Source: CBDBIG01 sp965205845 [NCBI: bacterium]
GTDB taxonomy: Bacteria; SAR324
DNA length: 64,000 nt
NCBI GenBank assembly: GCA_965205845.1
Contig: CBDBIG010000003.1
Location: forward strand, 620,001 to 684,000
Reading direction: 5' to 3'
Shown here: piece by piece, positions 1 to 64,000 of the stretch
Position numbering within the stretch: position 1 is the stretch's first letter
Layout of the letters: each line of letters begins with the position of its first letter
Position numbers and translations under genes: made by a program
The notes under the pieces: generated by a model
Told to the model about the DNA's origin: nothing
What the model saw: the letters and a program-made list of their open reading frames with translations, nothing else
Database searches by the model: none

Positions 1-714
1 TCCAGAAATTCTCTTACTATCGGTATCAAGAGCTGCCATATCGCAGAACGTAATTGTCTGAGCCTTATTGGGAGGGCATTTAGGATTCACAGTGGCGAGG
101 TTTGAAATACTGACAAGTTGTTTATTGCCATCATGTTTCATCATTTTTTCATATCGCAATACAGACAAACTTCGATCTGCCTGCACTAATGCCTGCACAT
201 ATTGAAAAAGATTGTCTTCAATCTTCTCAAATACCTCCAGCATTTCCTCCTGCCGTGGGCGGGGCGGCAGCGGGAATTCCTGTCTAGCTAAAGTTTTCCA
301 TTTGATTGTCGGGGATAAAGAACCTTCTGAGATGGCAATCGCTCTGTTCATAAATAAACCTGACTGCATAAAAAATGGAAGAAACCCATGAATAATTAAA
401 TCTCCTTTAGGCCTAAGGACCATCCCATGGGCAGAAAAAATTCCATCAAATGGAGCAACCGCAACCCTTTTTAGATACGCGTTGCGTTTAGCAAAAAGAA
501 TATCTCCTTTCTTCATCTCGAGTTTCTGTCCCTTAAGGACAATATCGGCACCCCATTTGGAAATCCGGATGCTACCTGAGTCTAAGTGCTCCAGGCCAAT
601 ATATCGGTCACTATCCTCTGCTGTTGGGTTTACTCTTTTTGAAATTTGGTCTGCAACATCCCCAAATTTAACGATGCGCCAGCCTTCTGCTTTTTGTTTC
701 TTTGTTAACCGCAT
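1..714 (-). CDS. hsdS: Type I restriction-modification specificity subunit HsdS (partial, C-terminus off window)
   Basis: The frame starts with ATG at 714, six bases after the hsdM stop, and stays open for 238 codons to the left edge. HsdS gives the methylase and nuclease complex its DNA target through two target-recognition domains (TRDs). Residues 1-145 form TRD1, followed by the conserved linker with EFPLPPRPRQEEM and a helical spacer; TRD2 is only begun. The first 166 or so codons are identical to the plus-strand hsdS at 4270, and the remainder is unrelated. It follows two hsdM genes in the same direction, so this is probably the expressed hsdS, with hsdR expected further left. Family assignment is firm; that it is the active copy is inferred from position. 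Confidence 0.9.
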   Translation of the reverse strand, partial: MRLTKKQKAEGWRIVKFGDVADQISKRVNPTAEDSDRYIGLEHLDSGSIRISKWGADIVLKGQKLEMKKGDILFAKRNAYLKRVAVAPFDGIFSAHGMVLRPKGDLIIHGFLPFFMQSGLFMNRAIAISEGSLSPTIKWKTLARQEFPLPPRPRQEEMLEVFEKIEDNLFQYVQALVQADRSLSVLRYEKMMKHDGNKQLVSISNLATVNPKCPPNKAQTITFCDMAALDTDSKRISG

Positions 715-747
715 CGTCTCTTAGGCCTCATACCCCAATGCTTTCAA
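215..747 (-). repeat. Left arm of a perfect 533-bp inverted repeat (partner 4237-4769)
   Basis: I compared this arm base by base with the reverse complement of 4237-4769 and found no mismatch. It covers the last 27 bases of hsdM, the 6-base spacer, the hsdS start, all of TRD1, the central linker and about 30 bases beyond. The segment between the arms (748-4236) holds most of hsdM1, all of hsdM2 and their presumed promoter, so recombination across the arms would invert the expression unit. Confidence 0.95.
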
Positions 748-2208
748 GCTCTCGAACAGCTTGCTTGTTTGCTTTTTCAAAAGCGCGCGCGCGCTTTTCC
801 AATCCTCAATCGCAGCTTCCAAATCCTGTTCCTCGTCATCGGTGTCTTTGCCGTTTTTGGCCATGACATAAAGCGGGATCGACAGGTTGTATAAATTGTC
901 TTTGACCTCATCTAAATCGACCAAGCGCGCAATATCCGGGTGGTCTTCGGGCCCAAAATACGCCTCCAGGAGCTTCTCCAAATTATCGTCGGATAAAAAG
1001 CTGGTGGCCCGTTTGCGGGTGACTTCATGCACGCCGTTGACAAACACAATCTTGTTTTTGCGGTCTTTCGTTTTGTTCTGGCGCAAAACCACCACGCAGG
1101 ATTCCATCGGGCTGTTGTAAAACAGGTTTGGCCCCAGACCGATGACGGCCTCAATCAGGTCGCTGGCAATGACGCCTTTGCGGATGCCTTCTTCTTGATC
1201 GCGGAAGAGCACCCCATGCGGCCAAAGCATCGCAGCGCGGCCCGTTTTTGGGTTTAAGCTCTTCATAATATGCTGGAAAAAGGCATAGTCAGCGCAGCCC
1301 TGTGGCGGCACACCATGCATATTGCGTCCGTAAAGATCAGAGCCAAATGCCTTGCGATCCCATTTCTTGATGGAGTATGGCGGGTTGGCAAAAATCACAT
1401 CAAATTGCTGGAGCTTATCGTCGCGTGTGAATTTTGGCTCTTTTAGCGTATCACCACGCGCTATTTCAAATTCCTCAATATCGTGGAGGAGCATGTTCAT
1501 CTTGGCAATCGCCGAGGTGAGCAAGTTTACCTCTTGCCCGTAGAGTTTAACGTTGCGCCATTCACGGTCGCCTTTACGTAAATCTATGACGGCGTTCAGC
1601 AGCATGCCCCCGGTCCCACAGGTCGGGTCATAAGCCGTTTCACCCGGTTGAAGGCCGAGGATGCGCGTCATCAGGTGGACAACGGTGCGGTTGGTATAAA
1701 ACTCAGCAGCCGTATGGCCGGAATCATCTGCAAATTGCTTGATCAGATATTCATAGGCATTGCCCAGATCATCTTGTTCAATGTCTTTCACGCCAAGCGG
1801 GATTTGGCTGAAATGGTTGATCAACGATACCAGTAAGTGGTCCGGCAGACGCTCTTTGTTCGTCCATACGGCATCACCAAACACGCCATAAAGGCGTGGG
1901 TTGGATGTTTCGACGGCACCCAGGGCACCCTTTAAAACCTTGCCAACATCCTTGGTTGTGGATTGCACCACATTCCAGCAGGCATTGTCAGGAATGATAA
2001 AGCGGTGCTGTTCAGGCTTTTTGGCGATCTGGTCATCCTCATAAAGCGCAAGCGCTTTTGTATATTCTTCCTGATAGACATCATTCATGCGCTTGTAGAA
2101 CAGCAGCGGGAAGATGTATTGCTTGTAATCGGAGGCTTCAATTTGGCCGCGCAGCAAGACAGCTGCGCCCCAGAGTAAATCTTCCAGTTGTTTTTGGGTA
2201 ATGCTCAT
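721..2208 (-). CDS. hsdM: Type I restriction-modification methyltransferase subunit HsdM, copy 1
   Basis: This 495-residue protein is an N6-adenine DNA methyltransferase subunit that forms M2S1 with HsdS and transfers methyl groups from S-adenosylmethionine. Visible parts are an N-terminal helical domain with the family signature SDYKQYIFPLLFYKRMND, then EFYTNRTVVHLM, motif I DPTCGTGG near residue 194 and catalytic motif IV NPPY near 275. Its ATG overlaps the stop of the upstream hsdM by four bases (ATGA), so the two are translationally coupled. The 3' end belongs to the 533-bp inverted repeat. It is clearly a paralogue of its neighbour, not a recent copy. Confidence 0.95.
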   Translation of the reverse strand: MSITQKQLEDLLWGAAVLLRGQIEASDYKQYIFPLLFYKRMNDVYQEEYTKALALYEDDQIAKKPEQHRFIIPDNACWNVVQSTTKDVGKVLKGALGAVETSNPRLYGVFGDAVWTNKERLPDHLLVSLINHFSQIPLGVKDIEQDDLGNAYEYLIKQFADDSGHTAAEFYTNRTVVHLMTRILGLQPGETAYDPTCGTGGMLLNAVIDLRKGDREWRNVKLYGQEVNLLTSAIAKMNMLLHDIEEFEIARGDTLKEPKFTRDDKLQQFDVIFANPPYSIKKWDRKAFGSDLYGRNMHGVPPQGCADYAFFQHIMKSLNPKTGRAAMLWPHGVLFRDQEEGIRKGVIASDLIEAVIGLGPNLFYNSPMESCVVVLRQNKTKDRKNKIVFVNGVHEVTRKRATSFLSDDNLEKLLEAYFGPEDHPDIARLVDLDEVKDNLYNLSIPLYVMAKNGKDTDDEEQDLEAAIEDWKSARALLKKQTSKLFESLKALGYEA

Positions 2209-3701
2209 AGTTCGAAACCCTCCTTGGTCAGCAAAACCTCTAATTCATCTTCTGCCTGCTCAAGGTCGGCCAGTTTCCGTTTGAAGTCTTTCAGGGCTTC
2301 TTCAACCGTGAGCGTCTCTTCCTCAAGCGGCTTTTGCACGTAACGCGCAATGTTTAGGTTGAAGTCGTTTTCTTCAATTTCGCTGAGAGGAACCCATCGA
2401 CTGACACCTTCGATTTCTTCTGAAGCTTCATGCTGGCGTTTGTAAATGGCGTAAATTTCATCGGCTTGCGTTTCGCTCATGGTGTTTTGAGCGCGGCCTT
2501 TGGTATAAATTTCATCGGCATTGATGAATAAGACTTCTTTACGTTTCAGCGTTTTTTGATCTTTACGAAGGACGATTACACAGGCGGATATGCCAGTACC
2601 GTAGAACAGGTTTTTTGCCAGCCCAATCACACATTCCAAAGTACCATTCCTGATAAGCGCCTCGCGGATTTTGGCTTCTGAACTGCCCCTAAATAGCACG
2701 CCATGTGGCACAACCATGGCCATCCGGCCAGTATCGTCGCGCATGGATGAATACATGTGCATGACCCATGCAAAATCGCCGTTTTTCTTGGGCGCAATAC
2801 CATAAACATGGCGGTTATATTGATCGGCACTCCAGCTGTCGTGTCCCCAGTCTTCAAGACTGAATGGAGGGTTCGCGATCACGCAGTCGAATGTCTCCAG
2901 CGTGTCGCCATTTGTGAATTTAGGATCGCGCAGCGTATCACTGCGAATGATCTCAAAATCTTCCATACCATGCAAAAACAGGTTCATACGGGCGATGGCT
3001 TCGGTTGTAAGGTTTTTCTCCTGACCTTTGAGCTTCAACAATCTTGGGTCTTCGCCGCGTTCTTGAACGTGGTGAATGGTCTCGAGCAACATACCGCCAG
3101 TACCGCAGGCCGGGTCATAAACAACGTCATTAGCTTTGGGATCAAGGACATTCACCATCAGCCGAACAACTGTCCGTGGCGTATAGAATTCGCCCGCTTT
3201 TTTGTTGGCTTTGTCGGCAAATTTTTTGATCAGATATTCATACGCCCGGCCCATATCATCATCACGGACATCCTTCAAGCCCATTGGAATCTGGTGGAAG
3301 TGGTTTAACAATTCCGTGATCAGGCTATCAGGCAGTCTGTCCTTATTGGTCCAAGGCGCATCACCGAATATGCCATACAAGTGCAGATTGGCTTGCTCGA
3401 CGCATCGGAAGGCACTTTGCAGGGCTTTCCCGACATCTTTCGTGGTCGCCAGCACATCACTCCAACGCCAACCTTTGGGAATTTGAATCCGGTGCTGCTC
3501 AGGGGCATGGGCAAGATCTGCATCACCATAAAGTTCGAGCGCCTCTTCAAACTCCTCGTTGTAGACATCGTTAATCCGCTTAAAAAATAGGATTGGGAAG
3601 ATATAGGTTTTGTAATCGGACGCGTCGATGGGGCCGGTAATAATATGCGCGGCCATCCAGAGTTGGTGCTCGAATTCTTTGAGGGATAGCCTTTTATGCA
3701 T
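2205..3701 (-). CDS. hsdM: Type I restriction-modification methyltransferase subunit HsdM, copy 2 (upstream gene)
   Basis: A second full HsdM of 498 residues from the ATG at 3701, which has AAGGTG at good spacing; the frame extends to an ATG at 3791 but that would add 30 atypical residues. It has EFYTPRTVVRLM, motif I DPACGTGG near residue 196 and motif IV NPPF near 277, so both catalytic motifs are intact. It is the first gene of the minus-strand hsdM2-hsdM1-hsdS unit. The two proteins are similar over their whole length yet diverged, so they could form a mixed M1M2S complex or serve different S subunits. Only the family is certain. Confidence 0.93.
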   Translation of the reverse strand: MHKRLSLKEFEHQLWMAAHIITGPIDASDYKTYIFPILFFKRINDVYNEEFEEALELYGDADLAHAPEQHRIQIPKGWRWSDVLATTKDVGKALQSAFRCVEQANLHLYGIFGDAPWTNKDRLPDSLITELLNHFHQIPMGLKDVRDDDMGRAYEYLIKKFADKANKKAGEFYTPRTVVRLMVNVLDPKANDVVYDPACGTGGMLLETIHHVQERGEDPRLLKLKGQEKNLTTEAIARMNLFLHGMEDFEIIRSDTLRDPKFTNGDTLETFDCVIANPPFSLEDWGHDSWSADQYNRHVYGIAPKKNGDFAWVMHMYSSMRDDTGRMAMVVPHGVLFRGSSEAKIREALIRNGTLECVIGLAKNLFYGTGISACVIVLRKDQKTLKRKEVLFINADEIYTKGRAQNTMSETQADEIYAIYKRQHEASEEIEGVSRWVPLSEIEENDFNLNIARYVQKPLEEETLTVEEALKDFKRKLADLEQAEDELEVLLTKEGFEL

Positions 3702-4206
3702 CCATTTCACCTTAATAGTATCTTTAGTCTCTCCTGCTCCGATATTCAGCAGAACTATGTTGCCCTTCCAAAACCGCCCGGTAAATCCCATGATATCCCG
3801 CTATATCCTTAGTGGTGTAAAAGCATGGGGACGGGGACGCTCTGTTCCACGCTGCTTTAAGGTTGTAGTATGTGCGTGGTAAACACCTGGCGAGTCACGC
3901 GTTGAATCGAGGCACCTAGTTGATTTTAAGCGGGTATCGATGTTTTGATAGCCGCAGATCGATTTGGGCAATATTTTGAATGGCACTTTGCCCTCGGGCA
4001 GCGAGGGATGCGATGAGCAATGCCATGCCTGAATGCAACACTGCTTTTTTAAATACCCCCTTGTGCCAGCCTAAAAATAAAAAAAGCGGCCCCGTGCCCT
4101 TAAGGGCGCTACCTTTAAAAAACCATTCATGGGGGAGTACTGTGCCCTTTGACGACTCATTTTTGCAACCGTCGAAAAGCAAAATCCTGTTTTATAGTTT
4201 GATAAT
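3702..4206. promoter_or_regulatory. Intergenic region upstream of the hsdM pair, presumed promoter region
   Basis: I see no convincing gene here. The region must hold the promoter for the leftward hsdM2-hsdM1-hsdS unit and lies inside the invertible segment, so promoter and hsdM genes would flip together. It contains a 12-bp perfect palindrome GCCCTTAAGGGC at 4096-4107. It also has ATCCCGCTATAT followed by AAGCATGGGGACGGG (about 3795-3835), a combination that recurs at about 47713-47765. No promoter hexamers stand out clearly. Confidence 0.45.
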
Positions 4207-4331
4207 ATCTGCCGCGTGAGGCGCAAGATGTGCTGATTGAAAGCATTGGGGTATGAGGCCTAAGAGACGATGCGGTTAACAAAGAAACAAAAAGCAGAAG
4301 GCTGGCGCATCGTTAAATTTGGGGATGTTGC
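4207..4331 (+). repeat. 125-bp direct repeat, first copy (second copy 5517-5641)
   Basis: The repeat is made of codons 33-47 of hsdR fused in the wrong context to the last 24-27 bases of hsdM, then the hsdM-hsdS spacer and the first 21 codons of hsdS. The join of hsdR to hsdM lies at TTGAAAGC, a short sequence present in both genes. It shows that the plus-strand cassettes were built from pieces of the hsdM-hsdS-hsdR operon. The period between copies is 1310 bp. Confidence 0.9.
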
Positions 4332-4769
4332 AGACCAAATTTCAAAAAGAGTAAACCCAACAGCAGAGGATAGTGACCGATATATTGGCCTGGAGCACTT
4401 AGACTCAGGTAGCATCCGGATTTCCAAATGGGGTGCCGATATTGTCCTTAAGGGACAGAAACTCGAGATGAAGAAAGGAGATATTCTTTTTGCTAAACGC
4501 AACGCGTATCTAAAAAGGGTTGCGGTTGCTCCATTTGATGGAATTTTTTCTGCCCATGGGATGGTCCTTAGGCCTAAAGGAGATTTAATTATTCATGGGT
4601 TTCTTCCATTTTTTATGCAGTCAGGTTTATTTATGAACAGAGCGATTGCCATCTCAGAAGGTTCTTTATCCCCGACAATCAAATGGAAAACTTTAGCTAG
4701 ACAGGAATTCCCGCTGCCGCCCCGCCCACGGCAGGAGGAAATGCTGGAGGTATTTGAGAAGATTGAAGA
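4237..4769 (+). repeat. Right arm of the 533-bp inverted repeat (partner 215-747)
   Basis: This arm is identical to the reverse complement of 215-747. At the outer ends of the arms identity stops abruptly: GATTGAAAGC here against GCTTGAAAGC in hsdM at one side, and GAAGATCAAC against GAAGACAATC at the other. Its presence at the head of the plus-strand cassette array lets the hsdM pair be joined to either hsdS set by inversion. Confidence 0.95.
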
Positions 4770-5433
4770 TCAACTGTTTTCGCATGAGGAAAGCATAGAA
4801 GCTGCACAACAATGCAAGAGATCAATTTCCTTTGAACATAGCAGTGATGATTTTATGAAAAAAAGAGTGTCTGAAATCTGCACAAAAGTGACAAGCGGAG
4901 GTACTCCAAGCCGATCAAAGAAAGAGTACTACAATGGAGATATTTTGTGGATTAAAACTCAAGAGCTTAATGATTACTACATAACTGATACTGAAGAAAA
5001 GATAACAGAATTGGGATTGAATAATTCATCCGCGAAGTTGTTTGAAAAAGATACTGTTTTAATGGCTATGTATGGAGCTACAGTTGGAAAGCTAGGTATT
5101 CTGGCTAAGAGTGCGACATCCAATCAAGCCTGTTGTGCCATGATTCTCAATCAGGAAATAATGTTACCTGAATATCTTTATCACAGTTTATTAAACATGC
5201 GTTCTTACTTAAAAAACATTGCAACTGGGGCTGCACAAAAAAATATTAGCAATAAAATTATTTCTAATCTTGAGATTCCTTGCCCCTCTATTGAGGAGCA
5301 AGAGAGGTTTATTAATGCAATAAAGTATTTTGATGAACTGATCATATTAAGTCAAAAGAAAATGACGCACTTAAATCAGATAAAAAGAAAGATGATATCA
5401 GATATCTTAAGGAGGCAGCATGAGCGGATTTAA
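4270..5433 (+). CDS. hsdS: Type I restriction-modification specificity subunit HsdS, second copy
   Basis: A complete HsdS of 387 residues. TRD1 (1-145) is identical to that of the left-edge hsdS. The central linker EFPLPPRPRQEE lies at 145-156, and TRD2 (about 195-370) is unlike the other two copies, with the usual TSGGTPSR and GAAQKNISNKI elements. The end LRRQHERI overlaps the following hsdR start by 14 bases. No hsdM stands upstream in the same direction (only the hsdM 3' end), so in the present orientation it is probably silent. It would be placed directly behind the hsdM genes by inversion across the 533-bp repeats. Confidence 0.93.
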   Translation: MRLTKKQKAEGWRIVKFGDVADQISKRVNPTAEDSDRYIGLEHLDSGSIRISKWGADIVLKGQKLEMKKGDILFAKRNAYLKRVAVAPFDGIFSAHGMVLRPKGDLIIHGFLPFFMQSGLFMNRAIAISEGSLSPTIKWKTLARQEFPLPPRPRQEEMLEVFEKIEDQLFSHEESIEAAQQCKRSISFEHSSDDFMKKRVSEICTKVTSGGTPSRSKKEYYNGDILWIKTQELNDYYITDTEEKITELGLNNSSAKLFEKDTVLMAMYGATVGKLGILAKSATSNQACCAMILNQEIMLPEYLYHSLLNMRSYLKNIATGAAQKNISNKIISNLEIPCPSIEEQERFINAIKYFDELIILSQKKMTHLNQIKRKMISDILRRQHERI

Positions 5434-5517
5434 CGAAGCCAATACGATCGAAAAAGCCATCGGCGACCGTCTGTCTGCATTGCCGGGGCTGAAATGGACC
5501 CTTGTGCGTGGGGCTGA
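5405..5517 (+). repeat. 113-bp direct repeat (second copy 6745-6857): hsdS end plus hsdR start
   Basis: The two copies differ by one base (G at 5465, A at 6805). They span the hsdS 3' end with its AAGGAGG ribosome-binding site and the first 32 codons of hsdR. Together with the 125-bp repeat they bracket each hsdS cassette with homology on both sides, as expected for recombination arms. Confidence 0.92.
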
Positions 5518-5566
5518 TCTGCCGCGTGAGGCGCAAGATGTGCTGATTGAAAGCATTGGGGTATGA
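5420..5566 (+). pseudogene. hsdR: Truncated start of HsdR (type I restriction subunit), 48 codons
   Basis: The ATG at 5420 follows AAGGAGG closely and overlaps the hsdS end. The product would read SGFNEANTIEKAIGDRL, then WTLVRGADLPREAQDVLIES; I recognise the N-terminus of type I restriction subunit R (which normally runs to about 1000 residues). After codon 47 the frame enters the hsdM 3' end and stops at TGA 5564-5566. It cannot provide nuclease or translocase activity. It is most likely a homology arm left by cassette duplication. Confidence 0.85.
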
Positions 5567-5579
5567 GGCCTAAGAGACG

Positions 5580-6773
5580 ATGCGGTTAACAAAGAAACAA
5601 AAAGCAGAAGGCTGGCGCATCGTTAAATTTGGGGATGTTGCGCAAGAAATCAAAGCCAGCACAAAAGACCCACCCTCCGAGGGGATTGAGTTCTATATCG
5701 GGCTGGAACATATCGATCCAAAATCCCTGCGACTGGCACGCTGGGGATCAATCGCCGAGGATAGTCCAGCATTCACAAAGAAATTCAGCGCCGGTGACAT
5801 TTTATTTGGCCGCCGCCGCGCTTATTTGAAAAAGGCTGCCGTGGCTGATTTTGACGGCATATGCTCTGGCGATATTATTGTGATTGCGCCCAAAGGCGAT
5901 GCGCTTGTACAAGACCTTTTGCCGTTTATCGTGCAATCCAAGCCGTTTTTTGACTGGGCCGTAAAACATTCCGCTGGCGGTCTATCTCCACGTACAAAGT
6001 TCAAATCACTGGCCGAGTTTGAATTCCCGCTGCCGCCCCGCCCACGGCAGGAGGAGATTTTAAAATTACTACAACGAATAGAGGATGTGCGAAAAAACAA
6101 TAACGATAGGCAAATAAATTTTACTCAAGTGAAAAGGGCTGTAATTCAAAATATCCTTAAATCGGATTATAAGAATATGTCACTGCGAGAAGTTTCTGAC
6201 GTCATCGCAAGTCCTGTAAACAAAAAATCTGTCAAAGGTGAACCCCCTGTTCAACTATGCAATTACATGGACGTTTATTCGAATAATAAAATCCATAGCC
6301 AAATACCCTTTATGCAGGCTACTGCATCGGTGAGTGAAATATCACGATTTACCCTTCAAAAAGGTGATGTGGTTATAACAAAAGACTCTGAAGATCCTTA
6401 TGATATTGCTGTTCCGTCATTCATCTCTGAAGAAGTCAAAAATCTAGTATGCGGCTATCATTTGGTGATTTTGAGACCAAAAAACAATTTGATTGAAGGA
6501 AGATATTTATTTCATCTTCTAAATAGCCATTGGTCGAGGCATAGGTTTTACTGTTATGCACAAGGAACAACTCGATATGGCATCGTATCTGATGCCTACG
6601 ATAAAATTAAAATTCCTATCCCTCATTTAGATAAACAATGTGTTTGTGCTGATATTTTAGATGCACTTAATGATCAGTTCGAAATTGTTAGCAATAGAGA
6701 TAATGTTTACAGATCAATCCAGAGAAAAATTATAAATAAAATATTCTTAAGGAGGCAGCATGAGCGGATTTAA
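5580..6773 (+). CDS. hsdS: Type I restriction-modification specificity subunit HsdS, third copy
   Basis: A complete 397-residue HsdS. Only the first 21 codons, a 35-bp core at 6021-6055 coding for EFPLPPRPRQEE, and the last codons (LRRQHERI) match the copy at 4270. TRD1 (about 22-147) and TRD2 (about 195-380) are both different. It lacks its own hsdM and is followed by another broken hsdR start, so it appears to be a silent store of two further recognition modules. The shared 5', middle and 3' blocks could let half-genes be exchanged separately. Confidence 0.92.
   Translation: MRLTKKQKAEGWRIVKFGDVAQEIKASTKDPPSEGIEFYIGLEHIDPKSLRLARWGSIAEDSPAFTKKFSAGDILFGRRRAYLKKAAVADFDGICSGDIIVIAPKGDALVQDLLPFIVQSKPFFDWAVKHSAGGLSPRTKFKSLAEFEFPLPPRPRQEEILKLLQRIEDVRKNNNDRQINFTQVKRAVIQNILKSDYKNMSLREVSDVIASPVNKKSVKGEPPVQLCNYMDVYSNNKIHSQIPFMQATASVSEISRFTLQKGDVVITKDSEDPYDIAVPSFISEEVKNLVCGYHLVILRPKNNLIEGRYLFHLLNSHWSRHRFYCYAQGTTRYGIVSDAYDKIKIPIPHLDKQCVCADILDALNDQFEIVSNRDNVYRSIQRKIINKIFLRRQHERI
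6021..6055 (+). repeat. 35-bp hsdS central core shared by all three hsdS copies
   Basis: The same 35 bases occur at 4705-4739 and, reversed, at 246-280. They encode the linker between the two TRDs. Flanking sequence differs between the third copy and the other two, so this core could act as a crossover point for exchanging single TRDs. Confidence 0.85.
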
Positions 6774-6918
6774 CGAAGCCAATACGATCGAAAAAGCCAT
6801 CGGCAACCGTCTGTCTGCATTGCCGGGGCTGAAATGGACCCTTGTGCGTGGGGCTGAAAAGTACACTATTAGATGGTGGTCCCTCGTGCATCATGTAAAT
6901 TTATCCGCCATTTTTTAA
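6760..6918 (+). pseudogene. hsdR: Second truncated HsdR start, 32 hsdR codons then unrelated sequence
   Basis: It repeats the hsdR N-terminus with one change (Asp16 to Asn). After GGGGCTGA at 6857 the homology ends, and the frame runs through 20 unrelated codons to TAA at 6916-6918. Position 6857 is therefore the right border of the hsd cassette array. No functional restriction subunit is encoded on this side. Confidence 0.85.
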
Positions 6919-7006
6919 TCCGGGTTGCTTGTCCTACAATTTACTGCTCTTGGCAGAAAAACCACTTCCACGAACTCCTGCCTAAAAACGGGGGATCATC
7001 AAGAAT

Positions 7007-8224
7007 ATGTCATCGCCCAATCAAATTTTCCACGTCAATTTTTGGAAACTTTTTGCAGGGTTGCATTTGTTCATGCTGAACATGAGCATTTTTAATCTCC
7101 TGCCTTACTACCTTGAATTGCGCGGTGCATCGCCCTCATTTTATGGACAAGTGGCAGGCTCGATGGGAGTCTCGAACGTAATCGCGTTGGCACTGTTTAG
7201 CCAGTATGCCGATGTATTTAGCCGTAAGCGGGCGGTTGCACAGTATTTTTTGAGCACACTGGCGGGGAATGCCTTGGCTTTGTGGGCCCTCAATCAACCT
7301 TCCTTAAATTGGTATGTGGGGGTGCGCTTACTGCATGGGGTTTTTATGGGGCTGGGGTTTCCCTTGGTGTTTAGTTGGGTTGTGGATTTATGCCCTCCAC
7401 AGCGCAAGCAGGTCGCGTTGGCTTGGTTTGGCATTGCAGGCATTGTGGCCAATTCGCTGGGACCTTTTTTGGCAGAATTGGTGCTAAATTCACAGGCAAA
7501 TCCACAAGACCCAAAAGCTTGGAAAGCGGTGTTTGCCATGGCCACCGTGTTTCAAGTTTCCGGTTTTGTGTGCTGGATGAGCACTAAAAACTCCCACCCC
7601 ATCAAACATCAGCCCCCACAAGCAACCCCCGCGGCCAGCTTGCTTGCTTTAATCAAGCAGCAACCCGTGTTGCTCATGTTGTTGACCTCGGCTGGGTTTG
7701 GAGGCATGTTTGGTACAGTAATGTCCTTTAGCAAAAATTACATTAGCCAGCTGGGCTTAAGGTATGTAAGTTTGCTGCTGTGGGCTTATACGGTAGGTGC
7801 GTTAAGCAGTCGGGTATTTATTCAGCCAATCAGTACCTACATTCCGCAAAAGCATTTGGCACCGTTCGCTTTGGGTGCCATGGGGTGTTCTTTTGTGATG
7901 CTGGCAGCAGCCGAAGGTTACGGGGGCTTAGGTGCAAGCGGGTTTTTATACGGTCTAAGCCATGGCGTATTGTATCCTGTGCTGTTTGCAGCCTTTCTCG
8001 ATTCTCAAAAAACCAATGAAGCTGGGCGGGCTGCCACCTTGTTTCAAGGAGGGTTTTCGGTGGGGTGGGGCGGGTTTCCCCTTTTTGGAGGCAGTGTGAT
8101 TCGCCTTGCAGGTTTTGCTTGGCTTTTTGGTATATTGGGGTTGTTTGGTTTTGTCTGCATTTTGCTGGTGTATCGAGCGCAAAAAGTGTTAGAAAAGGAG
8201 CAAATTCGCCAAGCCCAAGTTTAA
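7007..8224 (+). CDS. Major facilitator superfamily transporter
   Basis: A 405-residue polytopic membrane protein with about 11-12 hydrophobic segments. The loop after the second segment has QYADVFSRKRAV, the MFS motif A position. The middle (about 190-215) is a hydrophilic loop rich in Pro and Gln, as expected between the six-helix halves. Charged residues are few and no substrate signature is evident, so the transported compound is unknown. It starts 150 bases past the hsd array and seems unrelated to it. Confidence 0.85.
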   Translation: MSSPNQIFHVNFWKLFAGLHLFMLNMSIFNLLPYYLELRGASPSFYGQVAGSMGVSNVIALALFSQYADVFSRKRAVAQYFLSTLAGNALALWALNQPSLNWYVGVRLLHGVFMGLGFPLVFSWVVDLCPPQRKQVALAWFGIAGIVANSLGPFLAELVLNSQANPQDPKAWKAVFAMATVFQVSGFVCWMSTKNSHPIKHQPPQATPAASLLALIKQQPVLLMLLTSAGFGGMFGTVMSFSKNYISQLGLRYVSLLLWAYTVGALSSRVFIQPISTYIPQKHLAPFALGAMGCSFVMLAAAEGYGGLGASGFLYGLSHGVLYPVLFAAFLDSQKTNEAGRAATLFQGGFSVGWGGFPLFGGSVIRLAGFAWLFGILGLFGFVCILLVYRAQKVLEKEQIRQAQV

Positions 8225-8296
8225 AAATTACAAAGCCATGGTTAATGCGTAAAGGGATTTGGTTTTTGGCTATGGTGGTTAAACTCACTCCGACGG

Positions 8297-8418
8297 GTGG
8301 GGCTGCTCGGTGGTTTTTGTTTCCAGTTTGCCTTAGCTTACAAGGCTAAAGGGTTTGCGCTGCGTGTGCCCCTCATGAGTGGGGCTGCTCGGTGGTTTTG
8401 TTTCCAGTTTGCCTTAGC
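8297..8418 (+). repeat. Imperfect direct repeat of about 41 bp, two copies, in the 8225-8533 gap
   Basis: Copies at 8297-8337 and 8379-8418 share GTGGGGCTGCTCGGTGG and TTTCCAGTTTGCCTTAGC and differ by one T. They lie between the MFS gene and the LarA-like gene. The rest of the 8225-8533 interval holds nothing else I recognise. Confidence 0.8.
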
Positions 8419-8533
8419 CTTTGAAGGTTATGATGCTAATCATTCGCTCAGAATGCATGCGTGCTCGTTTTAATGCTCTGTAGCGCTCCTTTTTTTTTTA
8501 ACCCCGCACAAAACGCCTATGGAGAAATGACCG

Positions 8534-9832
8534 ATGCACGTTGATTTTCACCTAAGCCCCGAGCAAGCCGGGGTAACCCCCCAAGATTTTCCGCGTATGG
8601 TTGCCGTACGCCAACGGTTCGAACGCCCACTCGAGGCCGATATTCCTGCCGCAGTTAAGCGCGAAATGCAAGGGTTTTTACCTCAAGTGAAGGCAGGGAT
8701 GCGGATTGCGGTTACGGGCAGCAGCCGCGGCATTGCCAACTTGGCCTCTCTTATCAAAGGGGTGGTGGACGCACTTAAGGCAGCCGGTGGTGTCCCTTTT
8801 GTGGTGCCAGGGATGGGGAGCCATGGCGGGGCAAGTGCCCAGGGGCAAATAGACGTATTAACCACAGCAGGCATTACCGAAAAGAGCATGGGTGTTCCCA
8901 TTTGCTCAAGCATGGAGGTGGTGTGGATTGGCGAAACGGCCACAGGATTTCCCGTGTATCAAGATAAAATTGCCAGCGAGGCCGATGCGGTCTTTGTGGT
9001 AAACCGCGTTAAACCCCACACCATTTTTACGGGCCCTGTCGAAAGTGGTATCTGCAAAATGATCGTGATTGGTTTGGGCAAGCAAGAGGGGGCGTCGCGC
9101 ATTCATCAGCAAGCCCTTAAGGTCGATCTGGGAAAGATGGTGCAAGATGCCACAGAAATCATTTTGGCTTCTCCCAAAATCACCTTTTTAGGTGCGCTGG
9201 CGGTGGTGGAAAATGCGTTTAAAGAAACCGCCGTGGTAAAAGCCGTGCCCATGCACAGCCACCAAGCTTTGCTGGCGGAGGAGGGTGCTTTGCTTAAACA
9301 GTCCTATGCCTTATTGCCCCGGATTCCCTTTGATGACATCGACGCACTGGTGGTCGACGAAATGGGCAAAAACATCAGCGGTTCTGGCATGGATACCAAC
9401 ATTACCGCGCGCAAGCAGGGCATGAGCAGGCCGTGTATTGCTGCCATTTTTATTCGCGGTTTAACCCAAGATACCCACGGCAATGCAACAGGCATTGGCA
9501 TGGCCGATGTAATGCATCGTCGTTTATTGGATGAAATTGACTTTAACGCCACTTACATGAACGCCTTTACCGCCAAGCGCTTGTTTGCCGCCAAGCTGCC
9601 CTTTTTGGTGGATAGCGAAGCCCAAGCCATTCAAGTGCTGATGAATTTTCGCCAAGAGGCCGACCCAAGCAGTATCCGCATGGTGTGGATTCGCAATACA
9701 TCCCAACTCGAACGGCTGTGGGTTAGCGAATGCATGCGCACCGAGGTGGCGACCAACCCATCGTTAAGCGTTGCGGGAGAGGGGGTGGCTTTAAAAGTGG
9801 ATGCACAGGGTGATTTGATTTCTTGTTGGTAG
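8534..9832 (+). CDS. LarA/DUF2088-like protein (lactate racemase N-terminal domain family)
   Basis: A 432-residue soluble protein. The start region with GGAG at 8521 precedes the ATG at 8534. Residues 50-130 have IAVTGSSRGIAN and a VVPGMGSHGG loop, and residues 150-200 have FVVNRVKPHTIFTGPVESG and MIVIGLGKQEGA, which I associate with the DUF2088 (LarA N-terminal) fold. LarA itself is a nickel-pincer lactate racemase; the substrate of this homologue is unknown and I do not assert racemase activity. It stands alone, with no lar maturation genes in view. Confidence 0.7.
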   Translation: MHVDFHLSPEQAGVTPQDFPRMVAVRQRFERPLEADIPAAVKREMQGFLPQVKAGMRIAVTGSSRGIANLASLIKGVVDALKAAGGVPFVVPGMGSHGGASAQGQIDVLTTAGITEKSMGVPICSSMEVVWIGETATGFPVYQDKIASEADAVFVVNRVKPHTIFTGPVESGICKMIVIGLGKQEGASRIHQQALKVDLGKMVQDATEIILASPKITFLGALAVVENAFKETAVVKAVPMHSHQALLAEEGALLKQSYALLPRIPFDDIDALVVDEMGKNISGSGMDTNITARKQGMSRPCIAAIFIRGLTQDTHGNATGIGMADVMHRRLLDEIDFNATYMNAFTAKRLFAAKLPFLVDSEAQAIQVLMNFRQEADPSSIRMVWIRNTSQLERLWVSECMRTEVATNPSLSVAGEGVALKVDAQGDLISCW

Positions 9833-10022
9833 TGGTCAGGGGCTGTTGGGAGGTGTTTGCCAGTAGTTCAACTGTTTTAGCCTTGATCAAAGTGCATGCA
9901 GGAGGTTTGCCGTAAAAACGGGCTAAAAATGAGGGTGTGCAACGGGCGCAAAGCATGCGACCTTCCTTCGATGGCACATTTCTTGTGCTAACCTACCAGC
10001 AAAAAGGGTGGCAAAACCCACA

Positions 10023-10760
10023 ATGCAACAATCTGCAAAATATTTCTTGTTGGTGCTTGCTGTGGGATTATGCGGTCTACATGCTTGCAGCAATAGCAAG
10101 GCACAAAGAATCAAGCGGAGCTTTGTTGGCCAAAGCATTGGACCCCGCCCGTTGATCCCTAAAGGTTTAAATCCTTTTGGACACACGCCCGTTTGCCGTG
10201 CAAACCGCGAGACACAACGCCAAGAGCGCAACCTTTCCAAAGCCAATGGGAGCCAATTGCCCGTCATTCTTGTTGCTAACCCAACCCAATTAAGCCAAAC
10301 AGCCACCACCATGGTGGTGCGCCTACACCAGCATTTTGCCTTGGCACACGCACCCCCAAAGCCCCTTGTTCAACAGCCACCCCCTTTGTTGGCAACGTTT
10401 ATGCTTGCCCCCATAGCCCTGGGCAGTTACCCTCAAAGCCTTGACTGGGGCAAGCACTGCCAAGCCTTGCTGGTGTTGTGGGAAACGCCCCAATCGAATA
10501 CCTTGTCGTTGACCTTCGTCCAACCCCCGGGTGCCCCCCTGCAAGTTCCCGTGCGCGAAGGAATATGCCGTTTTGGTTTTCCGACAGAACAGTTTGATGC
10601 CATGGTTTCCACCATTAAGGCGTTGTTGGCGTGGCGGCGTGGTGAGGCTGCCTTGGCCGCAACCCATGCTGTTCAAGCGGATTACGTTGGACGTCAATGT
10701 TTACAAATATTTCCCTCCCCTAGTTCTCCATTCCACAGCCCCGCAAAAAAACGTCCATAA
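10023..10760 (+). CDS. Putative lipoprotein of unknown function
   Basis: From the ATG at 10023 the product is 245 residues with a lipoprotein signal ending VGLCGLHAC (Cys at residue 22); an upstream ATG at 10008 is possible. The mature part is Pro, Gln and His rich, with a cysteine-containing fold around 140-200, and I recognise no family. It ends three bases before lnt, the enzyme that completes lipoprotein acylation, so the two are probably co-transcribed. Function unknown. Confidence 0.65.
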   Translation: MQQSAKYFLLVLAVGLCGLHACSNSKAQRIKRSFVGQSIGPRPLIPKGLNPFGHTPVCRANRETQRQERNLSKANGSQLPVILVANPTQLSQTATTMVVRLHQHFALAHAPPKPLVQQPPPLLATFMLAPIALGSYPQSLDWGKHCQALLVLWETPQSNTLSLTFVQPPGAPLQVPVREGICRFGFPTEQFDAMVSTIKALLAWRRGEAALAATHAVQADYVGRQCLQIFPSPSSPFHSPAKKRP

Positions 10761-10763
10761 ACC

Positions 10764-12512
10764 ATGATGCGTGCCCTGTTTTGGCAACTTGTATTTTGGC
10801 CTTTGGCCTTGGCCTTCGCTTTGCCCCCGGGGGTTTTGCCATGGCTGGCAGGAATAGCTTTTGTACCGTTGCTCATCGGCATTCTCAATCACCGCGCTAA
10901 ACCATGGTATTATTGGGGGTTGATGGGTTGGGGGGGGGGCTGTTTGCACTATGGTGTACAGGTGGGATGGCTTCCTCATGTACTTCGCTTGGGGGGATTC
11001 CCACCATGGCATCAAGGCCTTGTACTGGCACTGGTAGTGTTGGGGTTGGGATTAAGCTGGGGGCTGGTATTGGGCGTAAGCAACGGGTTGCATCAAGGGT
11101 GGCGTTTTAGGTTAAACCCTTTTGGGAACAAAAAGCCCTTGCAGCACAGCTTTCAATGCCGCCTGCAATGCCACGTTTTGCTCGCTTTTCCCGTATTGAT
11201 CACCTTGCAGGCCTTGTTTTTAAACCATTTTCCGTGGAACGGTGTTCCCTGGGGTGCGCTAGCTTCCTCTCAATGGCAAAGCGTACTGGGGGGGTGGCTG
11301 GCCCCCTTGCTGGGGGCTGCGGGCATCAGTTTGATACTTGGCTTTATTAATAGTGCATGGGCCGCCTGGTGGCTAGCGGTATCCCAAAAAATGAGCCCTT
11401 TTGTGCATGCTTTGGTGCCCAAAGCAAGGGCTTGGTACATCGGTTTGGGCCTTGGCTTAAGCCTGTTAAGCCTTGGGAGCGCATGGCCAAGGGCAGTGCT
11501 TCAAACATTGCCAGTCAACAATGGCGATGCTCAAAGCCAAATTGAAACCAGCTTCAAGGCTATTTTGGTCAATGTCAATTTGAAACTCAGCGCAGGTCAA
11601 GCGCAAACCGCACCCCGTTTAAAAAAGCTGATGGCACACACAGCAAGCGGAATGTTGACAAGCGATAACCTTCGCCATAAGGCATCAACCCCAGCAAAAA
11701 CCCTGCTTACCAAGGTGCCCATACTGGCCGTTTGGCCCGAAAGTGCTGCTGGTGGCCAAGCTGAAAAAGGGCGCTTGTTGGTGGATGTAGCCACTTTTGG
11801 GCGGGTGTTGGGGATGGATATACTGCTTGGCTCCGATGCGACCTATTTTGGTCAACGCTACAATTCTGCCTTGTTGGTATTACACACTCCTTTTGATGTT
11901 TTGCGTTATGACAAAACCTTGCTCGTGCCTTTTGGAGAGTACACGCCACGCGGTTGGGGTTGGTTATTGGGACGTACCGTGAGCACTGGTAGCCAAGGAT
12001 ACCATGCAGGCAACAAGCCGCCTTTGCTGGCTTGGGGTGGTGGCATGCTAGGCGTGGCGGTGTGCTTAGAAGGTTTAACCGCCTGGCAGATGCGCAAAAC
12101 GGTGCGAGCAGGAGCCCAGGCATTGGTGGTCATCTCCAACCACGCATGGCTCCCTCTTTGGGCCAAGCATCAGCATTTTGCCTTGGCATCCATGGTTGCA
12201 TTGCAGGTGGGGCGCGATGCGCTGTTGGTCAGCAATGCAGGCATTACGGGAATGATTCAAGCAGGATTGCCTGTGCGACAGGTATTGCCTGTGATGGCAC
12301 CACAACAAGAGACGCTACCCCCACGGGCCATCCTTGCAAGTGCCACTTGGCGCAACCCCAAAACCCCGTGGGTGCTTTGGGGTTCTTGGCCCTTGCTTGG
12401 GGTGTGTGTGTTGATTTTGTGCTTGGCCAAAACCTTTAGAGTTACTGACAACAACAGTGCCAAAAAGTGCATACACCCGGTTGGTATTGAGGGTGGTGAC
12501 CGGGAATGCTAG
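10764..12512 (+). CDS. lnt: Apolipoprotein N-acyltransferase
   Basis: Lnt transfers the third acyl chain from phospholipid to the N-terminal cysteine of lipoproteins in the inner membrane. The 582-residue product has some six N-terminal membrane segments, a nitrilase-like periplasmic domain (about 265-525) and a last membrane helix (about 545-565). The expected catalytic triad is visible: Glu326 in WPESAAGG, Lys384 in YDKTLLVPFGEYTP and Cys434 in VAVCLEG. It is somewhat longer than the usual 500-530 residues, mainly in the linker with low-complexity Lys and Ala sequence near 265-310. It is coupled to the lipoprotein gene upstream. Confidence 0.93.
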   Translation: MMRALFWQLVFWPLALAFALPPGVLPWLAGIAFVPLLIGILNHRAKPWYYWGLMGWGGGCLHYGVQVGWLPHVLRLGGFPPWHQGLVLALVVLGLGLSWGLVLGVSNGLHQGWRFRLNPFGNKKPLQHSFQCRLQCHVLLAFPVLITLQALFLNHFPWNGVPWGALASSQWQSVLGGWLAPLLGAAGISLILGFINSAWAAWWLAVSQKMSPFVHALVPKARAWYIGLGLGLSLLSLGSAWPRAVLQTLPVNNGDAQSQIETSFKAILVNVNLKLSAGQAQTAPRLKKLMAHTASGMLTSDNLRHKASTPAKTLLTKVPILAVWPESAAGGQAEKGRLLVDVATFGRVLGMDILLGSDATYFGQRYNSALLVLHTPFDVLRYDKTLLVPFGEYTPRGWGWLLGRTVSTGSQGYHAGNKPPLLAWGGGMLGVAVCLEGLTAWQMRKTVRAGAQALVVISNHAWLPLWAKHQHFALASMVALQVGRDALLVSNAGITGMIQAGLPVRQVLPVMAPQQETLPPRAILASATWRNPKTPWVLWGSWPLLGVCVLILCLAKTFRVTDNNSAKKCIHPVGIEGGDREC

Positions 12513-12710
12513 GTTAAAAAATGGCATCTCCAACCTGGGCAGGGCATCGAGCAGGGAATAAACCAAAAACCTGCAGCAAAAAAGCCCCACAAATTGCATG
12601 CTCATCCCCATACGCTTTCCCCCTTTTGTAAAAACGGGCATCCGTGCAATGGTGGTTGGTGTGGACAAGCAAACCCATATTTTTTTAGATTGATCTGCCA
12701 CGGTGAGGGA

Positions 12711-14132
12711 ATGACTGACTTCTACAACCCATTAATCAGTGAGGCGCTGCTTGAAACCGAAAAATACAAGCCCGATCGCTTAAAACGCAATCTCCGGCGC
12801 CCGCTGCCCCCCGATTTTCACCAGCGGATCGCCTCTAAAATTGTTTTGTTTTTTGAGCGTGATACCCAATTAAGCAGTGCTAGCAAGCATTTACAAAATT
12901 TGTTCATGCGCAACATTTGGACGCAAGATCGGCTGTATATGTTTTTTGATGCCATTGAAATGTTGCTTAATACCGATGAAGAAAATGTATTTTCAGGTCT
13001 GGGCTTGCTCGCAGTAAGTAGCGATGAAAACAACAAAGCGGCCTCTGCTTTTTTTCAAGACCTCTTGCAGCAGTTGATTGATGATCATCGCAATCGCACG
13101 AAACCTGTTTATGATGTTGATCCCCTCAAGGGGTTTCAATTTGGGTATTATGCGCGCGTGCTGGGTGACGGACTGATTTCACTGGCTTTAATTAACCGTA
13201 TGGAGGAAGCAAGCATCTACTTTTACAGCCGTCTTATTCGCCAAGAACTTTCCCGTGAAGAAGACCTGCTGAATTTGATGCAAATGCAGCGTGAGGATTT
13301 AGAGGAAGGGGAATCAAAAGAGGGTACTACGGAAGAAGGCAACCCCCTACAGGCGGGCAAGCACTTGTATGATGAAGTGATTGATTTTGTTGTTGCTCGG
13401 GCGCATGTGTCTGAAACTTTGCGTGGCAGCGAGAATCAAGAATCGATGATAGGTTTAGCAGACCGCCTGCGGACGGCGCGGGCCTACATGATCCAGACCT
13501 TGGTCGATGCTCAAATGTTGCGCAGACGACGTAAAACCCTTAAAGAACTCAGTTCGCGCGCAGCCAGTGCCGAGGATTTAGTGTATTTGAAAGAAGCGGT
13601 TGAAAAATCCCTCAAACTGTTTTTTCTACAAAGACAATACTCTTACTACTACATTATCGCCCAAAAAATGCGCCTGTTTATCAAGTCCTTTTCCTCTTTT
13701 TGGGGGATAGCCATTTTCTTGATGGGGTATTTAGACGTTTTTGACATTTTATGGTGGCAAGGGATGGTGGTGGGAATAGGCACCGTTTTGTTTGGATGGG
13801 TGATGGGCAATGATAGGGTTTTTAAACCCTTTTTACCACAAAACCATAGTTCAGAACTTGAAGTGATGCTTACCTCGGCATCACCCATCGTACGCAGAAC
13901 CACCTTTTTGCAAATGGAGCATTTGATTTTACATTTACTCCACGAGCCAGAGTTGCACACGGTAATGCCTGTACTGCCCGAATTTATGCGATACCTGTTT
14001 TATGTGATCCCGTTAAAGCATAAAATGCTGCTTAAAAGGGGCGAAATTGAGCATTTGTTGCGCGAACTTGATTTTGAGTCATCAAGCCGAAAGCATGGGC
14101 CCGTTGAGGCGATATCACCGGAAGATCCATAA
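12711..14132 (+). CDS. Unknown membrane-anchored protein
   Basis: From the ATG at 12711 (GGTGAGGGA just upstream) the product is 473 residues; an open frame reaches back to 12594 but that stretch looks non-coding. It is largely helical and charged, with an acidic stretch near 240-260. Two membrane segments at about 327-363 (FWGIAIFLMGYLDVFDILWW and then MVVGIGTVLFGWVMG) form a hairpin, followed by a 110-residue cytoplasmic-looking tail. I do not recognise the family. No neighbour suggests a role. Confidence 0.75.
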   Translation: MTDFYNPLISEALLETEKYKPDRLKRNLRRPLPPDFHQRIASKIVLFFERDTQLSSASKHLQNLFMRNIWTQDRLYMFFDAIEMLLNTDEENVFSGLGLLAVSSDENNKAASAFFQDLLQQLIDDHRNRTKPVYDVDPLKGFQFGYYARVLGDGLISLALINRMEEASIYFYSRLIRQELSREEDLLNLMQMQREDLEEGESKEGTTEEGNPLQAGKHLYDEVIDFVVARAHVSETLRGSENQESMIGLADRLRTARAYMIQTLVDAQMLRRRRKTLKELSSRAASAEDLVYLKEAVEKSLKLFFLQRQYSYYYIIAQKMRLFIKSFSSFWGIAIFLMGYLDVFDILWWQGMVVGIGTVLFGWVMGNDRVFKPFLPQNHSSELEVMLTSASPIVRRTTFLQMEHLILHLLHEPELHTVMPVLPEFMRYLFYVIPLKHKMLLKRGEIEHLLRELDFESSSRKHGPVEAISPEDP

Positions 14133-14237
14133 AACGCAATAGATGCTGTGCTCGTAAGAAGCATAAAACGAGGGGAACCGTCTCCGGCAACAAGAGGGCT
14201 GCAAGTCTTGGCTTGTCCATGCCCGCAAGGCCATTTT

Positions 14238-15482
14238 TTAACCACTTGGTTTGGGGGGTTGTTGCAAATGCTCGTGGGATGGAACTGCGGGTGCACTGTG
14301 ATCGTGGGTGATATGTACGCGAAATGCAACGGATACAAACTCCTTTTGTAACGCGGTTTGAAGGTACTTGCGCACTGCCTCGCGCGTTTGCTGGGTTGCT
14401 CTGGCTGCCACTACCACTTCGACCGTGGCGGTCCCTGGTTGACCCTCCTTCCCAAAATGCAAATCGCGAAAGTCGACCATATCAGGTTGCTTGTGTTTAA
14501 GTTGGTCAAGTACTTGATATACTTGAGAATACAGTGGATGTTGTGTGTTGACGGGGTCGATATGCACGACGCATTCGCCAACAAAGTGTTCCAAAATGCG
14601 CATTTCGATTTGCACAGTAACGCGATGCATGGCGTGAATATCTAGATAATCAGGAAGTTCGATATGCAAGGTGGTGAAGTGAAACTCGCCGTACTTATGC
14701 ATGCGTAGATCGTGCACCGCATGCACGTGAGGCACTTGGCTGGCAATTTGGCGCACGTGATCTAAATCGCTTTGCCGTGCCCCTTCACCCAATAAGGGTG
14801 AAATCACTTTTTTGGCCGCCGCAATGCCTATCCACACAATCCACAAGCCAATGCCTATGCCCGCAAGGTGATCCAAGGCAAACCAACCATAATGGCGTCC
14901 CAGCAAGCCTCCCATCACCGCAATGGTCGAAAGCGCATCGCTGCGGTGATGCCAACCATCGAGGGTCAGCGTATCGGAGCGCACCAAACTTGCAATATGA
15001 AAAGAAAAGCGCGCAAGTAGTTCCTTAAGCACCACTGTGCTGCCCAGCCACAACATCAAGGATAACTGGGGAAGTGGCAGACCATCGCTGGGGACCCCGT
15101 CCCACCAGCCTTTAAATCCTGCCAAAAACAACTCCAAGCCCAAGAACACCAGCATGACGGAGAGCACCAAGGTGGCAATATGCTCGGCCTTGGCATGGCC
15201 AAAGGGATGCTCAGCATCTGGAGGTTTGGCGGCAGCATAAAACCCAATAATCACCACCACCGAGGATGCAGTGTCGCTTAAAGAATGGATGCTATCTGCA
15301 ATGAGACCGCTCGACTGTACGCCAAAGCCTAAGAAGAGTTTGGCAACTCCAATCACGGTGTTTACTGCCACGCTAACCCAGCCCTCAAGCAAGCCGCAGC
15401 GAATGCGTACCTCTGCTTGATTTTGTGCCAGCGGTGTGGCCCAGTGCATGCGATTTAACAGCCAGGTTACAAACCATTTCAT
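14238..15482 (-). CDS. Cation diffusion facilitator family divalent metal transporter
   Basis: CDF proteins export Zn, Fe, Co, Mn or similar ions by proton exchange. The 414-residue protein has six membrane segments. The metal site residues are visible in helix 2 (ADSIHSLSD) and helix 5 (GWHHRSDALS), and HPFGHAKAEHI follows helix 2, as in the FieF/MamM-type branch. The C-terminal cytoplasmic ferredoxin-like domain (about 225-310) is followed by an extra 100 residues ending in a His-rich tail (HITHDHSAPAVPSHEH), which may bind metal. Substrate cannot be read from sequence. Confidence 0.9.
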   Translation of the reverse strand: MKWFVTWLLNRMHWATPLAQNQAEVRIRCGLLEGWVSVAVNTVIGVAKLFLGFGVQSSGLIADSIHSLSDTASSVVVIIGFYAAAKPPDAEHPFGHAKAEHIATLVLSVMLVFLGLELFLAGFKGWWDGVPSDGLPLPQLSLMLWLGSTVVLKELLARFSFHIASLVRSDTLTLDGWHHRSDALSTIAVMGGLLGRHYGWFALDHLAGIGIGLWIVWIGIAAAKKVISPLLGEGARQSDLDHVRQIASQVPHVHAVHDLRMHKYGEFHFTTLHIELPDYLDIHAMHRVTVQIEMRILEHFVGECVVHIDPVNTQHPLYSQVYQVLDQLKHKQPDMVDFRDLHFGKEGQPGTATVEVVVAARATQQTREAVRKYLQTALQKEFVSVAFRVHITHDHSAPAVPSHEHLQQPPKPSG

Positions 15483-15745
15483 GGGGATACCACCACCACC
15501 TTTTTAAAAAGAGAAAAATAGCCAAGCCGCAACACCGGGCCAAACCTTGTTAGTGTGCCTCCTCGGGGGTGTTTCAAAGGCCCAACGCTTGGTTTTGCTT
15601 TGCCATGGCAGTTAATTTTAAATAGATAAAGGGGTTTTAGGCGTAAGGTTTGCATGTTTCTTTGGTACTAAAGATAAGGTGTTTTTGAAATAAAATAAAG
15701 CAGACCTTTCGCAGATATTTTTTACGAAGAAAGCCATGCAGCAAG

Positions 15746-16357
15746 ATGGTGAACAAGCATTTATGGTGGTGCTTTAATCCGATAAAGCGCATGAAATGCA
15801 GCCAGCAGAGTAAATTGTGGCAAGGTAGCCTTGCCTGCTTGGTGGCGGTACTTCTGGGCATGGGTTACCATCAGCATAGGTTTGGCAGCCTGCAAGCCGA
15901 TCCCACCAGACAACCCTTTGATGGCCTTGCTGCGATGCGCTTGTTGGAAGGAAACATGCAACTTGCTCAGACCAGATTGCCACCCTTACCCCCCGCCAAA
16001 AAAAAGCCCCAGGCTGCTGAAAAACCCCCTGTGGGCGATCCGCCTGCCCAGCAATCCGTTAGTGTCTATTCCATGTGGATTGATCTATCGTTGCAGGGCT
16101 ATAGCCAAGAGGAAATTGAAGCGACGCTTAATGTGCCTCCCGATGCCCTCGAAAAGCTCAAGCAACGTCTGCGCAAGCAGGTCATGAGCAACCTTAACCT
16201 CCGAAATGCCAAAAAGCGTTTGGAAAATAGCCGTGATGTGGACGATGTAAGCACTGTGCTCCGTTGGATTCGCCTAGAAATACGCTTTGCGGGGATGCAA
16301 AACGACGCCGTGTTGCGCGAAATGATTCGCAACCACTTTGGGATTGCACTGCTCTAA
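15746..16357 (+). CDS. Small membrane-anchored protein of unknown function
   Basis: The 203-residue frame (or 188 from the ATG at 15791) starts with a basic stretch and one hydrophobic segment, LACLVAVLLGMGYH, then a Pro and Lys rich linker and a helical C-terminal half. The part with YSQEEIEATLNVPPDALEKL looks like a small helix-turn-helix or TPR-like element, but I cannot assign it. It is followed directly by a 19-bp minisatellite. Confidence 0.6.
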   Translation: MVNKHLWWCFNPIKRMKCSQQSKLWQGSLACLVAVLLGMGYHQHRFGSLQADPTRQPFDGLAAMRLLEGNMQLAQTRLPPLPPAKKKPQAAEKPPVGDPPAQQSVSVYSMWIDLSLQGYSQEEIEATLNVPPDALEKLKQRLRKQVMSNLNLRNAKKRLENSRDVDDVSTVLRWIRLEIRFAGMQNDAVLREMIRNHFGIALL

Positions 16358-16392
16358 CCAGCAACAGCGATCCCTCCAAAAGCCCACCTGCT

Positions 16393-16558
16393 GTGCTCGT
16401 TTTGGCGTGCCGTGCTCGTTTTGGCGTGCCGTGCTCGTTTTGGCGTGCCGTGCTCGTTTTGGCGTGCCGTGCTCGTTTTGGCGTGCCGTGCTCGTTTTGG
16501 CGTGCCGTGCTCGTTTTGGCGTGCCGTGCTCGTTTTGGCGTGCCGTGCTCGTTTTGGC
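16393..16558. repeat. Tandem array of a 19-bp unit, nine copies
   Basis: The unit GTGCTCGTTTTGGCGTGCC starts at 16393 and recurs every 19 bases; the last copy is incomplete at its end. Internal copies are identical. No spacers separate them, so this is a minisatellite and not a CRISPR array. All six frames through it are open only because 19 is not a multiple of three and the unit lacks stops. It sits between the convergent ends of the unknown gene and purQ. Confidence 0.97.
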
Positions 16559-16605
16559 TGGAATACGCGAAAAAAAAGGGACAAGCCCCAAGCCTTGGTT
16601 TTTTG

Positions 16606-17442
16606 CTATGCGCCTTTTAAATAAGCATAGGCGTTTCGTAACAACCGCAACCCGTCTCCTGCTTCTGCCTGCCAATCGCCCCGTGTCCAGCGTGGATGCT
16701 GGGTTTGGTGTACAAAGGCCTCGGGATGGGGCATGATGCCCATAACCGTGCCCGTTGTATTGCACAGCGCCGCGATGGCAAAACGCGAGCCACACGGGTT
16801 AAAAGGGTAATCTTCGCTGGGTTGCTTGGTTTCATCCGCATAACGCAAGGGGGCCAGGCCTTGTGCCATCAAACGGCTAAGGTGTGCTGGTTGGTTTGCC
16901 ATCATACGCCCTTCGCCACAACGCACGGGGAGCTCCAGTGTTTGCAAGCCTCGGGTAAAAATGCACGGGCTGTTTTGGGTTACATGCAGGTTTACCCAGC
17001 GGTTTTCGAAGTTCCCGTTGGCATTGCGTGCCAAGGTTACGTGACGGATTAAGGCTGTGTTTTGACATGTGCTCTGTGTCTGGTTTCCCAGCAAGCCCAG
17101 TTGTACCAACAGCTGAAAGCCGTTGCAAATCCCCAAAATAAGGCCTCCTTGGGCCACAAAGCGGTGCAAAGTGCTGGCGGCGGTTTGCCCATTGGGCAGG
17201 GCTTGGTACAAAAGGCGATTGGCACATACCCGTGCAGCACCTAAGTTATCGCCATCCAAAAAACCTCCAACTAGAATCAGCAACCCCACCCCCTCCAACG
17301 GCAGTCCTTGGCGGGGGAGGGAAAGCAAGTGAAGGCTGCGCACCTGCTTGGCACCTGCCAGGCGGCTGGCGTACAGGGTTTCTTTTTCGCAATTGGTTCC
17401 AAGGCCAGAGAGGATGAGGGTCTGACTGCTGCGTTGGGGCAT
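16606..17442 (-). CDS. purQ: Phosphoribosylformylglycinamidine synthase, glutaminase subunit PurQ
   Basis: PurQ releases ammonia from glutamine for the fourth step of purine synthesis. The 278-residue protein is a class I glutamine amidotransferase: nucleophile Cys106 in LGICNGFQLL and the His-Glu pair in GIMPHPEAF near the end. ILSGLGTNCEKET at the start matches the PurQ family. It is larger than the small-type PurQ (about 225 residues) and resembles the glutaminase part of fused, large-type PurL. It follows purL after 10 bases in the same direction. No purS is seen. Confidence 0.93.
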   Translation of the reverse strand: MPQRSSQTLILSGLGTNCEKETLYASRLAGAKQVRSLHLLSLPRQGLPLEGVGLLILVGGFLDGDNLGAARVCANRLLYQALPNGQTAASTLHRFVAQGGLILGICNGFQLLVQLGLLGNQTQSTCQNTALIRHVTLARNANGNFENRWVNLHVTQNSPCIFTRGLQTLELPVRCGEGRMMANQPAHLSRLMAQGLAPLRYADETKQPSEDYPFNPCGSRFAIAALCNTTGTVMGIMPHPEAFVHQTQHPRWTRGDWQAEAGDGLRLLRNAYAYLKGA

Positions 17443-17452
17443 GGTTTTTTGC

Positions 17453-20400
17453 TTACACCTCGCGTAAAGGCTTTTGCCAGGCGTTTTTTAAGTGTTGAAT
17501 GGGGGCATCAATCCAGCGGTGAGCGGGGCTGTGGGCGGAGCCGTTTTTGGGAGCCTTTGTTGGGCTGCTTTGCATGACAAACCGGGGCGCCCGGGTTACA
17601 CGGCCCAGCATGTACAAAGGCAGGGTTTGAAATATCTGCTCCATGCGCTTTTTGTGCTGGGGACGGGTGGTGAGCACCAACCGCCCGGGGCTCTCAGCAA
17701 ATAAAAGCACAGCTGGAGAAAGCTGACTTTGCCGTGTAAGGGCGTGCACGTTGAGGAACATGCCCATCCCCCCCGCAAAGGCGCACTCGGCTAAAGCGAC
17801 TGCCATGCCGCCATCGGAGCAATCGTGGGCGGAGCAAATAAGGCCAGCTTGCATGGCCTGGTGCACCGCAGTGTACACCGCTTTATGTGCAGCGGGGTTT
17901 GCTTGTGCCACAAAACCGCTGCCGTAACCTTTTTGGGTGTCGTCTGTGGTCCCTTTTTCTGCCGTCCATTCCATGGCAAATTCAGAAGCACCCAGGGCAT
18001 CCTTGGTTTCACCCACCAGCCATACCAAATCTTCAGGGGCTTTGGCATCCATGGAGATCGCTTGGCGCACATCCTCCAAAACCCCTAGAGCACTCACCAG
18101 CAAGGTGGGAGGAATCGAGATTCGCACCTCATCTTGTACGTAATCGTTTTTCATGCTATCCTTGCCCGAAATAAGGGGAATGCCATAGTGGACCGCGCAA
18201 TCGTGCAACCCTTGGGCGCATTGTACCAGTTGCCCAAGACGCTGCTTGGCATGGGGGTTGTTGGCAGCGGGTAGGGGGTCACACCAGCAAAAATTGTCTA
18301 AGGCGGCAATCCGCCTAGGGTCGGCACCCACACACACCAAACTGCGTACGGCTTCATCCAAAGCGCAGGCCGCCATGTGATAAGCGCTTAGGTCGCCATA
18401 GCGTGGGCATAAGCCATGAGCTACTGCAACCCCTTGTAGGCTATCTGCCACGGGGCGGAGCACTGCGGCATCACTCGGGCCATCGTTTAGCACCCCGCAA
18501 AGGGGCTTAATCACCGTGCCTGCCTGCACTTCGTGGTCATATTGGCGCACAACGCGCTCTTTGCTACACACGTTTAGGCGCCCCAAAATGCGCAGTAACC
18601 AAGGGGTTAAATCCCCTTGAGGGAGCTCGGTAAGGGGGGTTTGTGGGGGAGAGGGTGCCTGTGCGTGGAGCTCCATTTGAGGGAGTCCGTGGTGTAAAAA
18701 ATCGAGATCAAGCAAGCCCAACAGGTTTCCTTTCCAAAACAAGCGCAGTTCACCACGGTTGGTAAATTGGCCCATGTCGGTAGCTTCAACGTCCATTTTC
18801 TGGGCAAGGCTTAGCAAGGCGGGCAGGTGCTGTGGGGGGACCGCCAAGGTCATCCGCTCTTGGGATTCGGAGACGAGGATTTCCCATGGGGTGAGGTTTG
18901 GATGTTTGAGTGGTGCACATTCAAGATGCAGATCTGCCCCACCTGGGTGGGTGGTGGCAGGAGGGGCATCAAAAGGGCTGGTCTCATGGTCAGATTCCCG
19001 ACTGTGGCCGCTTAGCTGGGCCATTTCGCCCACCGATGAGGACAGCCCGCCCGCGCCATTGTCCGTAATGGCAGTGTAAAGCCCTTGGTCGCGGGCGCAC
19101 AGCAGAAAATCGAAGAGCATTTTTTGCACAATGGGGTCGCCAATTTGAACCACGCCCCTCGGGGCGGCATCGTCTAGTTCTAAGGAACTAAAGGTAGCCC
19201 CATGAATGCCATCGCGGCCAACACGTCCCCCCACCATCACAATGCGGCTCCCCACCTCAACCCATTTTTCGTGCCCAGGGCGTCCATGCAATTGGCTAGG
19301 CAACAGCGAGGCAGTGCCGCAGAATACCAAGGGCTTGCCCAAAAAGCGCGGATCGAAGCTTAAAGAGCCATTGACGGTGGGAACCCCGCATTTATTGCCG
19401 CCGTGCTCGACCCCAAGCCGTACGCCTTCGTAAATGCGTCTTGGATGCAAAAGGCCGTTGGGCAAGGCTTGGTGATAAAAGGGTGAGGCAAAGCAAAAAA
19501 CATTGGTGTTAAACAAAAGTTCTGCCCCGCGGCCTGTCCCAAATGCATCACGGTTTACTCCCAAAATGCCCGTCAAGGCGCCGCCGTAGGGGTCAAGTGC
19601 TGAGGGTGAATTGTGGGTTTCTACTTTAAAAGCCAAGCTCCACTGTGCGTTAAAACGCACCACACCCGCATTGTCAGAAAAAACCGACAGGCAGAAGTCG
19701 TCTTGCCCCAATTTTTCGCGTACCGTTTGGGTGGTAGTGCGAATGTAGGTGTTAAATAGGGAGTCAATGTGCTGCTGCTGGCCGTGTTCATCGTGGTAGT
19801 GAATACGGGCTTGAAAAATTTTGTGCTTACAGTGCTCGCTCCAGGTTTGGGCCAGCATTTCCAATTCGACATCGCTTACTTCTGGCGTTAAACCTGCCTC
19901 TTTGCGCTTGGCTTGGACGCTGCTCTGGCTAAAGTGGTCCACAATGGCCTGTGCTTCTGCCTCATTTAAAGCGAGCAAGCGCTGCTGAGAGATCTGCAAT
20001 AGCGTGCTTTGGTCTTGGAGCAAAAAGAATTCAACGGTATCGCTGCTACTGGGTGGGGGATTAGGGGGGGGGAAAAGGCGTGGAGGTTTTAATTCGAAGG
20101 TCGTGGGCGAAGTCTCGGGGGCAGAAAATTTTCCGTCTGGGCGTTCGCGCTTGATGGTTGTGACCGCGGTCTTGGGGGTAAAAAACTGCACGCGGTGGAT
20201 AAGGTGGTTCGAGACGCTTTGTGAAACCTGTTGCGCTTGGGCAAGATCGCATATTCCTTGTAACAGCCAGGCCCGCCCTGAACGCACGGTGTTTTTTGGG
20301 CAAAAGCGGGTGTTCAGGTACCATTCAAGGCAACTTTGGGCAGAGTGTCCTTCGGCATCGGTTACCCCTGGTTTTGGGATAACTTCAACCCATCGATCCC

Positions 20401-20788
20401 ATTTAAAGCCTAACAGATTGGTTTGAGTAAGCAGTTCACCATTGATCCCGCATACGTTTAGTACGTCATCTGCAAACAAGGTTTTTGCAAGGGCCCGCAA
20501 CACCTTAGAGCGTGGTTGGCCGTCGCTTTCGAAGGCTTTATCTGGATGATGATGGTTCAAAAAAGGGCTGCTTTTGGGCAGATTTTGACGGTTAAGCGCA
20601 TCGGCTGGGATAAACAAGATTTGTGCGGTGCGCACAGCCGTGAGAGGCAGGTGACCCAAAAAATGCTTGGTGCGTGCCAGTAGGGCATCGCCTAGGGGAT
20701 CGGAGTGCTGGGGCTGTACACCAATTTCTAAGCGGTAAACCGTTGGGGGTGCGTGTTGTTTAGGGGCCGGTTTTTGGGGGGAAGGCAT
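17453..20788 (-). CDS. purL: Phosphoribosylformylglycinamidine synthase, large-type synthetase subunit PurL
   Basis: This enzyme makes formylglycinamidine ribotide from FGAR, ATP and ammonia. The ATG at 20788 gives 1111 residues; a TTG at 20827 lies inside recR and is unlikely. Residues 15-110 resemble a built-in PurS domain (YRLEIGVQPQ, then VEVIPKPGVTD). The two AIRS-type halves follow, with SEHCKHKIF, VETHNSPSALDPYGGA and GGVGRDGIHGA. The length and domain order match fused PurL without its C-terminal glutaminase, which is a separate gene here (purQ). It follows recR after 16 bases. Confidence 0.92.
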   Translation of the reverse strand: MPSPQKPAPKQHAPPTVYRLEIGVQPQHSDPLGDALLARTKHFLGHLPLTAVRTAQILFIPADALNRQNLPKSSPFLNHHHPDKAFESDGQPRSKVLRALAKTLFADDVLNVCGINGELLTQTNLLGFKWDRWVEVIPKPGVTDAEGHSAQSCLEWYLNTRFCPKNTVRSGRAWLLQGICDLAQAQQVSQSVSNHLIHRVQFFTPKTAVTTIKRERPDGKFSAPETSPTTFELKPPRLFPPPNPPPSSSDTVEFFLLQDQSTLLQISQQRLLALNEAEAQAIVDHFSQSSVQAKRKEAGLTPEVSDVELEMLAQTWSEHCKHKIFQARIHYHDEHGQQQHIDSLFNTYIRTTTQTVREKLGQDDFCLSVFSDNAGVVRFNAQWSLAFKVETHNSPSALDPYGGALTGILGVNRDAFGTGRGAELLFNTNVFCFASPFYHQALPNGLLHPRRIYEGVRLGVEHGGNKCGVPTVNGSLSFDPRFLGKPLVFCGTASLLPSQLHGRPGHEKWVEVGSRIVMVGGRVGRDGIHGATFSSLELDDAAPRGVVQIGDPIVQKMLFDFLLCARDQGLYTAITDNGAGGLSSSVGEMAQLSGHSRESDHETSPFDAPPATTHPGGADLHLECAPLKHPNLTPWEILVSESQERMTLAVPPQHLPALLSLAQKMDVEATDMGQFTNRGELRLFWKGNLLGLLDLDFLHHGLPQMELHAQAPSPPQTPLTELPQGDLTPWLLRILGRLNVCSKERVVRQYDHEVQAGTVIKPLCGVLNDGPSDAAVLRPVADSLQGVAVAHGLCPRYGDLSAYHMAACALDEAVRSLVCVGADPRRIAALDNFCWCDPLPAANNPHAKQRLGQLVQCAQGLHDCAVHYGIPLISGKDSMKNDYVQDEVRISIPPTLLVSALGVLEDVRQAISMDAKAPEDLVWLVGETKDALGASEFAMEWTAEKGTTDDTQKGYGSGFVAQANPAAHKAVYTAVHQAMQAGLICSAHDCSDGGMAVALAECAFAGGMGMFLNVHALTRQSQLSPAVLLFAESPGRLVLTTRPQHKKRMEQIFQTLPLYMLGRVTRAPRFVMQSSPTKAPKNGSAHSPAHRWIDAPIQHLKNAWQKPLREV

Positions 20789-20804
20789 GAGGTGGCTTGG
20801 CTTT

Positions 20805-21419
20805 TTAAGGCTTGGTTTTGTGTTCAAAGGGTTGACGGCCCTGAAAGGCTTGGTTCAAGGTGATGTCATCGGCATATTCAAGGTGCGAACCCGCGGGGAG
20901 GCCGCTGGCCAAGCGGGTAATGAGCAGGCTGTGGTTTTTGAGCAAGTTAACCAAGTGCAAGGCGGTCCCTTGACCTTGTATTGAATGGTTGGTTGCCAGA
21001 ATAACCTCTTTGGGTGGATGGGTCTGCAGGCGTTCAAGCAATTCACGGATCTTTAGCTGCTTGGGCCCAATGCCATCCAAAGGGGAAATGTTCCCCATCA
21101 GCACATGATACTCCCCCTCAAAGCCCCCCATGCGTTCGATGACAAAAATGTCATGGGGTTGTTCCACCACGCAAATGCTGTCTTTGCTGCGCTGTGGGTC
21201 GGCACAAATAAGGCAGTGGGTTGCTTGAGCATACCCAAAGCATCGCGCACAAAAGCGTACTTGGCGGCGGCTTTCTTCGACCACTTTGGCTAAGCTGAGG
21301 GCTTGCTCTTGGGGGGCACGCAGCAAATGAAAGGCAAGACGCTGGGCTGTTTTATGCCCTATGCCTGGGAGGCGTGCCAGCTGGTTAACCAAGTTTTCAA
21401 TGGGGGTTGGAATGTTCAC
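20805..21419 (-). CDS. recR: Recombination mediator RecR
   Basis: RecR works with RecF and RecO to load RecA on single-stranded gaps. From the GTG at 21419 the product is 204 residues, matching the family's length and start (NIPTPIENLVNQLARLPGIG, a helix-hairpin-helix). A C4 zinc finger follows (CARCFGYAQATHCLIC), then the Toprim domain (ICVVEQPHDIFVIE) and HVLMGNISPLDGIGP. The frame stays open back to a TTG at 21518, but those 33 residues are not family-like. The order dnaX, ybaB, recR is the classic conserved cluster. Confidence 0.93.
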   Translation of the reverse strand: MNIPTPIENLVNQLARLPGIGHKTAQRLAFHLLRAPQEQALSLAKVVEESRRQVRFCARCFGYAQATHCLICADPQRSKDSICVVEQPHDIFVIERMGGFEGEYHVLMGNISPLDGIGPKQLKIRELLERLQTHPPKEVILATNHSIQGQGTALHLVNLLKNHSLLITRLASGLPAGSHLEYADDITLNQAFQGRQPFEHKTKP

Positions 21420-21531
21420 GTCACGTATAATCAACAATCCCGTGGAATTTTCACATGGTTTGCGTTGAAGTTTGTGCGGTGGTTGCTCTTTCAATAGGCT
21501 CTCAAAAGGTAACCCCAAACCCGCTTGTTGC

Positions 21532-21846
21532 CTAAAAAATATTAGGCAAGGGCAGGCCGCCTGTCGCTTCGCGCATCACTTGTTGCATTTCTTCTTTGGC
21601 GCGGGCAATGCCTATATTGACTGCGGAAAGAATCAGGTCTTCTAAGGCTGCGATGTTTTCTTTGTCGACCGCTTCGGGACTCACGGAGATAGACAAAGCT
21701 TCCATTTTGCCATTGAAGGTTATTTTTACCAGACCTGCTCCTGCAGACGCATTCACCGTTTTGCCGGCTAGCGCTTGTTGCGAAGCCTTCATCTTTTCGC
21801 CCATTTTTTGTACCTGCTCCATCATACTGCCTAAATCTTTGAACAT
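21532..21846 (-). CDS. ybaB: Nucleoid-associated protein, YbaB/EbfC family
   Basis: A 104-residue DNA-binding protein that coats the nucleoid as a dimer. MFKDLGSMMEQVQKMGEKM is the typical helical start, followed by AGAGLVKITFNGKMEALSI, the beta core. It lies between dnaX and recR, as in many bacteria. Confidence 0.93.
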   Translation of the reverse strand: MFKDLGSMMEQVQKMGEKMKASQQALAGKTVNASAGAGLVKITFNGKMEALSISVSPEAVDKENIAALEDLILSAVNIGIARAKEEMQQVMREATGGLPLPNIF

Positions 21847-22101
21847 GCTCTTTTTGACCCAAATTTGTGTGTTGTTTTATTAAAAAAACCCCAAGTGTTA
21901 GCCATGGGTAACATCCCAATGGGATTGTCGTTGGTTTTGGGTGCCGCCTATGAACGATGCATGGGTGCACCATGGGCGCTCAGGTGTCGCGTAACTTGAA
22001 TGGTTGATCCAAATCCTGATATCAAGGCAGTTTACCCAGCCTGCCCCCCGCAAAGAGGGGGTTTTATCTTTAAAAAAAGGGAAGCAAGGCCAAGGGTAGC
22101 A

Positions 22102-24336
22102 TTACACGGGTAATTTAACATGCAACACCGTAGCCCCCGGAAAAAACCGTTGCAAGGCTTTGATTTGGGGGTCATTTTTGGCGTGTTCTTCTAAGGCTTT
22201 TCGTTGCTGCTCTTTTTGGAGGTTTTGTTGCACGGAAAGGGTGTGTTGGTTGCGGATTTCCTCGGTAGGTTTGGCATGCCTTAGTTGCAATCCAAAACCT
22301 GCTCCAAAAACCTGCTGGGCATAACCCTGGACCAGTGCTTCCTCTTCAGGGGATAAAGCGCCCAAACGGGCTTGAAACACGGCTTCCCCTTGATTGGCAT
22401 TGAGCGTGCGCACCTCAGCATTCCTAAGGCGCATGATGAGACCACGGTGCTTGTTTTGGCGTACCAGGTCTACCAGGGCAATCCAGCGCGAATCGTTGCA
22501 AAAAATACCCTCCTGCATTTGGGTAGGGTGAGTCCGTTCGCTGGGTGCTGTCCATTCTTTTACAGCGTTGTCGACGTTTCCATCTGCGCGGGTTGTTGGC
22601 GGTGGGTGAGTGTTTTTGCCCGCCGCAGGGGTGTTGGGGCTGTTTTCTTTTGTCTCATAGGCCTCCATGGGAGGGAGTGGATCCCTTTTGGCTACAAAAT
22701 CGACCGTGTTTCCATCTGCGCGGGTTGTTGGCGGTGGGTGAGCGTTTTTGCCCGCCGCAGGGGTGTTGGGGCTGTTTTCTTTTGTCTCATAGGCCTCTAT
22801 GGGAGGGAGTGGATCCCTTTTGGCTACAAAATCGACCGTGTTTCCATCTGCGCGGGTTGTTGGCGGTGGGTGAGCGTTTCTGCCCGCCGCAGGGGTGTTG
22901 GGGCTGTTTTCTTTTGTCTCATAGGCCTCCATGGGAGGGAGTGGATCCCTTTTGGCTACAAAATCGGTGGAGGAGGGTGTTGTGCCACGAGTCGCCGGAT
23001 TAGGGGCGTGAGAAGGGTTTTTTTTTGACGCCGATTTAGAGCCCATTGAGGGCACGGTAGCCATGGGTTTTGCTGAGGCTTGGTTTGTGCTAAAAGATTT
23101 GGCCTGTTGCGCCAATGCTTGTACCTTTTGCCGGCTTGTACGGGAATCCCGGGTTGGGGCGGAAGGAGGGGGGTCTGGTCTTTGCTGTGTGCTTGGCGGG
23201 GGGTTGTTGCCCAGGTGAGTGGCAGCTTGCAAAAGTTCGGGGATGCCTTGCAAATTCTCCAAATTGCAGGCCTGTAGCAAGCACATATCAAGGCAGATGT
23301 TGCGATGATCGCTCCATTTCAACAATTGTTCGGTTTCAAGCAACAGGTAAAACAGCTGCTGAAGCACGCTTAGCGCTGGTGCCAAGGCGATCAATTCTGG
23401 CGCGAGTTTTTCGATGGCCCCTGGGCGTTCTTGCCCACCAAGGGCAACCTGGGTCGAAAGCACACTGGTGGTTTTGACCAAGTTTTCCAGCAGCAATTCG
23501 GGGCGCATCCCATACTCAAGTGCTTGACTGCTAAGCCTAAGGGCGGCGGCGGCATCTTTTTGGAAGACCGCCTGTAAAATGTCCTGTGCCTCGTTAGCAC
23601 CCGAAAAACCAAGGGCTTGCATCATTTGGTCTTCATCCACACTGCTATCAACAAAGGCAGCAGCACGTTCTAGGCTCATCAAGGCATCGCGCATGCCACC
23701 ACCCGAACGCGATGCAACCAATTCAATCACCTTACAAGGCAAGTTCAAGCCCTCTTTTTGTGCCACCTCGGTTAGGTGAGTGGTAAGACGCTCCAAAGGC
23801 ATGCGCATAAAATTAAAGCACTGGCAGCGTGATAAAATGGTGGCGGGGATTTTTTGTGGGTCGGTGGTTGCGAGTACAAATTTGACTCGCGCGGGAGGCT
23901 CTTCCAAGGTTTTAAGCAGGGCATTAAAGGCCTCTTGGGTGAGCATGTGGGCTTCGTCAATAATGTATACCTTGTACTGCAGCCGCACGGGCAGAAAACG
24001 CACGTTTTCGCGAATATCACGAATGTTATCCACCCCACGGTTCGAGGCAGCATCAATCTCAATCACATCAGGGGAAGCACCTTGCTCAACTTCTTGGCAG
24101 GAAGAGCATGCGTTGCAGGGCTCACCTTCTTCAGGTTTTTGGCAGTTGAGTGCCTTGGCCAAAATGCGTGCAGCACTGGTTTTTCCCACGCCTTGGGATC
24201 CCGAAAACAGCAGAGCATGGGCCGTTTTTTGGCTGTGTACCGCTTGCTTAAGCGTTTGCGCCAAAGCCTCTTGCCCTAAAAGACCGGCAAAGCGTTTTGG
24301 GCGTAACTTGCGCGGAAGCACCAAATGCGTCGACAT
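22102..24336 (-). CDS. dnaX: DNA polymerase III subunit tau (and possibly gamma)
   Basis: Clamp-loader ATPase of 744 residues. The AAA+ core (about 1-235) has Walker A SGSQGVGKTS, a four-Cys zinc module (CNACSSC with the preceding CQ) and the DEAH box in IIDEAHMLT with the sensor SRC. Domain III follows to about 365. The linker to the tau-specific C-terminus (about 600-744) is Pro and Thr rich and contains three in-frame copies of a 44-residue repeat (about 456-587). A run of nine A at codons 437-440 is placed where gamma ends in other bacteria. It heads dnaX-ybaB-recR and lies downstream of the SRP RNA gene. Confidence 0.95.
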   Translation of the reverse strand: MSTHLVLPRKLRPKRFAGLLGQEALAQTLKQAVHSQKTAHALLFSGSQGVGKTSAARILAKALNCQKPEEGEPCNACSSCQEVEQGASPDVIEIDAASNRGVDNIRDIRENVRFLPVRLQYKVYIIDEAHMLTQEAFNALLKTLEEPPARVKFVLATTDPQKIPATILSRCQCFNFMRMPLERLTTHLTEVAQKEGLNLPCKVIELVASRSGGGMRDALMSLERAAAFVDSSVDEDQMMQALGFSGANEAQDILQAVFQKDAAAALRLSSQALEYGMRPELLLENLVKTTSVLSTQVALGGQERPGAIEKLAPELIALAPALSVLQQLFYLLLETEQLLKWSDHRNICLDMCLLQACNLENLQGIPELLQAATHLGNNPPPSTQQRPDPPPSAPTRDSRTSRQKVQALAQQAKSFSTNQASAKPMATVPSMGSKSASKKNPSHAPNPATRGTTPSSTDFVAKRDPLPPMEAYETKENSPNTPAAGRNAHPPPTTRADGNTVDFVAKRDPLPPIEAYETKENSPNTPAAGKNAHPPPTTRADGNTVDFVAKRDPLPPMEAYETKENSPNTPAAGKNTHPPPTTRADGNVDNAVKEWTAPSERTHPTQMQEGIFCNDSRWIALVDLVRQNKHRGLIMRLRNAEVRTLNANQGEAVFQARLGALSPEEEALVQGYAQQVFGAGFGLQLRHAKPTEEIRNQHTLSVQQNLQKEQQRKALEEHAKNDPQIKALQRFFPGATVLHVKLPV
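22576..22971 (-). repeat. Three in-frame 132-bp tandem repeats inside dnaX
   Basis: Units start at 22576, 22708 and 22840 and differ by only a few bases (for example Met/Ile and Arg/Lys changes). Each encodes 44 residues including DFVAKRDPLPPMEAYETKEN and AHPPPTTRADG. The repeat lies in the flexible linker between the AAA+ part and the tau C-terminus, so copy-number change would lengthen the linker without shifting the frame. Confidence 0.95.
23018..23026 (-). other. A9 homopolymer in dnaX, candidate slippage site for gamma
   Basis: On the coding strand TCA AAA AAA AAC covers codons 437-440. One extra A, or a -1 ribosomal shift, gives KKKPFSRP and then TAA, a product of about 445 residues that ends just after domain III. 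Loss of one A also ends soon, after about 22 codons. E. coli gamma is 431 residues and is made at A AAA AAG, and Thermus uses an A9 run by transcriptional slippage. This is inference from position and sequence. Confidence 0.5.
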
Positions 24337-24528
24337 AGGCTATGTTTCCAAGCCGTTTGGTAGAAAATTTTAATGGAGGTGTAAAAACGGGCGGGTCTAC
24401 AGCCTAGGGGCCAAATCGCACAGCCAAACGTGGCCGTTTCCCAAACGGGCAGGGGTTTTTTAGCGCACCGGGACCCCGCCGATGGCCGTGCAGATCAGGG
24501 TAGCAAGGCTAAAAACCATCGATAAAAG

Positions 24529-24648
24529 CAGGTGGTGTAAAAGCCGGGCCTTGCCTGTTGCCAAAGCGAGTGCGCGAAAAGCGTTGAAATCTTAGTGCTG
24601 CTTCTTTTCAGACCTGACACGGTTGCTAGAGAACACGCCCGCCACCCT
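24529..24648 (-). ncRNA. ffs: Signal recognition particle RNA, small (4.5S) type
   Basis: On the minus strand the apical domain reads GTGTCAGGTCTGAAAAGAAG then CAGCAC, matching the SRP helix 8 with its symmetric and asymmetric loops (CAGG and AGCA). The tip has UCU-GAAA-AGA in place of the usual UCC-GGAA-GGA, a compensated closing pair and a GNRA loop. The outer stem is supported by GGUGG (24642-24646) with CCACC (24531-24535) and CGGGC with GCCCG. It lies upstream of dnaX, a common location for ffs. Ends are estimated to within about 10 bases. Confidence 0.85.
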
Positions 24649-25186
24649 TTTGACAGAAAACACAAGACCCTAAGCTCGAGTAAATACGTACACGATTTTA
24701 GGCTTAAGGTGCAAGTATTTTTCCCAGTCAAGCCTTGATGCGCGTCTCCTTAGAAATTCTTTTTAACAAGGAAATGGTATCCGGGGACATAGCCCTTATG
24801 AAGGTGCTCTCGCCATTTGAAAACGTCAAGCCAAGGGAGAACGCTTGAGAGTGGGTTTTGAAGCGATGAAATGAACATGCCCTTCGCAGAGCCATGCAAC
24901 TTTATACCCTTAGCAATCAAGCGTGAATGATGCGGCTGCGCGGAGGGCTTATGCACAAGCCAAAACGCTGTTTGGGGCGGGGGCAGCAACTGTTGCCTCA
25001 AAGGGGGGGGTGCTTGGGCAAGCGGATGCCGTTCTCACGGGGAGAGATCGCAGATCCTTGGCTGGCTGAATGGGAAAGGGTTGATATGTGGACAACAAAA
25101 TGCCTTGCAAAGAAGCCCTTCCGAACAGGGCAAAGGAATGGCTGCGTGGGGGAGACGCAAAAAACCCATTTCCGAAAGCACTCACA
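24649..25186. other. Intergenic region between the SRP RNA gene and the methyltransferase pair
   Basis: No frame in this interval looks coding. It should contain the promoter of the leftward SRP RNA gene; on the minus strand TTGACT and TTGCAC occur around 24700-24740, but I cannot pair them with a good -10. Identity with the second methyltransferase unit begins at 25186. Confidence 0.4.
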
Positions 25187-25717
25187 TTAAGCCATCATGC
25201 CCCTTTGTTTGAGGGTGGCATGGAGTTCGGGCATGGTGAGGCGACTGCCCTTAAGGGAATTGCAAAAATGGCAGAGCAGTTGGAGGTTTTCATCGGTATT
25301 TGCCCCGCCTTTGGCGGTGGGTATAATGTGGTCTTTGGTCAAATTTTGGTAGGGAAAATCGCGTTTGCAACCCTTGCAATAGCCGCGCTGCCTGCCGAAC
25401 AACAGACGTTTGATATCGCGGCTGGGCTTGGAGGCGTGGCGAATGGGGATATCGGTGCGATGAATCACGCGGCCTAAAAGGGCGGGGTTTGCCTCATCCC
25501 CCAAATTTACCTCGCGGCGCATGCGGTCTTTCACCAGTTGAAGGGCCAATTCGCTGATGTCAATCCCAATCCATTGGCGCCCTAAAATCTCGGCGGCAAT
25601 GCAGGTGGTGGCACAGCCGCAAAAGGGGTCAAGCACCATGTCATCTGGGTTGCTGCTGGCCTTAATAATCCGCTCCAACAAAGCCAAGGGCTTTTGGGTG
25701 GGGTAACCCGTGCGTTC
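25186..25717 (-). repeat. 532-bp direct repeat, 3' arm of copy A (copy B: 26563-27094)
   Basis: I found no differences with 26563-27094 on reading. The arm covers the HNH domain and the motif I part of the methyltransferase and stops sharply after ACCCGTGCGTTC, at the border of the recognition region. The offset between copies is 1377 bp. Confidence 0.93.
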
Positions 25718-26443
25718 GTTGGGAGATATGTGCCCACCAGAGGGAATGTCTATCCAGTAGTTTTCGGGGATTTTCCCCCTTTGCACATAAGCCTGGCGTA
25801 CCTCAGGGTTTTGCAGTGTGCCGCTGCTTTGCCAAAGTTTAGAATTTATGCCTTTGTCGCTATGCAACGCTTTGTAGGGAATGCGCACGGCATCGGCATT
25901 AAATACCCAGTGCTCGCCTTTTGAAAACCATAAAATCACGTCTTTTTTCTTAGGGAAATTCTTTTTTACCCCACTAGGCCCCGTATAGCACCAAGCAATC
26001 TCGTTTCTAAAATTGTCTGCCCCAAAAATGGCGTCGAGCAGCAACTTTAAGCCGTGGCTCATGGTGGGATCGCAGTGCAGGTATAGACTGCCCGTTTTTT
26101 TTAAAATGCGCTGCATTTCTAAAATGCGCACCGCCATGTAGATCAAGTAAGCCTTGGCCCCCGCCCCGCCGACAGCACCTGCGGCATCAATCACTTTGTA
26201 AAGGGCAGGGTGTACTTCGGCAATCTCCCCCCACCAGGCATCGTCGGTGTCTTCAAAGGTCCAGGCATCTTTAAAGGCTGCCCCTGCTGCCGCACTCCCA
26301 ATGGGTGCTGCGTAGTTACGATTTGAATTAAACGGTGGGTCCAGGTAAACAAGGTCCACACTGGCAGAGTCCATGCCTCGCAAAATGGGCAGGTTGTCGC
26401 CGCTAAAAATGCTGCGGTTTAGGATTTGAGCGGCTGGAGGCAT
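25187..26443 (-). CDS. DNA methyltransferase with C-terminal HNH nuclease-like domain, copy A
   Basis: A 418-residue site-specific amino-methyltransferase. Motif IV DPPF (35-38) comes before motif I DPFCG (about 272), the beta-class order, so the central part (about 150-240) is the target-recognition region. Residues about 340-395 form an HNH-like domain with CKGC, LTKDHIIPTAKGG, NLQLLCHFCNSLKG; the key Asp-His, Asn and Cys pairs are present. The start is the ATG at 26443: upstream sequence is shared with copy B but contains a one-base indel, so a longer N-terminus cannot be conserved. Apart from the recognition region it is identical to copy B. Recognition sequence unknown. Confidence 0.9.
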   Translation of the reverse strand: MPPAAQILNRSIFSGDNLPILRGMDSASVDLVYLDPPFNSNRNYAAPIGSAAAGAAFKDAWTFEDTDDAWWGEIAEVHPALYKVIDAAGAVGGAGAKAYLIYMAVRILEMQRILKKTGSLYLHCDPTMSHGLKLLLDAIFGADNFRNEIAWCYTGPSGVKKNFPKKKDVILWFSKGEHWVFNADAVRIPYKALHSDKGINSKLWQSSGTLQNPEVRQAYVQRGKIPENYWIDIPSGGHISPNERTGYPTQKPLALLERIIKASSNPDDMVLDPFCGCATTCIAAEILGRQWIGIDISELALQLVKDRMRREVNLGDEANPALLGRVIHRTDIPIRHASKPSRDIKRLLFGRQRGYCKGCKRDFPYQNLTKDHIIPTAKGGANTDENLQLLCHFCNSLKGSRLTMPELHATLKQRGMMA

Positions 26444-26562
26444 CAATGCTTTGACTTTGTGCGGCGAAGAGGGGTTTTTTGAGGCCTCGAACGGGAAATG
26501 GTATTCGTCTATGATGATACAACAAGGCTTGTGGCAATGGCAAAGGTGGGGAACAACGCCTT
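25996..26562 (-). repeat. 567-bp direct repeat, 5' arm of copy A (copy B: 27355-27922)
   Basis: It covers the N-terminal catalytic part plus about 120 bases upstream of the start. The only difference I see is one base near 26513 (TATGATGAT against TATAGATGAT). The arm ends at AACAACGCCTT, immediately before the 3' end of copy B. Confidence 0.93.
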
Positions 26563-26563
26563 A

Positions 26564-27802
26564 TTAAGCCATCATGCCCCTTTGTTTGAGGGTGGCATGG
26601 AGTTCGGGCATGGTGAGGCGACTGCCCTTAAGGGAATTGCAAAAATGGCAGAGCAGTTGGAGGTTTTCATCGGTATTTGCCCCGCCTTTGGCGGTGGGTA
26701 TAATGTGGTCTTTGGTCAAATTTTGGTAGGGAAAATCGCGTTTGCAACCCTTGCAATAGCCGCGCTGCCTGCCGAACAACAGACGTTTGATATCGCGGCT
26801 GGGCTTGGAGGCGTGGCGAATGGGGATATCGGTGCGATGAATCACGCGGCCTAAAAGGGCGGGGTTTGCCTCATCCCCCAAATTTACCTCGCGGCGCATG
26901 CGGTCTTTCACCAGTTGAAGGGCCAATTCGCTGATGTCAATCCCAATCCATTGGCGCCCTAAAATCTCGGCGGCAATGCAGGTGGTGGCACAGCCGCAAA
27001 AGGGGTCAAGCACCATGTCATCTGGGTTGCTGCTGGCCTTAATAATCCGCTCCAACAAAGCCAAGGGCTTTTGGGTGGGGTAACCCGTGCGTTCTTTATC
27101 GGTTGAGCCAATATAAGAAATTTCCCACGTATCACGCATATTAACAAGATTATATACCCCTTTTTGATCCTTAAAGAATTGTGCGCTGCCACCGCCATAA
27201 TTCACAACGCCCTCTTTGCGGTTTTTTGCTTTTGTATAGGACTTTTCTTTTTGGGGGATAAAAATATATTCAACCGTTTTACTGTAAAACAAAATAACAT
27301 CATGCTTTTTGGAAAAATATCCTTTAGAACTTCCACCTGTCTTGTATCCCCACACAATCTCGTTTCTAAAATTGTCTGCCCCAAAAATGGCGTCGAGCAG
27401 CAACTTTAAGCCGTGGCTCATGGTGGGATCGCAGTGCAGGTATAGACTGCCCGTTTTTTTTAAAATGCGCTGCATTTCTAAAATGCGCACCGCCATGTAG
27501 ATCAAGTAAGCCTTGGCCCCCGCCCCGCCGACAGCACCTGCGGCATCAATCACTTTGTAAAGGGCAGGGTGTACTTCGGCAATCTCCCCCCACCAGGCAT
27601 CGTCGGTGTCTTCAAAGGTCCAGGCATCTTTAAAGGCTGCCCCTGCTGCCGCACTCCCAATGGGTGCTGCGTAGTTACGATTTGAATTAAACGGTGGGTC
27701 CAGGTAAACAAGGTCCACACTGGCAGAGTCCATGCCTCGCAAAATGGGCAGGTTGTCGCCGCTAAAAATGCTGCGGTTTAGGATTTGAGCGGCTGGAGGC
27801 AT
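26564..27802 (-). CDS. DNA methyltransferase with C-terminal HNH nuclease-like domain, copy B
   Basis: Of 412 residues from the ATG at 27802. N-terminal catalytic part and C-terminal motif I plus HNH parts are identical to copy A, but residues about 150-235 are unrelated (GGSSKGYFSKKHDVIL then YIFIPQKEKSYTKAKN). An open frame continues to an ATG at 27931, adding 43 residues; the matching stretch of copy A has a one-base indel, so I reject that start. The recognition region of B is more A+T rich and Lys and Tyr rich than the rest of the gene, which suggests import from another source. The two genes probably modify different sequences. Confidence 0.9.
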   Translation of the reverse strand: MPPAAQILNRSIFSGDNLPILRGMDSASVDLVYLDPPFNSNRNYAAPIGSAAAGAAFKDAWTFEDTDDAWWGEIAEVHPALYKVIDAAGAVGGAGAKAYLIYMAVRILEMQRILKKTGSLYLHCDPTMSHGLKLLLDAIFGADNFRNEIVWGYKTGGSSKGYFSKKHDVILFYSKTVEYIFIPQKEKSYTKAKNRKEGVVNYGGGSAQFFKDQKGVYNLVNMRDTWEISYIGSTDKERTGYPTQKPLALLERIIKASSNPDDMVLDPFCGCATTCIAAEILGRQWIGIDISELALQLVKDRMRREVNLGDEANPALLGRVIHRTDIPIRHASKPSRDIKRLLFGRQRGYCKGCKRDFPYQNLTKDHIIPTAKGGANTDENLQLLCHFCNSLKGSRLTMPELHATLKQRGMMA

Positions 27803-28152
27803 CAATGCTTTGACTTTGTGCGGCGAAGAGGGGTTTTTTGAGGCCTCGAACGGGAAATGGTATTCGTCTATAGATGATACAACAAGGCTTGTGGCAATGG
27901 CAAAGGTGGGGAACAACGCCTTTTGGGGCATCGGATGCCGTTTTTAGCGTGCCCTTCACAGATTGGGTTTGACGTTGCAAGACCCTTTGGCATAGCATCA
28001 CGGTGAGTGCTGACATTTAAAATCGCAAAAAGCGGGGTGCCTTTTTTTCGGATAATCCCGTCGCTGAGGGTCTCCTCAGCAATGCCCGCCAACAGCCAAG
28101 CGACCTCCACTATCACCCTAATGCAGAGCGTGTTTCCCACGTCAAAATTTCG
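27803..28152. other. Intergenic region upstream of methyltransferase copy B
   Basis: The first 120 bases (to 27922) are part of the duplicated unit and carry the presumed start region of both methyltransferases. From 27923 to 28152 the sequence is unique. I see no RNA gene or clear promoter. Confidence 0.4.
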
Positions 28153-29514
28153 TTGAAAAACATCATCCCTTGCTTTGCAACAAAATGCTGTTCCGCGTGT
28201 GCCATAAGCCTGCTGGGTTTGCTGTTGGCCACCTGTGCCCCTTCTCCTGGAGGGGATCGCTTCTTTTCTCCCGAAGCCACCACCAACCGAGATTTCGCAA
28301 AACCTCTCACCTTGAACGTGGGCAATTTCCCGTACAGCCTGCAAGGGGGCGATGTTAATGGCGATGGCCGCGATGACTTCGTGGTGCTTAACCGCTTAGA
28401 CGCCAACAATGCGTTTTTGGCCTCGTTGGAGGTGTTTTTAGCCGACAGCACGGGTGGCTACCCCACCACCCCCAGCAGCAACAGCAACCTTAACGCGAGT
28501 GCGGCCCAGGTAAAACTTGTCGATTTGGATGGCTTGGGGGGCAATAACGATGCCGTGGTACCCATTTTAGACGAAGCCAACCCGCGCTTGTGGGTCTGCC
28601 TCAATGTACAAAACGGGTGTCCCAGCCCTTTAGAGCGTCCGTTGGCAGGCAGACCTTTGGATGTAAAGCGTCTTGATTTAAATAGCAGTGTGGGTCTTGC
28701 AGTCAGCCTTGGCAGCGTTTCGCGCCTGGGTGCTGAGATCGACGAGCACTTGCAGGTGTTTTTATATGCAGGGGGTACGTTAAGTGCCAGTGCGGTCAGC
28801 AGTGCCACCCTTGACAATGGGGGGCACATCGCGGTGGGGGATCTTGATGGCGATAACATCGATGACATCCTAATCTGCCACACCAACCTTGGCCAGATTA
28901 GTTTGATGCAAGGGGATGCCACGGGTGCTTACACCAACTTTACCAATGCATCCTCGTCTAATATAACCCTCGAGGCGGGGGGAGAACCCCGGGATGTAAT
29001 TTTGCACGACCTTGACGGAGACGGCGATTTGGACGTGGCTGCCAACAACGCGACCAACGTTACCGTCTGGTTGCGCGATGGCAATGCCATGCAACCCGTG
29101 CAACCCATGCAATACGCTGCCTACACCACCACTTTCGAGACCCATGTCGAATATCTGCGCTTGGGTATGGCCCAAGAACTCATTGCATTGCACAATCTAC
29201 GAAACCAAATAAAAAGCATTCGCATCAACACGGCAGGGGTATTTAGCACGGTAAACCACGACACCAGCCATGCGGTCAGTGACTTTGCCTATGGTGATTT
29301 TAACGGGGATAGTATCCAAGATATTGCAGTGCTTGAGCAGCGCAGACGCACGCTAGGAATTTTGCACGGCAACGGTTTTGAGCGCAGTCAAATTGGCTTT
29401 AGTGCGGGTATGCGCAGTATTGTGGTGGGCGATTTTGACGGAGGGAATGGCGCACAAGACATTGCTTTTTTAGAACCCAATAACGATCGGATTGTGCTTT
29501 TAAAAAGCCGTTAG
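28153..29514 (+). CDS. FG-GAP/VCBS repeat lipoprotein
   Basis: A 453-residue secreted protein. It appears to start with TTG at 28153, because a lipoprotein signal follows at once (LLGLLLATC, Cys at about residue 28) and no in-frame ATG precedes it. The body contains beta-propeller type repeats with calcium-binding loops DVNGDGRDD, DLDGDNIDD, DLDGDGDLD and DFNGDSIQD, spaced about 70-110 residues apart. Such proteins often bind surfaces or partners, but no function can be read here. It would be anchored in the outer or inner membrane, facing outward. Confidence 0.8.
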   Translation: MKNIIPCFATKCCSACAISLLGLLLATCAPSPGGDRFFSPEATTNRDFAKPLTLNVGNFPYSLQGGDVNGDGRDDFVVLNRLDANNAFLASLEVFLADSTGGYPTTPSSNSNLNASAAQVKLVDLDGLGGNNDAVVPILDEANPRLWVCLNVQNGCPSPLERPLAGRPLDVKRLDLNSSVGLAVSLGSVSRLGAEIDEHLQVFLYAGGTLSASAVSSATLDNGGHIAVGDLDGDNIDDILICHTNLGQISLMQGDATGAYTNFTNASSSNITLEAGGEPRDVILHDLDGDGDLDVAANNATNVTVWLRDGNAMQPVQPMQYAAYTTTFETHVEYLRLGMAQELIALHNLRNQIKSIRINTAGVFSTVNHDTSHAVSDFAYGDFNGDSIQDIAVLEQRRRTLGILHGNGFERSQIGFSAGMRSIVVGDFDGGNGAQDIAFLEPNNDRIVLLKSR

Positions 29515-29715
29515 CCCAAGCCCAGGACCATGGATACCGAAATCTTGCAGGTTTCACCAGAACATTGGGGCAGCCACCATTTAACGCGCAAACGGAGAAA
29601 GGCCGCGTTACCACAAAAGGGGGTGGGTAAGAGCCCTGCCACCGAGGCCAAAACCCCCATTGTGATTCGACAATCCGTTTCGCAGCGACCAACAGCCCCA
29701 AAAGGGGAGGGAAAC

Positions 29716-30495
29716 CTAAGCCAATGCTTGCACAAACTGCTCAATGGCCTCTGTGCCAAGATGCGCTCGCATTTTGCCTCGCAAGCGTACCAAGGCCTGG
29801 GAGCGCATTTGACACACCCGCGATTCAGTGAGTTCGAGTACAAGGCCAATTTCTTTTAAATTGAGCCCTTGCTCGTAGTAGAGCGAGAGTACGAGTTGCT
29901 CTTTTTTCGGTAAATTTTGAATGGCATGGCTCACATATTCCTGCATTTCACTCCCTTCAATCACTTGCTGGGGAGTTTGGCCATTGGGGTCTTCCAAAAT
30001 CTCCAATGGATCACCCACGTCATCGGTATTGTTTGCGGGGTGAATCTCCTCGATTGAAAGTAAGGTAGCACTGCGCGCTTTTGTTAAGCGTTTGTAGTAT
30101 TCTGTGATGCTGATGTTGAGTTCTGCAGCAATTTCTTCCTCTTGGGCGGGACGACCTAGTTTGGCAGAGACGCTGCTTTCGGCACGGCTGAGCTGACTGG
30201 CCACATCGCGCACCGAACGCGGGGCCCAATCGCTGGCCCGTAGATCATCCAAAATGGCTCCACGAATGCGAAACTCCGCGTAGGTACGAAACCGTGCATC
30301 GCGCCCCGTTTGGTACTTGTCAAGGGCATCGAGTAAGCCAATCATTCCCGATTGAAACAGGTCATCGCGGTTTATTTTTTCGGGCAAGCGCGCTGCGAGG
30401 TGGTTGGCAATATAGCGCACCAAAGGGGCGTGCTCTAAGGCCGCCTCTTCACGGGTTTTGCCCAGATACTGATGGGGGGTGTACGCGTTATTCAT
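29716..30495 (-). CDS. fliA: RNA polymerase sigma factor for flagellar operons, FliA type
   Basis: A 259-residue group 3 sigma factor. Region 2 includes RDDLFQSGMIGLLDALDKYQ and ARFRTYAEFRIRGAILDDLR, region 3 has the family-typical LGRPAQEEEIAAEL, and region 4 has LPKKEQLVLSLYYEQGLNLK and the recognition helix LTESRVCQMRSQAL. It directs transcription of late flagellar and chemotaxis genes. No flagellar genes or FlgM are within the window, so the organism's flagellar cluster must lie elsewhere or to one side. The gene stands alone between convergent and divergent neighbours. Confidence 0.92.
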   Translation of the reverse strand: MNNAYTPHQYLGKTREEAALEHAPLVRYIANHLAARLPEKINRDDLFQSGMIGLLDALDKYQTGRDARFRTYAEFRIRGAILDDLRASDWAPRSVRDVASQLSRAESSVSAKLGRPAQEEEIAAELNISITEYYKRLTKARSATLLSIEEIHPANNTDDVGDPLEILEDPNGQTPQQVIEGSEMQEYVSHAIQNLPKKEQLVLSLYYEQGLNLKEIGLVLELTESRVCQMRSQALVRLRGKMRAHLGTEAIEQFVQALA

Positions 30496-30590
30496 TCGCC
30501 ATGGCCTGAGGGGCTATTTTAAATTTTTTTTTGATAACCGTCCAAAAAACGCTGCAATGTATGCGGCAATAGCGGGTGATGCAATAAACG

Positions 30591-30608
30591 AACCCAATCG
30601 GGTTTTTT
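30591..30608 (+). terminator. Possible small terminator hairpin
   Basis: AACCC-AATC-GGGTT is followed by five further T. The stem is short (five pairs). It lies between the start of fliA (minus) and the MobA-like gene (plus), so any transcript it ends would read rightward from the fliA upstream region. Confidence 0.3.
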
Positions 30609-30715
30609 TATGCCTATATTACATCCTGAGATCACAGAGCCTTATGATCAGGTCGTTGCACAAAACATGTGCCTCAAGCATGGTACGTAAACAGGTTTTT
30701 TTTAAGTCGGCTTAT

Positions 30716-31333
30716 ATGAACCAGCAAACGGTGCTCATTTTAGGGGGTGGATATGGGCGCCGCTTTGGCGTGCCTAAACTGTTTGCACATCATGCAGGTA
30801 CAGGCTTTTTGGAACGCATTTTGGCAAGATGTGCCGAGAGTTTTACGCCCATCATCTTGGCCGCCCAACCCCAGCATGCCACGCGCCTTATGCAACGCTT
30901 GAAGGCATGGCGCGCCCAGCGCCCCCTTAGCCCTTTGTTGCACACCGTTTGGGTGGCGGGAAAAACCCCTATGTTAAGCAGTGTGCAAACGGGTTTAAAG
31001 CATTTGCAACGCTGGCCAACCCGCATTGCGGGTTGCTGGCTGTGGCCTGTGGATGCGCCGTTTATTTCCGCCACGGGGTGGGGCAGGGCAAGGTGCGCCG
31101 TGCAAAGCCAACCCCAATGTGTATGGAAACTACGCAAGCACCCCAGTGCTGGCAAAGGGGGGCACCCCTTGTGGCTACCCCGTGGAACCTGGCCCTTAAT
31201 ACGGCAGCAACCTTGGAAAGGTGGGGTGAAAGAAGCCCTGTTACACATGAAGCCAACGGACATCAAGCAACTCATTTTAGAGGGAGAGCGGTTACACGAT
31301 GTTGACTATCGCCATGACCTCCTGCGTGGATAA
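30716..31333 (+). CDS. MobA-like nucleotidyltransferase
   Basis: From the ATG at 30716 the product is 205 residues; the longer frame to 30479 overlaps the fliA start and looks non-coding. The N-terminus VLILGGGYGRRFGVPKL is the nucleotide-binding loop of the MobA/MocA/IspD-type NTP transferases, and WPVDAPFIS is the metal-binding Asp region. Members make molybdenum cofactor dinucleotides or other activated compounds. Lys replaces little of the usual GxSxRMGxxK pattern (RRFGVPK), so binding looks possible. Substrate not assigned. Confidence 0.7.
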   Translation: MNQQTVLILGGGYGRRFGVPKLFAHHAGTGFLERILARCAESFTPIILAAQPQHATRLMQRLKAWRAQRPLSPLLHTVWVAGKTPMLSSVQTGLKHLQRWPTRIAGCWLWPVDAPFISATGWGRARCAVQSQPQCVWKLRKHPSAGKGGHPLWLPRGTWPLIRQQPWKGGVKEALLHMKPTDIKQLILEGERLHDVDYRHDLLRG

Positions 31334-31631
31334 TTTTTTTTCAATGCAGATGCGTGTAGCAGGTGGGTGAACATCTGGACGGGACGATAAGTTTGTGTGA
31401 GGCATTTTGCATAAGGGTTGAGACAAGATACCCCCAAAGGAAGCACGCTTGTTTCGACCCCCGTTGAGGCATAAAAACACTTTTTGGTACTTTTTCAGCG
31501 CTAAGAATGGCGTTGGGCTATTTACAGATTACCCCCAAAACCGTCACAATGTAACCATTAGCCCTGTGCACATTGCCATAAGCCTTTCTTGTCGGGGTGG
31601 TTGTGGCTTCGACGGGCGTGATGATGGCAGC
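31334..31631. other. Intergenic region before phoH
   Basis: The phoH frame is open back to a TTG at 31449, but that stretch does not resemble the family. At 31593-31615 GGGGTGGTTGTGGCTTCGAC followed by GGG resembles the 5' end of a tmRNA. I find no matching acceptor strand or T-arm in reach, so it is not called. Nothing else recognised. Confidence 0.4.
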
Positions 31632-33104
31632 ATGACCCACACCATAATTCACAGGCGTTCCCTTGTTCGGTTTCGAGCAAACGGCACGCCATCACCATTT
31701 TGCAATAAGCACCACAAAGCCTTGCACCCTTCCCCAGTTGCTCAGCTGTCGCAATCCCCTAGCCGCGCTTTTTCGACCAAGGAAGCCCATTGCTATGTAC
31801 TGGATGTGAACGTGCTGCTCCACGATCCTCAAGCCCCCTTGGCTTTTTCGACCGCCGAGGTGGTGATTCCCATTAGCGTGATTGAGGAGATCGATCAGTT
31901 TAAGACCCAGCCTTCAGAAACGGGGCGCAATGCACGCTTGGTGGCCTCATTTTTAGATCAATTGGCCGAAAGCGGCCCCTTAACCGAAGGGGTGGTGCTG
32001 TCCAACAAGGGGCATTTGCGTGTGCACGTCAACGCCAAAGACATCCAGCAATTGCCCGCGTTTTTAGATGCAAGGCGATCAAGCAACCGTACCCTTGCCT
32101 GTGCCTTAAACCTACAGCAGTTAGGGGCGGGTAAGGTGGTGGTGGTTAGCCAAGATGCGAACACGCGGATTAAAGCCAATGCCCTTGGGGTAAGCGCCTT
32201 GGGTTATGAGGGCGGTATGCAGTCCCAAGAATCCTTGTTGACAGGTTGGCGCAGTGCGATGCTTGCCGATGCGCCATACCAAAAGGTGCAGCAAGCCAAG
32301 CAGCCTCCTAAAAGCCTTGATCTACAAAATATGGCAGCCAATGAGGGCATTATTGTCCACCCCCAAAGCCAACCAAAGGAAATATGGTGCGCCTGGCGCT
32401 GTCGGGGTAGTGCGCAAAAATGGATGCCTGTGCGCCCCTTACCAGAGGGGGTATGGGGAATGAAGCCACGCAACCCCCAGCAGGCCCTTGCCTTAGATTT
32501 GCTGCTTGACCCCGACATTTCGGTGGTAACCTTGGTGGGTAAGGCGGGTACAGGCAAGACATTGCTTGCTCTGGCAGCAGGTTTGCAATGCGTACTGGAT
32601 GAAAACCGCTATGCATGCATGCTGGTCTCGCGCCCCGTGTTTCCTATGGGTAAAGATATTGGTTTTTTGCCAGGGACTGCCCAAGAAAAACTAGAACCTT
32701 GGATGCAGCCCATTTTCGACAATCTAAGTTTGCTCGTGGCCAACCCCCTCTCACCTCAAAACTCCGTAAAGGGCTGGGAAACTTTGGTCGATCAGGGCAT
32801 GATCACCATTGAACCCCTTACCTATATTCGTGGACGCAGCATTTCGCAGCAGTTTATGGTGGTGGATGAAGCGCAAAATTTAACCCCCCACGAAATGAAA
32901 ACCATTTTGACTCGTGTGGGCGAAGGCACCAAAATTGTACTTACAGGTGATCCCCAACAAATTGACCATCCGTATTTAGATGGGGTTTCTAACGGGTTAA
33001 CCCATGTCGTAGAACGCATGAAGACTCACGTCATTGCAGGGCATGTAACTTTGATGCACGGGGAACGCTCTGCCTTGGCCGAATTGGCCGCCAATATTTT
33101 GTAG
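31632..33104 (+). CDS. phoH: PhoH family ATPase with N-terminal PIN domain
   Basis: The ATG at 31632 gives 490 residues; family similarity begins at about residue 52 with CYVLDVNVLLHDPQAPLAF, so the true start could be later (a TTG at 31722 is possible). The PIN nuclease domain has VIPISVIEEIDQFK and TGRNAR and reaches about residue 175. The PhoH ATPase part has Walker A GKAGTGKT (about 303-310), SRPVFPMGKDIGFLPGT and Walker B FMVVDEAQN. Such PhoH2-type proteins are RNA helicase and ribonuclease fusions. It is followed after 8 bases by a 42-bp minisatellite. Confidence 0.88.
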   Translation: MTHTIIHRRSLVRFRANGTPSPFCNKHHKALHPSPVAQLSQSPSRAFSTKEAHCYVLDVNVLLHDPQAPLAFSTAEVVIPISVIEEIDQFKTQPSETGRNARLVASFLDQLAESGPLTEGVVLSNKGHLRVHVNAKDIQQLPAFLDARRSSNRTLACALNLQQLGAGKVVVVSQDANTRIKANALGVSALGYEGGMQSQESLLTGWRSAMLADAPYQKVQQAKQPPKSLDLQNMAANEGIIVHPQSQPKEIWCAWRCRGSAQKWMPVRPLPEGVWGMKPRNPQQALALDLLLDPDISVVTLVGKAGTGKTLLALAAGLQCVLDENRYACMLVSRPVFPMGKDIGFLPGTAQEKLEPWMQPIFDNLSLLVANPLSPQNSVKGWETLVDQGMITIEPLTYIRGRSISQQFMVVDEAQNLTPHEMKTILTRVGEGTKIVLTGDPQQIDHPYLDGVSNGLTHVVERMKTHVIAGHVTLMHGERSALAELAANIL

Positions 33105-33106
33105 CA

Positions 33107-33349
33107 ATGGCTGAGGAGACGCCAAAGCCCTGGGGGATGATGTTTGATTTTAATGAGGAGACGCCAAAGCCCTGGGGGATGATGTTTGATTTTAATGAGG
33201 AGACGCCAAAGCCCTGGGGGATGATGTTTGATTTTAATGAGGAGACGCCAAAGCCCTGGGGGATGATGTTTGATTTTAATGAGGAGACGCCAAAGCCCTG
33301 GGGGATGATGTTTGATTTTAATGAGGAGACGCAAAGCCCTGGGGGATGA
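33107..33349 (+). other. Open frame of 80 codons made of 14-residue repeats (doubtful gene)
   Basis: Starting two bases after the phoH stop, ATG GCT leads into five and a half copies of EETPKPWGMMFDFN, because the first units are 42 bp, a multiple of three. A one-base loss in the sixth unit ends the frame soon after. No ribosome-binding site is visible. I think it is a by-product of the array, although a translated repeat peptide cannot be excluded. Confidence 0.2.
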
Positions 33350-33440
33350 TGTTTGATTTTAATGAGGAGACGCAAAGCCCTGGGGGATGATGTTTGATTT
33401 TAATGAGGAGACGCAAAGCCCTGGGGCATGATGTTTGATC
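33113..33440. repeat. Tandem array of a 42/41-bp unit, eight copies
   Basis: Units start at 33113, 33155, 33197, 33239, 33281 (42 bp) and 33323, 33364, 33405 (41 bp, lacking one C). Copies are otherwise identical except for the last, which has GGGGCATGATG and ends at GATCAG. There are no spacers. The array begins 8 bases after the phoH stop. The rest of the gap to 33612 holds a short GGGGCC triplication (about 33449-33467) and nothing else recognised. Confidence 0.97.
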
Positions 33441-33612
33441 AGCGTGGGCCGGGGCCGGGGCCGGAGGCTGTCTAGCCTTTGTGTTGTGGCAGGGGATTTG
33501 CGTACACGGCGCGTGGTTTTATCTGGACAAAAAAACTTGAATTCTTCACCTTGTTTTGAGCGATCGCCCGCGCTGCCTTCAAAAAACCCCTTTTGCGCAA
33601 ACCGTTTTGTGA

Positions 33613-34314
33613 ATGGAACGATGGTGTTGTCTTATGCGCATTGTAAAGCCTGTGGTATCTAAAAAATCTTGTGGTCTTCCCTTCTTGCGCACCCTTGTAG
33701 GAAGCTTGTTGTGGGGTGGGGTGCTTTTAGGCTTGTTGCTCAATGTGAGTTGTACGCAAAGAACGGGCCCTGGCACCCCCGGCGGGTCAACGGATACAGA
33801 TCAAACAGGCATCGATTCCAAGGGAAAGGGGATGGCTCAAGACGCTCAAAAGGTTAAAAAACCCAAAACCATGGGTTGGGGGGAGGATTATTTACAATGG
33901 GGGGACCCAGGGAGTGGATATTTTTTGAGCCGTTCCCATAACAACCGCTTGACACGGGTGCACGTGTTTCCCCAGGCATCCCTTGCGATATATCAGCACA
34001 ATGCCCAAATGATTGCCTATGCGCACTTTGGCAAATTAAAACCCTACCCCGAAGGGACCATCATTGTGCAAGAAACGTGGACCTGGGAAGCCAAATACGT
34101 GCGTACCGTGCCCAGACCTACCCAACGTAGCGTGTTCTTTATGATGCAAAAGCAAGAAAAAGGCTACGATGCCCAAGGAGGTGATTGGCGTTATGGGTAT
34201 GCGCAGCCCAATTTTATGCCACTGGGTGATGGCTATCAGCATGAGGTGCAATTTTGCAAAACATGCCATACGCATGCTGCAAAGCGCGATTATGTCTATG
34301 CGCACGCACGCTGA
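33613..34314 (+). CDS. Cytochrome P460-like haem lipoprotein
   Basis: A 233-residue exported protein with a lipoprotein signal (LLGLLLNVSC, Cys about residue 47, or 40 if the ATG at 33634 is used). After a hydrophilic linker the domain from about 90 has VFPQASLAIYQHNAQMIA and PEGTIIVQETW, and ends with the haem motif CKTCH near residue 214 followed by AAKRDYVYA. I associate this arrangement with the cytochrome P460 family, whose members oxidise hydroxylamine or act in electron transfer. The lysine that crosslinks the haem in true P460 cannot be confirmed. Confidence 0.72.
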   Translation: MERWCCLMRIVKPVVSKKSCGLPFLRTLVGSLLWGGVLLGLLLNVSCTQRTGPGTPGGSTDTDQTGIDSKGKGMAQDAQKVKKPKTMGWGEDYLQWGDPGSGYFLSRSHNNRLTRVHVFPQASLAIYQHNAQMIAYAHFGKLKPYPEGTIIVQETWTWEAKYVRTVPRPTQRSVFFMMQKQEKGYDAQGGDWRYGYAQPNFMPLGDGYQHEVQFCKTCHTHAAKRDYVYAHAR

Positions 34315-34700
34315 TCCAAATTTGACAAGGGGCACTTTAGTCCTGCGGACTCAAAAAAAATACCTCTTTGCACCTTTTGGCAATGGCGCATCCCTAAAAA
34401 GGGATGCCTGCGGGGACTTTGACACCCCTCGATGAAGGTCGCTGGATTCCAGCTTGCATGAATACGGGCGGCGTTTAAAACAGGGTTAATCCAGCCGCTA
34501 AGCGATGCCAAGAGAGCCTTCTCTCACCTTGGCATTAGCCCTTTCGAGAGAGCCTTGCGCCAAGGCTTGCCCCCTAAACATGCTCCTCCGGCAAGGGGTT
34601 AAAAATCACACGGAAATGGCACTGTAAATGCCATGAAAATACCCGTATATTTTGCAATAGCATTTATTTAATCAATAAAAACAATGGCTAAAAATAAATC
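34315..34700. other. Intergenic region between the P460-like gene and the groESL promoter
   Basis: It contains a long hairpin at 34505-34535, ATGCCAAG with CTTGGCAT enclosing AGAG-CCTT-CTCT, without a T-run. A second inverted pair, CTTGCC and GGCAAG, lies at about 34566-34600. AGTCC-TGC-GGACT at 34341-34353 is followed by a run of A. These may end transcripts from either side, but none is a textbook terminator. No gene seen. Confidence 0.4.
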
Positions 34701-34734
34701 TTGACTTTTAGCACTCACTTAAATATGGTGCTAA
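34701..34734 (+). promoter_or_regulatory. groESL promoter with overlapping CIRCE operator
   Basis: TTAGCACTC (34708-34716), nine bases, then TGGTGCTAA (34726-34734) match the HrcA operator CIRCE, with two mismatches in the second arm. TTGACT (34701-34706) and TATGGT (34724-34729) with 17-bp spacing form a sigma-70 type promoter in which the operator covers the spacer and -10. Repression by HrcA and release on heat shock is inferred. The implied leader to groES is nearly 290 bases, unusually long. Confidence 0.75.
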
Positions 34735-35022
34735 TGGTGTGTTTATGACACATGGCTACCCGTTAGCGCGGCGTTGCTGTTGGGTTTTGTTCGCAAAACT
34801 TCGTTTCGGCATGCAGCTTTCAGTGTGCGCCTCATGCACAAGGGTTGACGCTAAATAGAGGTGAGTGTCCAAGCAAAAGGCATCCTTCCACTTTGTGAGC
34901 AAAAGGCCCTTAGTAGCATGTGCGGTTTTGCGGTGACGACGCTGAACCAGAGCGTAAACCAACGGGAAGCGCATTTAATAACAACTATTCTCATCTATTA
35001 TATTTGGAGAAGTGACATCAAG

Positions 35023-35307
35023 ATGAAACTCAGGCCGTTGCAAGACCGCGTGTTAGTGGAAAGAATTGAAGCTTCCACAAAGTCCGCAGGTGGGCTTTAT
35101 ATTCCGGATACTGCGAAAGAAAAACCCCAAGAAGGGGTGGTCGCCGCAGTGGGTAAAGGTAAGCGCAAAGAGGACGGGTCTCTTGTTCCTTTGGATATCA
35201 AAGAGGGCGATAAAATTTTGTTCTCAAAGTACGCAGGCAACGATGTAACCTTAGATGGTAAAGAATACATCATCATGCGTGAGGATGACATTTTGGGTGT
35301 GCTGTAA
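35023..35307 (+). CDS. groES: Co-chaperonin GroES
   Basis: A 94-residue heptameric lid of the GroEL folding chamber. KLRPLQDRVLVERIEA at the start, the mobile loop with STKSAGGLYIPDTAKEKPQ and the end YIIMREDDILGVL are typical. GGAGA lies 12 bases before the ATG. The 34735-35022 leader is open in this frame from 34861, but that part is not GroES-like. groEL follows only after 449 bases. Confidence 0.97.
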   Translation: MKLRPLQDRVLVERIEASTKSAGGLYIPDTAKEKPQEGVVAAVGKGKRKEDGSLVPLDIKEGDKILFSKYAGNDVTLDGKEYIIMREDDILGVL

Positions 35308-35756
35308 CGCCAGCTGACGCGACAAAATGTTTATTCGATTCCTTGAAGCAAAAAGCATTGCTTTACAATGAAAAAAAACCTAAGCAAGCCTCAACACCGC
35401 GCGCGTCAATGAAGCCTCAAGGTGATAATGATTGGTCCCATGTTGTTTTGTGTTTCACAAAAAAATGAGAGCCAACGCTTTGAAGCTAAGGGTGCATAAG
35501 GTAGAGAAGACTTGCTTGCTATAACAAGCAAAGTAATCCACTTAACAAAACGCGTACAAACACTGTGGAACGCATTTTTTTGACGGCTTTTTAAATACTG
35601 CAGAAATCATCAAATGATCATGTCGGGTTATGAGCCATGAAGCAGGCGGTGCCTTTTTATCAAAACCGCTGCCCTTAAATGAAATGCACCGCGCTTGTGC
35701 TTGAAGGCGTAAGTAGTTTATTATGATCAACCATAAAGCCATTTGTAGGAGTTATC
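35308..35756. other. Unusually long groES-groEL spacer
   Basis: Most bacteria have under 100 bases here. The stretch shows no coding frame. It includes a hairpin TTGCTTG-CTATAA-CAAGCAA near 35511-35530 and ends with the groEL ribosome-binding site TAGGAGTTATC. It may hold a separate groEL promoter or an RNA-processing site, but I see no second CIRCE. Confidence 0.5.
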
Positions 35757-37442
35757 ATGGCTGCAAAAGAAATCGTGTTTAGTACGGACAATCGTGTTCG
35801 CATGCTAAGCGGCATTTCCAAATTAGCCCGTGGGGTCAGAGTTACCTTAGGGCCAAAGGGCCGCAATGTCGTCATTGAAAAATCTTTTGGTGCCCCCTTG
35901 GTTACCAAAGACGGGGTGACGGTAGCAAAAGAAATTGAATTAGAAGACAAAGTTGAGAACATGGGCGCCCAAATGGTGCGTGAAGTGGCCTCTAAAACCT
36001 CTGATGTTGCAGGAGATGGAACCACCACGGCAACCGTGCTGGCCCATGCCTTTGTTCAAGAGGGGCATAAAAATATTGCCGCAGGTGCCAATCCCATGGA
36101 ACTGAAACGAGGGATTGACGCGACAGTGCGCGTGGTGGTTGAAGAACTCACAAAATTCTCTAAGCCCGTCAACAACTCAAAAGAAATTGCCCAAATTGGG
36201 ACCATTTCTGCCAACAGCGACGAGATGATTGGTAAAATCATTGCCGAAGCGATGGAAAAAGTGGGTAAAGACGGGGTAATTTCGGTGGAAGAGGCCAAGA
36301 GTGCCGAAACCACCATGGACGTGGTTGAGGGAATGCAGTTTGATCGCGGCTACCTCTCTCCATATTTTGTTACCGATGCAGACCGCATGGAAACGGTGTT
36401 GGAAGATGCCTATTTGATTGTTACCGAGAAAAAGGTGAGCAACATGCGCGAAATTCTGCCTGTTTTGGAGCAAGTTGCCAAATCGGGTCGCCCCTTTTTA
36501 CTGCTTGCAGAAGATGTCGATGGTGAAGCATTGGCCACCTTGGTGGTTAACAAGATTCGTGGAACCCTAAAAGGTGCCGCCGTAAAAGCTCCTGGCTTTG
36601 GCGATAGGCGTAAAGCCATGCTACAAGACATTGCCATTTTGAGCGGTGGTCAAGTGGTTTCCGAAGAAATGGGCATGAAACTTGAGGACTTAAGCCTTGA
36701 TCAGCTGGGGACCGCCAAGCGCGTGGTGATTGACAAAGACAACACCACCGTGATTGATGGCAATGGCAAAGCGGACGACATCAAAGGGCGCATTAACCAA
36801 ATCCGCGCACAAATCGAAGAAACCAGCTCCGATTATGATCGCGAAAAACTCCAAGAGCGTTTGGCCAAATTGGCTGGCGGTGTGGCAGTGATTAACGTGG
36901 GTGCTTCCACCGAAGTGGAAATGAAAGAAAAGAAAGCCCGCGTCGAAGATGCCTTAAATGCAACCCGCGCAGCCATTGAGGAAGGGATTGTACCTGGCGG
37001 CGGTGTGGCTTTGTTGCGCTGCATCAGCATTACCGAAAAAAGGCTCGATAGCCTTAAGCTAACCGACGACGAGCGTGTGGGTGCCAACATTGTGCTTAAA
37101 GCCATGGAAGCCCCTATTCGTAATATTGTCGAAAATGCCGGCCTCGAGGCTGCTCTGGTTTTGGACAGGGTATTGGCCAACAAGGAGGTGAACCAAGGCT
37201 TTGATGCTGCCAAAGAGAAATACGTGGACATGATTAAGGAGGGCATTATTGACCCTGCTAAAGTGACCCGCGTGGCGCTTGAAAATGCCTCATCCATCGC
37301 TGGCTTGGTGCTCACCACCGAGGCTTCGGTGTACGACAAGCCACAGCCTAAAGAAAGCGGTCCCCCAGCAGGAGGCGGCGCACCTGATATGGGCGGCATG
37401 GGCGGTATGGGCGGTATGGGCGGCATGGGCGGCATGATGTAG
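35757..37442 (+). CDS. groEL: Chaperonin GroEL
   Basis: The 561-residue chaperonin subunit forms the double-ring folding machine with GroES and ATP. Visible are [17 protein letters not shown], the nucleotide loop [14 protein letters not shown], apical domain [36 protein letters not shown] and [15 protein letters not shown]. The tail ends in five GGM repeats followed by M, as in single essential GroEL copies. TAGGAG precedes the start. Confidence 0.98.
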
Positions 37443-37628
37443 TTTGACCCCTGACCTTTTGAAACCAAAAAGGCTCACGGGAATACATTGCGAAAGGCCT
37501 TGGCTTTTTCTTCCTTCATAAAGTAGGGTGAACGCGTCAAGGCTTTTTTGTTTTATCCCAATCGCTAAAAACAGCAGTGCTGTTCGGTTTTTGGCCTTCG
37601 AAAAATAGGAAAAAAAGGAGAACTAAAA

Positions 37629-38218
37629 ATGGCAACAACCAGTCAGCCTTTCTGGTGTGTTCGCATAGATAAAGCCAGTTATAAAACAGCGTTTTTTCCT
37701 GAGTTGAAGCTAAGGGCGTGTGCGTCGGGGTATGTGGAGCGTGCCTTTGGGATTACCCCATGATCATGGGGCATCTCTTGTGGACGAACAGGGCAATCTA
37801 CGGAGCAAGGAAGGGTGGAATACGGAGGTTTTGAAGGAATCGGATCATAAACCTGACTCGAATGCGCTCGTAGTATTTTGAAGAGATTGTTTGGTGTCAA
37901 TCTGAGGGGATTGTTCTGGTATTCCTGCCGACACCATCTGGGATCGAAAATTTGGTCCAATACAAGCTCGTTGAGCCTTACCACTTTATAAAGGATGGGT
38001 TGACTAGGCAGACAGCCATTATGGGCATACCCTTGGCATTGGTCTGGGATCGAGCTGAGGCAATCCCCAGATATATGCTTGGTGCAAAAGAAGAATTGTG
38101 CGCTTTGATGCGGTTGGGCGGTTTTAGACCTCTTGTAAATTTGGCTAATCGGAGCAGGTTCGAGCATATTTTAAGACCATTGAATGCAAGGGAAAACTGG
38201 GATCCGTCTCAATTTTAA
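37629..38218 (+). pseudogene. Eroded gene of unknown family, split over three frames
   Basis: An ATG at 37629 behind AAAAAAGGAG starts a 44-codon frame (ATTSQPFWCVRIDKASYKTA) that stops at 37763. A second frame (HDHGASLVDEQGNLRSKEGW to ALVVF, stop 37881) and a third (YFEEIVWCQSEGIVLVFLPT to WDPSQF, stop 38218) follow with hardly any overlap. All three have protein-like composition and shift in the same direction, as expected from two single-base changes in one gene of about 195 residues. I do not recognise the family. Sequencing error is the alternative. Confidence 0.5.
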
Positions 38219-38497
38219 AAACCGCTCAAGCATGCCTTCGCGCAAGAAGGGTGAATAGGATGGGGGCATTCAAATAGTAGGGAAGGCTTATGGAGCCCCC
38301 GATTGCCGATTGCCGACTTCCAAATACTTATCCACGGCTTGACCTATGGTGGAGATTGCCTTCTAGGCCCATGCTAGGAAGGCACGAGTCGCCGCGAAAA
38401 AGTACAACCGGGACCGTGCTTTGCGTTTGTGAGGATGACGCCATTTCAGCCCTTAAAACGCTGTGTTCATGATGCGGTATTTCTCATTTTTACCTCC

Positions 38498-39952
38498 ATG
38501 CAAATTGAAAGTTTGATTGCCGTGCACGTTCTTCTTGACAGCCTGTTAACCCCACCCAACGCGGCTCAGGCAATTCCAAAGGTTAAAGGCACCCCTAAAA
38601 CCAACCCCAACCCATTGGATACGACGGAAAACAGCCCCTTGAAAGAACCATGGGCCATGCGCATGCGCATGCTGTTTGGCAAAGGGCGCAAGCAACGTGC
38701 CTTGCAGGATATTTGCAAGGCCTTGCTCTCCGAAAAAGGGCAGGCACTGGGCAACGTGCTCGCCTATACGGCCTTGGAGGCTTTCCATGCCTTGGATGAA
38801 AAAGGGCGCTTGGATTTTTACCTGAGCCTTACCAGGCCTCCTTTTGCACCCGATACCAAGGAAATTTTGGCAGCCGCCACCCGCTATGCCCAAGATGCCA
38901 CCCCCATCCACCGCAGTCAGCTGGTGGGCTTGGTGGATGGCCCAAGGCAGCGTTTGTTTAGGCGGATGCACTTTGCCCAAGGTGCCACTTTAAGCATGCT
39001 GCAAATGCGCAGCGAAATGCTTGACTTAAGCAAAAAACATCCCACACTACGCAATGTAGAAATGGACTTATGGCGCCTATTTTCCTCGTGGTTTAACCGT
39101 GGTTTTCTGCGTTTAATGCGCCTTAATTGGGATACACGGGCGGCGGTGCTCGAGAAACTTATCAGCTACGAAGCGGTGCATGAAATGAAAGGCTGGGAAG
39201 ATTTAAAAGCACGTATGGCCGAGGAAGACCGCCGCTGCTTTGGGTTTTTTCACCGCAATCTGCAAGGCGAACCCCTTATTTTTGTGGAGGTGGCGTTAAC
39301 CAAAGAAATTCCCAGCAACATCGCCTCCCTCATCGATCCCAATCGTCCCTCTTTGCCAGGCAAACAGGCCCATTGCGCCGTGTTTTATTCCATTAGCAAC
39401 TGTCAAAAGGGCTTGCAAGGGGTATCTTTTGGCAACTTGCTGATTAAACAGGTATCTTCCGAATTGCGTAAAGAATTCCCCCAGTTGAAAACCTTTGTAA
39501 CCCTTTCTCCCGTTCCTGGGTTTGTGGCATGGCTGCAAAGCCAAGCCTGTAACACCAGCCAGCCGCTTATGCCACAATTACAAGCGGTGCTCACGCATTT
39601 AAACACCCCCAATTGGCACACCAACCCCGCCGTGTGCAAAGCACTTCAACCCCCCCTTTGCGCCTTGGGGGCGTGGTATTTGTTGTGCGCCAGGCGCAGA
39701 AATAGCCTGGTCGATCCCGTTGCACGCTTTCATGTAGCCAACGGTGCCAGTGTCGAACGCATCAACTGGTTGGGCGATCTCTCACCCAAAGGTCTGCGCC
39801 AAGCCGGGGGACTGATGGTCAATTATTTGTATCGCATGGACGAGGTTGAAAAAAACCACGAGGCCTTTATCAACCATCTTAAAGTGCCTGCTTCACGCGG
39901 GGTAAAAAACCTGGCGAACAAGGCCCTTGTTGTCCCTCCCAGCGGGTCTTAA
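38498..39952 (+). CDS. Malonyl-CoA decarboxylase
   Basis: Converts malonyl-CoA to acetyl-CoA and CO2. The ATG at 38498 gives 484 residues; an upstream frame to 38429 exists. The helical N-terminal domain (about 30-190) is followed by the acetyltransferase-like catalytic domain with the family motifs FFHRNLQGEPLIFVEVAL, GVSFGNLLIKQV, the catalytic Ser in TLSPVPGF (about 337) and the His in DPVARFHVANGA (about 411), then INWLGDLSPKGLRQAGGLMV. All expected residues are present. No malonate transport genes are adjacent. Confidence 0.92.
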   Translation: MQIESLIAVHVLLDSLLTPPNAAQAIPKVKGTPKTNPNPLDTTENSPLKEPWAMRMRMLFGKGRKQRALQDICKALLSEKGQALGNVLAYTALEAFHALDEKGRLDFYLSLTRPPFAPDTKEILAAATRYAQDATPIHRSQLVGLVDGPRQRLFRRMHFAQGATLSMLQMRSEMLDLSKKHPTLRNVEMDLWRLFSSWFNRGFLRLMRLNWDTRAAVLEKLISYEAVHEMKGWEDLKARMAEEDRRCFGFFHRNLQGEPLIFVEVALTKEIPSNIASLIDPNRPSLPGKQAHCAVFYSISNCQKGLQGVSFGNLLIKQVSSELRKEFPQLKTFVTLSPVPGFVAWLQSQACNTSQPLMPQLQAVLTHLNTPNWHTNPAVCKALQPPLCALGAWYLLCARRRNSLVDPVARFHVANGASVERINWLGDLSPKGLRQAGGLMVNYLYRMDEVEKNHEAFINHLKVPASRGVKNLANKALVVPPSGS

Positions 39953-40041
39953 AAAAGGAGCCCTCAAAACAAAGGCAACGCACCCGGGGTGTTCACCAAA
40001 CCACATAGCGCCATGGCTGGCAAAAGCCGATACTGCTGGAT

Positions 40042-40550
40042 GTGTCTGTCAACCCAAAGGCGACCACGGTCGGGAAAACCCAATGCCGCTGGGTGTGCCT
40101 CGGTTTGCAGACTTTAATCCAGACCTGGATTTTTGTCCAATCCTTGTCTCGATCGCGAAGCCCCAACAATGTGATCTGTCGCAATGTGTTGCGCGCCATG
40201 CAAACAAATACCTTGGCCATTTCCGTCTTCAATGCTCGGGCCTTGAGAAGGATCGAGGAAAAAAATGCTCTGCTGGACCAGTATATGGATGGATTACGCG
40301 CAGAATTTGACAGTCCCGCCAATTTTGAAACTCGAGCCCGGCGGGTTACCAAGATGATGGCGCTCTTTTGGGATCTGAGAGATCGTTGCTGCAAACAGGC
40401 AAAGCACTTTGCCAAAGCAAGCTGTTTACACACGTGGACACCAGCGTAACCCACGCTGCCAAGGACACGGTTTTTGAAGTACTGGCGGCATCCTTAGTTT
40501 TTGGAGGTAGGTCGGAGAGGGAATCCCAGGTCTTTGTCAACCAAAAATAA
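40042..40550 (+). pseudogene. Probable eroded gene between mcd and the glycosyltransferase
   Basis: Three plus-strand frames each look protein-like in turn: VPRFADFNPDLDFCPILVS (about 40093-40220), RRIEEKNALLDQYMDGLRAE to LRDRCCKQAKHFAKAS (about 40198-40430) and KLFTHVDTSVTHAAKDTVFE to VFGGR (about 40420-40550). No single frame spans the region. It may be one gene broken by frameshifts, or one real 135-codon frame at 40042-40449. No family recognised. Confidence 0.3.
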
Positions 40551-41468
40551 GGGGCGTCCCTTGACTTGATCGTGAATGCGCCCAACATAAAGGCCGATGA
40601 TGCCCAGCATGATCATATTGCAACCCATCAATAAACCCATCATGGCAATCAGCGAAGGCCAACCCACCACGTAGTGTGTTGGGGCACGCAGCCAATCAAT
40701 GGCAACCCAAAAGGTAGCACCTAAGGCACCTAAGGCAAACACAAAACCCAAATAGACGATCATGCGCAAGGGCACATCCGAGAAATTGAGCACTGCCGAA
40801 AATGCCAAACCGAGTAGCTTACGCCATGTATATTTGGTATCACCCGCCGCCCTTGCAGGGCGCACAAACCGCACCTCGGTCTGAGGGAAGCCTATCCAAT
40901 CAAACATACCGCGCAAATAGCGGTGGGTTTCGGGCATATTCAAGTATATCTTTAACACCCGGCGGCTGATGAGACGAAAGTCCCCCACATCGGTATTGAG
41001 CCGAATGTTAGCTATGCGCCGCATGAGGCGATAGAACACCTTGGAGGAGGCGCGTCTTAGCCAAGGTTCTCCCTCGCGCTCGATGCGCACACTATACACA
41101 ATGTCATAACCCTCCTTCCAACGCCCAATCATCTCCAAAGCAACTTCAGGGGGATCTTGCAGGTCGGCATCCATAATAACAATGGCCTCACCACAAGCGC
41201 GCGACAATCCTGCCGTAATCGCCATGTACTGACCAAAATTACGGCTGAGGTTGACCGCCCGTGCCCAAGGTTTTTGTTGGGTGCAGTCGGCCAACATTGC
41301 CCATGAGGCATCATGGCTACCATCGTTGACAAAAATGACCTCTGCTGGGGCATCGAGGGTGGACAAGCAAGAATCCATCCGTGCGATTAGCAAAGGCAGC
41401 ATTTCAGCCTCGTTGTAAATGGGTATAACGAAGCTGTAGCGAATGGCTTCGGGCTTTGTTTTAGGCAT
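40494..41468 (-). CDS. Family 2 glycosyltransferase, polyprenyl-phosphate type, membrane-anchored
   Basis: From the ATG at 41468 (MPKTKPEA) 324 residues; the frame continues to 41570 only because the upstream DNA is a duplicated piece of the esterase gene. The GT-A domain has VIPIYNEAEMLPLL, VNDGSHD and the DADLQDPPE metal and donor site; two C-terminal membrane segments lie at about 230-255 and 270-295. This matches GtrB/ArnC/DPM1-like enzymes that load a sugar on a polyprenyl phosphate. Sugar unknown. The 3' end overlaps the eroded gene on the other strand. Confidence 0.9.
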   Translation of the reverse strand: MPKTKPEAIRYSFVIPIYNEAEMLPLLIARMDSCLSTLDAPAEVIFVNDGSHDASWAMLADCTQQKPWARAVNLSRNFGQYMAITAGLSRACGEAIVIMDADLQDPPEVALEMIGRWKEGYDIVYSVRIEREGEPWLRRASSKVFYRLMRRIANIRLNTDVGDFRLISRRVLKIYLNMPETHRYLRGMFDWIGFPQTEVRFVRPARAAGDTKYTWRKLLGLAFSAVLNFSDVPLRMIVYLGFVFALGALGATFWVAIDWLRAPTHYVVGWPSLIAMMGLLMGCNMIMLGIIGLYVGRIHDQVKGRPLFLVDKDLGFPLRPTSKN

Positions 41469-41743
41469 GCTGCATGTCCTTGATAAATTTTGTGAGCTCT
41501 TGCAAGGGCTTGGCGGGCTTCGGGTAAAATGTGCGGTTGGTTCTGCCACGCATGAATCGCTCCTTGCCACACGGCTTACCTTAACCTTGCTCTAGCGAAT
41601 GGCTTCGGGCTTTGTTTTAGGCATGCTGCGTGTCCTTGATAAATTTTGTGAGCTCTTGAAGGGCTTGGCGGGCTTCGGGTAAAATGTGCGGTTGGTTCTG
41701 CCACGCATGAATCGCTCCTTGCCACACGCTTACCTTAACCTTG
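41437..41743 (-). repeat. Tandem duplication of about 153 bp at the esterase-glycosyltransferase junction
   Basis: Copy 1 is 41437-41589 and copy 2 is 41593-41743. They differ by two single-base indels (GCAAGGGC/GAAGGGC, CACGGCTT/CACGCTT) and one substitution. Copy 2 holds the real 3' end of the esterase gene plus the sequence before it. Copy 1 carries a frameshifted replica of that 3' end and the true start of the glycosyltransferase. The start ATGCCTAAAACAAAG is also present in copy 2. Confidence 0.9.
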
Positions 41744-42546
41744 ACCGCTGTTTTTTGGGCTTTCTCGGCAAAGCGCAGCGTATCATCAAGCATGGTTTCG
41801 CGCGAACCCACCTGGAGCAACATGGGGGGCAAGCCTGCCAAGTCGGCAAACAAAGGGGAGGCAAAAGGGGTTCTTGCATCAGTCCCATTCAAGTACAATT
41901 CGGCAAAGCGTTGCAGGTAGTCTTTTTCAATCACAGGGTCCTCTTTGGCTTTGCTCACGTAGGTATTGCCACTTTGGGTCAGGTCGGTCCAGGGGCTCAT
42001 AGGGACCGCTGCTTTTGGCAAAGGCAGGCCTTGCTCACGGGCAGCGAGCATCAAGGCCAAGCATAGCCCACCGCCCGCTGAAACACCCCCTACACTGATG
42101 TGCTCGGGCATGTGCCCTGTGTCGAGCAACCAGCGGTAGACCGCCAAAGCATCTTCCAAGGCGGCAGGAAAAGGGTTTTCTGGAGCCAGGCGATAACTGG
42201 CACACAGTACGCGCACACCGCCCTCTTTGCTAATCCACGCAGCGGGGGCACGGCTTGAAACCACGGAACCACGGTAGTAGCCACCGCCATAAAAAAAAAG
42301 AAAGACCTCTTTGCTGTCTTCGGTTTCCACGTTTACATGCCATTCGCAAGGTCTGCCCCCTGCGTTCACAGCGCGTACACGAACGCCATCGGGGAGCATA
42401 GCCTTGGCAGCGGAACGTTCGGTTTCTTCGCGCAGGCTCTCAATGGTTTTTGTGGGGTGGTAAGGGTTTTTTTGCTTTTCCGCAATAAAGGCTTGCAGTT
42501 CTAAACTGGGCCCTAATGGAGGAGGGCTGGTGTTTGTGTTTGCCAT
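41617..42546 (-). CDS. Alpha/beta hydrolase, hormone-sensitive lipase (Aes-like) family
   Basis: A 309-residue esterase from the ATG at 42546. Nucleophile Ser in GVSAGGG (about 156), acid probably in ETMLDDTL (about 260) and His in QGAIHAWQ (about 287). The oxyanion motif is FYGGGYY where the family normally has HGGG, so His is replaced by Tyr at about residue 86. YRLAPENPFPAALED is also typical. It is upstream of the glycosyltransferase in the same direction. Substrate unknown, likely a short-chain ester. Confidence 0.88.
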   Translation of the reverse strand: MANTNTSPPPLGPSLELQAFIAEKQKNPYHPTKTIESLREETERSAAKAMLPDGVRVRAVNAGGRPCEWHVNVETEDSKEVFLFFYGGGYYRGSVVSSRAPAAWISKEGGVRVLCASYRLAPENPFPAALEDALAVYRWLLDTGHMPEHISVGGVSAGGGLCLALMLAAREQGLPLPKAAVPMSPWTDLTQSGNTYVSKAKEDPVIEKDYLQRFAELYLNGTDARTPFASPLFADLAGLPPMLLQVGSRETMLDDTLRFAEKAQKTAVKVKVSVWQGAIHAWQNQPHILPEARQALQELTKFIKDTQHA

Positions 42547-42872
42547 GTTGCCGAGCGAGACCTTTTTTATTTTTTTGATGTAACACCCTCGTTTCACATA
42601 CGATGCACCATCATCCCATACACACATGGGAGCGAAGGGCAGTCGCACCAGTAATGAACAAGGTGTGTCGAACAGAATCCACGGGCATTCTACGCAAATA
42701 AAGCACCATGAACAAGCGCAAATTTTTTACGTCTGTATACGACCGCGGGTTTTAAAAAATCAACATGCTTTACAACAACCATGGGACAGTGGGGGTTGGT
42801 TTGGTGAACGCCGCACCTTTTCATCGATTTTCACCTTGATTCAAAAACCAAACCCACAAGGGGGTTGTTGCC
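42547..42872. other. Divergent intergenic region between the esterase and priA
   Basis: Promoters for both directions should be here. I see no RNA gene, repeat or clear hexamer pair; the stretch is A+T richer than the flanking genes. Confidence 0.4.
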
Positions 42873-45524
42873 ATGGTCGCATCCAATCAAAATTTGACTG
42901 GCAAGCGGGTGGCAGAGGTGGTGTTTGCACTGCCATTTCAAAAAACCTTCGACTACTTACTGCCGCAACCTGAAAAAGGGCCTCTTGAAGCGGGAATGCG
43001 TGTCCTTGCGCCCTTTGGTGCGCGTACCCATATTGGCATGGTGGTGCGCTTAAAGGCCTCGTCGTTCCTTGAACCCAAACGCCTCAAGCGGGTATTGCAT
43101 GCCATTGATGCCATTCCTGTGATGTCCAGTGATTTGCTGGAATTTGCACGCTGGGTGGCAGCGCACTACTTTTGCGGTTGGGGTGAAGCCATTGATGCCG
43201 CTTTGCCCAGCGGAATTGGTGGACGAATCCGCATTGTGTACCGCTGGCGTTCGTTTCCACCTGCCAAAAGCGTGTTACAAGAGATGCCAGAAGGGTTTGC
43301 CCGGTTTTTGGCCAATCAAAGCGTGTTTAGCCATGATCAACTTAAAAAACGTGGCCTCAACACCCACCCCTTCCAGTGGTTACGCAGCTGGTTGCAAACC
43401 CAAACGGGACCCTGCGGCGCATTGGAGATTTTGCATCTTCCCATAGGCGGCCAAAGGGGGTTAAAAAATTTGCAACAAGCGCAATGGTTGCGCTTAACAA
43501 ACCAACCCAAAACCAACCATGTTTGGCAGAATCCCAAGCGAGAAACGCGCCAGCAAAGGTTGTTACGCTTGTTGGTCGAAGAGGGTGCGGTCCCCCTTGC
43601 ACGGGTAAAAACCTTGATCTCTTATCCAGGGCCGCTTGTTCGGAGTTTGCAAACCCAAGGGATTGTCGAGCAATTTACCCAAACCCAATCCCTCCATTTT
43701 GCAAATGCGTTGCACCCAGCAAGCCCAGCTCGTACAACGCCTTCTGGGATCACGGCCGTGCTTGCCAAGGCAAACCCAAAACCAGGTGCCCTTGCAGCCC
43801 AGGTGCCCACAGCGAGCAGCAAGCACTTTTTAACGCTTACCCCACAACAAGCCCAAGTATTTCAGGTGCTAACCCAAAAAATAAGCCAAGGTGGCTACCA
43901 CGGCCTGTTATTGCAGGGGGTTACGGGAAGTGGAAAAACCGAGGTTTATTTGCATGCCGTGCGTGAAACCCTCCAATCTGGTCGCAATTGCTTGGTACTG
44001 GCACCCGAAATTGCCCTTGCCACCACCTTGGCACATGCCTTTGGTCAACGCTTTGGGACCCAAGTAGCCCTGTTGCACAGTGGCTTAAGCCCTGCCTTAC
44101 GTTGGCAAGAATGGACAAGGGTCCAACAAAACGAAGCAAGGGTGGTGATTGGGGCGCGCAGTGCGGTGTTTGCACCCTTGCAAAACTTGGGCTTGGTGAT
44201 TGTGGACGAAGAGCACGACGGTGCCTACAAACAAGACGAAGCACCGCGCTATCATGGGCGTGATGCCGCCTTAATGCGCGCCTATCGCATGGAGGCATGC
44301 GCTTTGTTAGGCACGGCCACCCCTTCAATGGAAACGCTGCACAATGTGGCATTAGGCAAACTGCAAAAGCTTTGCCTAACCCAGCGGATACAAGCACGCC
44401 CGTTGCCTAAGGTGGAACTGCTGCACTTAAAGCACACCCCACGTCAACCGGGAGCCATTTGGTTTACGCGTCCTTTGGCTGACGCCTTGCGCCAAAATTT
44501 TTTGCGTAAAGAGCAGAGCTTGCTGTTTATTAATCGCCGCGGCTACGCCACCATGGCCTATTGTAAAGCCTGTGAATCCTCTTTGCTCTGCCAGCATTGC
44601 AGCATTGCACTAACCTATCATCGGGTAGCCACTTTGTTGCGCTGTCACCGCTGCGACTACGCGTGCCCTCCTCCCAAGCAGTGCCCCAGTTGCCAGGCAG
44701 AGCACATGGAAATGGTGGGTTTAGGAGCAGAACGCTTGGAGGAAGAAACCAAAATGCTGCTACCCAATGCGCGCGTGTTGCGCCTTGATGGCGATACTTT
44801 GCAGCGCGGTGGCGATGCGAACCGCTTGTTAAACCAGATTGTCGAACATCGCTGTGATATTGTGATTGGCACCCAAGTACTCAGCAAAGGGCACCATTTT
44901 CCCAAGATGACCTTGGTGGGGGCTGTGCTGGCGGATATCTCCTTAAATTTGCCCGATTTTCGTGCTCCTGAGCGTACGTTTCAACTGCTGACCCAAATTG
45001 CGGGGCGTGCGGGGCGGGGCGATTTGCCAGGACACGTGCTTATTCAAACCTACGCTCCCAAGCATTACAGTTTGGTCGCTGCAGCGCAGCATCAGGTGGA
45101 AGATTTTGCACAGCAAGAACTCCGTATGCGTGAAAAAGCGGATGCGCCCCCTTTTTATGCCCATGCATTGGTGTGGGTGCAAGGCAAACACACCTCACAA
45201 ACCGAACATTTTGCCAACGAGGTGGGCCAACATATGCAAAGTGCCGTAAAGCAGTTTTATACCCGTGATTCTACGTCCCATTCTTTTCAACAAATGGCCC
45301 ATAAACCGCCCCCAAGCCCTGCCCACACCTTGCGTATTTTGGGCCCTGTCCAAGCACCTATTGTGAAGGTTAACGATTGGTATCGTTGGATGATTTTGCT
45401 AAAAGGCAAGCGTTTTGCCGACATTCAATGGGTATTGCACAGGGCTTTGCGCGGTACACAAGCCCCGCAAGCCAAGCACAATCAACGCATTATTGTCGAT
45501 GTAGACCCGCACCAATTGCTTTAA
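42873..45524 (+). CDS. priA: Primosomal replication restart helicase PriA
   Basis: An 883-residue 3'-5' helicase that reloads the replisome at stalled forks. The 3'-binding N-terminal domain (FALPFQKTFDYLLP, APFGARTHIGMVV) is followed by a poorly conserved winged-helix stretch, Walker A GVTGSGKTEVYL (about 350), the DEEH box in VIVDEEHDGAYKQ (about 445) and RYHGRDAALMRA. The zinc region (about 564-610) has CKAC, CQHC, CHRC, CPSC, eight cysteines. PDFRAPERTFQLLTQIAGRA is motif V/VI. It is longer than usual (730-750) by expansion of the 200-330 linker. Confidence 0.96.
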   Translation: MVASNQNLTGKRVAEVVFALPFQKTFDYLLPQPEKGPLEAGMRVLAPFGARTHIGMVVRLKASSFLEPKRLKRVLHAIDAIPVMSSDLLEFARWVAAHYFCGWGEAIDAALPSGIGGRIRIVYRWRSFPPAKSVLQEMPEGFARFLANQSVFSHDQLKKRGLNTHPFQWLRSWLQTQTGPCGALEILHLPIGGQRGLKNLQQAQWLRLTNQPKTNHVWQNPKRETRQQRLLRLLVEEGAVPLARVKTLISYPGPLVRSLQTQGIVEQFTQTQSLHFANALHPASPARTTPSGITAVLAKANPKPGALAAQVPTASSKHFLTLTPQQAQVFQVLTQKISQGGYHGLLLQGVTGSGKTEVYLHAVRETLQSGRNCLVLAPEIALATTLAHAFGQRFGTQVALLHSGLSPALRWQEWTRVQQNEARVVIGARSAVFAPLQNLGLVIVDEEHDGAYKQDEAPRYHGRDAALMRAYRMEACALLGTATPSMETLHNVALGKLQKLCLTQRIQARPLPKVELLHLKHTPRQPGAIWFTRPLADALRQNFLRKEQSLLFINRRGYATMAYCKACESSLLCQHCSIALTYHRVATLLRCHRCDYACPPPKQCPSCQAEHMEMVGLGAERLEEETKMLLPNARVLRLDGDTLQRGGDANRLLNQIVEHRCDIVIGTQVLSKGHHFPKMTLVGAVLADISLNLPDFRAPERTFQLLTQIAGRAGRGDLPGHVLIQTYAPKHYSLVAAAQHQVEDFAQQELRMREKADAPPFYAHALVWVQGKHTSQTEHFANEVGQHMQSAVKQFYTRDSTSHSFQQMAHKPPPSPAHTLRILGPVQAPIVKVNDWYRWMILLKGKRFADIQWVLHRALRGTQAPQAKHNQRIIVDVDPHQLL

Positions 45525-45698
45525 TACCAAAATTTCTAGAGTTTAAAGTACCCGTTGAGGCGAAAATATGGTAGGGAGTAGGAACTTTTGATATCAAGTT
45601 ATCCAGGGGAATCAGCAGTGCTCATTTTGGGTGCCGTTTATGCCGCCCATGCGATGGGTTTTTGATGAACTGCCAATAGAAAAGGATTTTGAAGCCTT

Positions 45699-47480
45699 AT
45701 GTACCCACGACAATTAGCCTTTGCTTGGCGCTATATAAAACTACTTGCCTTTGGACAAGAAACCGTACTCCATGCCCTGCGCAAACAGGCTACCCTACGC
45801 CCCCATGAGCCCTTTTTGTTTTTTGACGGTCATTGGCAGAGTTGGGGAGATTTTTGGGATCGGGTACAGCAGCGGGTCAATGCCTTGCATTCCTTAGGGG
45901 CAAAGCCAGGTGAGGTCAGTGCTTTGTGGATGGAAAATAGCCCCGAGTTGCTCCAAAACGCACTGGCAGTGTGCCAACTAGGAGGGGTGGCCGCCCTCAT
46001 TTCCCCGGATTTGCAGGGCAAAGCACTGACCCATAACCTCACCGTAAGCAACGCCAAGCGCTTGGTTGTGGGTGCCAGTTTGGCCGATGCTGTGCTGGAA
46101 AGTATGGAAGAACTTAGCACCTTGCCCTTGACGGCCTATTGGGAGGACGCCCCGGTTGCCCTCTCCCCAAAAGGCAGGCAAAAGCCTGCCTGTGCCCAGT
46201 GGCCTGTTCTGGCTGAACAGGTGGCTCAGCAGCCTAAAACGGCCAGTTTTGCGCAAGTACCCAAAGCGGATCACATGGCATTGTATATTCATACCTCAGG
46301 CACCACAGGCATGCCCAAAGCAGCGCGCATTACCCACCACCGTTGGATGGGGGCGGGTTTGGCGATGGGTTTTTATGCGCAACATCTTACCACTGATGAC
46401 TGCCTTTATTGCCCGCTTCCCCTGCACCACAGCAACGGCATGTTGATTTCTTTTGGTTCCACCTTGGTGACGGGTGCACGTTTTGCCTTAAGCAAGTGCT
46501 TTAGTGCGAGCCAGTTTTGGAAAGAAGCAAAGGCTAGCAAGGCCACAACGTTTGTGTACATTGGGGAATTGCTGCGCTACCTTAGCCAGGTACCACCCCA
46601 TGCAGCCGAGCGCGAGCATGGTATTCGAATTATTTTAGGCAATGGCCTGCGCCCCGATTTATGGGAAGTGGTCCAACAACGCTTTGGCATTCCAAACATT
46701 CGTGAATTCTATGCCTCCACCGAGGGCAATGCCGTTATGGTCAACATGAGCAATCGTCAAGGGTCGGTAGGGCGCCCTCTGCTTAAAGTGTTCGATAACA
46801 CAGCCATTGTGAAGCGCGATGCGATTGAAGGTCAGCCTTTGCGTAATGCCGACGGATTTTGTGTGCCCAGCCCCCTCAACGAAGCGGGCGAATTTTTGGG
46901 AAAAATTCGCTTTACCACCCCGTTTCACGGGTATACCCAAACTGAAAAAGCACAAGACAAGGTGCTGAACAACGTGTTTAAAGCAAAGGATACTTATTTC
47001 CGTAGCGGCGATTTAATGCGCAAAGACGAGGAGGGTGATTTTTTCTTCGTCGATCGCATCGGCGATACCTTCCGTTGGAAGGGGGAAAATGTCTCCACGC
47101 AGCAGGTGGAGCAGGTTTTGCACCAACTTCCCGCCATTGCTTGGGCCAATGTGTATGGGGTGGAAGTGCCAAACACGGAGGGGCGCGCAGGGATGGCCGC
47201 CTTGATACTACAACCTGATGCCGAGTTGGATGGCAAGCAATGGCTGAGGTTTCTGCAACAACACTTGCCTATCTATGCTATACCCGTGTTTTTGCGCCTT
47301 ATGAAACAGTTGGAAACCACTGCCACCATGAAATTGTCTAAAAAAACCTTGCAAGAACAAGGCATGCACCCCAAAAACATCCAAGAAGCACTCTTTTATG
47401 CCGACAAGGAAACGACCCAATACTTGCTATGGGACACGGATTGCTATCAACGCTGCCAGCAAGGCACATTGCGCCTGTGA
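45699..47480 (+). CDS. Long-chain acyl-CoA synthetase, FATP-like
   Basis: Activates fatty or related carboxylic acids with ATP and CoA. Of 593 residues; AMP-binding P-loop YIHTSGTTGMPKAA (about 195), LPLHHSNGMLISFG, EFYASTEGNAVM and the adenylate motifs YFRSGDLMRKDEEGDFFFVD and DTFRWKGENVSTQQVE. The last two are characteristic of the very-long-chain/fatty acid transport protein branch (FadD6/SLC27 type). MKLSKKTLQ near the end carries the conserved C-domain lysine. It may supply acyl-CoA for lipid metabolism; its own operon is not evident. Confidence 0.9.
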   Translation: MYPRQLAFAWRYIKLLAFGQETVLHALRKQATLRPHEPFLFFDGHWQSWGDFWDRVQQRVNALHSLGAKPGEVSALWMENSPELLQNALAVCQLGGVAALISPDLQGKALTHNLTVSNAKRLVVGASLADAVLESMEELSTLPLTAYWEDAPVALSPKGRQKPACAQWPVLAEQVAQQPKTASFAQVPKADHMALYIHTSGTTGMPKAARITHHRWMGAGLAMGFYAQHLTTDDCLYCPLPLHHSNGMLISFGSTLVTGARFALSKCFSASQFWKEAKASKATTFVYIGELLRYLSQVPPHAAEREHGIRIILGNGLRPDLWEVVQQRFGIPNIREFYASTEGNAVMVNMSNRQGSVGRPLLKVFDNTAIVKRDAIEGQPLRNADGFCVPSPLNEAGEFLGKIRFTTPFHGYTQTEKAQDKVLNNVFKAKDTYFRSGDLMRKDEEGDFFFVDRIGDTFRWKGENVSTQQVEQVLHQLPAIAWANVYGVEVPNTEGRAGMAALILQPDAELDGKQWLRFLQQHLPIYAIPVFLRLMKQLETTATMKLSKKTLQEQGMHPKNIQEALFYADKETTQYLLWDTDCYQRCQQGTLRL

Positions 47481-47993
47481 ATGCCTGGTGTAGACTTGAG
47501 TGGATTGCTATTCGAACGCTGCTTAAAGGTAGCCTAGGCAAAGGAGGCAAGCGGTTGATGGCGACATCAACACGCAAAAAACATGCCGCTTTGTCCTTGC
47601 GCTGAGGCAAGCAGTGTAAGAGCACGTGTCCCTTTACACCAAAGTCGCATGCCGCTGTTTTTTGGGCGAGATGCGTGTGACCACCCTTTTTGGGGTGCAT
47701 TTGTGTCAGAAATCCCGCTATATTCCGTTATTTCAATGTGTTGGCAAAGCATGGGGACGGGCACACAAAGCCCCTTTTTAGACCACTTTTAAGCATTTGG
47801 GGGTGACTGAATACTTCTTTTAAGCCATACTGCCCCTACGAGGCTTAAAAAATAACGGGGAACTTGCGCCTTTTTGCGTAGAAGGGGTATACCCTACGTG
47901 TGTGTAGGCATGCGTGTTTGCATACCGCGTGATAACCCATTTGAAAAGGGTTCCTTGGGCGTACTCGAAAATAATAAGACAAGAAGACACACG
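47481..47993. other. Intergenic region upstream of the PAC2 gene
   Basis: No coding frame is convincing. At 47713-47765 it carries ATCCCGCTATAT followed by AAGCATGGGGACGGG, the same combination seen near 3795-3835 but with a different spacer. TTTGAAAAGGGTTCCTTGGG and the start-site spacing AGAAGACACACG precede the PAC2 start. Confidence 0.4.
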
Positions 47994-48782
47994 ATGCTCA
48001 GTTTACCCAAGCCGTTACGTGTTCGGTCTATCCCGCAATTGCGCGATCCATTACTGCTGATTGCCATGGAAGGCTGGAATGATGGAGGCATGGCTGCCTC
48101 AACTGCCATGCGCTACCTCATTCGTCACTTGGATGCCAAACTTTTTGCTTCTATCGATGCCGATGCGTACTATGTATTTAGTGAAAATCGACCTCAAGTC
48201 GAATGGACGAACCAAAATCAACGGCAAATTATTTGGCAGAAAAACGATTTTTACTATGCAAAACTACCCGATGCAGAACGTGATGTGATTTTGTTTAAAG
48301 GTGTGGAGCCTAATTTAAAATGGCAGAGTTTCGCAGCATTGCTGCTGGAGATAGCCAAAACCCATCAAGTCAAAATGATTGCCACCTTGGGTGGTTTTTT
48401 AGGCGATGCGCTTTACAGCAAGCCTGTACAGGTGAGTGCCTATAGCAATGATCTCGATATGGAGCGAGAATATGGGCTAACCAGCACCCAATATGAAGGA
48501 CCTACGGGTATGATTGGGGTGTGTTACAATATGTTTCAAGAGCGGCATTACACCGCCCTGAGCTTGTGGGCCGCCGTGCCTTATTATATTTCCATCCCCA
48601 ACCCCAAAGCAGCCCTTGCCTTGTTGCGACAGTTGTGTACCATCTTCAAATTTACCCTCAATCTTTCTACATTGGAAAATGCTGCGGATCATTTTGACCA
48701 AGAAATTAACGATGTGATTGCGAAAGACCCTCAAGTGGAAGCGTATATGAACGAACTCAAGAAACGTGACTTGATGAATTGA
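47994..48782 (+). CDS. PAC2 family protein
   Basis: A 262-residue protein of the PAC2 family, related to proteasome-assembly chaperone 2. PLLLIAMEGWNDGGMAAS and the later GGFLGDALYS and YEGPTGMIGVCYNMFQE are the recognisable parts. Bacterial members have no agreed role, though some are linked to ATP-grasp ligases. A 61-bp piece of this gene (48671-48731, coding for AADHFDQEINDVIAKDP) recurs, slightly altered, at 55214-55274. Confidence 0.82.
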   Translation: MLSLPKPLRVRSIPQLRDPLLLIAMEGWNDGGMAASTAMRYLIRHLDAKLFASIDADAYYVFSENRPQVEWTNQNQRQIIWQKNDFYYAKLPDAERDVILFKGVEPNLKWQSFAALLLEIAKTHQVKMIATLGGFLGDALYSKPVQVSAYSNDLDMEREYGLTSTQYEGPTGMIGVCYNMFQERHYTALSLWAAVPYYISIPNPKAALALLRQLCTIFKFTLNLSTLENAADHFDQEINDVIAKDPQVEAYMNELKKRDLMN

Positions 48783-48915
48783 GCGCCTCACATATCAACC
48801 ACAGGGCCTCTTTTTAACCCTTCTTTTCAACGCCTCAGGTGTGTCTTGCTTGACAAGGTGTTGCTTTTTTCTTGCGTTGGGTTGAAATGCCCCCTATCGT
48901 ACTCATTCCTTGCCC

Positions 48916-49932
48916 ATGTCTTCCCCTAAAGCACCTGTGCATACCTCATGTGCAAGCGCGCCCCAAACACTTTTACGCTATCGCCCCATTAGCCAGCACT
49001 ACCGTGCTTACTTTGGTGAAAAAGTACAAAAAATTGGGCTTATCGTGTCACATACGTGCCCTAATCGTTTAGGGATAAACGGCATGCAAGTCTGCAGTTT
49101 TTGCGATGTGTGGGGGTCTTCTGCTAACGAGGCCATGCGTCACCAATCCATAACACGCCAAATACAAGGCCAAAAAGCACGCTTAAGCAAGCGCTACAAA
49201 GCCAAGCGGTTTTTAGCCTATATGCAAGCGTATACCACGACTTTTGCGCGGGTAAGCCGCGTGGAGCGATGGTGCAAAACGGCTCTCGAGCAAGACGGTG
49301 TCCTGGGTGTGGTGCTTGGATCGCGCCCTGATTGTTTGCCCAAACCCATGCTTTTGATGCTGCAAGGGCTTGCACGGCAAACCTATGTTTCGGTTGAATT
49401 AGGCTTGCAAAGTGTGGATGATGGGCAATTGGCGTTTTTGCGGCGCGGCCACAGCGCCGCCAATGCCCTTGATGCCTTAAAGCGGCTGGCTGACTGCAAC
49501 AATCTGCACCATGGCGCACACTTAATCTTTGGATTTCCCAATGAGAGCGCACAAAGTTGGCATGAGTTGCTCGAGTACACCATTGAGTGCTTGCGTGCCC
49601 ACAATGTACATAACGTGAAACTGCATAATTTGCATGTGCTTAAAAATACAGCCCTTGCAGAACGGTACGCCAAAGGCCGTTTTGTCCCCATCTCTTTGCC
49701 AGATTATGCCATGCGCATTGTGCATTTTTTAAATCACTTACCCCAACATGTGTTTGTGCACCGTCTCAATGCAGTGGCATCGCGCTGGGCCGAACTGTTA
49801 GCCCCCGATTGGGCAAGGGAAAAAATGCGTCCGATGCAAACCATTTTAAACACACTGGCAATACACAATGCATGGCAAGGCAAGCATTTGGGGCAGGCAC
49901 AACAAGGCTTGGGCCCTGGCATCTGTGGGTAA
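48916..49932 (+). CDS. Radical SAM protein, YhcC/TIGR01212-like
   Basis: Of 338 residues from the ATG at 48916 (the TTG at 48910 is less likely). The iron-sulfur cysteines are in SHTCPNRLGINGMQVCSFC with the YhcC-type spacing Cx11CxxC. GVVLGSRPDCLPKPML and VSVELGLQSVDDGQLAFLRR and HLIFGFPNE continue the barrel. E. coli YhcC is its likely relative; its substrate is unknown. It lies 133 bases after the PAC2 gene in the same direction. Confidence 0.88.
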   Translation: MSSPKAPVHTSCASAPQTLLRYRPISQHYRAYFGEKVQKIGLIVSHTCPNRLGINGMQVCSFCDVWGSSANEAMRHQSITRQIQGQKARLSKRYKAKRFLAYMQAYTTTFARVSRVERWCKTALEQDGVLGVVLGSRPDCLPKPMLLMLQGLARQTYVSVELGLQSVDDGQLAFLRRGHSAANALDALKRLADCNNLHHGAHLIFGFPNESAQSWHELLEYTIECLRAHNVHNVKLHNLHVLKNTALAERYAKGRFVPISLPDYAMRIVHFLNHLPQHVFVHRLNAVASRWAELLAPDWAREKMRPMQTILNTLAIHNAWQGKHLGQAQQGLGPGICG

Positions 49933-49996
49933 AAATGTGTGATAAGGCATCTTTTGCCCACAAAATACGCATTTTTAATATAAAGTAGAACTGTCT

Positions 49997-50269
49997 ATGG
50001 GCTTGGTACGCTTCATTTTTATCCTTGTGGGTGTTATCATGGCCCTCCTTTTTTGGCAGCGCATCAACCAAAAAATCCGCCGAAGATCCATCGACCCATT
50101 GCAAGAAGATTCAAGGCTGGGGCGGTTGGTACCTTGCGCTGCTTGCGCTACCTATATCGATCAAAAAACCGCACACGTGAAGCGTCACGAGGGTGTTAAG
50201 GGCTTTTTTTGTGATGCCGAATGTGCCAAAGTGGGCTTCGTCACGCCCTCTCAAAAAGGCAAAAAATAG
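49997..50269 (+). CDS. Small membrane protein with a four-cysteine zinc-binding motif
   Basis: The 90-residue product has one N-terminal membrane helix (VRFIFILVGVIMALLFW), a basic and acidic linker and a C-terminal module CAAC...FFCDAEC that could bind zinc. It resembles short PP0621-like proteins found in Proteobacteria, whose function is unknown. It follows the radical SAM gene and is in turn followed by 94-bp repeats. Confidence 0.72.
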   Translation: MGLVRFIFILVGVIMALLFWQRINQKIRRRSIDPLQEDSRLGRLVPCAACATYIDQKTAHVKRHEGVKGFFCDAECAKVGFVTPSQKGKK

Positions 50270-50280
50270 GGTGCATTTTT

Positions 50281-50562
50281 TTAACAACTTATCCTGAGCT
50301 TGATTGTGAGGAGGGTCTGCATCCTTCAAGTTGTAGGCTTTAGAGAACCCGGTTTTGGCGGGACGCACCCATATTTAACAACTTATCCTGAGCTTGATTG
50401 TGAGGAGGGTCTGCATCCTTTCAAGTTGTAGGCTTTAGAGAACCCGGTTTTGGCGGGACGCACCCATATTTAACAACTTATCCTGAGCTTGATTGTGAGG
50501 AGGGTCTGCATTCCTCAAGTTGTAGGCTTTAGAGAACCCGGTTTTGGCGGGAGGCACTCATA
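50281..50562. repeat. Three tandem copies of a 94/95-bp unit
   Basis: Units start at 50281, 50375 and 50470. Each contains TTATCCTGAGCTTGATTGTG, AGGAGGGTCTGCAT and GAACCCGGTTTTGGCGGGA. Copies differ by single-base changes (CCTTC/CCTTTC, ACGCACCC/AGGCACTC). The last copy overlaps the 3' end of the LpoA-like gene by a few bases. The array lies between two convergent genes and might help end their transcripts, but the unit contains no clear T-run. Confidence 0.95.
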
Positions 50563-53056
50563 GAGGCAGGCGAAACACGCTGCCATGCTCCATCTTGAAA
50601 AAGACTCCGGGTTTTTCGACGGTGCCTTTGTGGGTAAAGCGGATGGTGGGGGTGATGGGAGTGCGAAACGTTTTCTGCCTGAGCAAGCGCGCCACGCCGC
50701 TGCGCGTATTACCTCCTTTGCTTTGCAAAATATCCCTTAAAATGTACATCGTTTCGTAGCCAAGGGCGGTGTAGGGCGAGGGTGAAAGGTAGGGTGTGCG
50801 CCACCCGTATATGTGTTGATGCTGTGCCATAAAAGCTGCCGTGCTGGCGTGTAGGCCACGTGAGTCGAAAGTGTCGTGAAACACGCCTCCAATGAGTTTA
50901 TTGGCACTATTAAGCAGCACGCTGGGTTGATTCCAATAGCGATTCCCAATGAACAAAGCATTTTCAGCGTCTATGGTGGTGGGATAAGAGATAATGTGTT
51001 GAAAGTTTCTGCCACCATTTGGGCCAATGGCTATCAGCAAACCCTCAAAATCGACCAGAGGGTCAGGCTTTTCTTTGAGGTCTTCCATTAAATTTTTCTC
51101 TTTTGTGCTCAATGGGCGTCCCAGTGCGGCAATGTGTGCAAAGGCGTTGCGCAACGCTTGGCCTAGTTTGCGCGGAATTCTGTTACCCGCAGGGGCAAAA
51201 GCCACCGATGCATTCACTTTTCCACCTTCTGCGCGGATTTGTTCCCAAAATTCCTCCACAAAACCTTGCCCATAATGGGTGGCAGGGTGCAGCAAGGCAA
51301 AGCGTTTCACGCTGCGATAGTGCACGGCATAACGCACCAAATCCTCCACCTCTTGCTTGATAGACTGGTTATGGCGAAACACCCACCATGCACCCACAGG
51401 AATTTGCATGCCCACCGAAAAAGATAGCAAGGGCACGTGTAGACTCTCTGCACGCTCTGCTGCCTTCTCCGATTCCAGCTTTGCAATGGGTCCAATAATG
51501 GCCACGACTTGATGCTTATTTACCAAGGTTTCGACCCCCTGGGCTGCTTGGGTGGCACTGCCATCGGTATAATGAATCACCAGTTCTGGCATAACCTGAG
51601 TGGGTGTTTGGCTGAGGGCTTTATTTTGTGTGCCTTCACCTTGGCGTAAATCCTCTGCCCCCCTGGCATCAAGGCGTTTGTCATTGGGTGTTTGGCTGAG
51701 GGCTTTATTTTGTGTGCCTTCACCTTGGCGTAAATCCTCTGCCCCCCTGGCATCAAGGCGTTTGTCATTGGGTGTTTGGCTGAGGGCTTTATTTTGTGTG
51801 CCTTCACCTTGGCGTAAATCCTCTGCCCCCCTGGCATCAAGGCGTTTGTCATTGGGTGTTTGGCTGAGGGCTTTATTTTGTGTGCCTTCACCTTGGCGTA
51901 AATCCTCTGCCCCCCTGGCATCAAGGCGTTTGGCGACCGACTGTGTCTGCCCCCCTGCCCTGGGAGTGTTTTCCGCAATGCTGGGGTTTTGGGCGATAGA
52001 TTGAATCACCATGCGGATCCCATCTAAGGTTTGATGCGCCAAACTGCGCAACAAACGGCTTTTGCTATGCAAGGGCAACAGCACTCCAATGCGCCATGGA
52101 CGCGTCCTTTGGCGCTCGCCTTGCTCTTCTTTCAAGCGATGAAGTATGTGTTCATCCTCTTCATCGTTCACCAAACCTTGGGCTTCAATGTGCGCTATTT
52201 TTTGGTCAGCCTCCTCGGTTTCACCCGCATTCAACAACGCCCAAGGGAGAAGTAACGGTTGCTTCTCGTGTAGCCAACTTCCCTGTGAGGGCAAGCTTGC
52301 CAAGGTGTGATCAAGTTTCTTGGGGCTGGGCAGGGTTTCTAAAAGCCGTACAATGTATGCACGCTGGGCGCGTTGCTCTTCTGGATTGCTTGAAAGCGCG
52401 GCACGCTGTACCAAAAACCCCAAGGCCTTTAAAATTTTTTGCTGCCTTAAAGCATCTTGCGCTTGTATCTTGAGCCACGCAAGCCGTGTCCTCTCCCCAA
52501 GGGCCGCTTGTTGGTCGGCGCTAATCAATGCCGATTGATCAAGGGGTTTTCCGCGCAAAAAGCGGGATTGGGCTAACGCAAACAGCGCATGTCCTACAAA
52601 AGGGTGCTCTAAAAAATGGGTTACAAACTCGCGTGCAAGCAGCTCTTGCTCCCACAAAGGGAGCTTGTTTGCCTGCAACAACAGCCAAACAAGGCAGTGC
52701 CCTGCCAATTGGCGCTGAAGGGATTGTGGTTTTAAAAGGCTTAGGGCGGGGTGCTGGGTGGGCACACTTTTTTGGCGACGCAAAATGGCGCGTTCGCGGC
52801 AGGCAGCAAAGTTTACCCAACGACCCAGCTTTGCAGGGGGTGGTGTCCCCAGTAATTCGGTCAAGGCATCGCTTTTTAATGCATTGCTGGTCAACCCAGG
52901 GCGCCCAGGGGGAAAAGCATCTGTGGCATCACTTAACAAGCTCTGTGCCCTTGCCCGTGACCCCGACAGCCCAAAACCCAACATAAAACCCAGCGCAAGG
53001 GCGAATACAAGGACGGGCATGGGGTTTGGCAAGGTCTTTTTCCATTCAAGCCGCAT
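50558..53056 (-). CDS. LpoA-like protein (penicillin-binding protein activator/periplasmic ligand-binding fold)
   Basis: An 832-residue exported protein with a signal peptide (PVLVFALALGFMLGFGL, cleavage near residue 38). The N-terminal part (about 90-310) is helical with TPR-like character. The C-terminal part (about 335-832) is a periplasmic-binding fold with WRIGVLLPL, VVAIIGPIAKLESEKAAE and FIGNRYW. This is the layout of LpoA, the outer-membrane activator of the cell-wall enzyme PBP1a, but no lipobox is present. Four 28-residue tandem repeats interrupt the binding fold at about 375-486. Confidence 0.75.
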   Translation of the reverse strand: MRLEWKKTLPNPMPVLVFALALGFMLGFGLSGSRARAQSLLSDATDAFPPGRPGLTSNALKSDALTELLGTPPPAKLGRWVNFAACRERAILRRQKSVPTQHPALSLLKPQSLQRQLAGHCLVWLLLQANKLPLWEQELLAREFVTHFLEHPFVGHALFALAQSRFLRGKPLDQSALISADQQAALGERTRLAWLKIQAQDALRQQKILKALGFLVQRAALSSNPEEQRAQRAYIVRLLETLPSPKKLDHTLASLPSQGSWLHEKQPLLLPWALLNAGETEEADQKIAHIEAQGLVNDEEDEHILHRLKEEQGERQRTRPWRIGVLLPLHSKSRLLRSLAHQTLDGIRMVIQSIAQNPSIAENTPRAGGQTQSVAKRLDARGAEDLRQGEGTQNKALSQTPNDKRLDARGAEDLRQGEGTQNKALSQTPNDKRLDARGAEDLRQGEGTQNKALSQTPNDKRLDARGAEDLRQGEGTQNKALSQTPTQVMPELVIHYTDGSATQAAQGVETLVNKHQVVAIIGPIAKLESEKAAERAESLHVPLLSFSVGMQIPVGAWWVFRHNQSIKQEVEDLVRYAVHYRSVKRFALLHPATHYGQGFVEEFWEQIRAEGGKVNASVAFAPAGNRIPRKLGQALRNAFAHIAALGRPLSTKEKNLMEDLKEKPDPLVDFEGLLIAIGPNGGRNFQHIISYPTTIDAENALFIGNRYWNQPSVLLNSANKLIGGVFHDTFDSRGLHASTAAFMAQHQHIYGWRTPYLSPSPYTALGYETMYILRDILQSKGGNTRSGVARLLRQKTFRTPITPTIRFTHKGTVEKPGVFFKMEHGSVFRLPL
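51601..51932 (-). repeat. Four in-frame 84-bp tandem repeats inside the LpoA-like gene
   Basis: Units start at 51601, 51685, 51769 and 51853. They encode KRLDARGAEDLRQGEGTQNK then ALSQTPND, 28 residues, nearly identical at base level. They fall just after the first strand and helix of the binding fold, in a surface loop by inference. Copy-number change would keep the frame. Confidence 0.95.
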
Positions 53057-53106
53057 GGTGTGTGCTTTCTTGTTTGAGTGGCTTTTGGTTTTAAATATGA
53101 CACGCC

Positions 53107-54072
53107 CTAAAAGATCACAATATCAGCGTGCTTTTTTAAGCGTTTAAGCAGGGCGTCAAGGCGCTGCTGATGTTGCTGTTGATATACCTGGGTGTAAAAA
53201 CGCTGGTATTGGGGTTGGGTTAACTGCTTGCAGTTTGTCCTTTGACCATGGCGCACGGCAAATACCTTAATTAAGTGCCAGCCAAACTGGGTTTTCACAG
53301 CATCACTCACCTGCCCAACCTCCATGTCAAAAGCCACTTTTTCAAAGGCATCGACCAACTCACCACGGGCAACAAACCCAAGCCTACCACGGTTTGCCGC
53401 GGCACTTGGATCTTGCGAAAACGCGCTCGCCAGTGCCTCAAAATTCTCCCCTGAGAGCACGCGCTTGCGTAATTGAACCAGGCGTTCTTTAGCTTCTTTG
53501 GCGGAGATGTTGCGCAGCAAAATATGTCCTATATCCAATTCCTTTCCACCACCGCTTTGTTTTGTACAGGCATGGTCAACATCCGCTTGTGAGACCAAAA
53601 TGCGATAATCGACCTGCTGGGTAATGACTTGGCGTCTTAGAAGGTCACGATAAATAATGGTCTTAAGGTCGGTCTCACTCATTTCATTTTCTATTTGGGG
53701 GTTGCTGCGGTAGATGCGGTCGACTTGTTCATCCAATTTGGATTCCTCCACGCGCAGTTGCAGTTGTTCTGCATGGCTCTCCAGTAACAAATTTTCCACC
53801 ACTTGTTGAAGCACTTGTTGGGATAAATTTGTAGGCAAAGGGTCTTTTTGTTGTTTATCTGCCTGGGCACGTTGGTGTTGTACTTTACGCAAGCGCAGCA
53901 GTTGGATAAATTCGCGTTGGGTGATTACCTTGCTGTTTACCACCACTTTTATCCCATCCACCTTCACCCGCCGTGCGCCTTGGGCGCTTGGCAAAAAAAG
54001 GCCTGCGCCCAGTGCCCCCAGCACAATCCACTGTACAAAACGCCATTTCAATGGCACCATAAAACGCCGCAT
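53107..54072 (-). CDS. surA: SurA-like periplasmic peptidyl-prolyl isomerase/chaperone
   Basis: Helps outer-membrane proteins fold. I chose the ATG at 54072 because a signal peptide follows (FVQWIVLGALGAGLFLPSAQG); the frame is open to 54171 with an unlikely Pro and His rich start. After the signal, the SurA N-terminal helical domain has VVVNSKVITQREF. One parvulin domain (about 175-285) has DIGHILLR, ENFEALASAFSQDPSAAANR and DMEVGQVSDAVKTQFGWHLI. E. coli SurA has two parvulin domains; only one is present here. Length 321. Confidence 0.88.
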   Translation of the reverse strand: MRRFMVPLKWRFVQWIVLGALGAGLFLPSAQGARRVKVDGIKVVVNSKVITQREFIQLLRLRKVQHQRAQADKQQKDPLPTNLSQQVLQQVVENLLLESHAEQLQLRVEESKLDEQVDRIYRSNPQIENEMSETDLKTIIYRDLLRRQVITQQVDYRILVSQADVDHACTKQSGGGKELDIGHILLRNISAKEAKERLVQLRKRVLSGENFEALASAFSQDPSAAANRGRLGFVARGELVDAFEKVAFDMEVGQVSDAVKTQFGWHLIKVFAVRHGQRTNCKQLTQPQYQRFYTQVYQQQHQQRLDALLKRLKKHADIVIF

Positions 54073-54266
54073 CGGTGGGCGATTCAGCCACCCTTTTTGA
54101 TAGGGTGGGCGATGGGGTGGGCAAGGGCAACAACCCTTTAATGTATGCGCTGCTCGCAAAACTATCTTCATGGTAAAATGGGTAGTGCTGCCTTCCTATT
54201 ATGAAGGGTGATAAAAATAGGGTGTGGGGATGGCTCCAAGAATGCATCTTCCTTGCAATGGTTTTT

Positions 54267-55121
54267 TTAAGGCAAATACTCCGTGTGTAAACGCTGCACA
54301 CGGAGCGCATCCACCCGCTTTAGCTGGTCACGCACCCGCTTAATAAGTGCTTTGTTCTGTCTGGCTGCAGGCACAAAATTGAGCACCCGGGTGCGCCGAA
54401 ACAAGCGTTGTTCAATCAAAAAATCCATTTGAAACGGGTAGTGTACATTCAAGGAATCGGAATTGGCCATCACAAAGGGGCCAAATTGAATGGCCAAGCG
54501 CCACGGCTCTTTGCCATTGCCTTGTATTTGGGTTTCTAGGCGAATGGGGTACAAGGATGCTTCGTCGAGCCACAGCGATTTTTCCTCGTTTTGCCATAAT
54601 TTAAGCACATGGGTCGACTTAAGGTGGGGGACAAGGCGGACCACGGTGGGAAACACCCCCCATTCGTTGAGCTCGGTCTGCCATGCCCGTGCAGAACCTT
54701 GCATAAAGCCCAAAAAGGGCGGGCGTACTTCTTGCACCGAAAAAACACGCTGGCTAAGCGAGGCTGCTTGAATGCTATTTTTTTGTTGAAGATAGACATG
54801 CAACACCCTCTTATCCTGAACAGACAAGGTTTCAATAACCAACTGCCTGCCTGCCCGCCAGTAGATACGTTGGATAAAGTTTTTAGCACTGGTGGGCGTT
54901 GACTGAAAAAGCGCAGGCGTTGCATAGTTGGGGGTAAACACCTCGCTGTGGGTTTCCATGTAAGCGCTTCTAAGACCGCCTTTGCGAAGCGCAATCCACT
55001 CAAACAATTCGTCTAACGAAGGAAGATACGCCAAAGCCAAGGGCGGGACCATCCCAAACCACAACAAGCAAAAAGCCAGCAAGGCCCGTTTACAAAGGCT
55101 TGGATTGAATCTCGGTTTCAC
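54267..55121 (-). CDS. Exported protein of unknown function
   Basis: The GTG at 55121 is preceded by AAGGAAG and begins a signal peptide (ALLAFCLLWFGMVPPLALA). The 284-residue product is mostly beta and amphipathic with patches such as WLDEASLYPIRLETQIQGNG and FVMANSDSLNVHYPFQMDF, which recall LolA/LolB-type lipoprotein-binding barrels. I cannot confirm that. It lies just upstream of surA in the same direction, which fits a role in the cell envelope. Confidence 0.65.
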   Translation of the reverse strand: MKPRFNPSLCKRALLAFCLLWFGMVPPLALAYLPSLDELFEWIALRKGGLRSAYMETHSEVFTPNYATPALFQSTPTSAKNFIQRIYWRAGRQLVIETLSVQDKRVLHVYLQQKNSIQAASLSQRVFSVQEVRPPFLGFMQGSARAWQTELNEWGVFPTVVRLVPHLKSTHVLKLWQNEEKSLWLDEASLYPIRLETQIQGNGKEPWRLAIQFGPFVMANSDSLNVHYPFQMDFLIEQRLFRRTRVLNFVPAARQNKALIKRVRDQLKRVDALRVQRLHTEYLP

Positions 55122-55589
55122 CTTGTTGCTTCCTTATAGGCTAATACTTGCTAGCAATGGGCTGCCGCAAGACGAGCCCACAAACACGCAAAGTCTTCAA
55201 AACGAAGGCTTGCAGGGTCTTTCGCAGTCACATCGTTAATTTCTCGGTCAAAATGATCCGCAGCGTTTTCCAATAAGGTGCGAGCAGGCTGCCCTCATTT
55301 TAGGCTTCCACGTACCGGTTTTTTGGGTTTTGGGGTGTGCCCTTTTTTTTAAAAAAGCCTTTAAGTAAGCAGGCCACAGTCCCATGGCATTAAGCGAGAC
55401 GCTTGCAGCACACGCCCGTTCACCCTATCAGCGTTTTTGGAAAAAAGGTAGATAGCAAAAAGCCCTGCAATCGATTAACAATGGCTAAGAAGTGGGCTTC
55501 AACATGGCAGCATGGCCCGCCCAGCCTTGAGCCCACTCCTAGGCATCTCGTATTTTAGCAGCCACCAAAGCGTCACCATTTTAAACCCT
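55122..55589. other. Intergenic region upstream of hemC containing a stray PAC2 gene fragment
   Basis: Apart from the 61-bp fragment at 55214-55274, I see no gene. Homopolymers and short inverted stretches such as CCCTTTTTTTTAAAAAAG near 55340-55357 occur. The hemC frame is open back to 55512, but family similarity begins only at 55590. Confidence 0.5.
55214..55274 (-). pseudogene. Duplicated fragment of the PAC2 gene (61 bp)
   Basis: On the minus strand the sequence from ATTGGAAAACGCTGCGGATC to GCGAAAGACCCT matches 48671-48731 with three base differences. It encodes ENAADHFDREINDVTAKDP in frame and then continues into unrelated codons up to TAG. No other part of the PAC2 gene is here. Confidence 0.85.
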
Positions 55590-56552
55590 ATGAACAAGCA
55601 GCATCAAAGAATTTTGCGTATTGGGAGCCGCACCAGTGATTTAGCACTCCGCCAAACCCACGCCATTATGGCAGAACTTAAGGTACATTGGCCGCATTTA
55701 CCCATGCAAGTTTGCCCTTTAGATACCTTGGGTGATGCCGTGCAAAACCAATCAATCGCCGCGTTAGGGAAAAGCCATGGCGAAGGGGTGTTTAACAAAG
55801 CCCTTGAACAAGCCTTGCTAAATGACCAGATAGACCTTGCCACGGCATCGCTCAAGGACGTTGAGGGGCAACTGGCAAATGGGGTCAAAGTGGTGTGCGT
55901 GGGTAAACGCGAAGACCCAAGGGATGCGCTGGTTAGCGTACAAGGATACACCCTTGCAAACCTGCCCGCAAAAGCACGCTTGGGTTGCAGTAGCCCAAGG
56001 CGCATTGGTCAACTTAAGGCATTGCGTCAGGACATTGAAGCCATGCCCTTGCGTGGGAATGTGCCTACCCGCATCGGGCAAGGTTTGCAGCACTACGATG
56101 GCATTGTGCTGGCGGCTGCAGGGCTGATTAGATTAGGGTTGCAAGGGCGAGTTAGCCAGTTTTTCTCGCCAGATGCCATATTGCCAGCCCCCGGGCAAGG
56201 GGCCTTGGCAGTGGAGTTTATGAGTAAGCGCAGCGATGTTGCCACTTGGATTACCCCCCTTGAGCACCTACCCACCCAATGCTGTACCTATGCAGAACGC
56301 GCTTTGTTGCGCACGCTAAGTGGTGGCTGTTTTGCGCCTGTTGGTGCCTTGGCCAATGTGGAAAAAGATGGCAGCATGCGCTTAGAAGGGCGTGTGGTCT
56401 CCTTGGATGGTCGCAAAAAAATAGAAGGTGTGGCCCAAGGCCGTTTGCTTGATTGGAAAAGGACAGCCCGACGTTTGGGTGAGCAGCTGCTTGCGCAAGG
56501 TGCGAGACGCTTAATTGAAGACCTGCGCCAGCACCTTGCGCGCCAGGCATAA
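55590..56552 (+). CDS. hemC: Hydroxymethylbilane synthase (porphobilinogen deaminase)
   Basis: Joins four porphobilinogens into hydroxymethylbilane for haem and other tetrapyrroles. The ATG at 55590 gives 320 residues. RIGSRTSDLALRQTHAI, GEGVFNKALEQALL and SSPRRIGQLKALR (cofactor and substrate arginines) are present, as is the cofactor cysteine in SGGCFAPVG (Cys247). The catalytic Asp is Asp90 in ASLKDV, but the family's preceding His (HSxKD) is Ala86 here. Activity still seems likely. Confidence 0.93.
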   Translation: MNKQHQRILRIGSRTSDLALRQTHAIMAELKVHWPHLPMQVCPLDTLGDAVQNQSIAALGKSHGEGVFNKALEQALLNDQIDLATASLKDVEGQLANGVKVVCVGKREDPRDALVSVQGYTLANLPAKARLGCSSPRRIGQLKALRQDIEAMPLRGNVPTRIGQGLQHYDGIVLAAAGLIRLGLQGRVSQFFSPDAILPAPGQGALAVEFMSKRSDVATWITPLEHLPTQCCTYAERALLRTLSGGCFAPVGALANVEKDGSMRLEGRVVSLDGRKKIEGVAQGRLLDWKRTARRLGEQLLAQGARRLIEDLRQHLARQA

Positions 56553-56785
56553 AACCGGTGTCGACCTTAAAGGCCTTTGTTTCCTGGGGTTTTGCCATCA
56601 AACCGCTCGGGCAGGTTTCTGTTGTATGGCAGGTGGTAATAAAGGGGGCGGCTTGCTGAGGGAACGGCATGCTAAAGGGGTTAGAGGCTGGGGGCTTTGG
56701 GTGTGCAAGGTGTTGTGTTACTCGCCAAAACCTTGGGAACTACAAAGAAAAATGACCTAAGTAGAAATACCGGGCTCTACAAGAG

Positions 56786-57410
56786 TTATCTTAACAGGAT
56801 AGGTCTTATTTTCAACTCTCCTGCAAATGCTTTTTTGATGCGATTTTTTGCTATTTGAACATATTCGGTTTTTATTTCGACTCCTATAAACCTTCTATTA
56901 TGTATTAAGGAAGCTATTCCGCTTGAACCTGCTCCCATAATAAGGGTCTAACACAGCATTATTCTCATACCTACCAGATAATCTTTTTTGGCAATGCAAT
57001 CCATGCCCAAAATGCCATATGATTCTATTCCTTAATTTTAATCCTAAATCCTTAAAAACACCATACATTAGGATGTCCAAAGGTGTAATCTCCCCATTTT
57101 CAACGTAATTTCCTACCTGCCAACAAATGCTACCTTTATAACTTAGCACCCTAACACATTCGGTTATTACATCTTTTTGCCATTTTACGTATTGATCAAT
57201 ATTTTTTTTCTTTTCGTATTCTTTGCCGACGTTGTAGGGAGGAGAAGTGACCACTAAATCTATAGATTTATCAGGTATATCAACAATTCTTTTTAAAATA
57301 TCGGAGTTAAACAGTAGATAATCCTCGATATTGAGTTGTTCAATTAATGCGGCTGCCTTATCTATGGTACTAACTCCTTGTAAGACAGATGCTTGTTGCG
57401 CTCGATTCCT
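56786..57410 (-). pseudogene. Broken DNA methyltransferase gene lacking its recognition domain
   Basis: Frame 1 (57410 to about 56931) reads LIEQLNIEDYLLFNSDILKR, VVTSPPYNVGKEYE (motif IV) and IIWHFGHGLHCQKRLSGRYE, then jumps directly to NNAVLDPYYG (motif I). About 90 residues that normally hold the recognition region are missing. One extra G at GGGAGCAGG shifts the frame; the other frame continues GAGSSGIASLIHNRRFIGVE to LLR and TAA at 56786. No in-frame ATG stands upstream (only an internal GTG at 57254). The 56553-56785 stretch holds nothing recognised. Confidence 0.82.
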
Positions 57411-57453
57411 CTACAAATTTTTAGTAGGTTTTAGGGAGGGGTGGGGGGGAGGC

Positions 57454-57644
57454 ACCTTTCTCCTTATCTGGCAAAGGCAGACGCCCAACCGCTCAAGCCT
57501 ACCTTTCTCCTTATCTGGCAAAGGCAGATGCCCAACTGCTCAAACCTACCTTTCTCCTTATCTGGCAGAGGCAGACGCCCAACCGCTCAAGCCTACCTTT
57601 CTCCTTTCTGGTGAAAGCAGACGCCCAACCGCTCAAACCTACCT
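57454..57644. repeat. Four tandem copies of a 47-bp unit
   Basis: ACCTTTCTCC starts each unit at 57454, 57501, 57548 and 57595, with a fifth partial start at 57641 in the ppsA 3' end. Units contain GGCAAAGGCAGACGCCCAAC and differ by a few substitutions; the last is one base shorter. The array lies between the methyltransferase pseudogene and ppsA. Confidence 0.93.
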
Positions 57645-60017
57645 TTTCTCCGCTTGCAGCAGTTCTTCGCGTGCTTTGCTCAAAAGGTCCGGACGCACAA
57701 CAATGCCTGCGCTGTCTTTGGTTTTAGGCCAGTTGCAAAAAAAGCTTAAATTGGCTGGCGAGATGTGAGATAGCAGCAAAGGCTTGCCAATTGCTTTGGC
57801 AGATTCAAGCGCTTGTTCCAGCAACCACAGCACCGCGGGGTGTTTTTCGTCTAAAAGGGGCTTGGCGAGCACGTTAGAGGCATCGATCCCCATAGCCAAT
57901 TGGGCCACATCGGCCACATGTACAATCAAACCGTCGCAGGCCGTGCCAAACGCGTTCACGGCGAGCATTTGCGCAGGGGTGCGACACAGTAAATGGATTT
58001 CTACTTGAGAGGCATCGAAGCCATTTTGTTTGAGCAATGCCTTGAGGGCATCCATCTCTTTCAGGGTGTGCACGGCGGGCAGCACCAGCTGAATGTTGTC
58101 CATGCCAATCTCGCCATAAGCCTTGGCCAACGCTTGTACTTCTAAGGCAAAGGCTTCTTCGTAGTCAAAGTCCTCGTAGCGCGCAAGGGAGCGCGCACCC
58201 ATAAAGGGGTTGGCTTCGTCGCGTGCATTTTCACGCCCACCAATCAATTGACTTAAAGTATTGGCAGGGGCATCGGGCAACAAGACCCGCACGGGCTTGG
58301 GATATACGGCCGCCGCAATGTGGGCAATCGATTGAGAAAGCTTGTCGACAAAGGCTTTTTTCTTATCATCCCAACCCTTGGTGGCCTCTGCAAACGCTTT
58401 TGCATCTTGGCTGGGTGCTTGGATGCAAGCCATGGGATGCACTTTAACCACATCGCGAATTATCTCATCCATGCGCAACAAACCCACACCATCGTTGGGA
58501 TAACGCGCATCTGCAAAAACCGCATCGGGATTGCTGGCCTGCATCCATACCTTCACCTGTGGGCGTTCAAGTTCTGCCAAGCGAATGACGGCTTTTTTAT
58601 AGGGTAAAATGCCCTCATACACAACACCACGACTCCCCTGGGCGCACGAAACGGTGACCTCCTGACCATTTTGAATGGCCTTGGTGGCCCCTGTGGCACC
58701 CACAAGGCAAGGCAAACCCAATTCGCGCGAAATAATGGCCGCATGACTGGTACGCCCGCCCGTTTCGGTTACGATGGCAGAAGCAATTTTCATGATAGGG
58801 ACCCAATCGGGGTCGGTGCTTTCTGTGACAAGCACCATCCCTTTTTGAAACTCTTTAATGCTCTCTGGCGTTAAAATCACCGAAGCCAAACCGCTGCCAA
58901 TATTTTCTCCCACCGCCATCCCGTCGATGAGTACGCTCGACGTTTTTTCAAGGGTCATTTGTTCAATCACCCCTTGTTCACGGCGCGACACCACGGTTTC
59001 AGGGCGTGCTTGCACGATAAACAAATCTCCACTCTCTCCATCTTTGGCCCATTCCATGTCCATGGGTTTGAAGCCGCCCGCCTCTTGCGAGTAATGATCT
59101 TCAATCAAGGTAGCCCAGTTGGCAAGTTGCACCACCTCGTCTTCACCCAGGCAAAAGCGATCGCTTTCTTCCCCAGGCACGGGGGTGTTCTCAATGCCCC
59201 CTCCATCGGTTTTGTACACCATGCGTTGCTGTTTGGCGCCCAGCAAAGCGTGGATAATCGATTTTTTGCCTTGCTTTAAGGTGGGCTTGTGCACATACCA
59301 TTCATCGGGGTTAATCGCCCCTTGCACCACATTTTCTCCCAGCCCATAACCGCCAGTAATGTAAATGGCATCATGAAAACCGCTTTCGGTATCGATCGAA
59401 AACATCACCCCAGCAGAAGATTTATCGCTGCGCACCATTTTTTGGACGGCGATCGAAAGCGCGACCGAGAAGTGGTCAAAGTGGCGTTCTTGGCGATAGG
59501 CAATGGCTCTGTCGGTAAACAAAGAGGCAAAGCAAGCACGGCAGCTTTCCAGCAAATGCTCATAGCCGCTCACATTCAAGTAGGTATCTTGCTGACCCGC
59601 AAACGATGCATCGGGCAGGTCTTCAGCCGTGGCCGAAGAACGCACCGCAACGTCAACCAAATCGACCTTGTAGCGTTCGCACAAAACGTTATAGGCATCC
59701 ACAATGGCCTTCACAATTTCATCAGGCATCATGGTGCTCGTTATCAGGTCGCGCACCTGCTTGCCACGGCTCGACAAATTGGTAAGGTCATTCACATCCA
59801 AATCCGAAAGAATTTGCCCAATGCGTGACCTCACCCCCATGCTTTCGACAAAGTGGTTGTATGCATAGGCAGAGACTGCAAAACCATCGGGCACGCGGAC
59901 CCCTTTACCGGTTAAATTGGCAAACATTTCGCCCAGAGAAGCGTTTTTGCCCCCCACCATGGGAACATCTTGAATTCCTAGGTCAGAGAACCAATAGATA
60001 AATTTTTCTTCAGCCAC
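57639..60017 (-). CDS. ppsA: Phosphoenolpyruvate synthase
   Basis: Makes PEP from pyruvate and ATP, giving AMP and phosphate, for gluconeogenesis. The GTG at 60017 follows GGAGAGAAACGC and gives 792 residues, the usual length. The ATP-grasp N-terminal domain has DVPMVGGKNASLGEM and SATAEDLPDASFAGQQDTYL. The swivelling His domain has GGRTSHAAIISRELG with His about 423, and the PEP domain has VLPAVHTLKEMDAL. The N-terminal half and the His region are close to E. coli PpsA. The C-terminal stop abuts the 47-bp array. Confidence 0.95.
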   Translation of the reverse strand: MAEEKFIYWFSDLGIQDVPMVGGKNASLGEMFANLTGKGVRVPDGFAVSAYAYNHFVESMGVRSRIGQILSDLDVNDLTNLSSRGKQVRDLITSTMMPDEIVKAIVDAYNVLCERYKVDLVDVAVRSSATAEDLPDASFAGQQDTYLNVSGYEHLLESCRACFASLFTDRAIAYRQERHFDHFSVALSIAVQKMVRSDKSSAGVMFSIDTESGFHDAIYITGGYGLGENVVQGAINPDEWYVHKPTLKQGKKSIIHALLGAKQQRMVYKTDGGGIENTPVPGEESDRFCLGEDEVVQLANWATLIEDHYSQEAGGFKPMDMEWAKDGESGDLFIVQARPETVVSRREQGVIEQMTLEKTSSVLIDGMAVGENIGSGLASVILTPESIKEFQKGMVLVTESTDPDWVPIMKIASAIVTETGGRTSHAAIISRELGLPCLVGATGATKAIQNGQEVTVSCAQGSRGVVYEGILPYKKAVIRLAELERPQVKVWMQASNPDAVFADARYPNDGVGLLRMDEIIRDVVKVHPMACIQAPSQDAKAFAEATKGWDDKKKAFVDKLSQSIAHIAAAVYPKPVRVLLPDAPANTLSQLIGGRENARDEANPFMGARSLARYEDFDYEEAFALEVQALAKAYGEIGMDNIQLVLPAVHTLKEMDALKALLKQNGFDASQVEIHLLCRTPAQMLAVNAFGTACDGLIVHVADVAQLAMGIDASNVLAKPLLDEKHPAVLWLLEQALESAKAIGKPLLLSHISPANLSFFCNWPKTKDSAGIVVRPDLLSKAREELLQAEKR

Positions 60018-60133
60018 GCGTTTCTCTCCAGCCTTTCAAAAAAATAGAAAACAACTTACGCATCACAAATGATGCCTCAATAACAGACACTGGAAATGGT
60101 GTGTTTACGCTTGCATGCAAAATACAACACCGG

Positions 60134-60520
60134 TTACGAAATTTTACCCTCTTCTGCCATTTTGGCAATGGCAGCTTCCATGTCATCCACATCCTCGAGG
60201 TAGGGAATGTCATAGGTGTCGCAGATCTTTTTATGCACAGCCCACAACTGAGAGTGGACCGATTCGGGTTTGGTTGAAATCAAAACATCCTCAGCTTTTG
60301 TCTGTTGATACTGGTTTAAGCCACCGATGATTTTGCTAAAATGTTCTTTAAAGGGTGAATCGGCAATGCCTTCAAGGTTGGTCGCCGTTTTAATTGCCAT
60401 ATTAAAATAATTGGTGGCAGAATCTTGATCTTTGTTCTGCAAATCGGTAATGCCTTGCTTAATGCATTTGTTAAGGCGATTGAACATTCTCAAATTCCGC
60501 ACATTTTTTAAATCAGCCAT
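60134..60520 (-). CDS. Small helical protein of unknown function
   Basis: 128 residues, predicted helical, with no signal peptide. Sequence such as MFNRLNKCIKQGITDLQNKD and YFNMAIKTATNLEGIADS looks like a helical bundle. It lies 116 bases upstream of ppsA in the same direction, so the two may be co-transcribed. Family not recognised. Confidence 0.7.
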   Translation of the reverse strand: MADLKNVRNLRMFNRLNKCIKQGITDLQNKDQDSATNYFNMAIKTATNLEGIADSPFKEHFSKIIGGLNQYQQTKAEDVLISTKPESVHSQLWAVHKKICDTYDIPYLEDVDDMEAAIAKMAEEGKIS

Positions 60521-60989
60521 AAGCCCGCAATTACTTCCTTAATTTCTATTTTTGTGGATGGATTGTTAGGTTTCGATAAAACTATCGTGCCATTGGGGTA
60601 AAGTATAACGATACTACCCATTGCACTCAACAGGCATTTTGCCATCTTTCACGGATGCCGATAAAGTACTCGAACGCACACGAAACAATAGTAGGCAAGC
60701 AACATAGACTGCGTAAAGCCAAACGAGGCCACCCTAGCACAAGTGCATTCCCACGCACCATGCGCGATTATAGCAGGTTAACCCAATGAGGCACGTTTTA
60801 TTTTTTTTGCATACGGTGTAATAAAAACCTTATGGGGTGTAACCCTTAGTGTGAGACACATGAACAAGTGTTCTTAATCGCTCAAAAAGCGGGTGTGCAT
60901 GATGCCCATGACGCGATGGGGGTCGTTTGGCGGGTGTTTCGCAAAAAAAATGGCCCCTCCATGGTTTATGACACGAAGGATTGATGAAC
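60521..60989. other. Divergent intergenic region upstream of guaA
   Basis: A hairpin GGGT-AA-AGTAT-AACG-ATACT-ACCC lies at about 60596-60620. I looked for a purine-riboswitch core before guaA and did not find one. Nothing else recognised. Confidence 0.4.
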
Positions 60990-62873
60990 ATGCCTGCTTC
61001 CCCAATACCTTTAGACCAGACCCGTGAGGCCATTGCTCAAAGCCCTTTTGGCGATGAAGACTGGATTGCTGTCCTCAATTTTGGAGGCCAGTACGCGCAT
61101 CTCATCGCCAAAAAATTGCGCCACTTAGGTTGGAATAGTTTGGCGCTTTCGCCCAATGCCCAACCTCATTTGCTAACAGGTGCCAAGGGTCTCGTTTTGT
61201 CGGGTGGTCCTGCCTCAGTCAACGCGCCAAACCTCCCCTTGTTTAACGCGGTCCTCTTGCAAAAAGTGCCTGCTGTGTTGGGGTTGTGTTACGGGCACCA
61301 ACTGTTAGCACGAATCCATCAAGGTCATATCGAGCATCTGGCCATGGGGGAATACGGCGCCACCCCCCTTACCCTTACGCCACAAGGGAGCGTTCACCCA
61401 ATTTTTAAAAACCTGCCAAGCACTTTAAGTACATGGATGAGCCATGATGACACGGTAACCCAAGCACCCGCACAATTCAACGTGCTGGCCCGGACCGCTT
61501 TTTGCCCAGTGGCAGCAATGGCGCATAAAACCCAGCAGGTGTACGGCATGCAGTTTCATCCTGAGGTGCAAGACAGCGAAGGGGGCACCCAAATTTTGAA
61601 AAATTTTGCCATCCTTTGCGAGGCAAAACCCAGCCAGCGTTTACAAAACCCGCTTGACTCATTGCTCGCCGATTGCAAAGCCCAAACGGGGGGCAAAAAT
61701 GTGCTCATGTTTTTAAGCGGTGGGGTCGACAGTACCGTGGCTTTTGCGTTGTTAACCCGTGCTTTGGGAAGCCAGCGCGTGCAAGGTCTGCTTTTGGACA
61801 CGGGCTTTATGCGCCACCAAGAAGCACAGCAAGCCCATCGCATGCTCCATAATTTAGGTTGGAATGTGTGCCTCAAGGATGCGTCTGCCCTGTTTTATCA
61901 AGCGGTAGAGGGCTTGGTTGACCCTCAAGCCAAACGTCAAGCCGTGGGGGAGGCTTTTTTAAAAGTCCGTGAGCAAGCCATGGTAGACATGGCCTTAAAC
62001 CCCGCTGAATGGCTCCTAGGTCAAGGCACGTTGTATTCTGATGTGATTGAATCGGGGGGTGAAGAAAATGCCCATGTGATTAAGCATCATCACAATCGCG
62101 TTCCCAAATTGCAAGAATGGCTTAAGGCAGGTCTAGTGGTCGAGCCCTTGCGTACACTTTACAAAGATGAAGTGCGCAAGCTAGGGCATTTGCTTGGCCT
62201 CCCAACCGAGATGATTACGCGCCACCCTTTTCCTGGGCCAGGGCTAAGCATGAACGTATTGTGTGCCAATGCAGCCACGCCGCCCGCCGAATGGCCGGCA
62301 GCCCAGCGGGCGGTAAGCCAGTGGCTCAACAAAAAAAATCTAGTCGGTGGTGCTTTACCCGTACGTTCGGTGGGGGTGCAAGGCGATATGCGGAGCTACG
62401 CCCCCCCCGCTTTTTTATGGAGTCAAAGCCAAGACTGGGCCTATTTAGAAAGCCTTTCCGGTGAGATTACCAACCGCTTGCGCGAAGTAAATCGCGTGGT
62501 GTTACAGCTACGCCCGCGCCAGGCCCCGTTGCAATTGCAAGCATTCAAGGCTTACTGTACGCCAAAGCGGGTGGCGTTGTTGCGTCAAGCAGACCATTTG
62601 GCCACAAAAGCGCTTCAGCGCTGCGGCTGGTTCGAACGCATTTTTCAATTGCTGGTTATTTTGCTTCCTGTTGCGCCTAAATCCCATGCCACCCAAGGCG
62701 AATGCTTGGTGTTGCGCCCCATCATGTCAGAAGATGTGATGACGGGACGTTTTGCACCCATTCCGTGGCCAACACTCCATGCCTTAAGTGAACAACTCAT
62801 GCAACTGCCCAATGTGCAAGGGGTTTTTTACGACATCACCCATAAACCCCCCGCCACTTTTGGCTGGGAGTAA
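60990..62873 (+). CDS. guaA: GMP synthase (glutamine-hydrolysing), long eukaryote-like form
   Basis: Aminates XMP to GMP. AAGGA at 60976 fits the ATG at 60990 best (ATG 60984 and TTG 60981 are too close), giving 627 residues. The glutaminase domain has nucleophile Cys in LGLCYGHQLL and His-Glu in QFHPEV. The ATP pyrophosphatase has the P-loop FLSGGVDST. The dimerisation part is about 100 residues longer than in E. coli (525 residues); VIKHHHNRVPKLQEWLKAG, VGVQGDMRSY, LLRQADHLATKALQ and YDITHKPPATFGWE resemble human GMPS. Confidence 0.94.
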   Translation: MPASPIPLDQTREAIAQSPFGDEDWIAVLNFGGQYAHLIAKKLRHLGWNSLALSPNAQPHLLTGAKGLVLSGGPASVNAPNLPLFNAVLLQKVPAVLGLCYGHQLLARIHQGHIEHLAMGEYGATPLTLTPQGSVHPIFKNLPSTLSTWMSHDDTVTQAPAQFNVLARTAFCPVAAMAHKTQQVYGMQFHPEVQDSEGGTQILKNFAILCEAKPSQRLQNPLDSLLADCKAQTGGKNVLMFLSGGVDSTVAFALLTRALGSQRVQGLLLDTGFMRHQEAQQAHRMLHNLGWNVCLKDASALFYQAVEGLVDPQAKRQAVGEAFLKVREQAMVDMALNPAEWLLGQGTLYSDVIESGGEENAHVIKHHHNRVPKLQEWLKAGLVVEPLRTLYKDEVRKLGHLLGLPTEMITRHPFPGPGLSMNVLCANAATPPAEWPAAQRAVSQWLNKKNLVGGALPVRSVGVQGDMRSYAPPAFLWSQSQDWAYLESLSGEITNRLREVNRVVLQLRPRQAPLQLQAFKAYCTPKRVALLRQADHLATKALQRCGWFERIFQLLVILLPVAPKSHATQGECLVLRPIMSEDVMTGRFAPIPWPTLHALSEQLMQLPNVQGVFYDITHKPPATFGWE

Positions 62874-63170
62874 CCGTCCTTATATTTTTGGTGGAAGATT
62901 GCGGAATATCGCGAAAGGCACTGTGCCCGCCAATGTGCAAGGGGTTTTTGGTGGGTGATAGTGGGCGTGCCAAGACCCATGCTTTGCGACTGGAAATAAC
63001 GATGGGTTTTTATGGTTAATTGCGGTTTCCACGCGGGTTTGTGGTCACTTTATCAGCCTGCAAAAAGAGGGTCCTAATCCCCTTTGGTTACGCTCGCCAT
63101 GAACAAAAGCGCGGGCATGGATACCCTTTGCGGTAGCCGTGCCTTTGATGAGGGCAGCGAGACACGCCAC
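62874..63170. other. Intergenic region between the convergent guaA and hupE-like genes
   Basis: No coding frame. CCAATGTGCAAGGGGTTTTT at about 62931 repeats a stretch of the guaA 3' end (62810-62827 region), a small direct repeat. No terminator is obvious. Confidence 0.4.
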
Positions 63171-63881
63171 TTAGCCAATGAGTGCCCTCATGGGATCAAC
63201 TAACAACACCAAACCAGCCCCCGTAACGGCAATTCCAGCAACGCGTGGGAACAAGGCAATGGGGGATGCAAGGCGCAAGATGCGCGTGGTAACGGTTGCC
63301 GTTCCAAAAACAAGCAGCATTTGAACGCTGCCCAAGCCAAGCAAATAGCTTGCAATCGGCCCCGTTTGGGCGCCAATTACGGCCTCGCCATAAGCCATGC
63401 CGTGAAACACGCCTGCCAGGGCACCCAAACCGATGCAAACCAAAAGGGGGTAACCACGCCCCAAAGCGAGGACAATGCCAACGCCAACCAGTGACAAAGC
63501 CACCCAGACCTCACCCCATGGAAGGCCTACGCCAAGCACGCTAAAACCCGTGCCAAGGATGGTGCCACCAATAAAAAAAACGGGGAGCAAGATGCGCGAG
63601 GCGTAAACCGCCGCCAGCAAACCAACCGCCAACACAAAGGCAAAATGGTCTATCTCAATCACAGGATGGGCAAAACCCGAAAAAAGACCTTCAAGCAAGG
63701 TGCTGGGGGGGTTGCCTGCCAAGGGGTGGTGCCCAAAAGCAAGAGGGCTAAACAGAAGGTCCAGCCCTAAAAAAAGCCCCACCAACAACCGTAAAGCCAT
63801 GCCCTTTTTGGAATGTCTTGGATGCACCTGGTGTGGTGTGGGGCCTTTACCCTTTAAAATTGGGTTTAACATGGGGAGCAT
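63171..63881 (-). CDS. hupE: HupE/UreJ family protein (putative nickel transporter)
   Basis: A 236-residue membrane protein with about six membrane helices; a start at the internal ATG 63800 (MALRLLVG) is possible. SGFAHPVIEIDHFAFVLAVG carries the family's HP...D/EHFxF signature in helix 1, and GVFHGMAYGEAVIGAQ the second His motif. HupE and UreJ carry Ni2+ into cells for hydrogenase or urease; neither enzyme is in the window. To the right (63882-64000) I see nothing coding. Confidence 0.87.
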   Translation of the reverse strand: MLPMLNPILKGKGPTPHQVHPRHSKKGMALRLLVGLFLGLDLLFSPLAFGHHPLAGNPPSTLLEGLFSGFAHPVIEIDHFAFVLAVGLLAAVYASRILLPVFFIGGTILGTGFSVLGVGLPWGEVWVALSLVGVGIVLALGRGYPLLVCIGLGALAGVFHGMAYGEAVIGAQTGPIASYLLGLGSVQMLLVFGTATVTTRILRLASPIALFPRVAGIAVTGAGLVLLVDPMRALIG

Positions 63882-64000
63882 AAGCCAGCCTTTTTTGATT
63901 GGGTTTGTGGGTTTAAAACATGGATACAGCTTATGGGCTGCTCAATTGAGGATGGGTAACAAAACCGGGCGGGCGGGTCTCTATAAGATCTTTGCTAAAG

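What the first reader, a model, noticed from the sequence alone, without database searches (positions are those of the whole stretch)
215..4769. Invertible hsdM pair: a 533-bp perfect inverted repeat joins one promoter-hsdM unit to alternative hsdS genes
The arms 215-747 and 4237-4769 are identical and end exactly around hsdM 3' end, hsdS TRD1 and the central linker. Inversion across them would turn hsdM2-hsdM1 and their promoter to read the plus-strand hsdS at 4270. This differs from the usual case, where hsdS segments invert and hsdM stays put. In the present orientation the left hsdS, with hsdR expected beyond the edge, would be expressed. In the inverted state the expressed hsdS would be followed only by a broken hsdR, giving modification without restriction or use of HsdR from elsewhere. 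That would be a switch between a restricting and a non-restricting state as well as between specificities.
Basis: partly seen in the sequence, partly recalled or inferred. Interest (0 to 1): 0.88.

Follow-up and report, generated by a model that had tools for sequence, protein, structure and literature searches.

The report
Restriction system with inverted spare specificity genes
A bacterial DNA-marking and DNA-cutting gene set carries two spare, intact target-choosing genes next to it in the opposite direction, in a layout that could let the cell swap which DNA sequence it marks and perhaps uncouple cutting from marking, though no swap has been seen.

Summary
The repeat is real: 215-747 and 4237-4769 are perfect 533-bp inverted copies. 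They join a two-methyltransferase type I operon (hsdM1 2205-3791, hsdM2 721-2208, hsdS-A cut by base 1; all minus) to plus-strand hsdS-B (4270-5433). A third intact hsdS, C (5580-6773), shares a perfect 95-bp inverted arm. The proteins are closest to PacII M1, M2 and S: a non-canonical m6A/m4C type I system. Each spare unit is [hsdM2 3' end]-[whole hsdS]-[hsdR 5' end]. Block 4207-6857 is exactly two periods long, both ends at the same hsdR base, which points to insertion of an excised circle. In 14 related loci I recognised no second hsdS and no inverted repeats; 10 have hsdR downstream of hsdS, so hsdR is expected left of base 1, but it was not seen. No recombinase appeared in 47 of 48 window ORFs scanned. 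Switching is plausible, not shown. A new variant of inverting type I systems.

The parts
1..714 (-). hsdS-A, the hsdS in the operon position after hsdM2 (first 238 codons; rest beyond the window edge)
   Evidence: 3open ORF; alignment: identical to hsdS-B through TRD1
721..2208 (-). hsdM2, PacII M2-type (AAEF / NPPY) subunit, predicted m4C
   Evidence: Pfam; PDB 7vru_B 784.7 bits; motifs at residues 167 and 275; Arg20 aligns with PacII M2 Arg29
2205..3791 (-). hsdM1, PacII M1-type (AGEF / NPPF) subunit, predicted m6A
   Evidence: Pfam; PDB 7vru_A 800.1 bits; motifs at residues 199 and 307
3792..4206 (.). stretch upstream of hsdM1 without a recognised gene; the operon promoter is presumed here, none was recognised
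   Evidence: 0 sigma-70-like sites in 3700-4300
215..747 (-). left arm of the 533-bp perfect inverted repeat
4237..4769 (+). right arm of the 533-bp perfect inverted repeat
653..747 (-). left arm of the 95-bp perfect inverted repeat shared with cassette C
5547..5641 (+). right arm of the 95-bp perfect inverted repeat (start of cassette C)
4207..4244 (+). internal hsdR fragment (starts at about hsdR nt 98, ends at TTGAAAGC) fused to the hsdM2 3' end
4237..4263 (+). 27-bp hsdM2 3' end at the head of cassette B
4270..5433 (+). hsdS-B, complete spare specificity gene (387 aa), TRD1 identical to hsdS-A, different TRD2
5420..5566 (+). hsdR 5' stub of cassette B (48 codons, the first 45 HsdR-like), overlapping the hsdS-B end
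5547..5573 (+). 27-bp hsdM2 3' end at the head of cassette C
5580..6773 (+). hsdS-C, complete spare specificity gene (397 aa), TRD1 80% identical to that of T. mesophila HsdS
6760..6857 (+). hsdR 5' stub of cassette C, ending at the same hsdR base at which 4207 begins
4207..6857 (+). inserted block of exactly two cassette periods (both ends in phase)
   Evidence: chance about 0.002

Best explanation
A non-canonical (PacII-type, m6A/m4C) type I restriction-modification operon, hsdM1-hsdM2-hsdS-A-(hsdR, off the edge), with two complete spare hsdS genes lying upstream in reverse orientation. Origin (inferred): recombination at a short sequence shared by the hsdM2 3' end and the hsdR 5' end (TTGAAAGC) excised or tandemly duplicated hsdS; a circle carrying two hsdS units then inserted upstream of the operon, broken at one point inside its hsdR fragment. 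Working (inferred): homologous or RecA-independent long-repeat recombination, not a dedicated local recombinase, inverts or converts across the perfect arms. The 533-bp arms exchange hsdS-A for hsdS-B (same TRD1, new TRD2: half of the target changes); the 95-bp arms exchange A for C (whole target changes). A single inversion leaves the expressed hsdS followed by a dead hsdR stub and should uncouple restriction from modification; exchange at both the hsdM end and the hsdR end swaps specificity with hsdR kept. Shown: anatomy, family, phase of the insert, intact in-silico products. Not shown: any inversion, expression, hsdR, methylation.
For: Perfect 533-bp and 95-bp inverted arms. Closest solved chains are PacII M1, M2 and S, with the M1 AGEF/NPPF and M2 AAEF/NPPY motifs and the M2 arginine (motif rule from passages of PMC9613975). 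Both spare hsdS ORFs are complete, each with two Methylase_S stretches; hsdS-C TRD1 against T. mesophila HsdS gives dN/dS about 0.10, so it was under constraint for much of that divergence. In-silico inversion at either arm pair gives intact hsdM1, hsdM2 and hsdS-B or hsdS-C. Block ends in phase within 1 nt, chance about 0.002. hsdR lies downstream of hsdS on the same strand in 10 of 14 related loci. Long inverted hsdS repeats recombine without CreX and without RecA in pneumococcus (333-bp repeat in strain G54, PMC6620402 passages), and circular hsdS intermediates are demonstrated in pneumococcal SpnIV (PMC6265443 passages).
Against: No alternative orientation is available: the genome is not held, no viral contig was found by hsdM2 or by the junction sequence, and no plasmid or phage record matched at the DNA level. 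No recombinase among 47 of 48 window ORFs scanned, and the left side is unseen. No sigma-70-like promoter found. None of 14 related loci examined shows the arrangement, so it may be a private accident. hsdR, and whether it has its own promoter, is unseen. The 8-bp shared word is inferred, as this genome's intact hsdR is not visible; T. mesophila differs there.
Confidence: 0.5

Rival explanations
1. Relic: the two-cassette block is a chance insertion of an excised hsdS circle and does not switch; hsdS-A is the only expressed gene and the spare genes are young but idle.
For: Arrangement not seen in any of 14 related loci examined; no recombinase in 47 of 48 ORFs and no recognised promoter; the window has many unrelated short tandem duplications, so duplications may be common and neutral here; the related MAG locus L002 shows hsdR decay.
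Against: Both spare ORFs intact; 533 bp without one mismatch, including a whole TRD, points to recent or continuing exchange.
Confidence: 0.3
2. Gene-conversion store: the cassettes act as donors for non-reciprocal conversion of the expressed hsdS, using homology to hsdM2 on one side and hsdR on the other; hsdM never inverts and restriction stays on.
For: Each cassette carries both flanking homologies (hsdM2 3' end, hsdR 5' end). The identical TRD1 in A and B next to wholly different TRD2 is what conversion of one half would leave.
Against: Inversion across the same arms needs one exchange only; no donor-biased mosaic can be shown without strains.
Confidence: 0.25
3. Site-specific inversion by a dedicated recombinase encoded left of base 1 or elsewhere, as in SpnIII or M. 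pulmonis.
For: Known inverting type I loci often carry a recombinase (PMC7394358 passages). T. mesophila has a large serine recombinase about 1.2 kb upstream of hsdM1.
Against: None in 47 of 48 window ORFs; the insert's ends share at most 1 base, less than the cores of known integrases (recalled); the arms are long homology, not short sites. The T. mesophila enzyme sits beside a locus with no inverted repeats.
Confidence: 0.1
4. Assembly artefact: alleles of different strains were wrongly concatenated or inverted.
For: Repeats of 95-533 bp; source and assembly method unknown; the methyltransferase-HNH pair elsewhere in the window is also a near-perfect duplication.
Against: The joins hsdR|hsdM2 (twice), 4206|4207 and 6857|6858 are new joins that a simple haplotype merge would not create; the different recognition domains sit inside consistent frames.
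Confidence: 0.1

Closest known systems
PacII-type non-canonical type I R-M (M1M2S; PDB 7vru)
   Same: Two adjacent different M subunits with AGEF/NPPF and AAEF/NPPY motifs; best solved match for M1, M2 and S.
   Different: Two extra inverted hsdS cassettes; not recognised in any of the 14 related loci examined here.
Inverting type I systems (SpnIII/ivr/cod of pneumococcus; S. suis, Listeria, and others in the REBASE survey)
   Same: Duplicated hsdS with inverted repeats; one hsdS beside hsdM, others on the opposite strand (PMC7394358, PMC7096588, PMC4783014 passages).
   Different: Here hsdM1-hsdM2 and their upstream region lie between the arms; no recombinase found in the window; whole hsdS units carry hsdM and hsdR ends.
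Mycoplasma pulmonis hsd loci
   Same: Two hsdS per locus and inversions that change or abolish R-M activity (passages of PMC4948785, PMC9465063, PMC11062135). That hsdS genes flank hsdR-hsdM is recalled, not read.
   Different: Dedicated tyrosine recombinase HvsR there; none found here.
Staphylococcus aureus inverted hsdMS copies
   Same: Reversible inversion between inverted hsdM/hsdS copies, reported as not affected by recA (PMC6778178 passages).
   Different: There the inversion spans 1.4 Mb and hsdM is part of both repeats; here the segment is 3.5 kb between arms and holds the only hsdM pair seen.
Pneumococcal SpnIV (tvr) excision-reintegration
   Same: Specificity segments leave as circles through direct repeats and re-enter (PMC6265443 passages); the in-phase block here looks like the trace of a circle.
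   Different: TvrR recombinase and TRD segments there; here whole hsdS units, reverse orientation, no recombinase seen.

Membership tests
PacII-type non-canonical m6A/m4C type I R-M | Two different adjacent M subunits, M1 with AGEF/NPPF and M2 with AAEF/NPPY | tested here: met
   rule from PMC9613975 passages
PacII-type non-canonical m6A/m4C type I R-M | Sequence closest to PacII M1, M2 and S among solved chains | tested here: met
   7vru_A 800 bits, 7vru_B 785 bits, 7vru_C 229 bits (hsdS-B tested, hsdS-C not)
PacII-type non-canonical m6A/m4C type I R-M | M2-specific arginine (PacII R29) | tested here: met
   aligned with Arg20
PacII-type non-canonical m6A/m4C type I R-M | m6A on one strand and m4C on the other | not testable with these tools
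   needs a methylome
Type I restriction-modification system (complete) | hsdR with hsdM and hsdS | tested here: inconclusive
   only hsdR 5' fragments in the window; hsdR lies downstream of hsdS in 10 of 14 related loci
Inverting (phase-variable) type I system | Two or more different hsdS joined by inverted repeats | tested here: met
Inverting (phase-variable) type I system | Only the hsdS beside hsdM is expressed | tested here: inconclusive
   B and C have ATG starts; no sigma-70-like promoter on either strand of 3700-4300
Inverting (phase-variable) type I system | Locus recombinase (common, not universal) | tested here: inconclusive
   none in 47 of 48 window ORFs; left flank unseen
Inverting (phase-variable) type I system | Both orientations observed | not testable with these tools
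   no genome or second record of this organism found
SpnIV-like excision-reintegration | Circular intermediates | not testable with these tools
   only a sequence trace: block of exactly two periods
SpnIV-like excision-reintegration | TvrR-type recombinase at the locus | tested here: inconclusive
   none in 47 of 48 window ORFs; left flank unseen
Mycoplasma pulmonis hsd type | HvsR-driven inversion with hsdR and hsdM between hsdS genes | not tested
   one source paper was asked for and is not held; layout recalled

The most novel reading that the evidence does not exclude
An m6A/m4C type I system whose hsdS travels as an excisable circle bounded by homology to its own hsdM2 and hsdR, with an inverted reserve that lets one flip both change the target (half of it through B, all of it through C) and switch restriction off, so that a cell can pass through a modification-only state before regaining hsdR by a second exchange. 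That ordering would avoid cutting its own unmodified genome during a change of specificity.
Probability: 0.17. Interest if true: 0.8.

Novelty: new variant of a known kind. Interest (0 to 1): 0.52.

Why it matters
A cell that changes type I specificity risks cutting its own DNA before the new sites are methylated. A switch that drops hsdR whenever it changes hsdS in one step, and regains it in a second, would be a simple safeguard. The trace of a circular hsdS insertion also suggests how inverted spare hsdS genes first arise in a locus that has none, and the single-hsdS operon of Thalassospira mesophila gives a before-and-after comparison. It would add the m6A/m4C systems to those with reserve specificities; the literature searches made here listed no such report, which is not proof that none exists.

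Tried and rejected
Site-specific integration as the origin of the block: the two ends share at most one base and there is no target duplication, so an integrase or transposase was not favoured. Terminal repeats of an insertion sequence at 4206 or 6858: none of note. Independent truncation of the two hsdR fragments at the same base: possible but about 0.002 by chance. Search for another orientation or strain: nothing in viral contigs, nothing in plasmids or phages at the DNA level. Rfam: no match in the window. tblastn of hsdM1 in plasmids gave 3462 records, each best place under 60% identity, not followed further. Loci L003-L018 show one place each that matches the M queries, no M1-M2 pair. 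Genomes with a single M match were not examined further, nor was G553, whose two matches lie far apart. A first dN/dS attempt on the hsdR fragments used a wrong frame and was dropped. The organism could not be named.
Full report
What is there. The perfect inverted repeat is confirmed base by base: 215-747 pairs with 4237-4769, 533 bp, no mismatch; a second perfect pair, 653-747 with 5547-5641, 95 bp, ties the same operon to a further hsdS. With mismatches allowed the first pair is 543 nt at 99%. Random sequence of this length would give about 16 bases. On the minus strand run hsdM1 (2205-3791), hsdM2 (721-2208) and hsdS-A (from 714, cut by the window edge); on the plus strand lie hsdS-B (4270-5433) and hsdS-C (5580-6773). 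hsdS-A and hsdS-B are identical through the first recognition domain and the start of the central region and then unrelated; hsdS-C has another first domain, 80% identical in protein to that of Thalassospira mesophila HsdS, and another second domain. hsdS-B and hsdS-C have 38% and 41% G+C, against 48-53% for the other window genes compared.

Which family. hsdM1 and hsdM2 are not recent copies of one subunit. Their best solved matches are the M1 and M2 chains of PacII (7vru_A, 800 bits; 7vru_B, 785 bits), and hsdS-B matches the S chain (229 bits). hsdM1 has AGEF and NPPF, hsdM2 AAEF and NPPY, and PacII M2 Arg29 aligns with Arg20 of hsdM2. By the rule in passages of PMC9613975 these are the m6A (M1) and m4C (M2) subunits of the non-canonical type I group. 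The first description of that group (Morgan 2016) is not held and is cited only through that paper.

Relatives. A scan of public genomes with hsdM2 gave 18 loci, two of them close: L001, Thalassospira mesophila (89%), and L002, an alphaproteobacterial MAG (83% over residues 191-495). I cut out the 12 other loci in which two matches lay close together (11 and one) and compared them, with L001 and L002, with the window proteins: 14 loci in all. hsdR lay downstream of hsdS on the same strand in 10 of 14, next to it in seven and after a gap of 0.6-1.4 kb in three (L064, L065, L067); of the other four, L063 had hsdS but no recognisable hsdR in the stretch, L066 ended soon after hsdS, L068 had neither hsdS nor hsdR recognisable, and L002 had decayed hsdR pieces. 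At most one hsdS was recognised in each of the 14 (tblastn, E up to 1e-6), and no inverted repeat over 60 bp in any (blastn, word 15); a very divergent extra hsdS could be missed. So hsdR is expected left of base 1, and the spare inverted hsdS genes are, in this sample, peculiar to the window.

How the cassettes are built. Each spare unit begins with the last 27 bp of hsdM2 and ends with the first part of hsdR. At the join between B and C the hsdR reading frame (MSGFNEANTIEKAIGDRLSALPGLKWTLVRGADLPREAQDVLIES) runs into the hsdM2 end at TTGAAAGC. The same join stands before B (4207-4263). The block 4207-6857 starts and stops at the same hsdR base within one nucleotide: 4207 and 6857 both correspond to 5517. 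Two independent breaks would agree this well about twice in a thousand. A circle of two units opened at one point and inserted explains it without coincidence. I infer that recombination at TTGAAAGC, shared by hsdM2 and hsdR, made the circle or a tandem array first; this genome's own intact hsdR is not visible, and in T. mesophila the words differ, so the shared word is an inference.

What it would do. In-silico inversion between the long arms leaves hsdM1 and hsdM2 open and sets hsdS-B behind them; inversion at the 95-bp arms sets hsdS-C there. What follows hsdS is then an hsdR stub of 48 codons (B) or one broken off at 6857 (C). But because the cassettes carry both the hsdM2 and the hsdR ends, conversion or a second exchange would swap hsdS and keep hsdR. 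A change A to B alters one half of the target, A to C both halves. None of this has been seen to happen. No recombinase, integrase or transposase appeared among 47 of 48 little-overlapping ORFs of 90 aa or more (ORF list; scans 15, 44, 45, 76, 77, 79; the 115-aa ORF at 42626-42973 was not scanned; searches used NCBIfam at E up to 1e-10, the others Pfam). Long hsdS repeats do recombine without the local recombinase and without RecA in pneumococcus (PMC6620402 passages), so a recombinase is not required. No sigma-70-like promoter was found between 3700 and 4300 on either strand, so the transcription of A, B or C is open.

Signs for and against use. Both spare ORFs are complete. hsdS-C TRD1 against T. 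mesophila HsdS has dN/dS about 0.10, against about 0.05 for hsdM2, both with dS near 1.2; the hsdM1 value (0.017) rests on saturated dS and is not reliable. The 533 identical bases include a whole recognition domain, which implies recent duplication or continued exchange. Against use stand the absence from the relatives examined, the lack of a recombinase or promoter in what was scanned, and the window's many other short tandem duplications, which suggest that duplication is frequent here. I put functional switching at about one half.

Known relatives of the design. Inverting type I loci with duplicated hsdS are well described (PMC7394358, PMC4948785, PMC4783014; passages). Inversions that carry hsdM are not new in principle: S. 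aureus inverts between inverted hsdMS copies (PMC6778178 passages), and in M. pulmonis, as I recall, the two hsdS genes flank hsdR-hsdM; the 1998 paper is not held, and the passages read confirm only the gene numbers, oppositely oriented hsdS genes, inversions, and loss of activity in some states. Circular hsdS intermediates are shown for SpnIV (PMC6265443 passages). New here, as far as the listings and the passages read show, is the combination: a PacII-type M1-M2 pair inside the invertible segment, whole hsdS cassettes with hsdM and hsdR ends, and the in-phase block.

A second case in the same window. Two adjacent methyltransferase-HNH genes (25187-26446, 26564-27931) share 532 bp at 100% and 568 bp at 99.8% and differ in the middle. 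It is the same pattern, duplicate the gene and replace the recognition region, in an unrelated modification system and in direct orientation. That supports a lineage that accumulates alternative specificities, or, less kindly, one whose assembly keeps alleles side by side.

Noticed in passing
window 25187-26446 and 26564-27931 (-): Tandem pair of N6/N4 DNA methyltransferase + HNH endonuclease fusion genes, flanks 532 bp 100% and 568 bp 99.8% identical, only the central (recognition-like) region different: a second duplicated-specificity locus in the same window.
   Followed up: partly
window 56898-57254 (-): A 118-aa fragment of an N6/N4 DNA methyltransferase, not closely related to the pair above.
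   Followed up: partly
window 50280-50562, 51517-52016, 22576-22971, 33070-33427, 16351-16578, 41426-41728: Many tandem duplications, several inside coding genes (132-nt in-frame repeats in dnaX, 84-nt repeats in the ORF at 50558-53056).
   Followed up: no
L001 4257-5909 (-): Thalassospira mesophila has a large serine recombinase about 1.2 kb upstream of hsdM1, on the opposite strand to the operon.
   Followed up: no
L002 2070-2700: In the alphaproteobacterial MAG only decayed pieces of hsdR follow an intact hsdS, a possible modification-only relative.
   Followed up: partly
L063, L064, L065, L066, L067, L070, L071: In several related loci hsdM2 and hsdS, or the two hsdM genes, are separated by about 1.4-3.5 kb of other sequence, unlike the tight operon of the window and T. 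mesophila.
   Followed up: no
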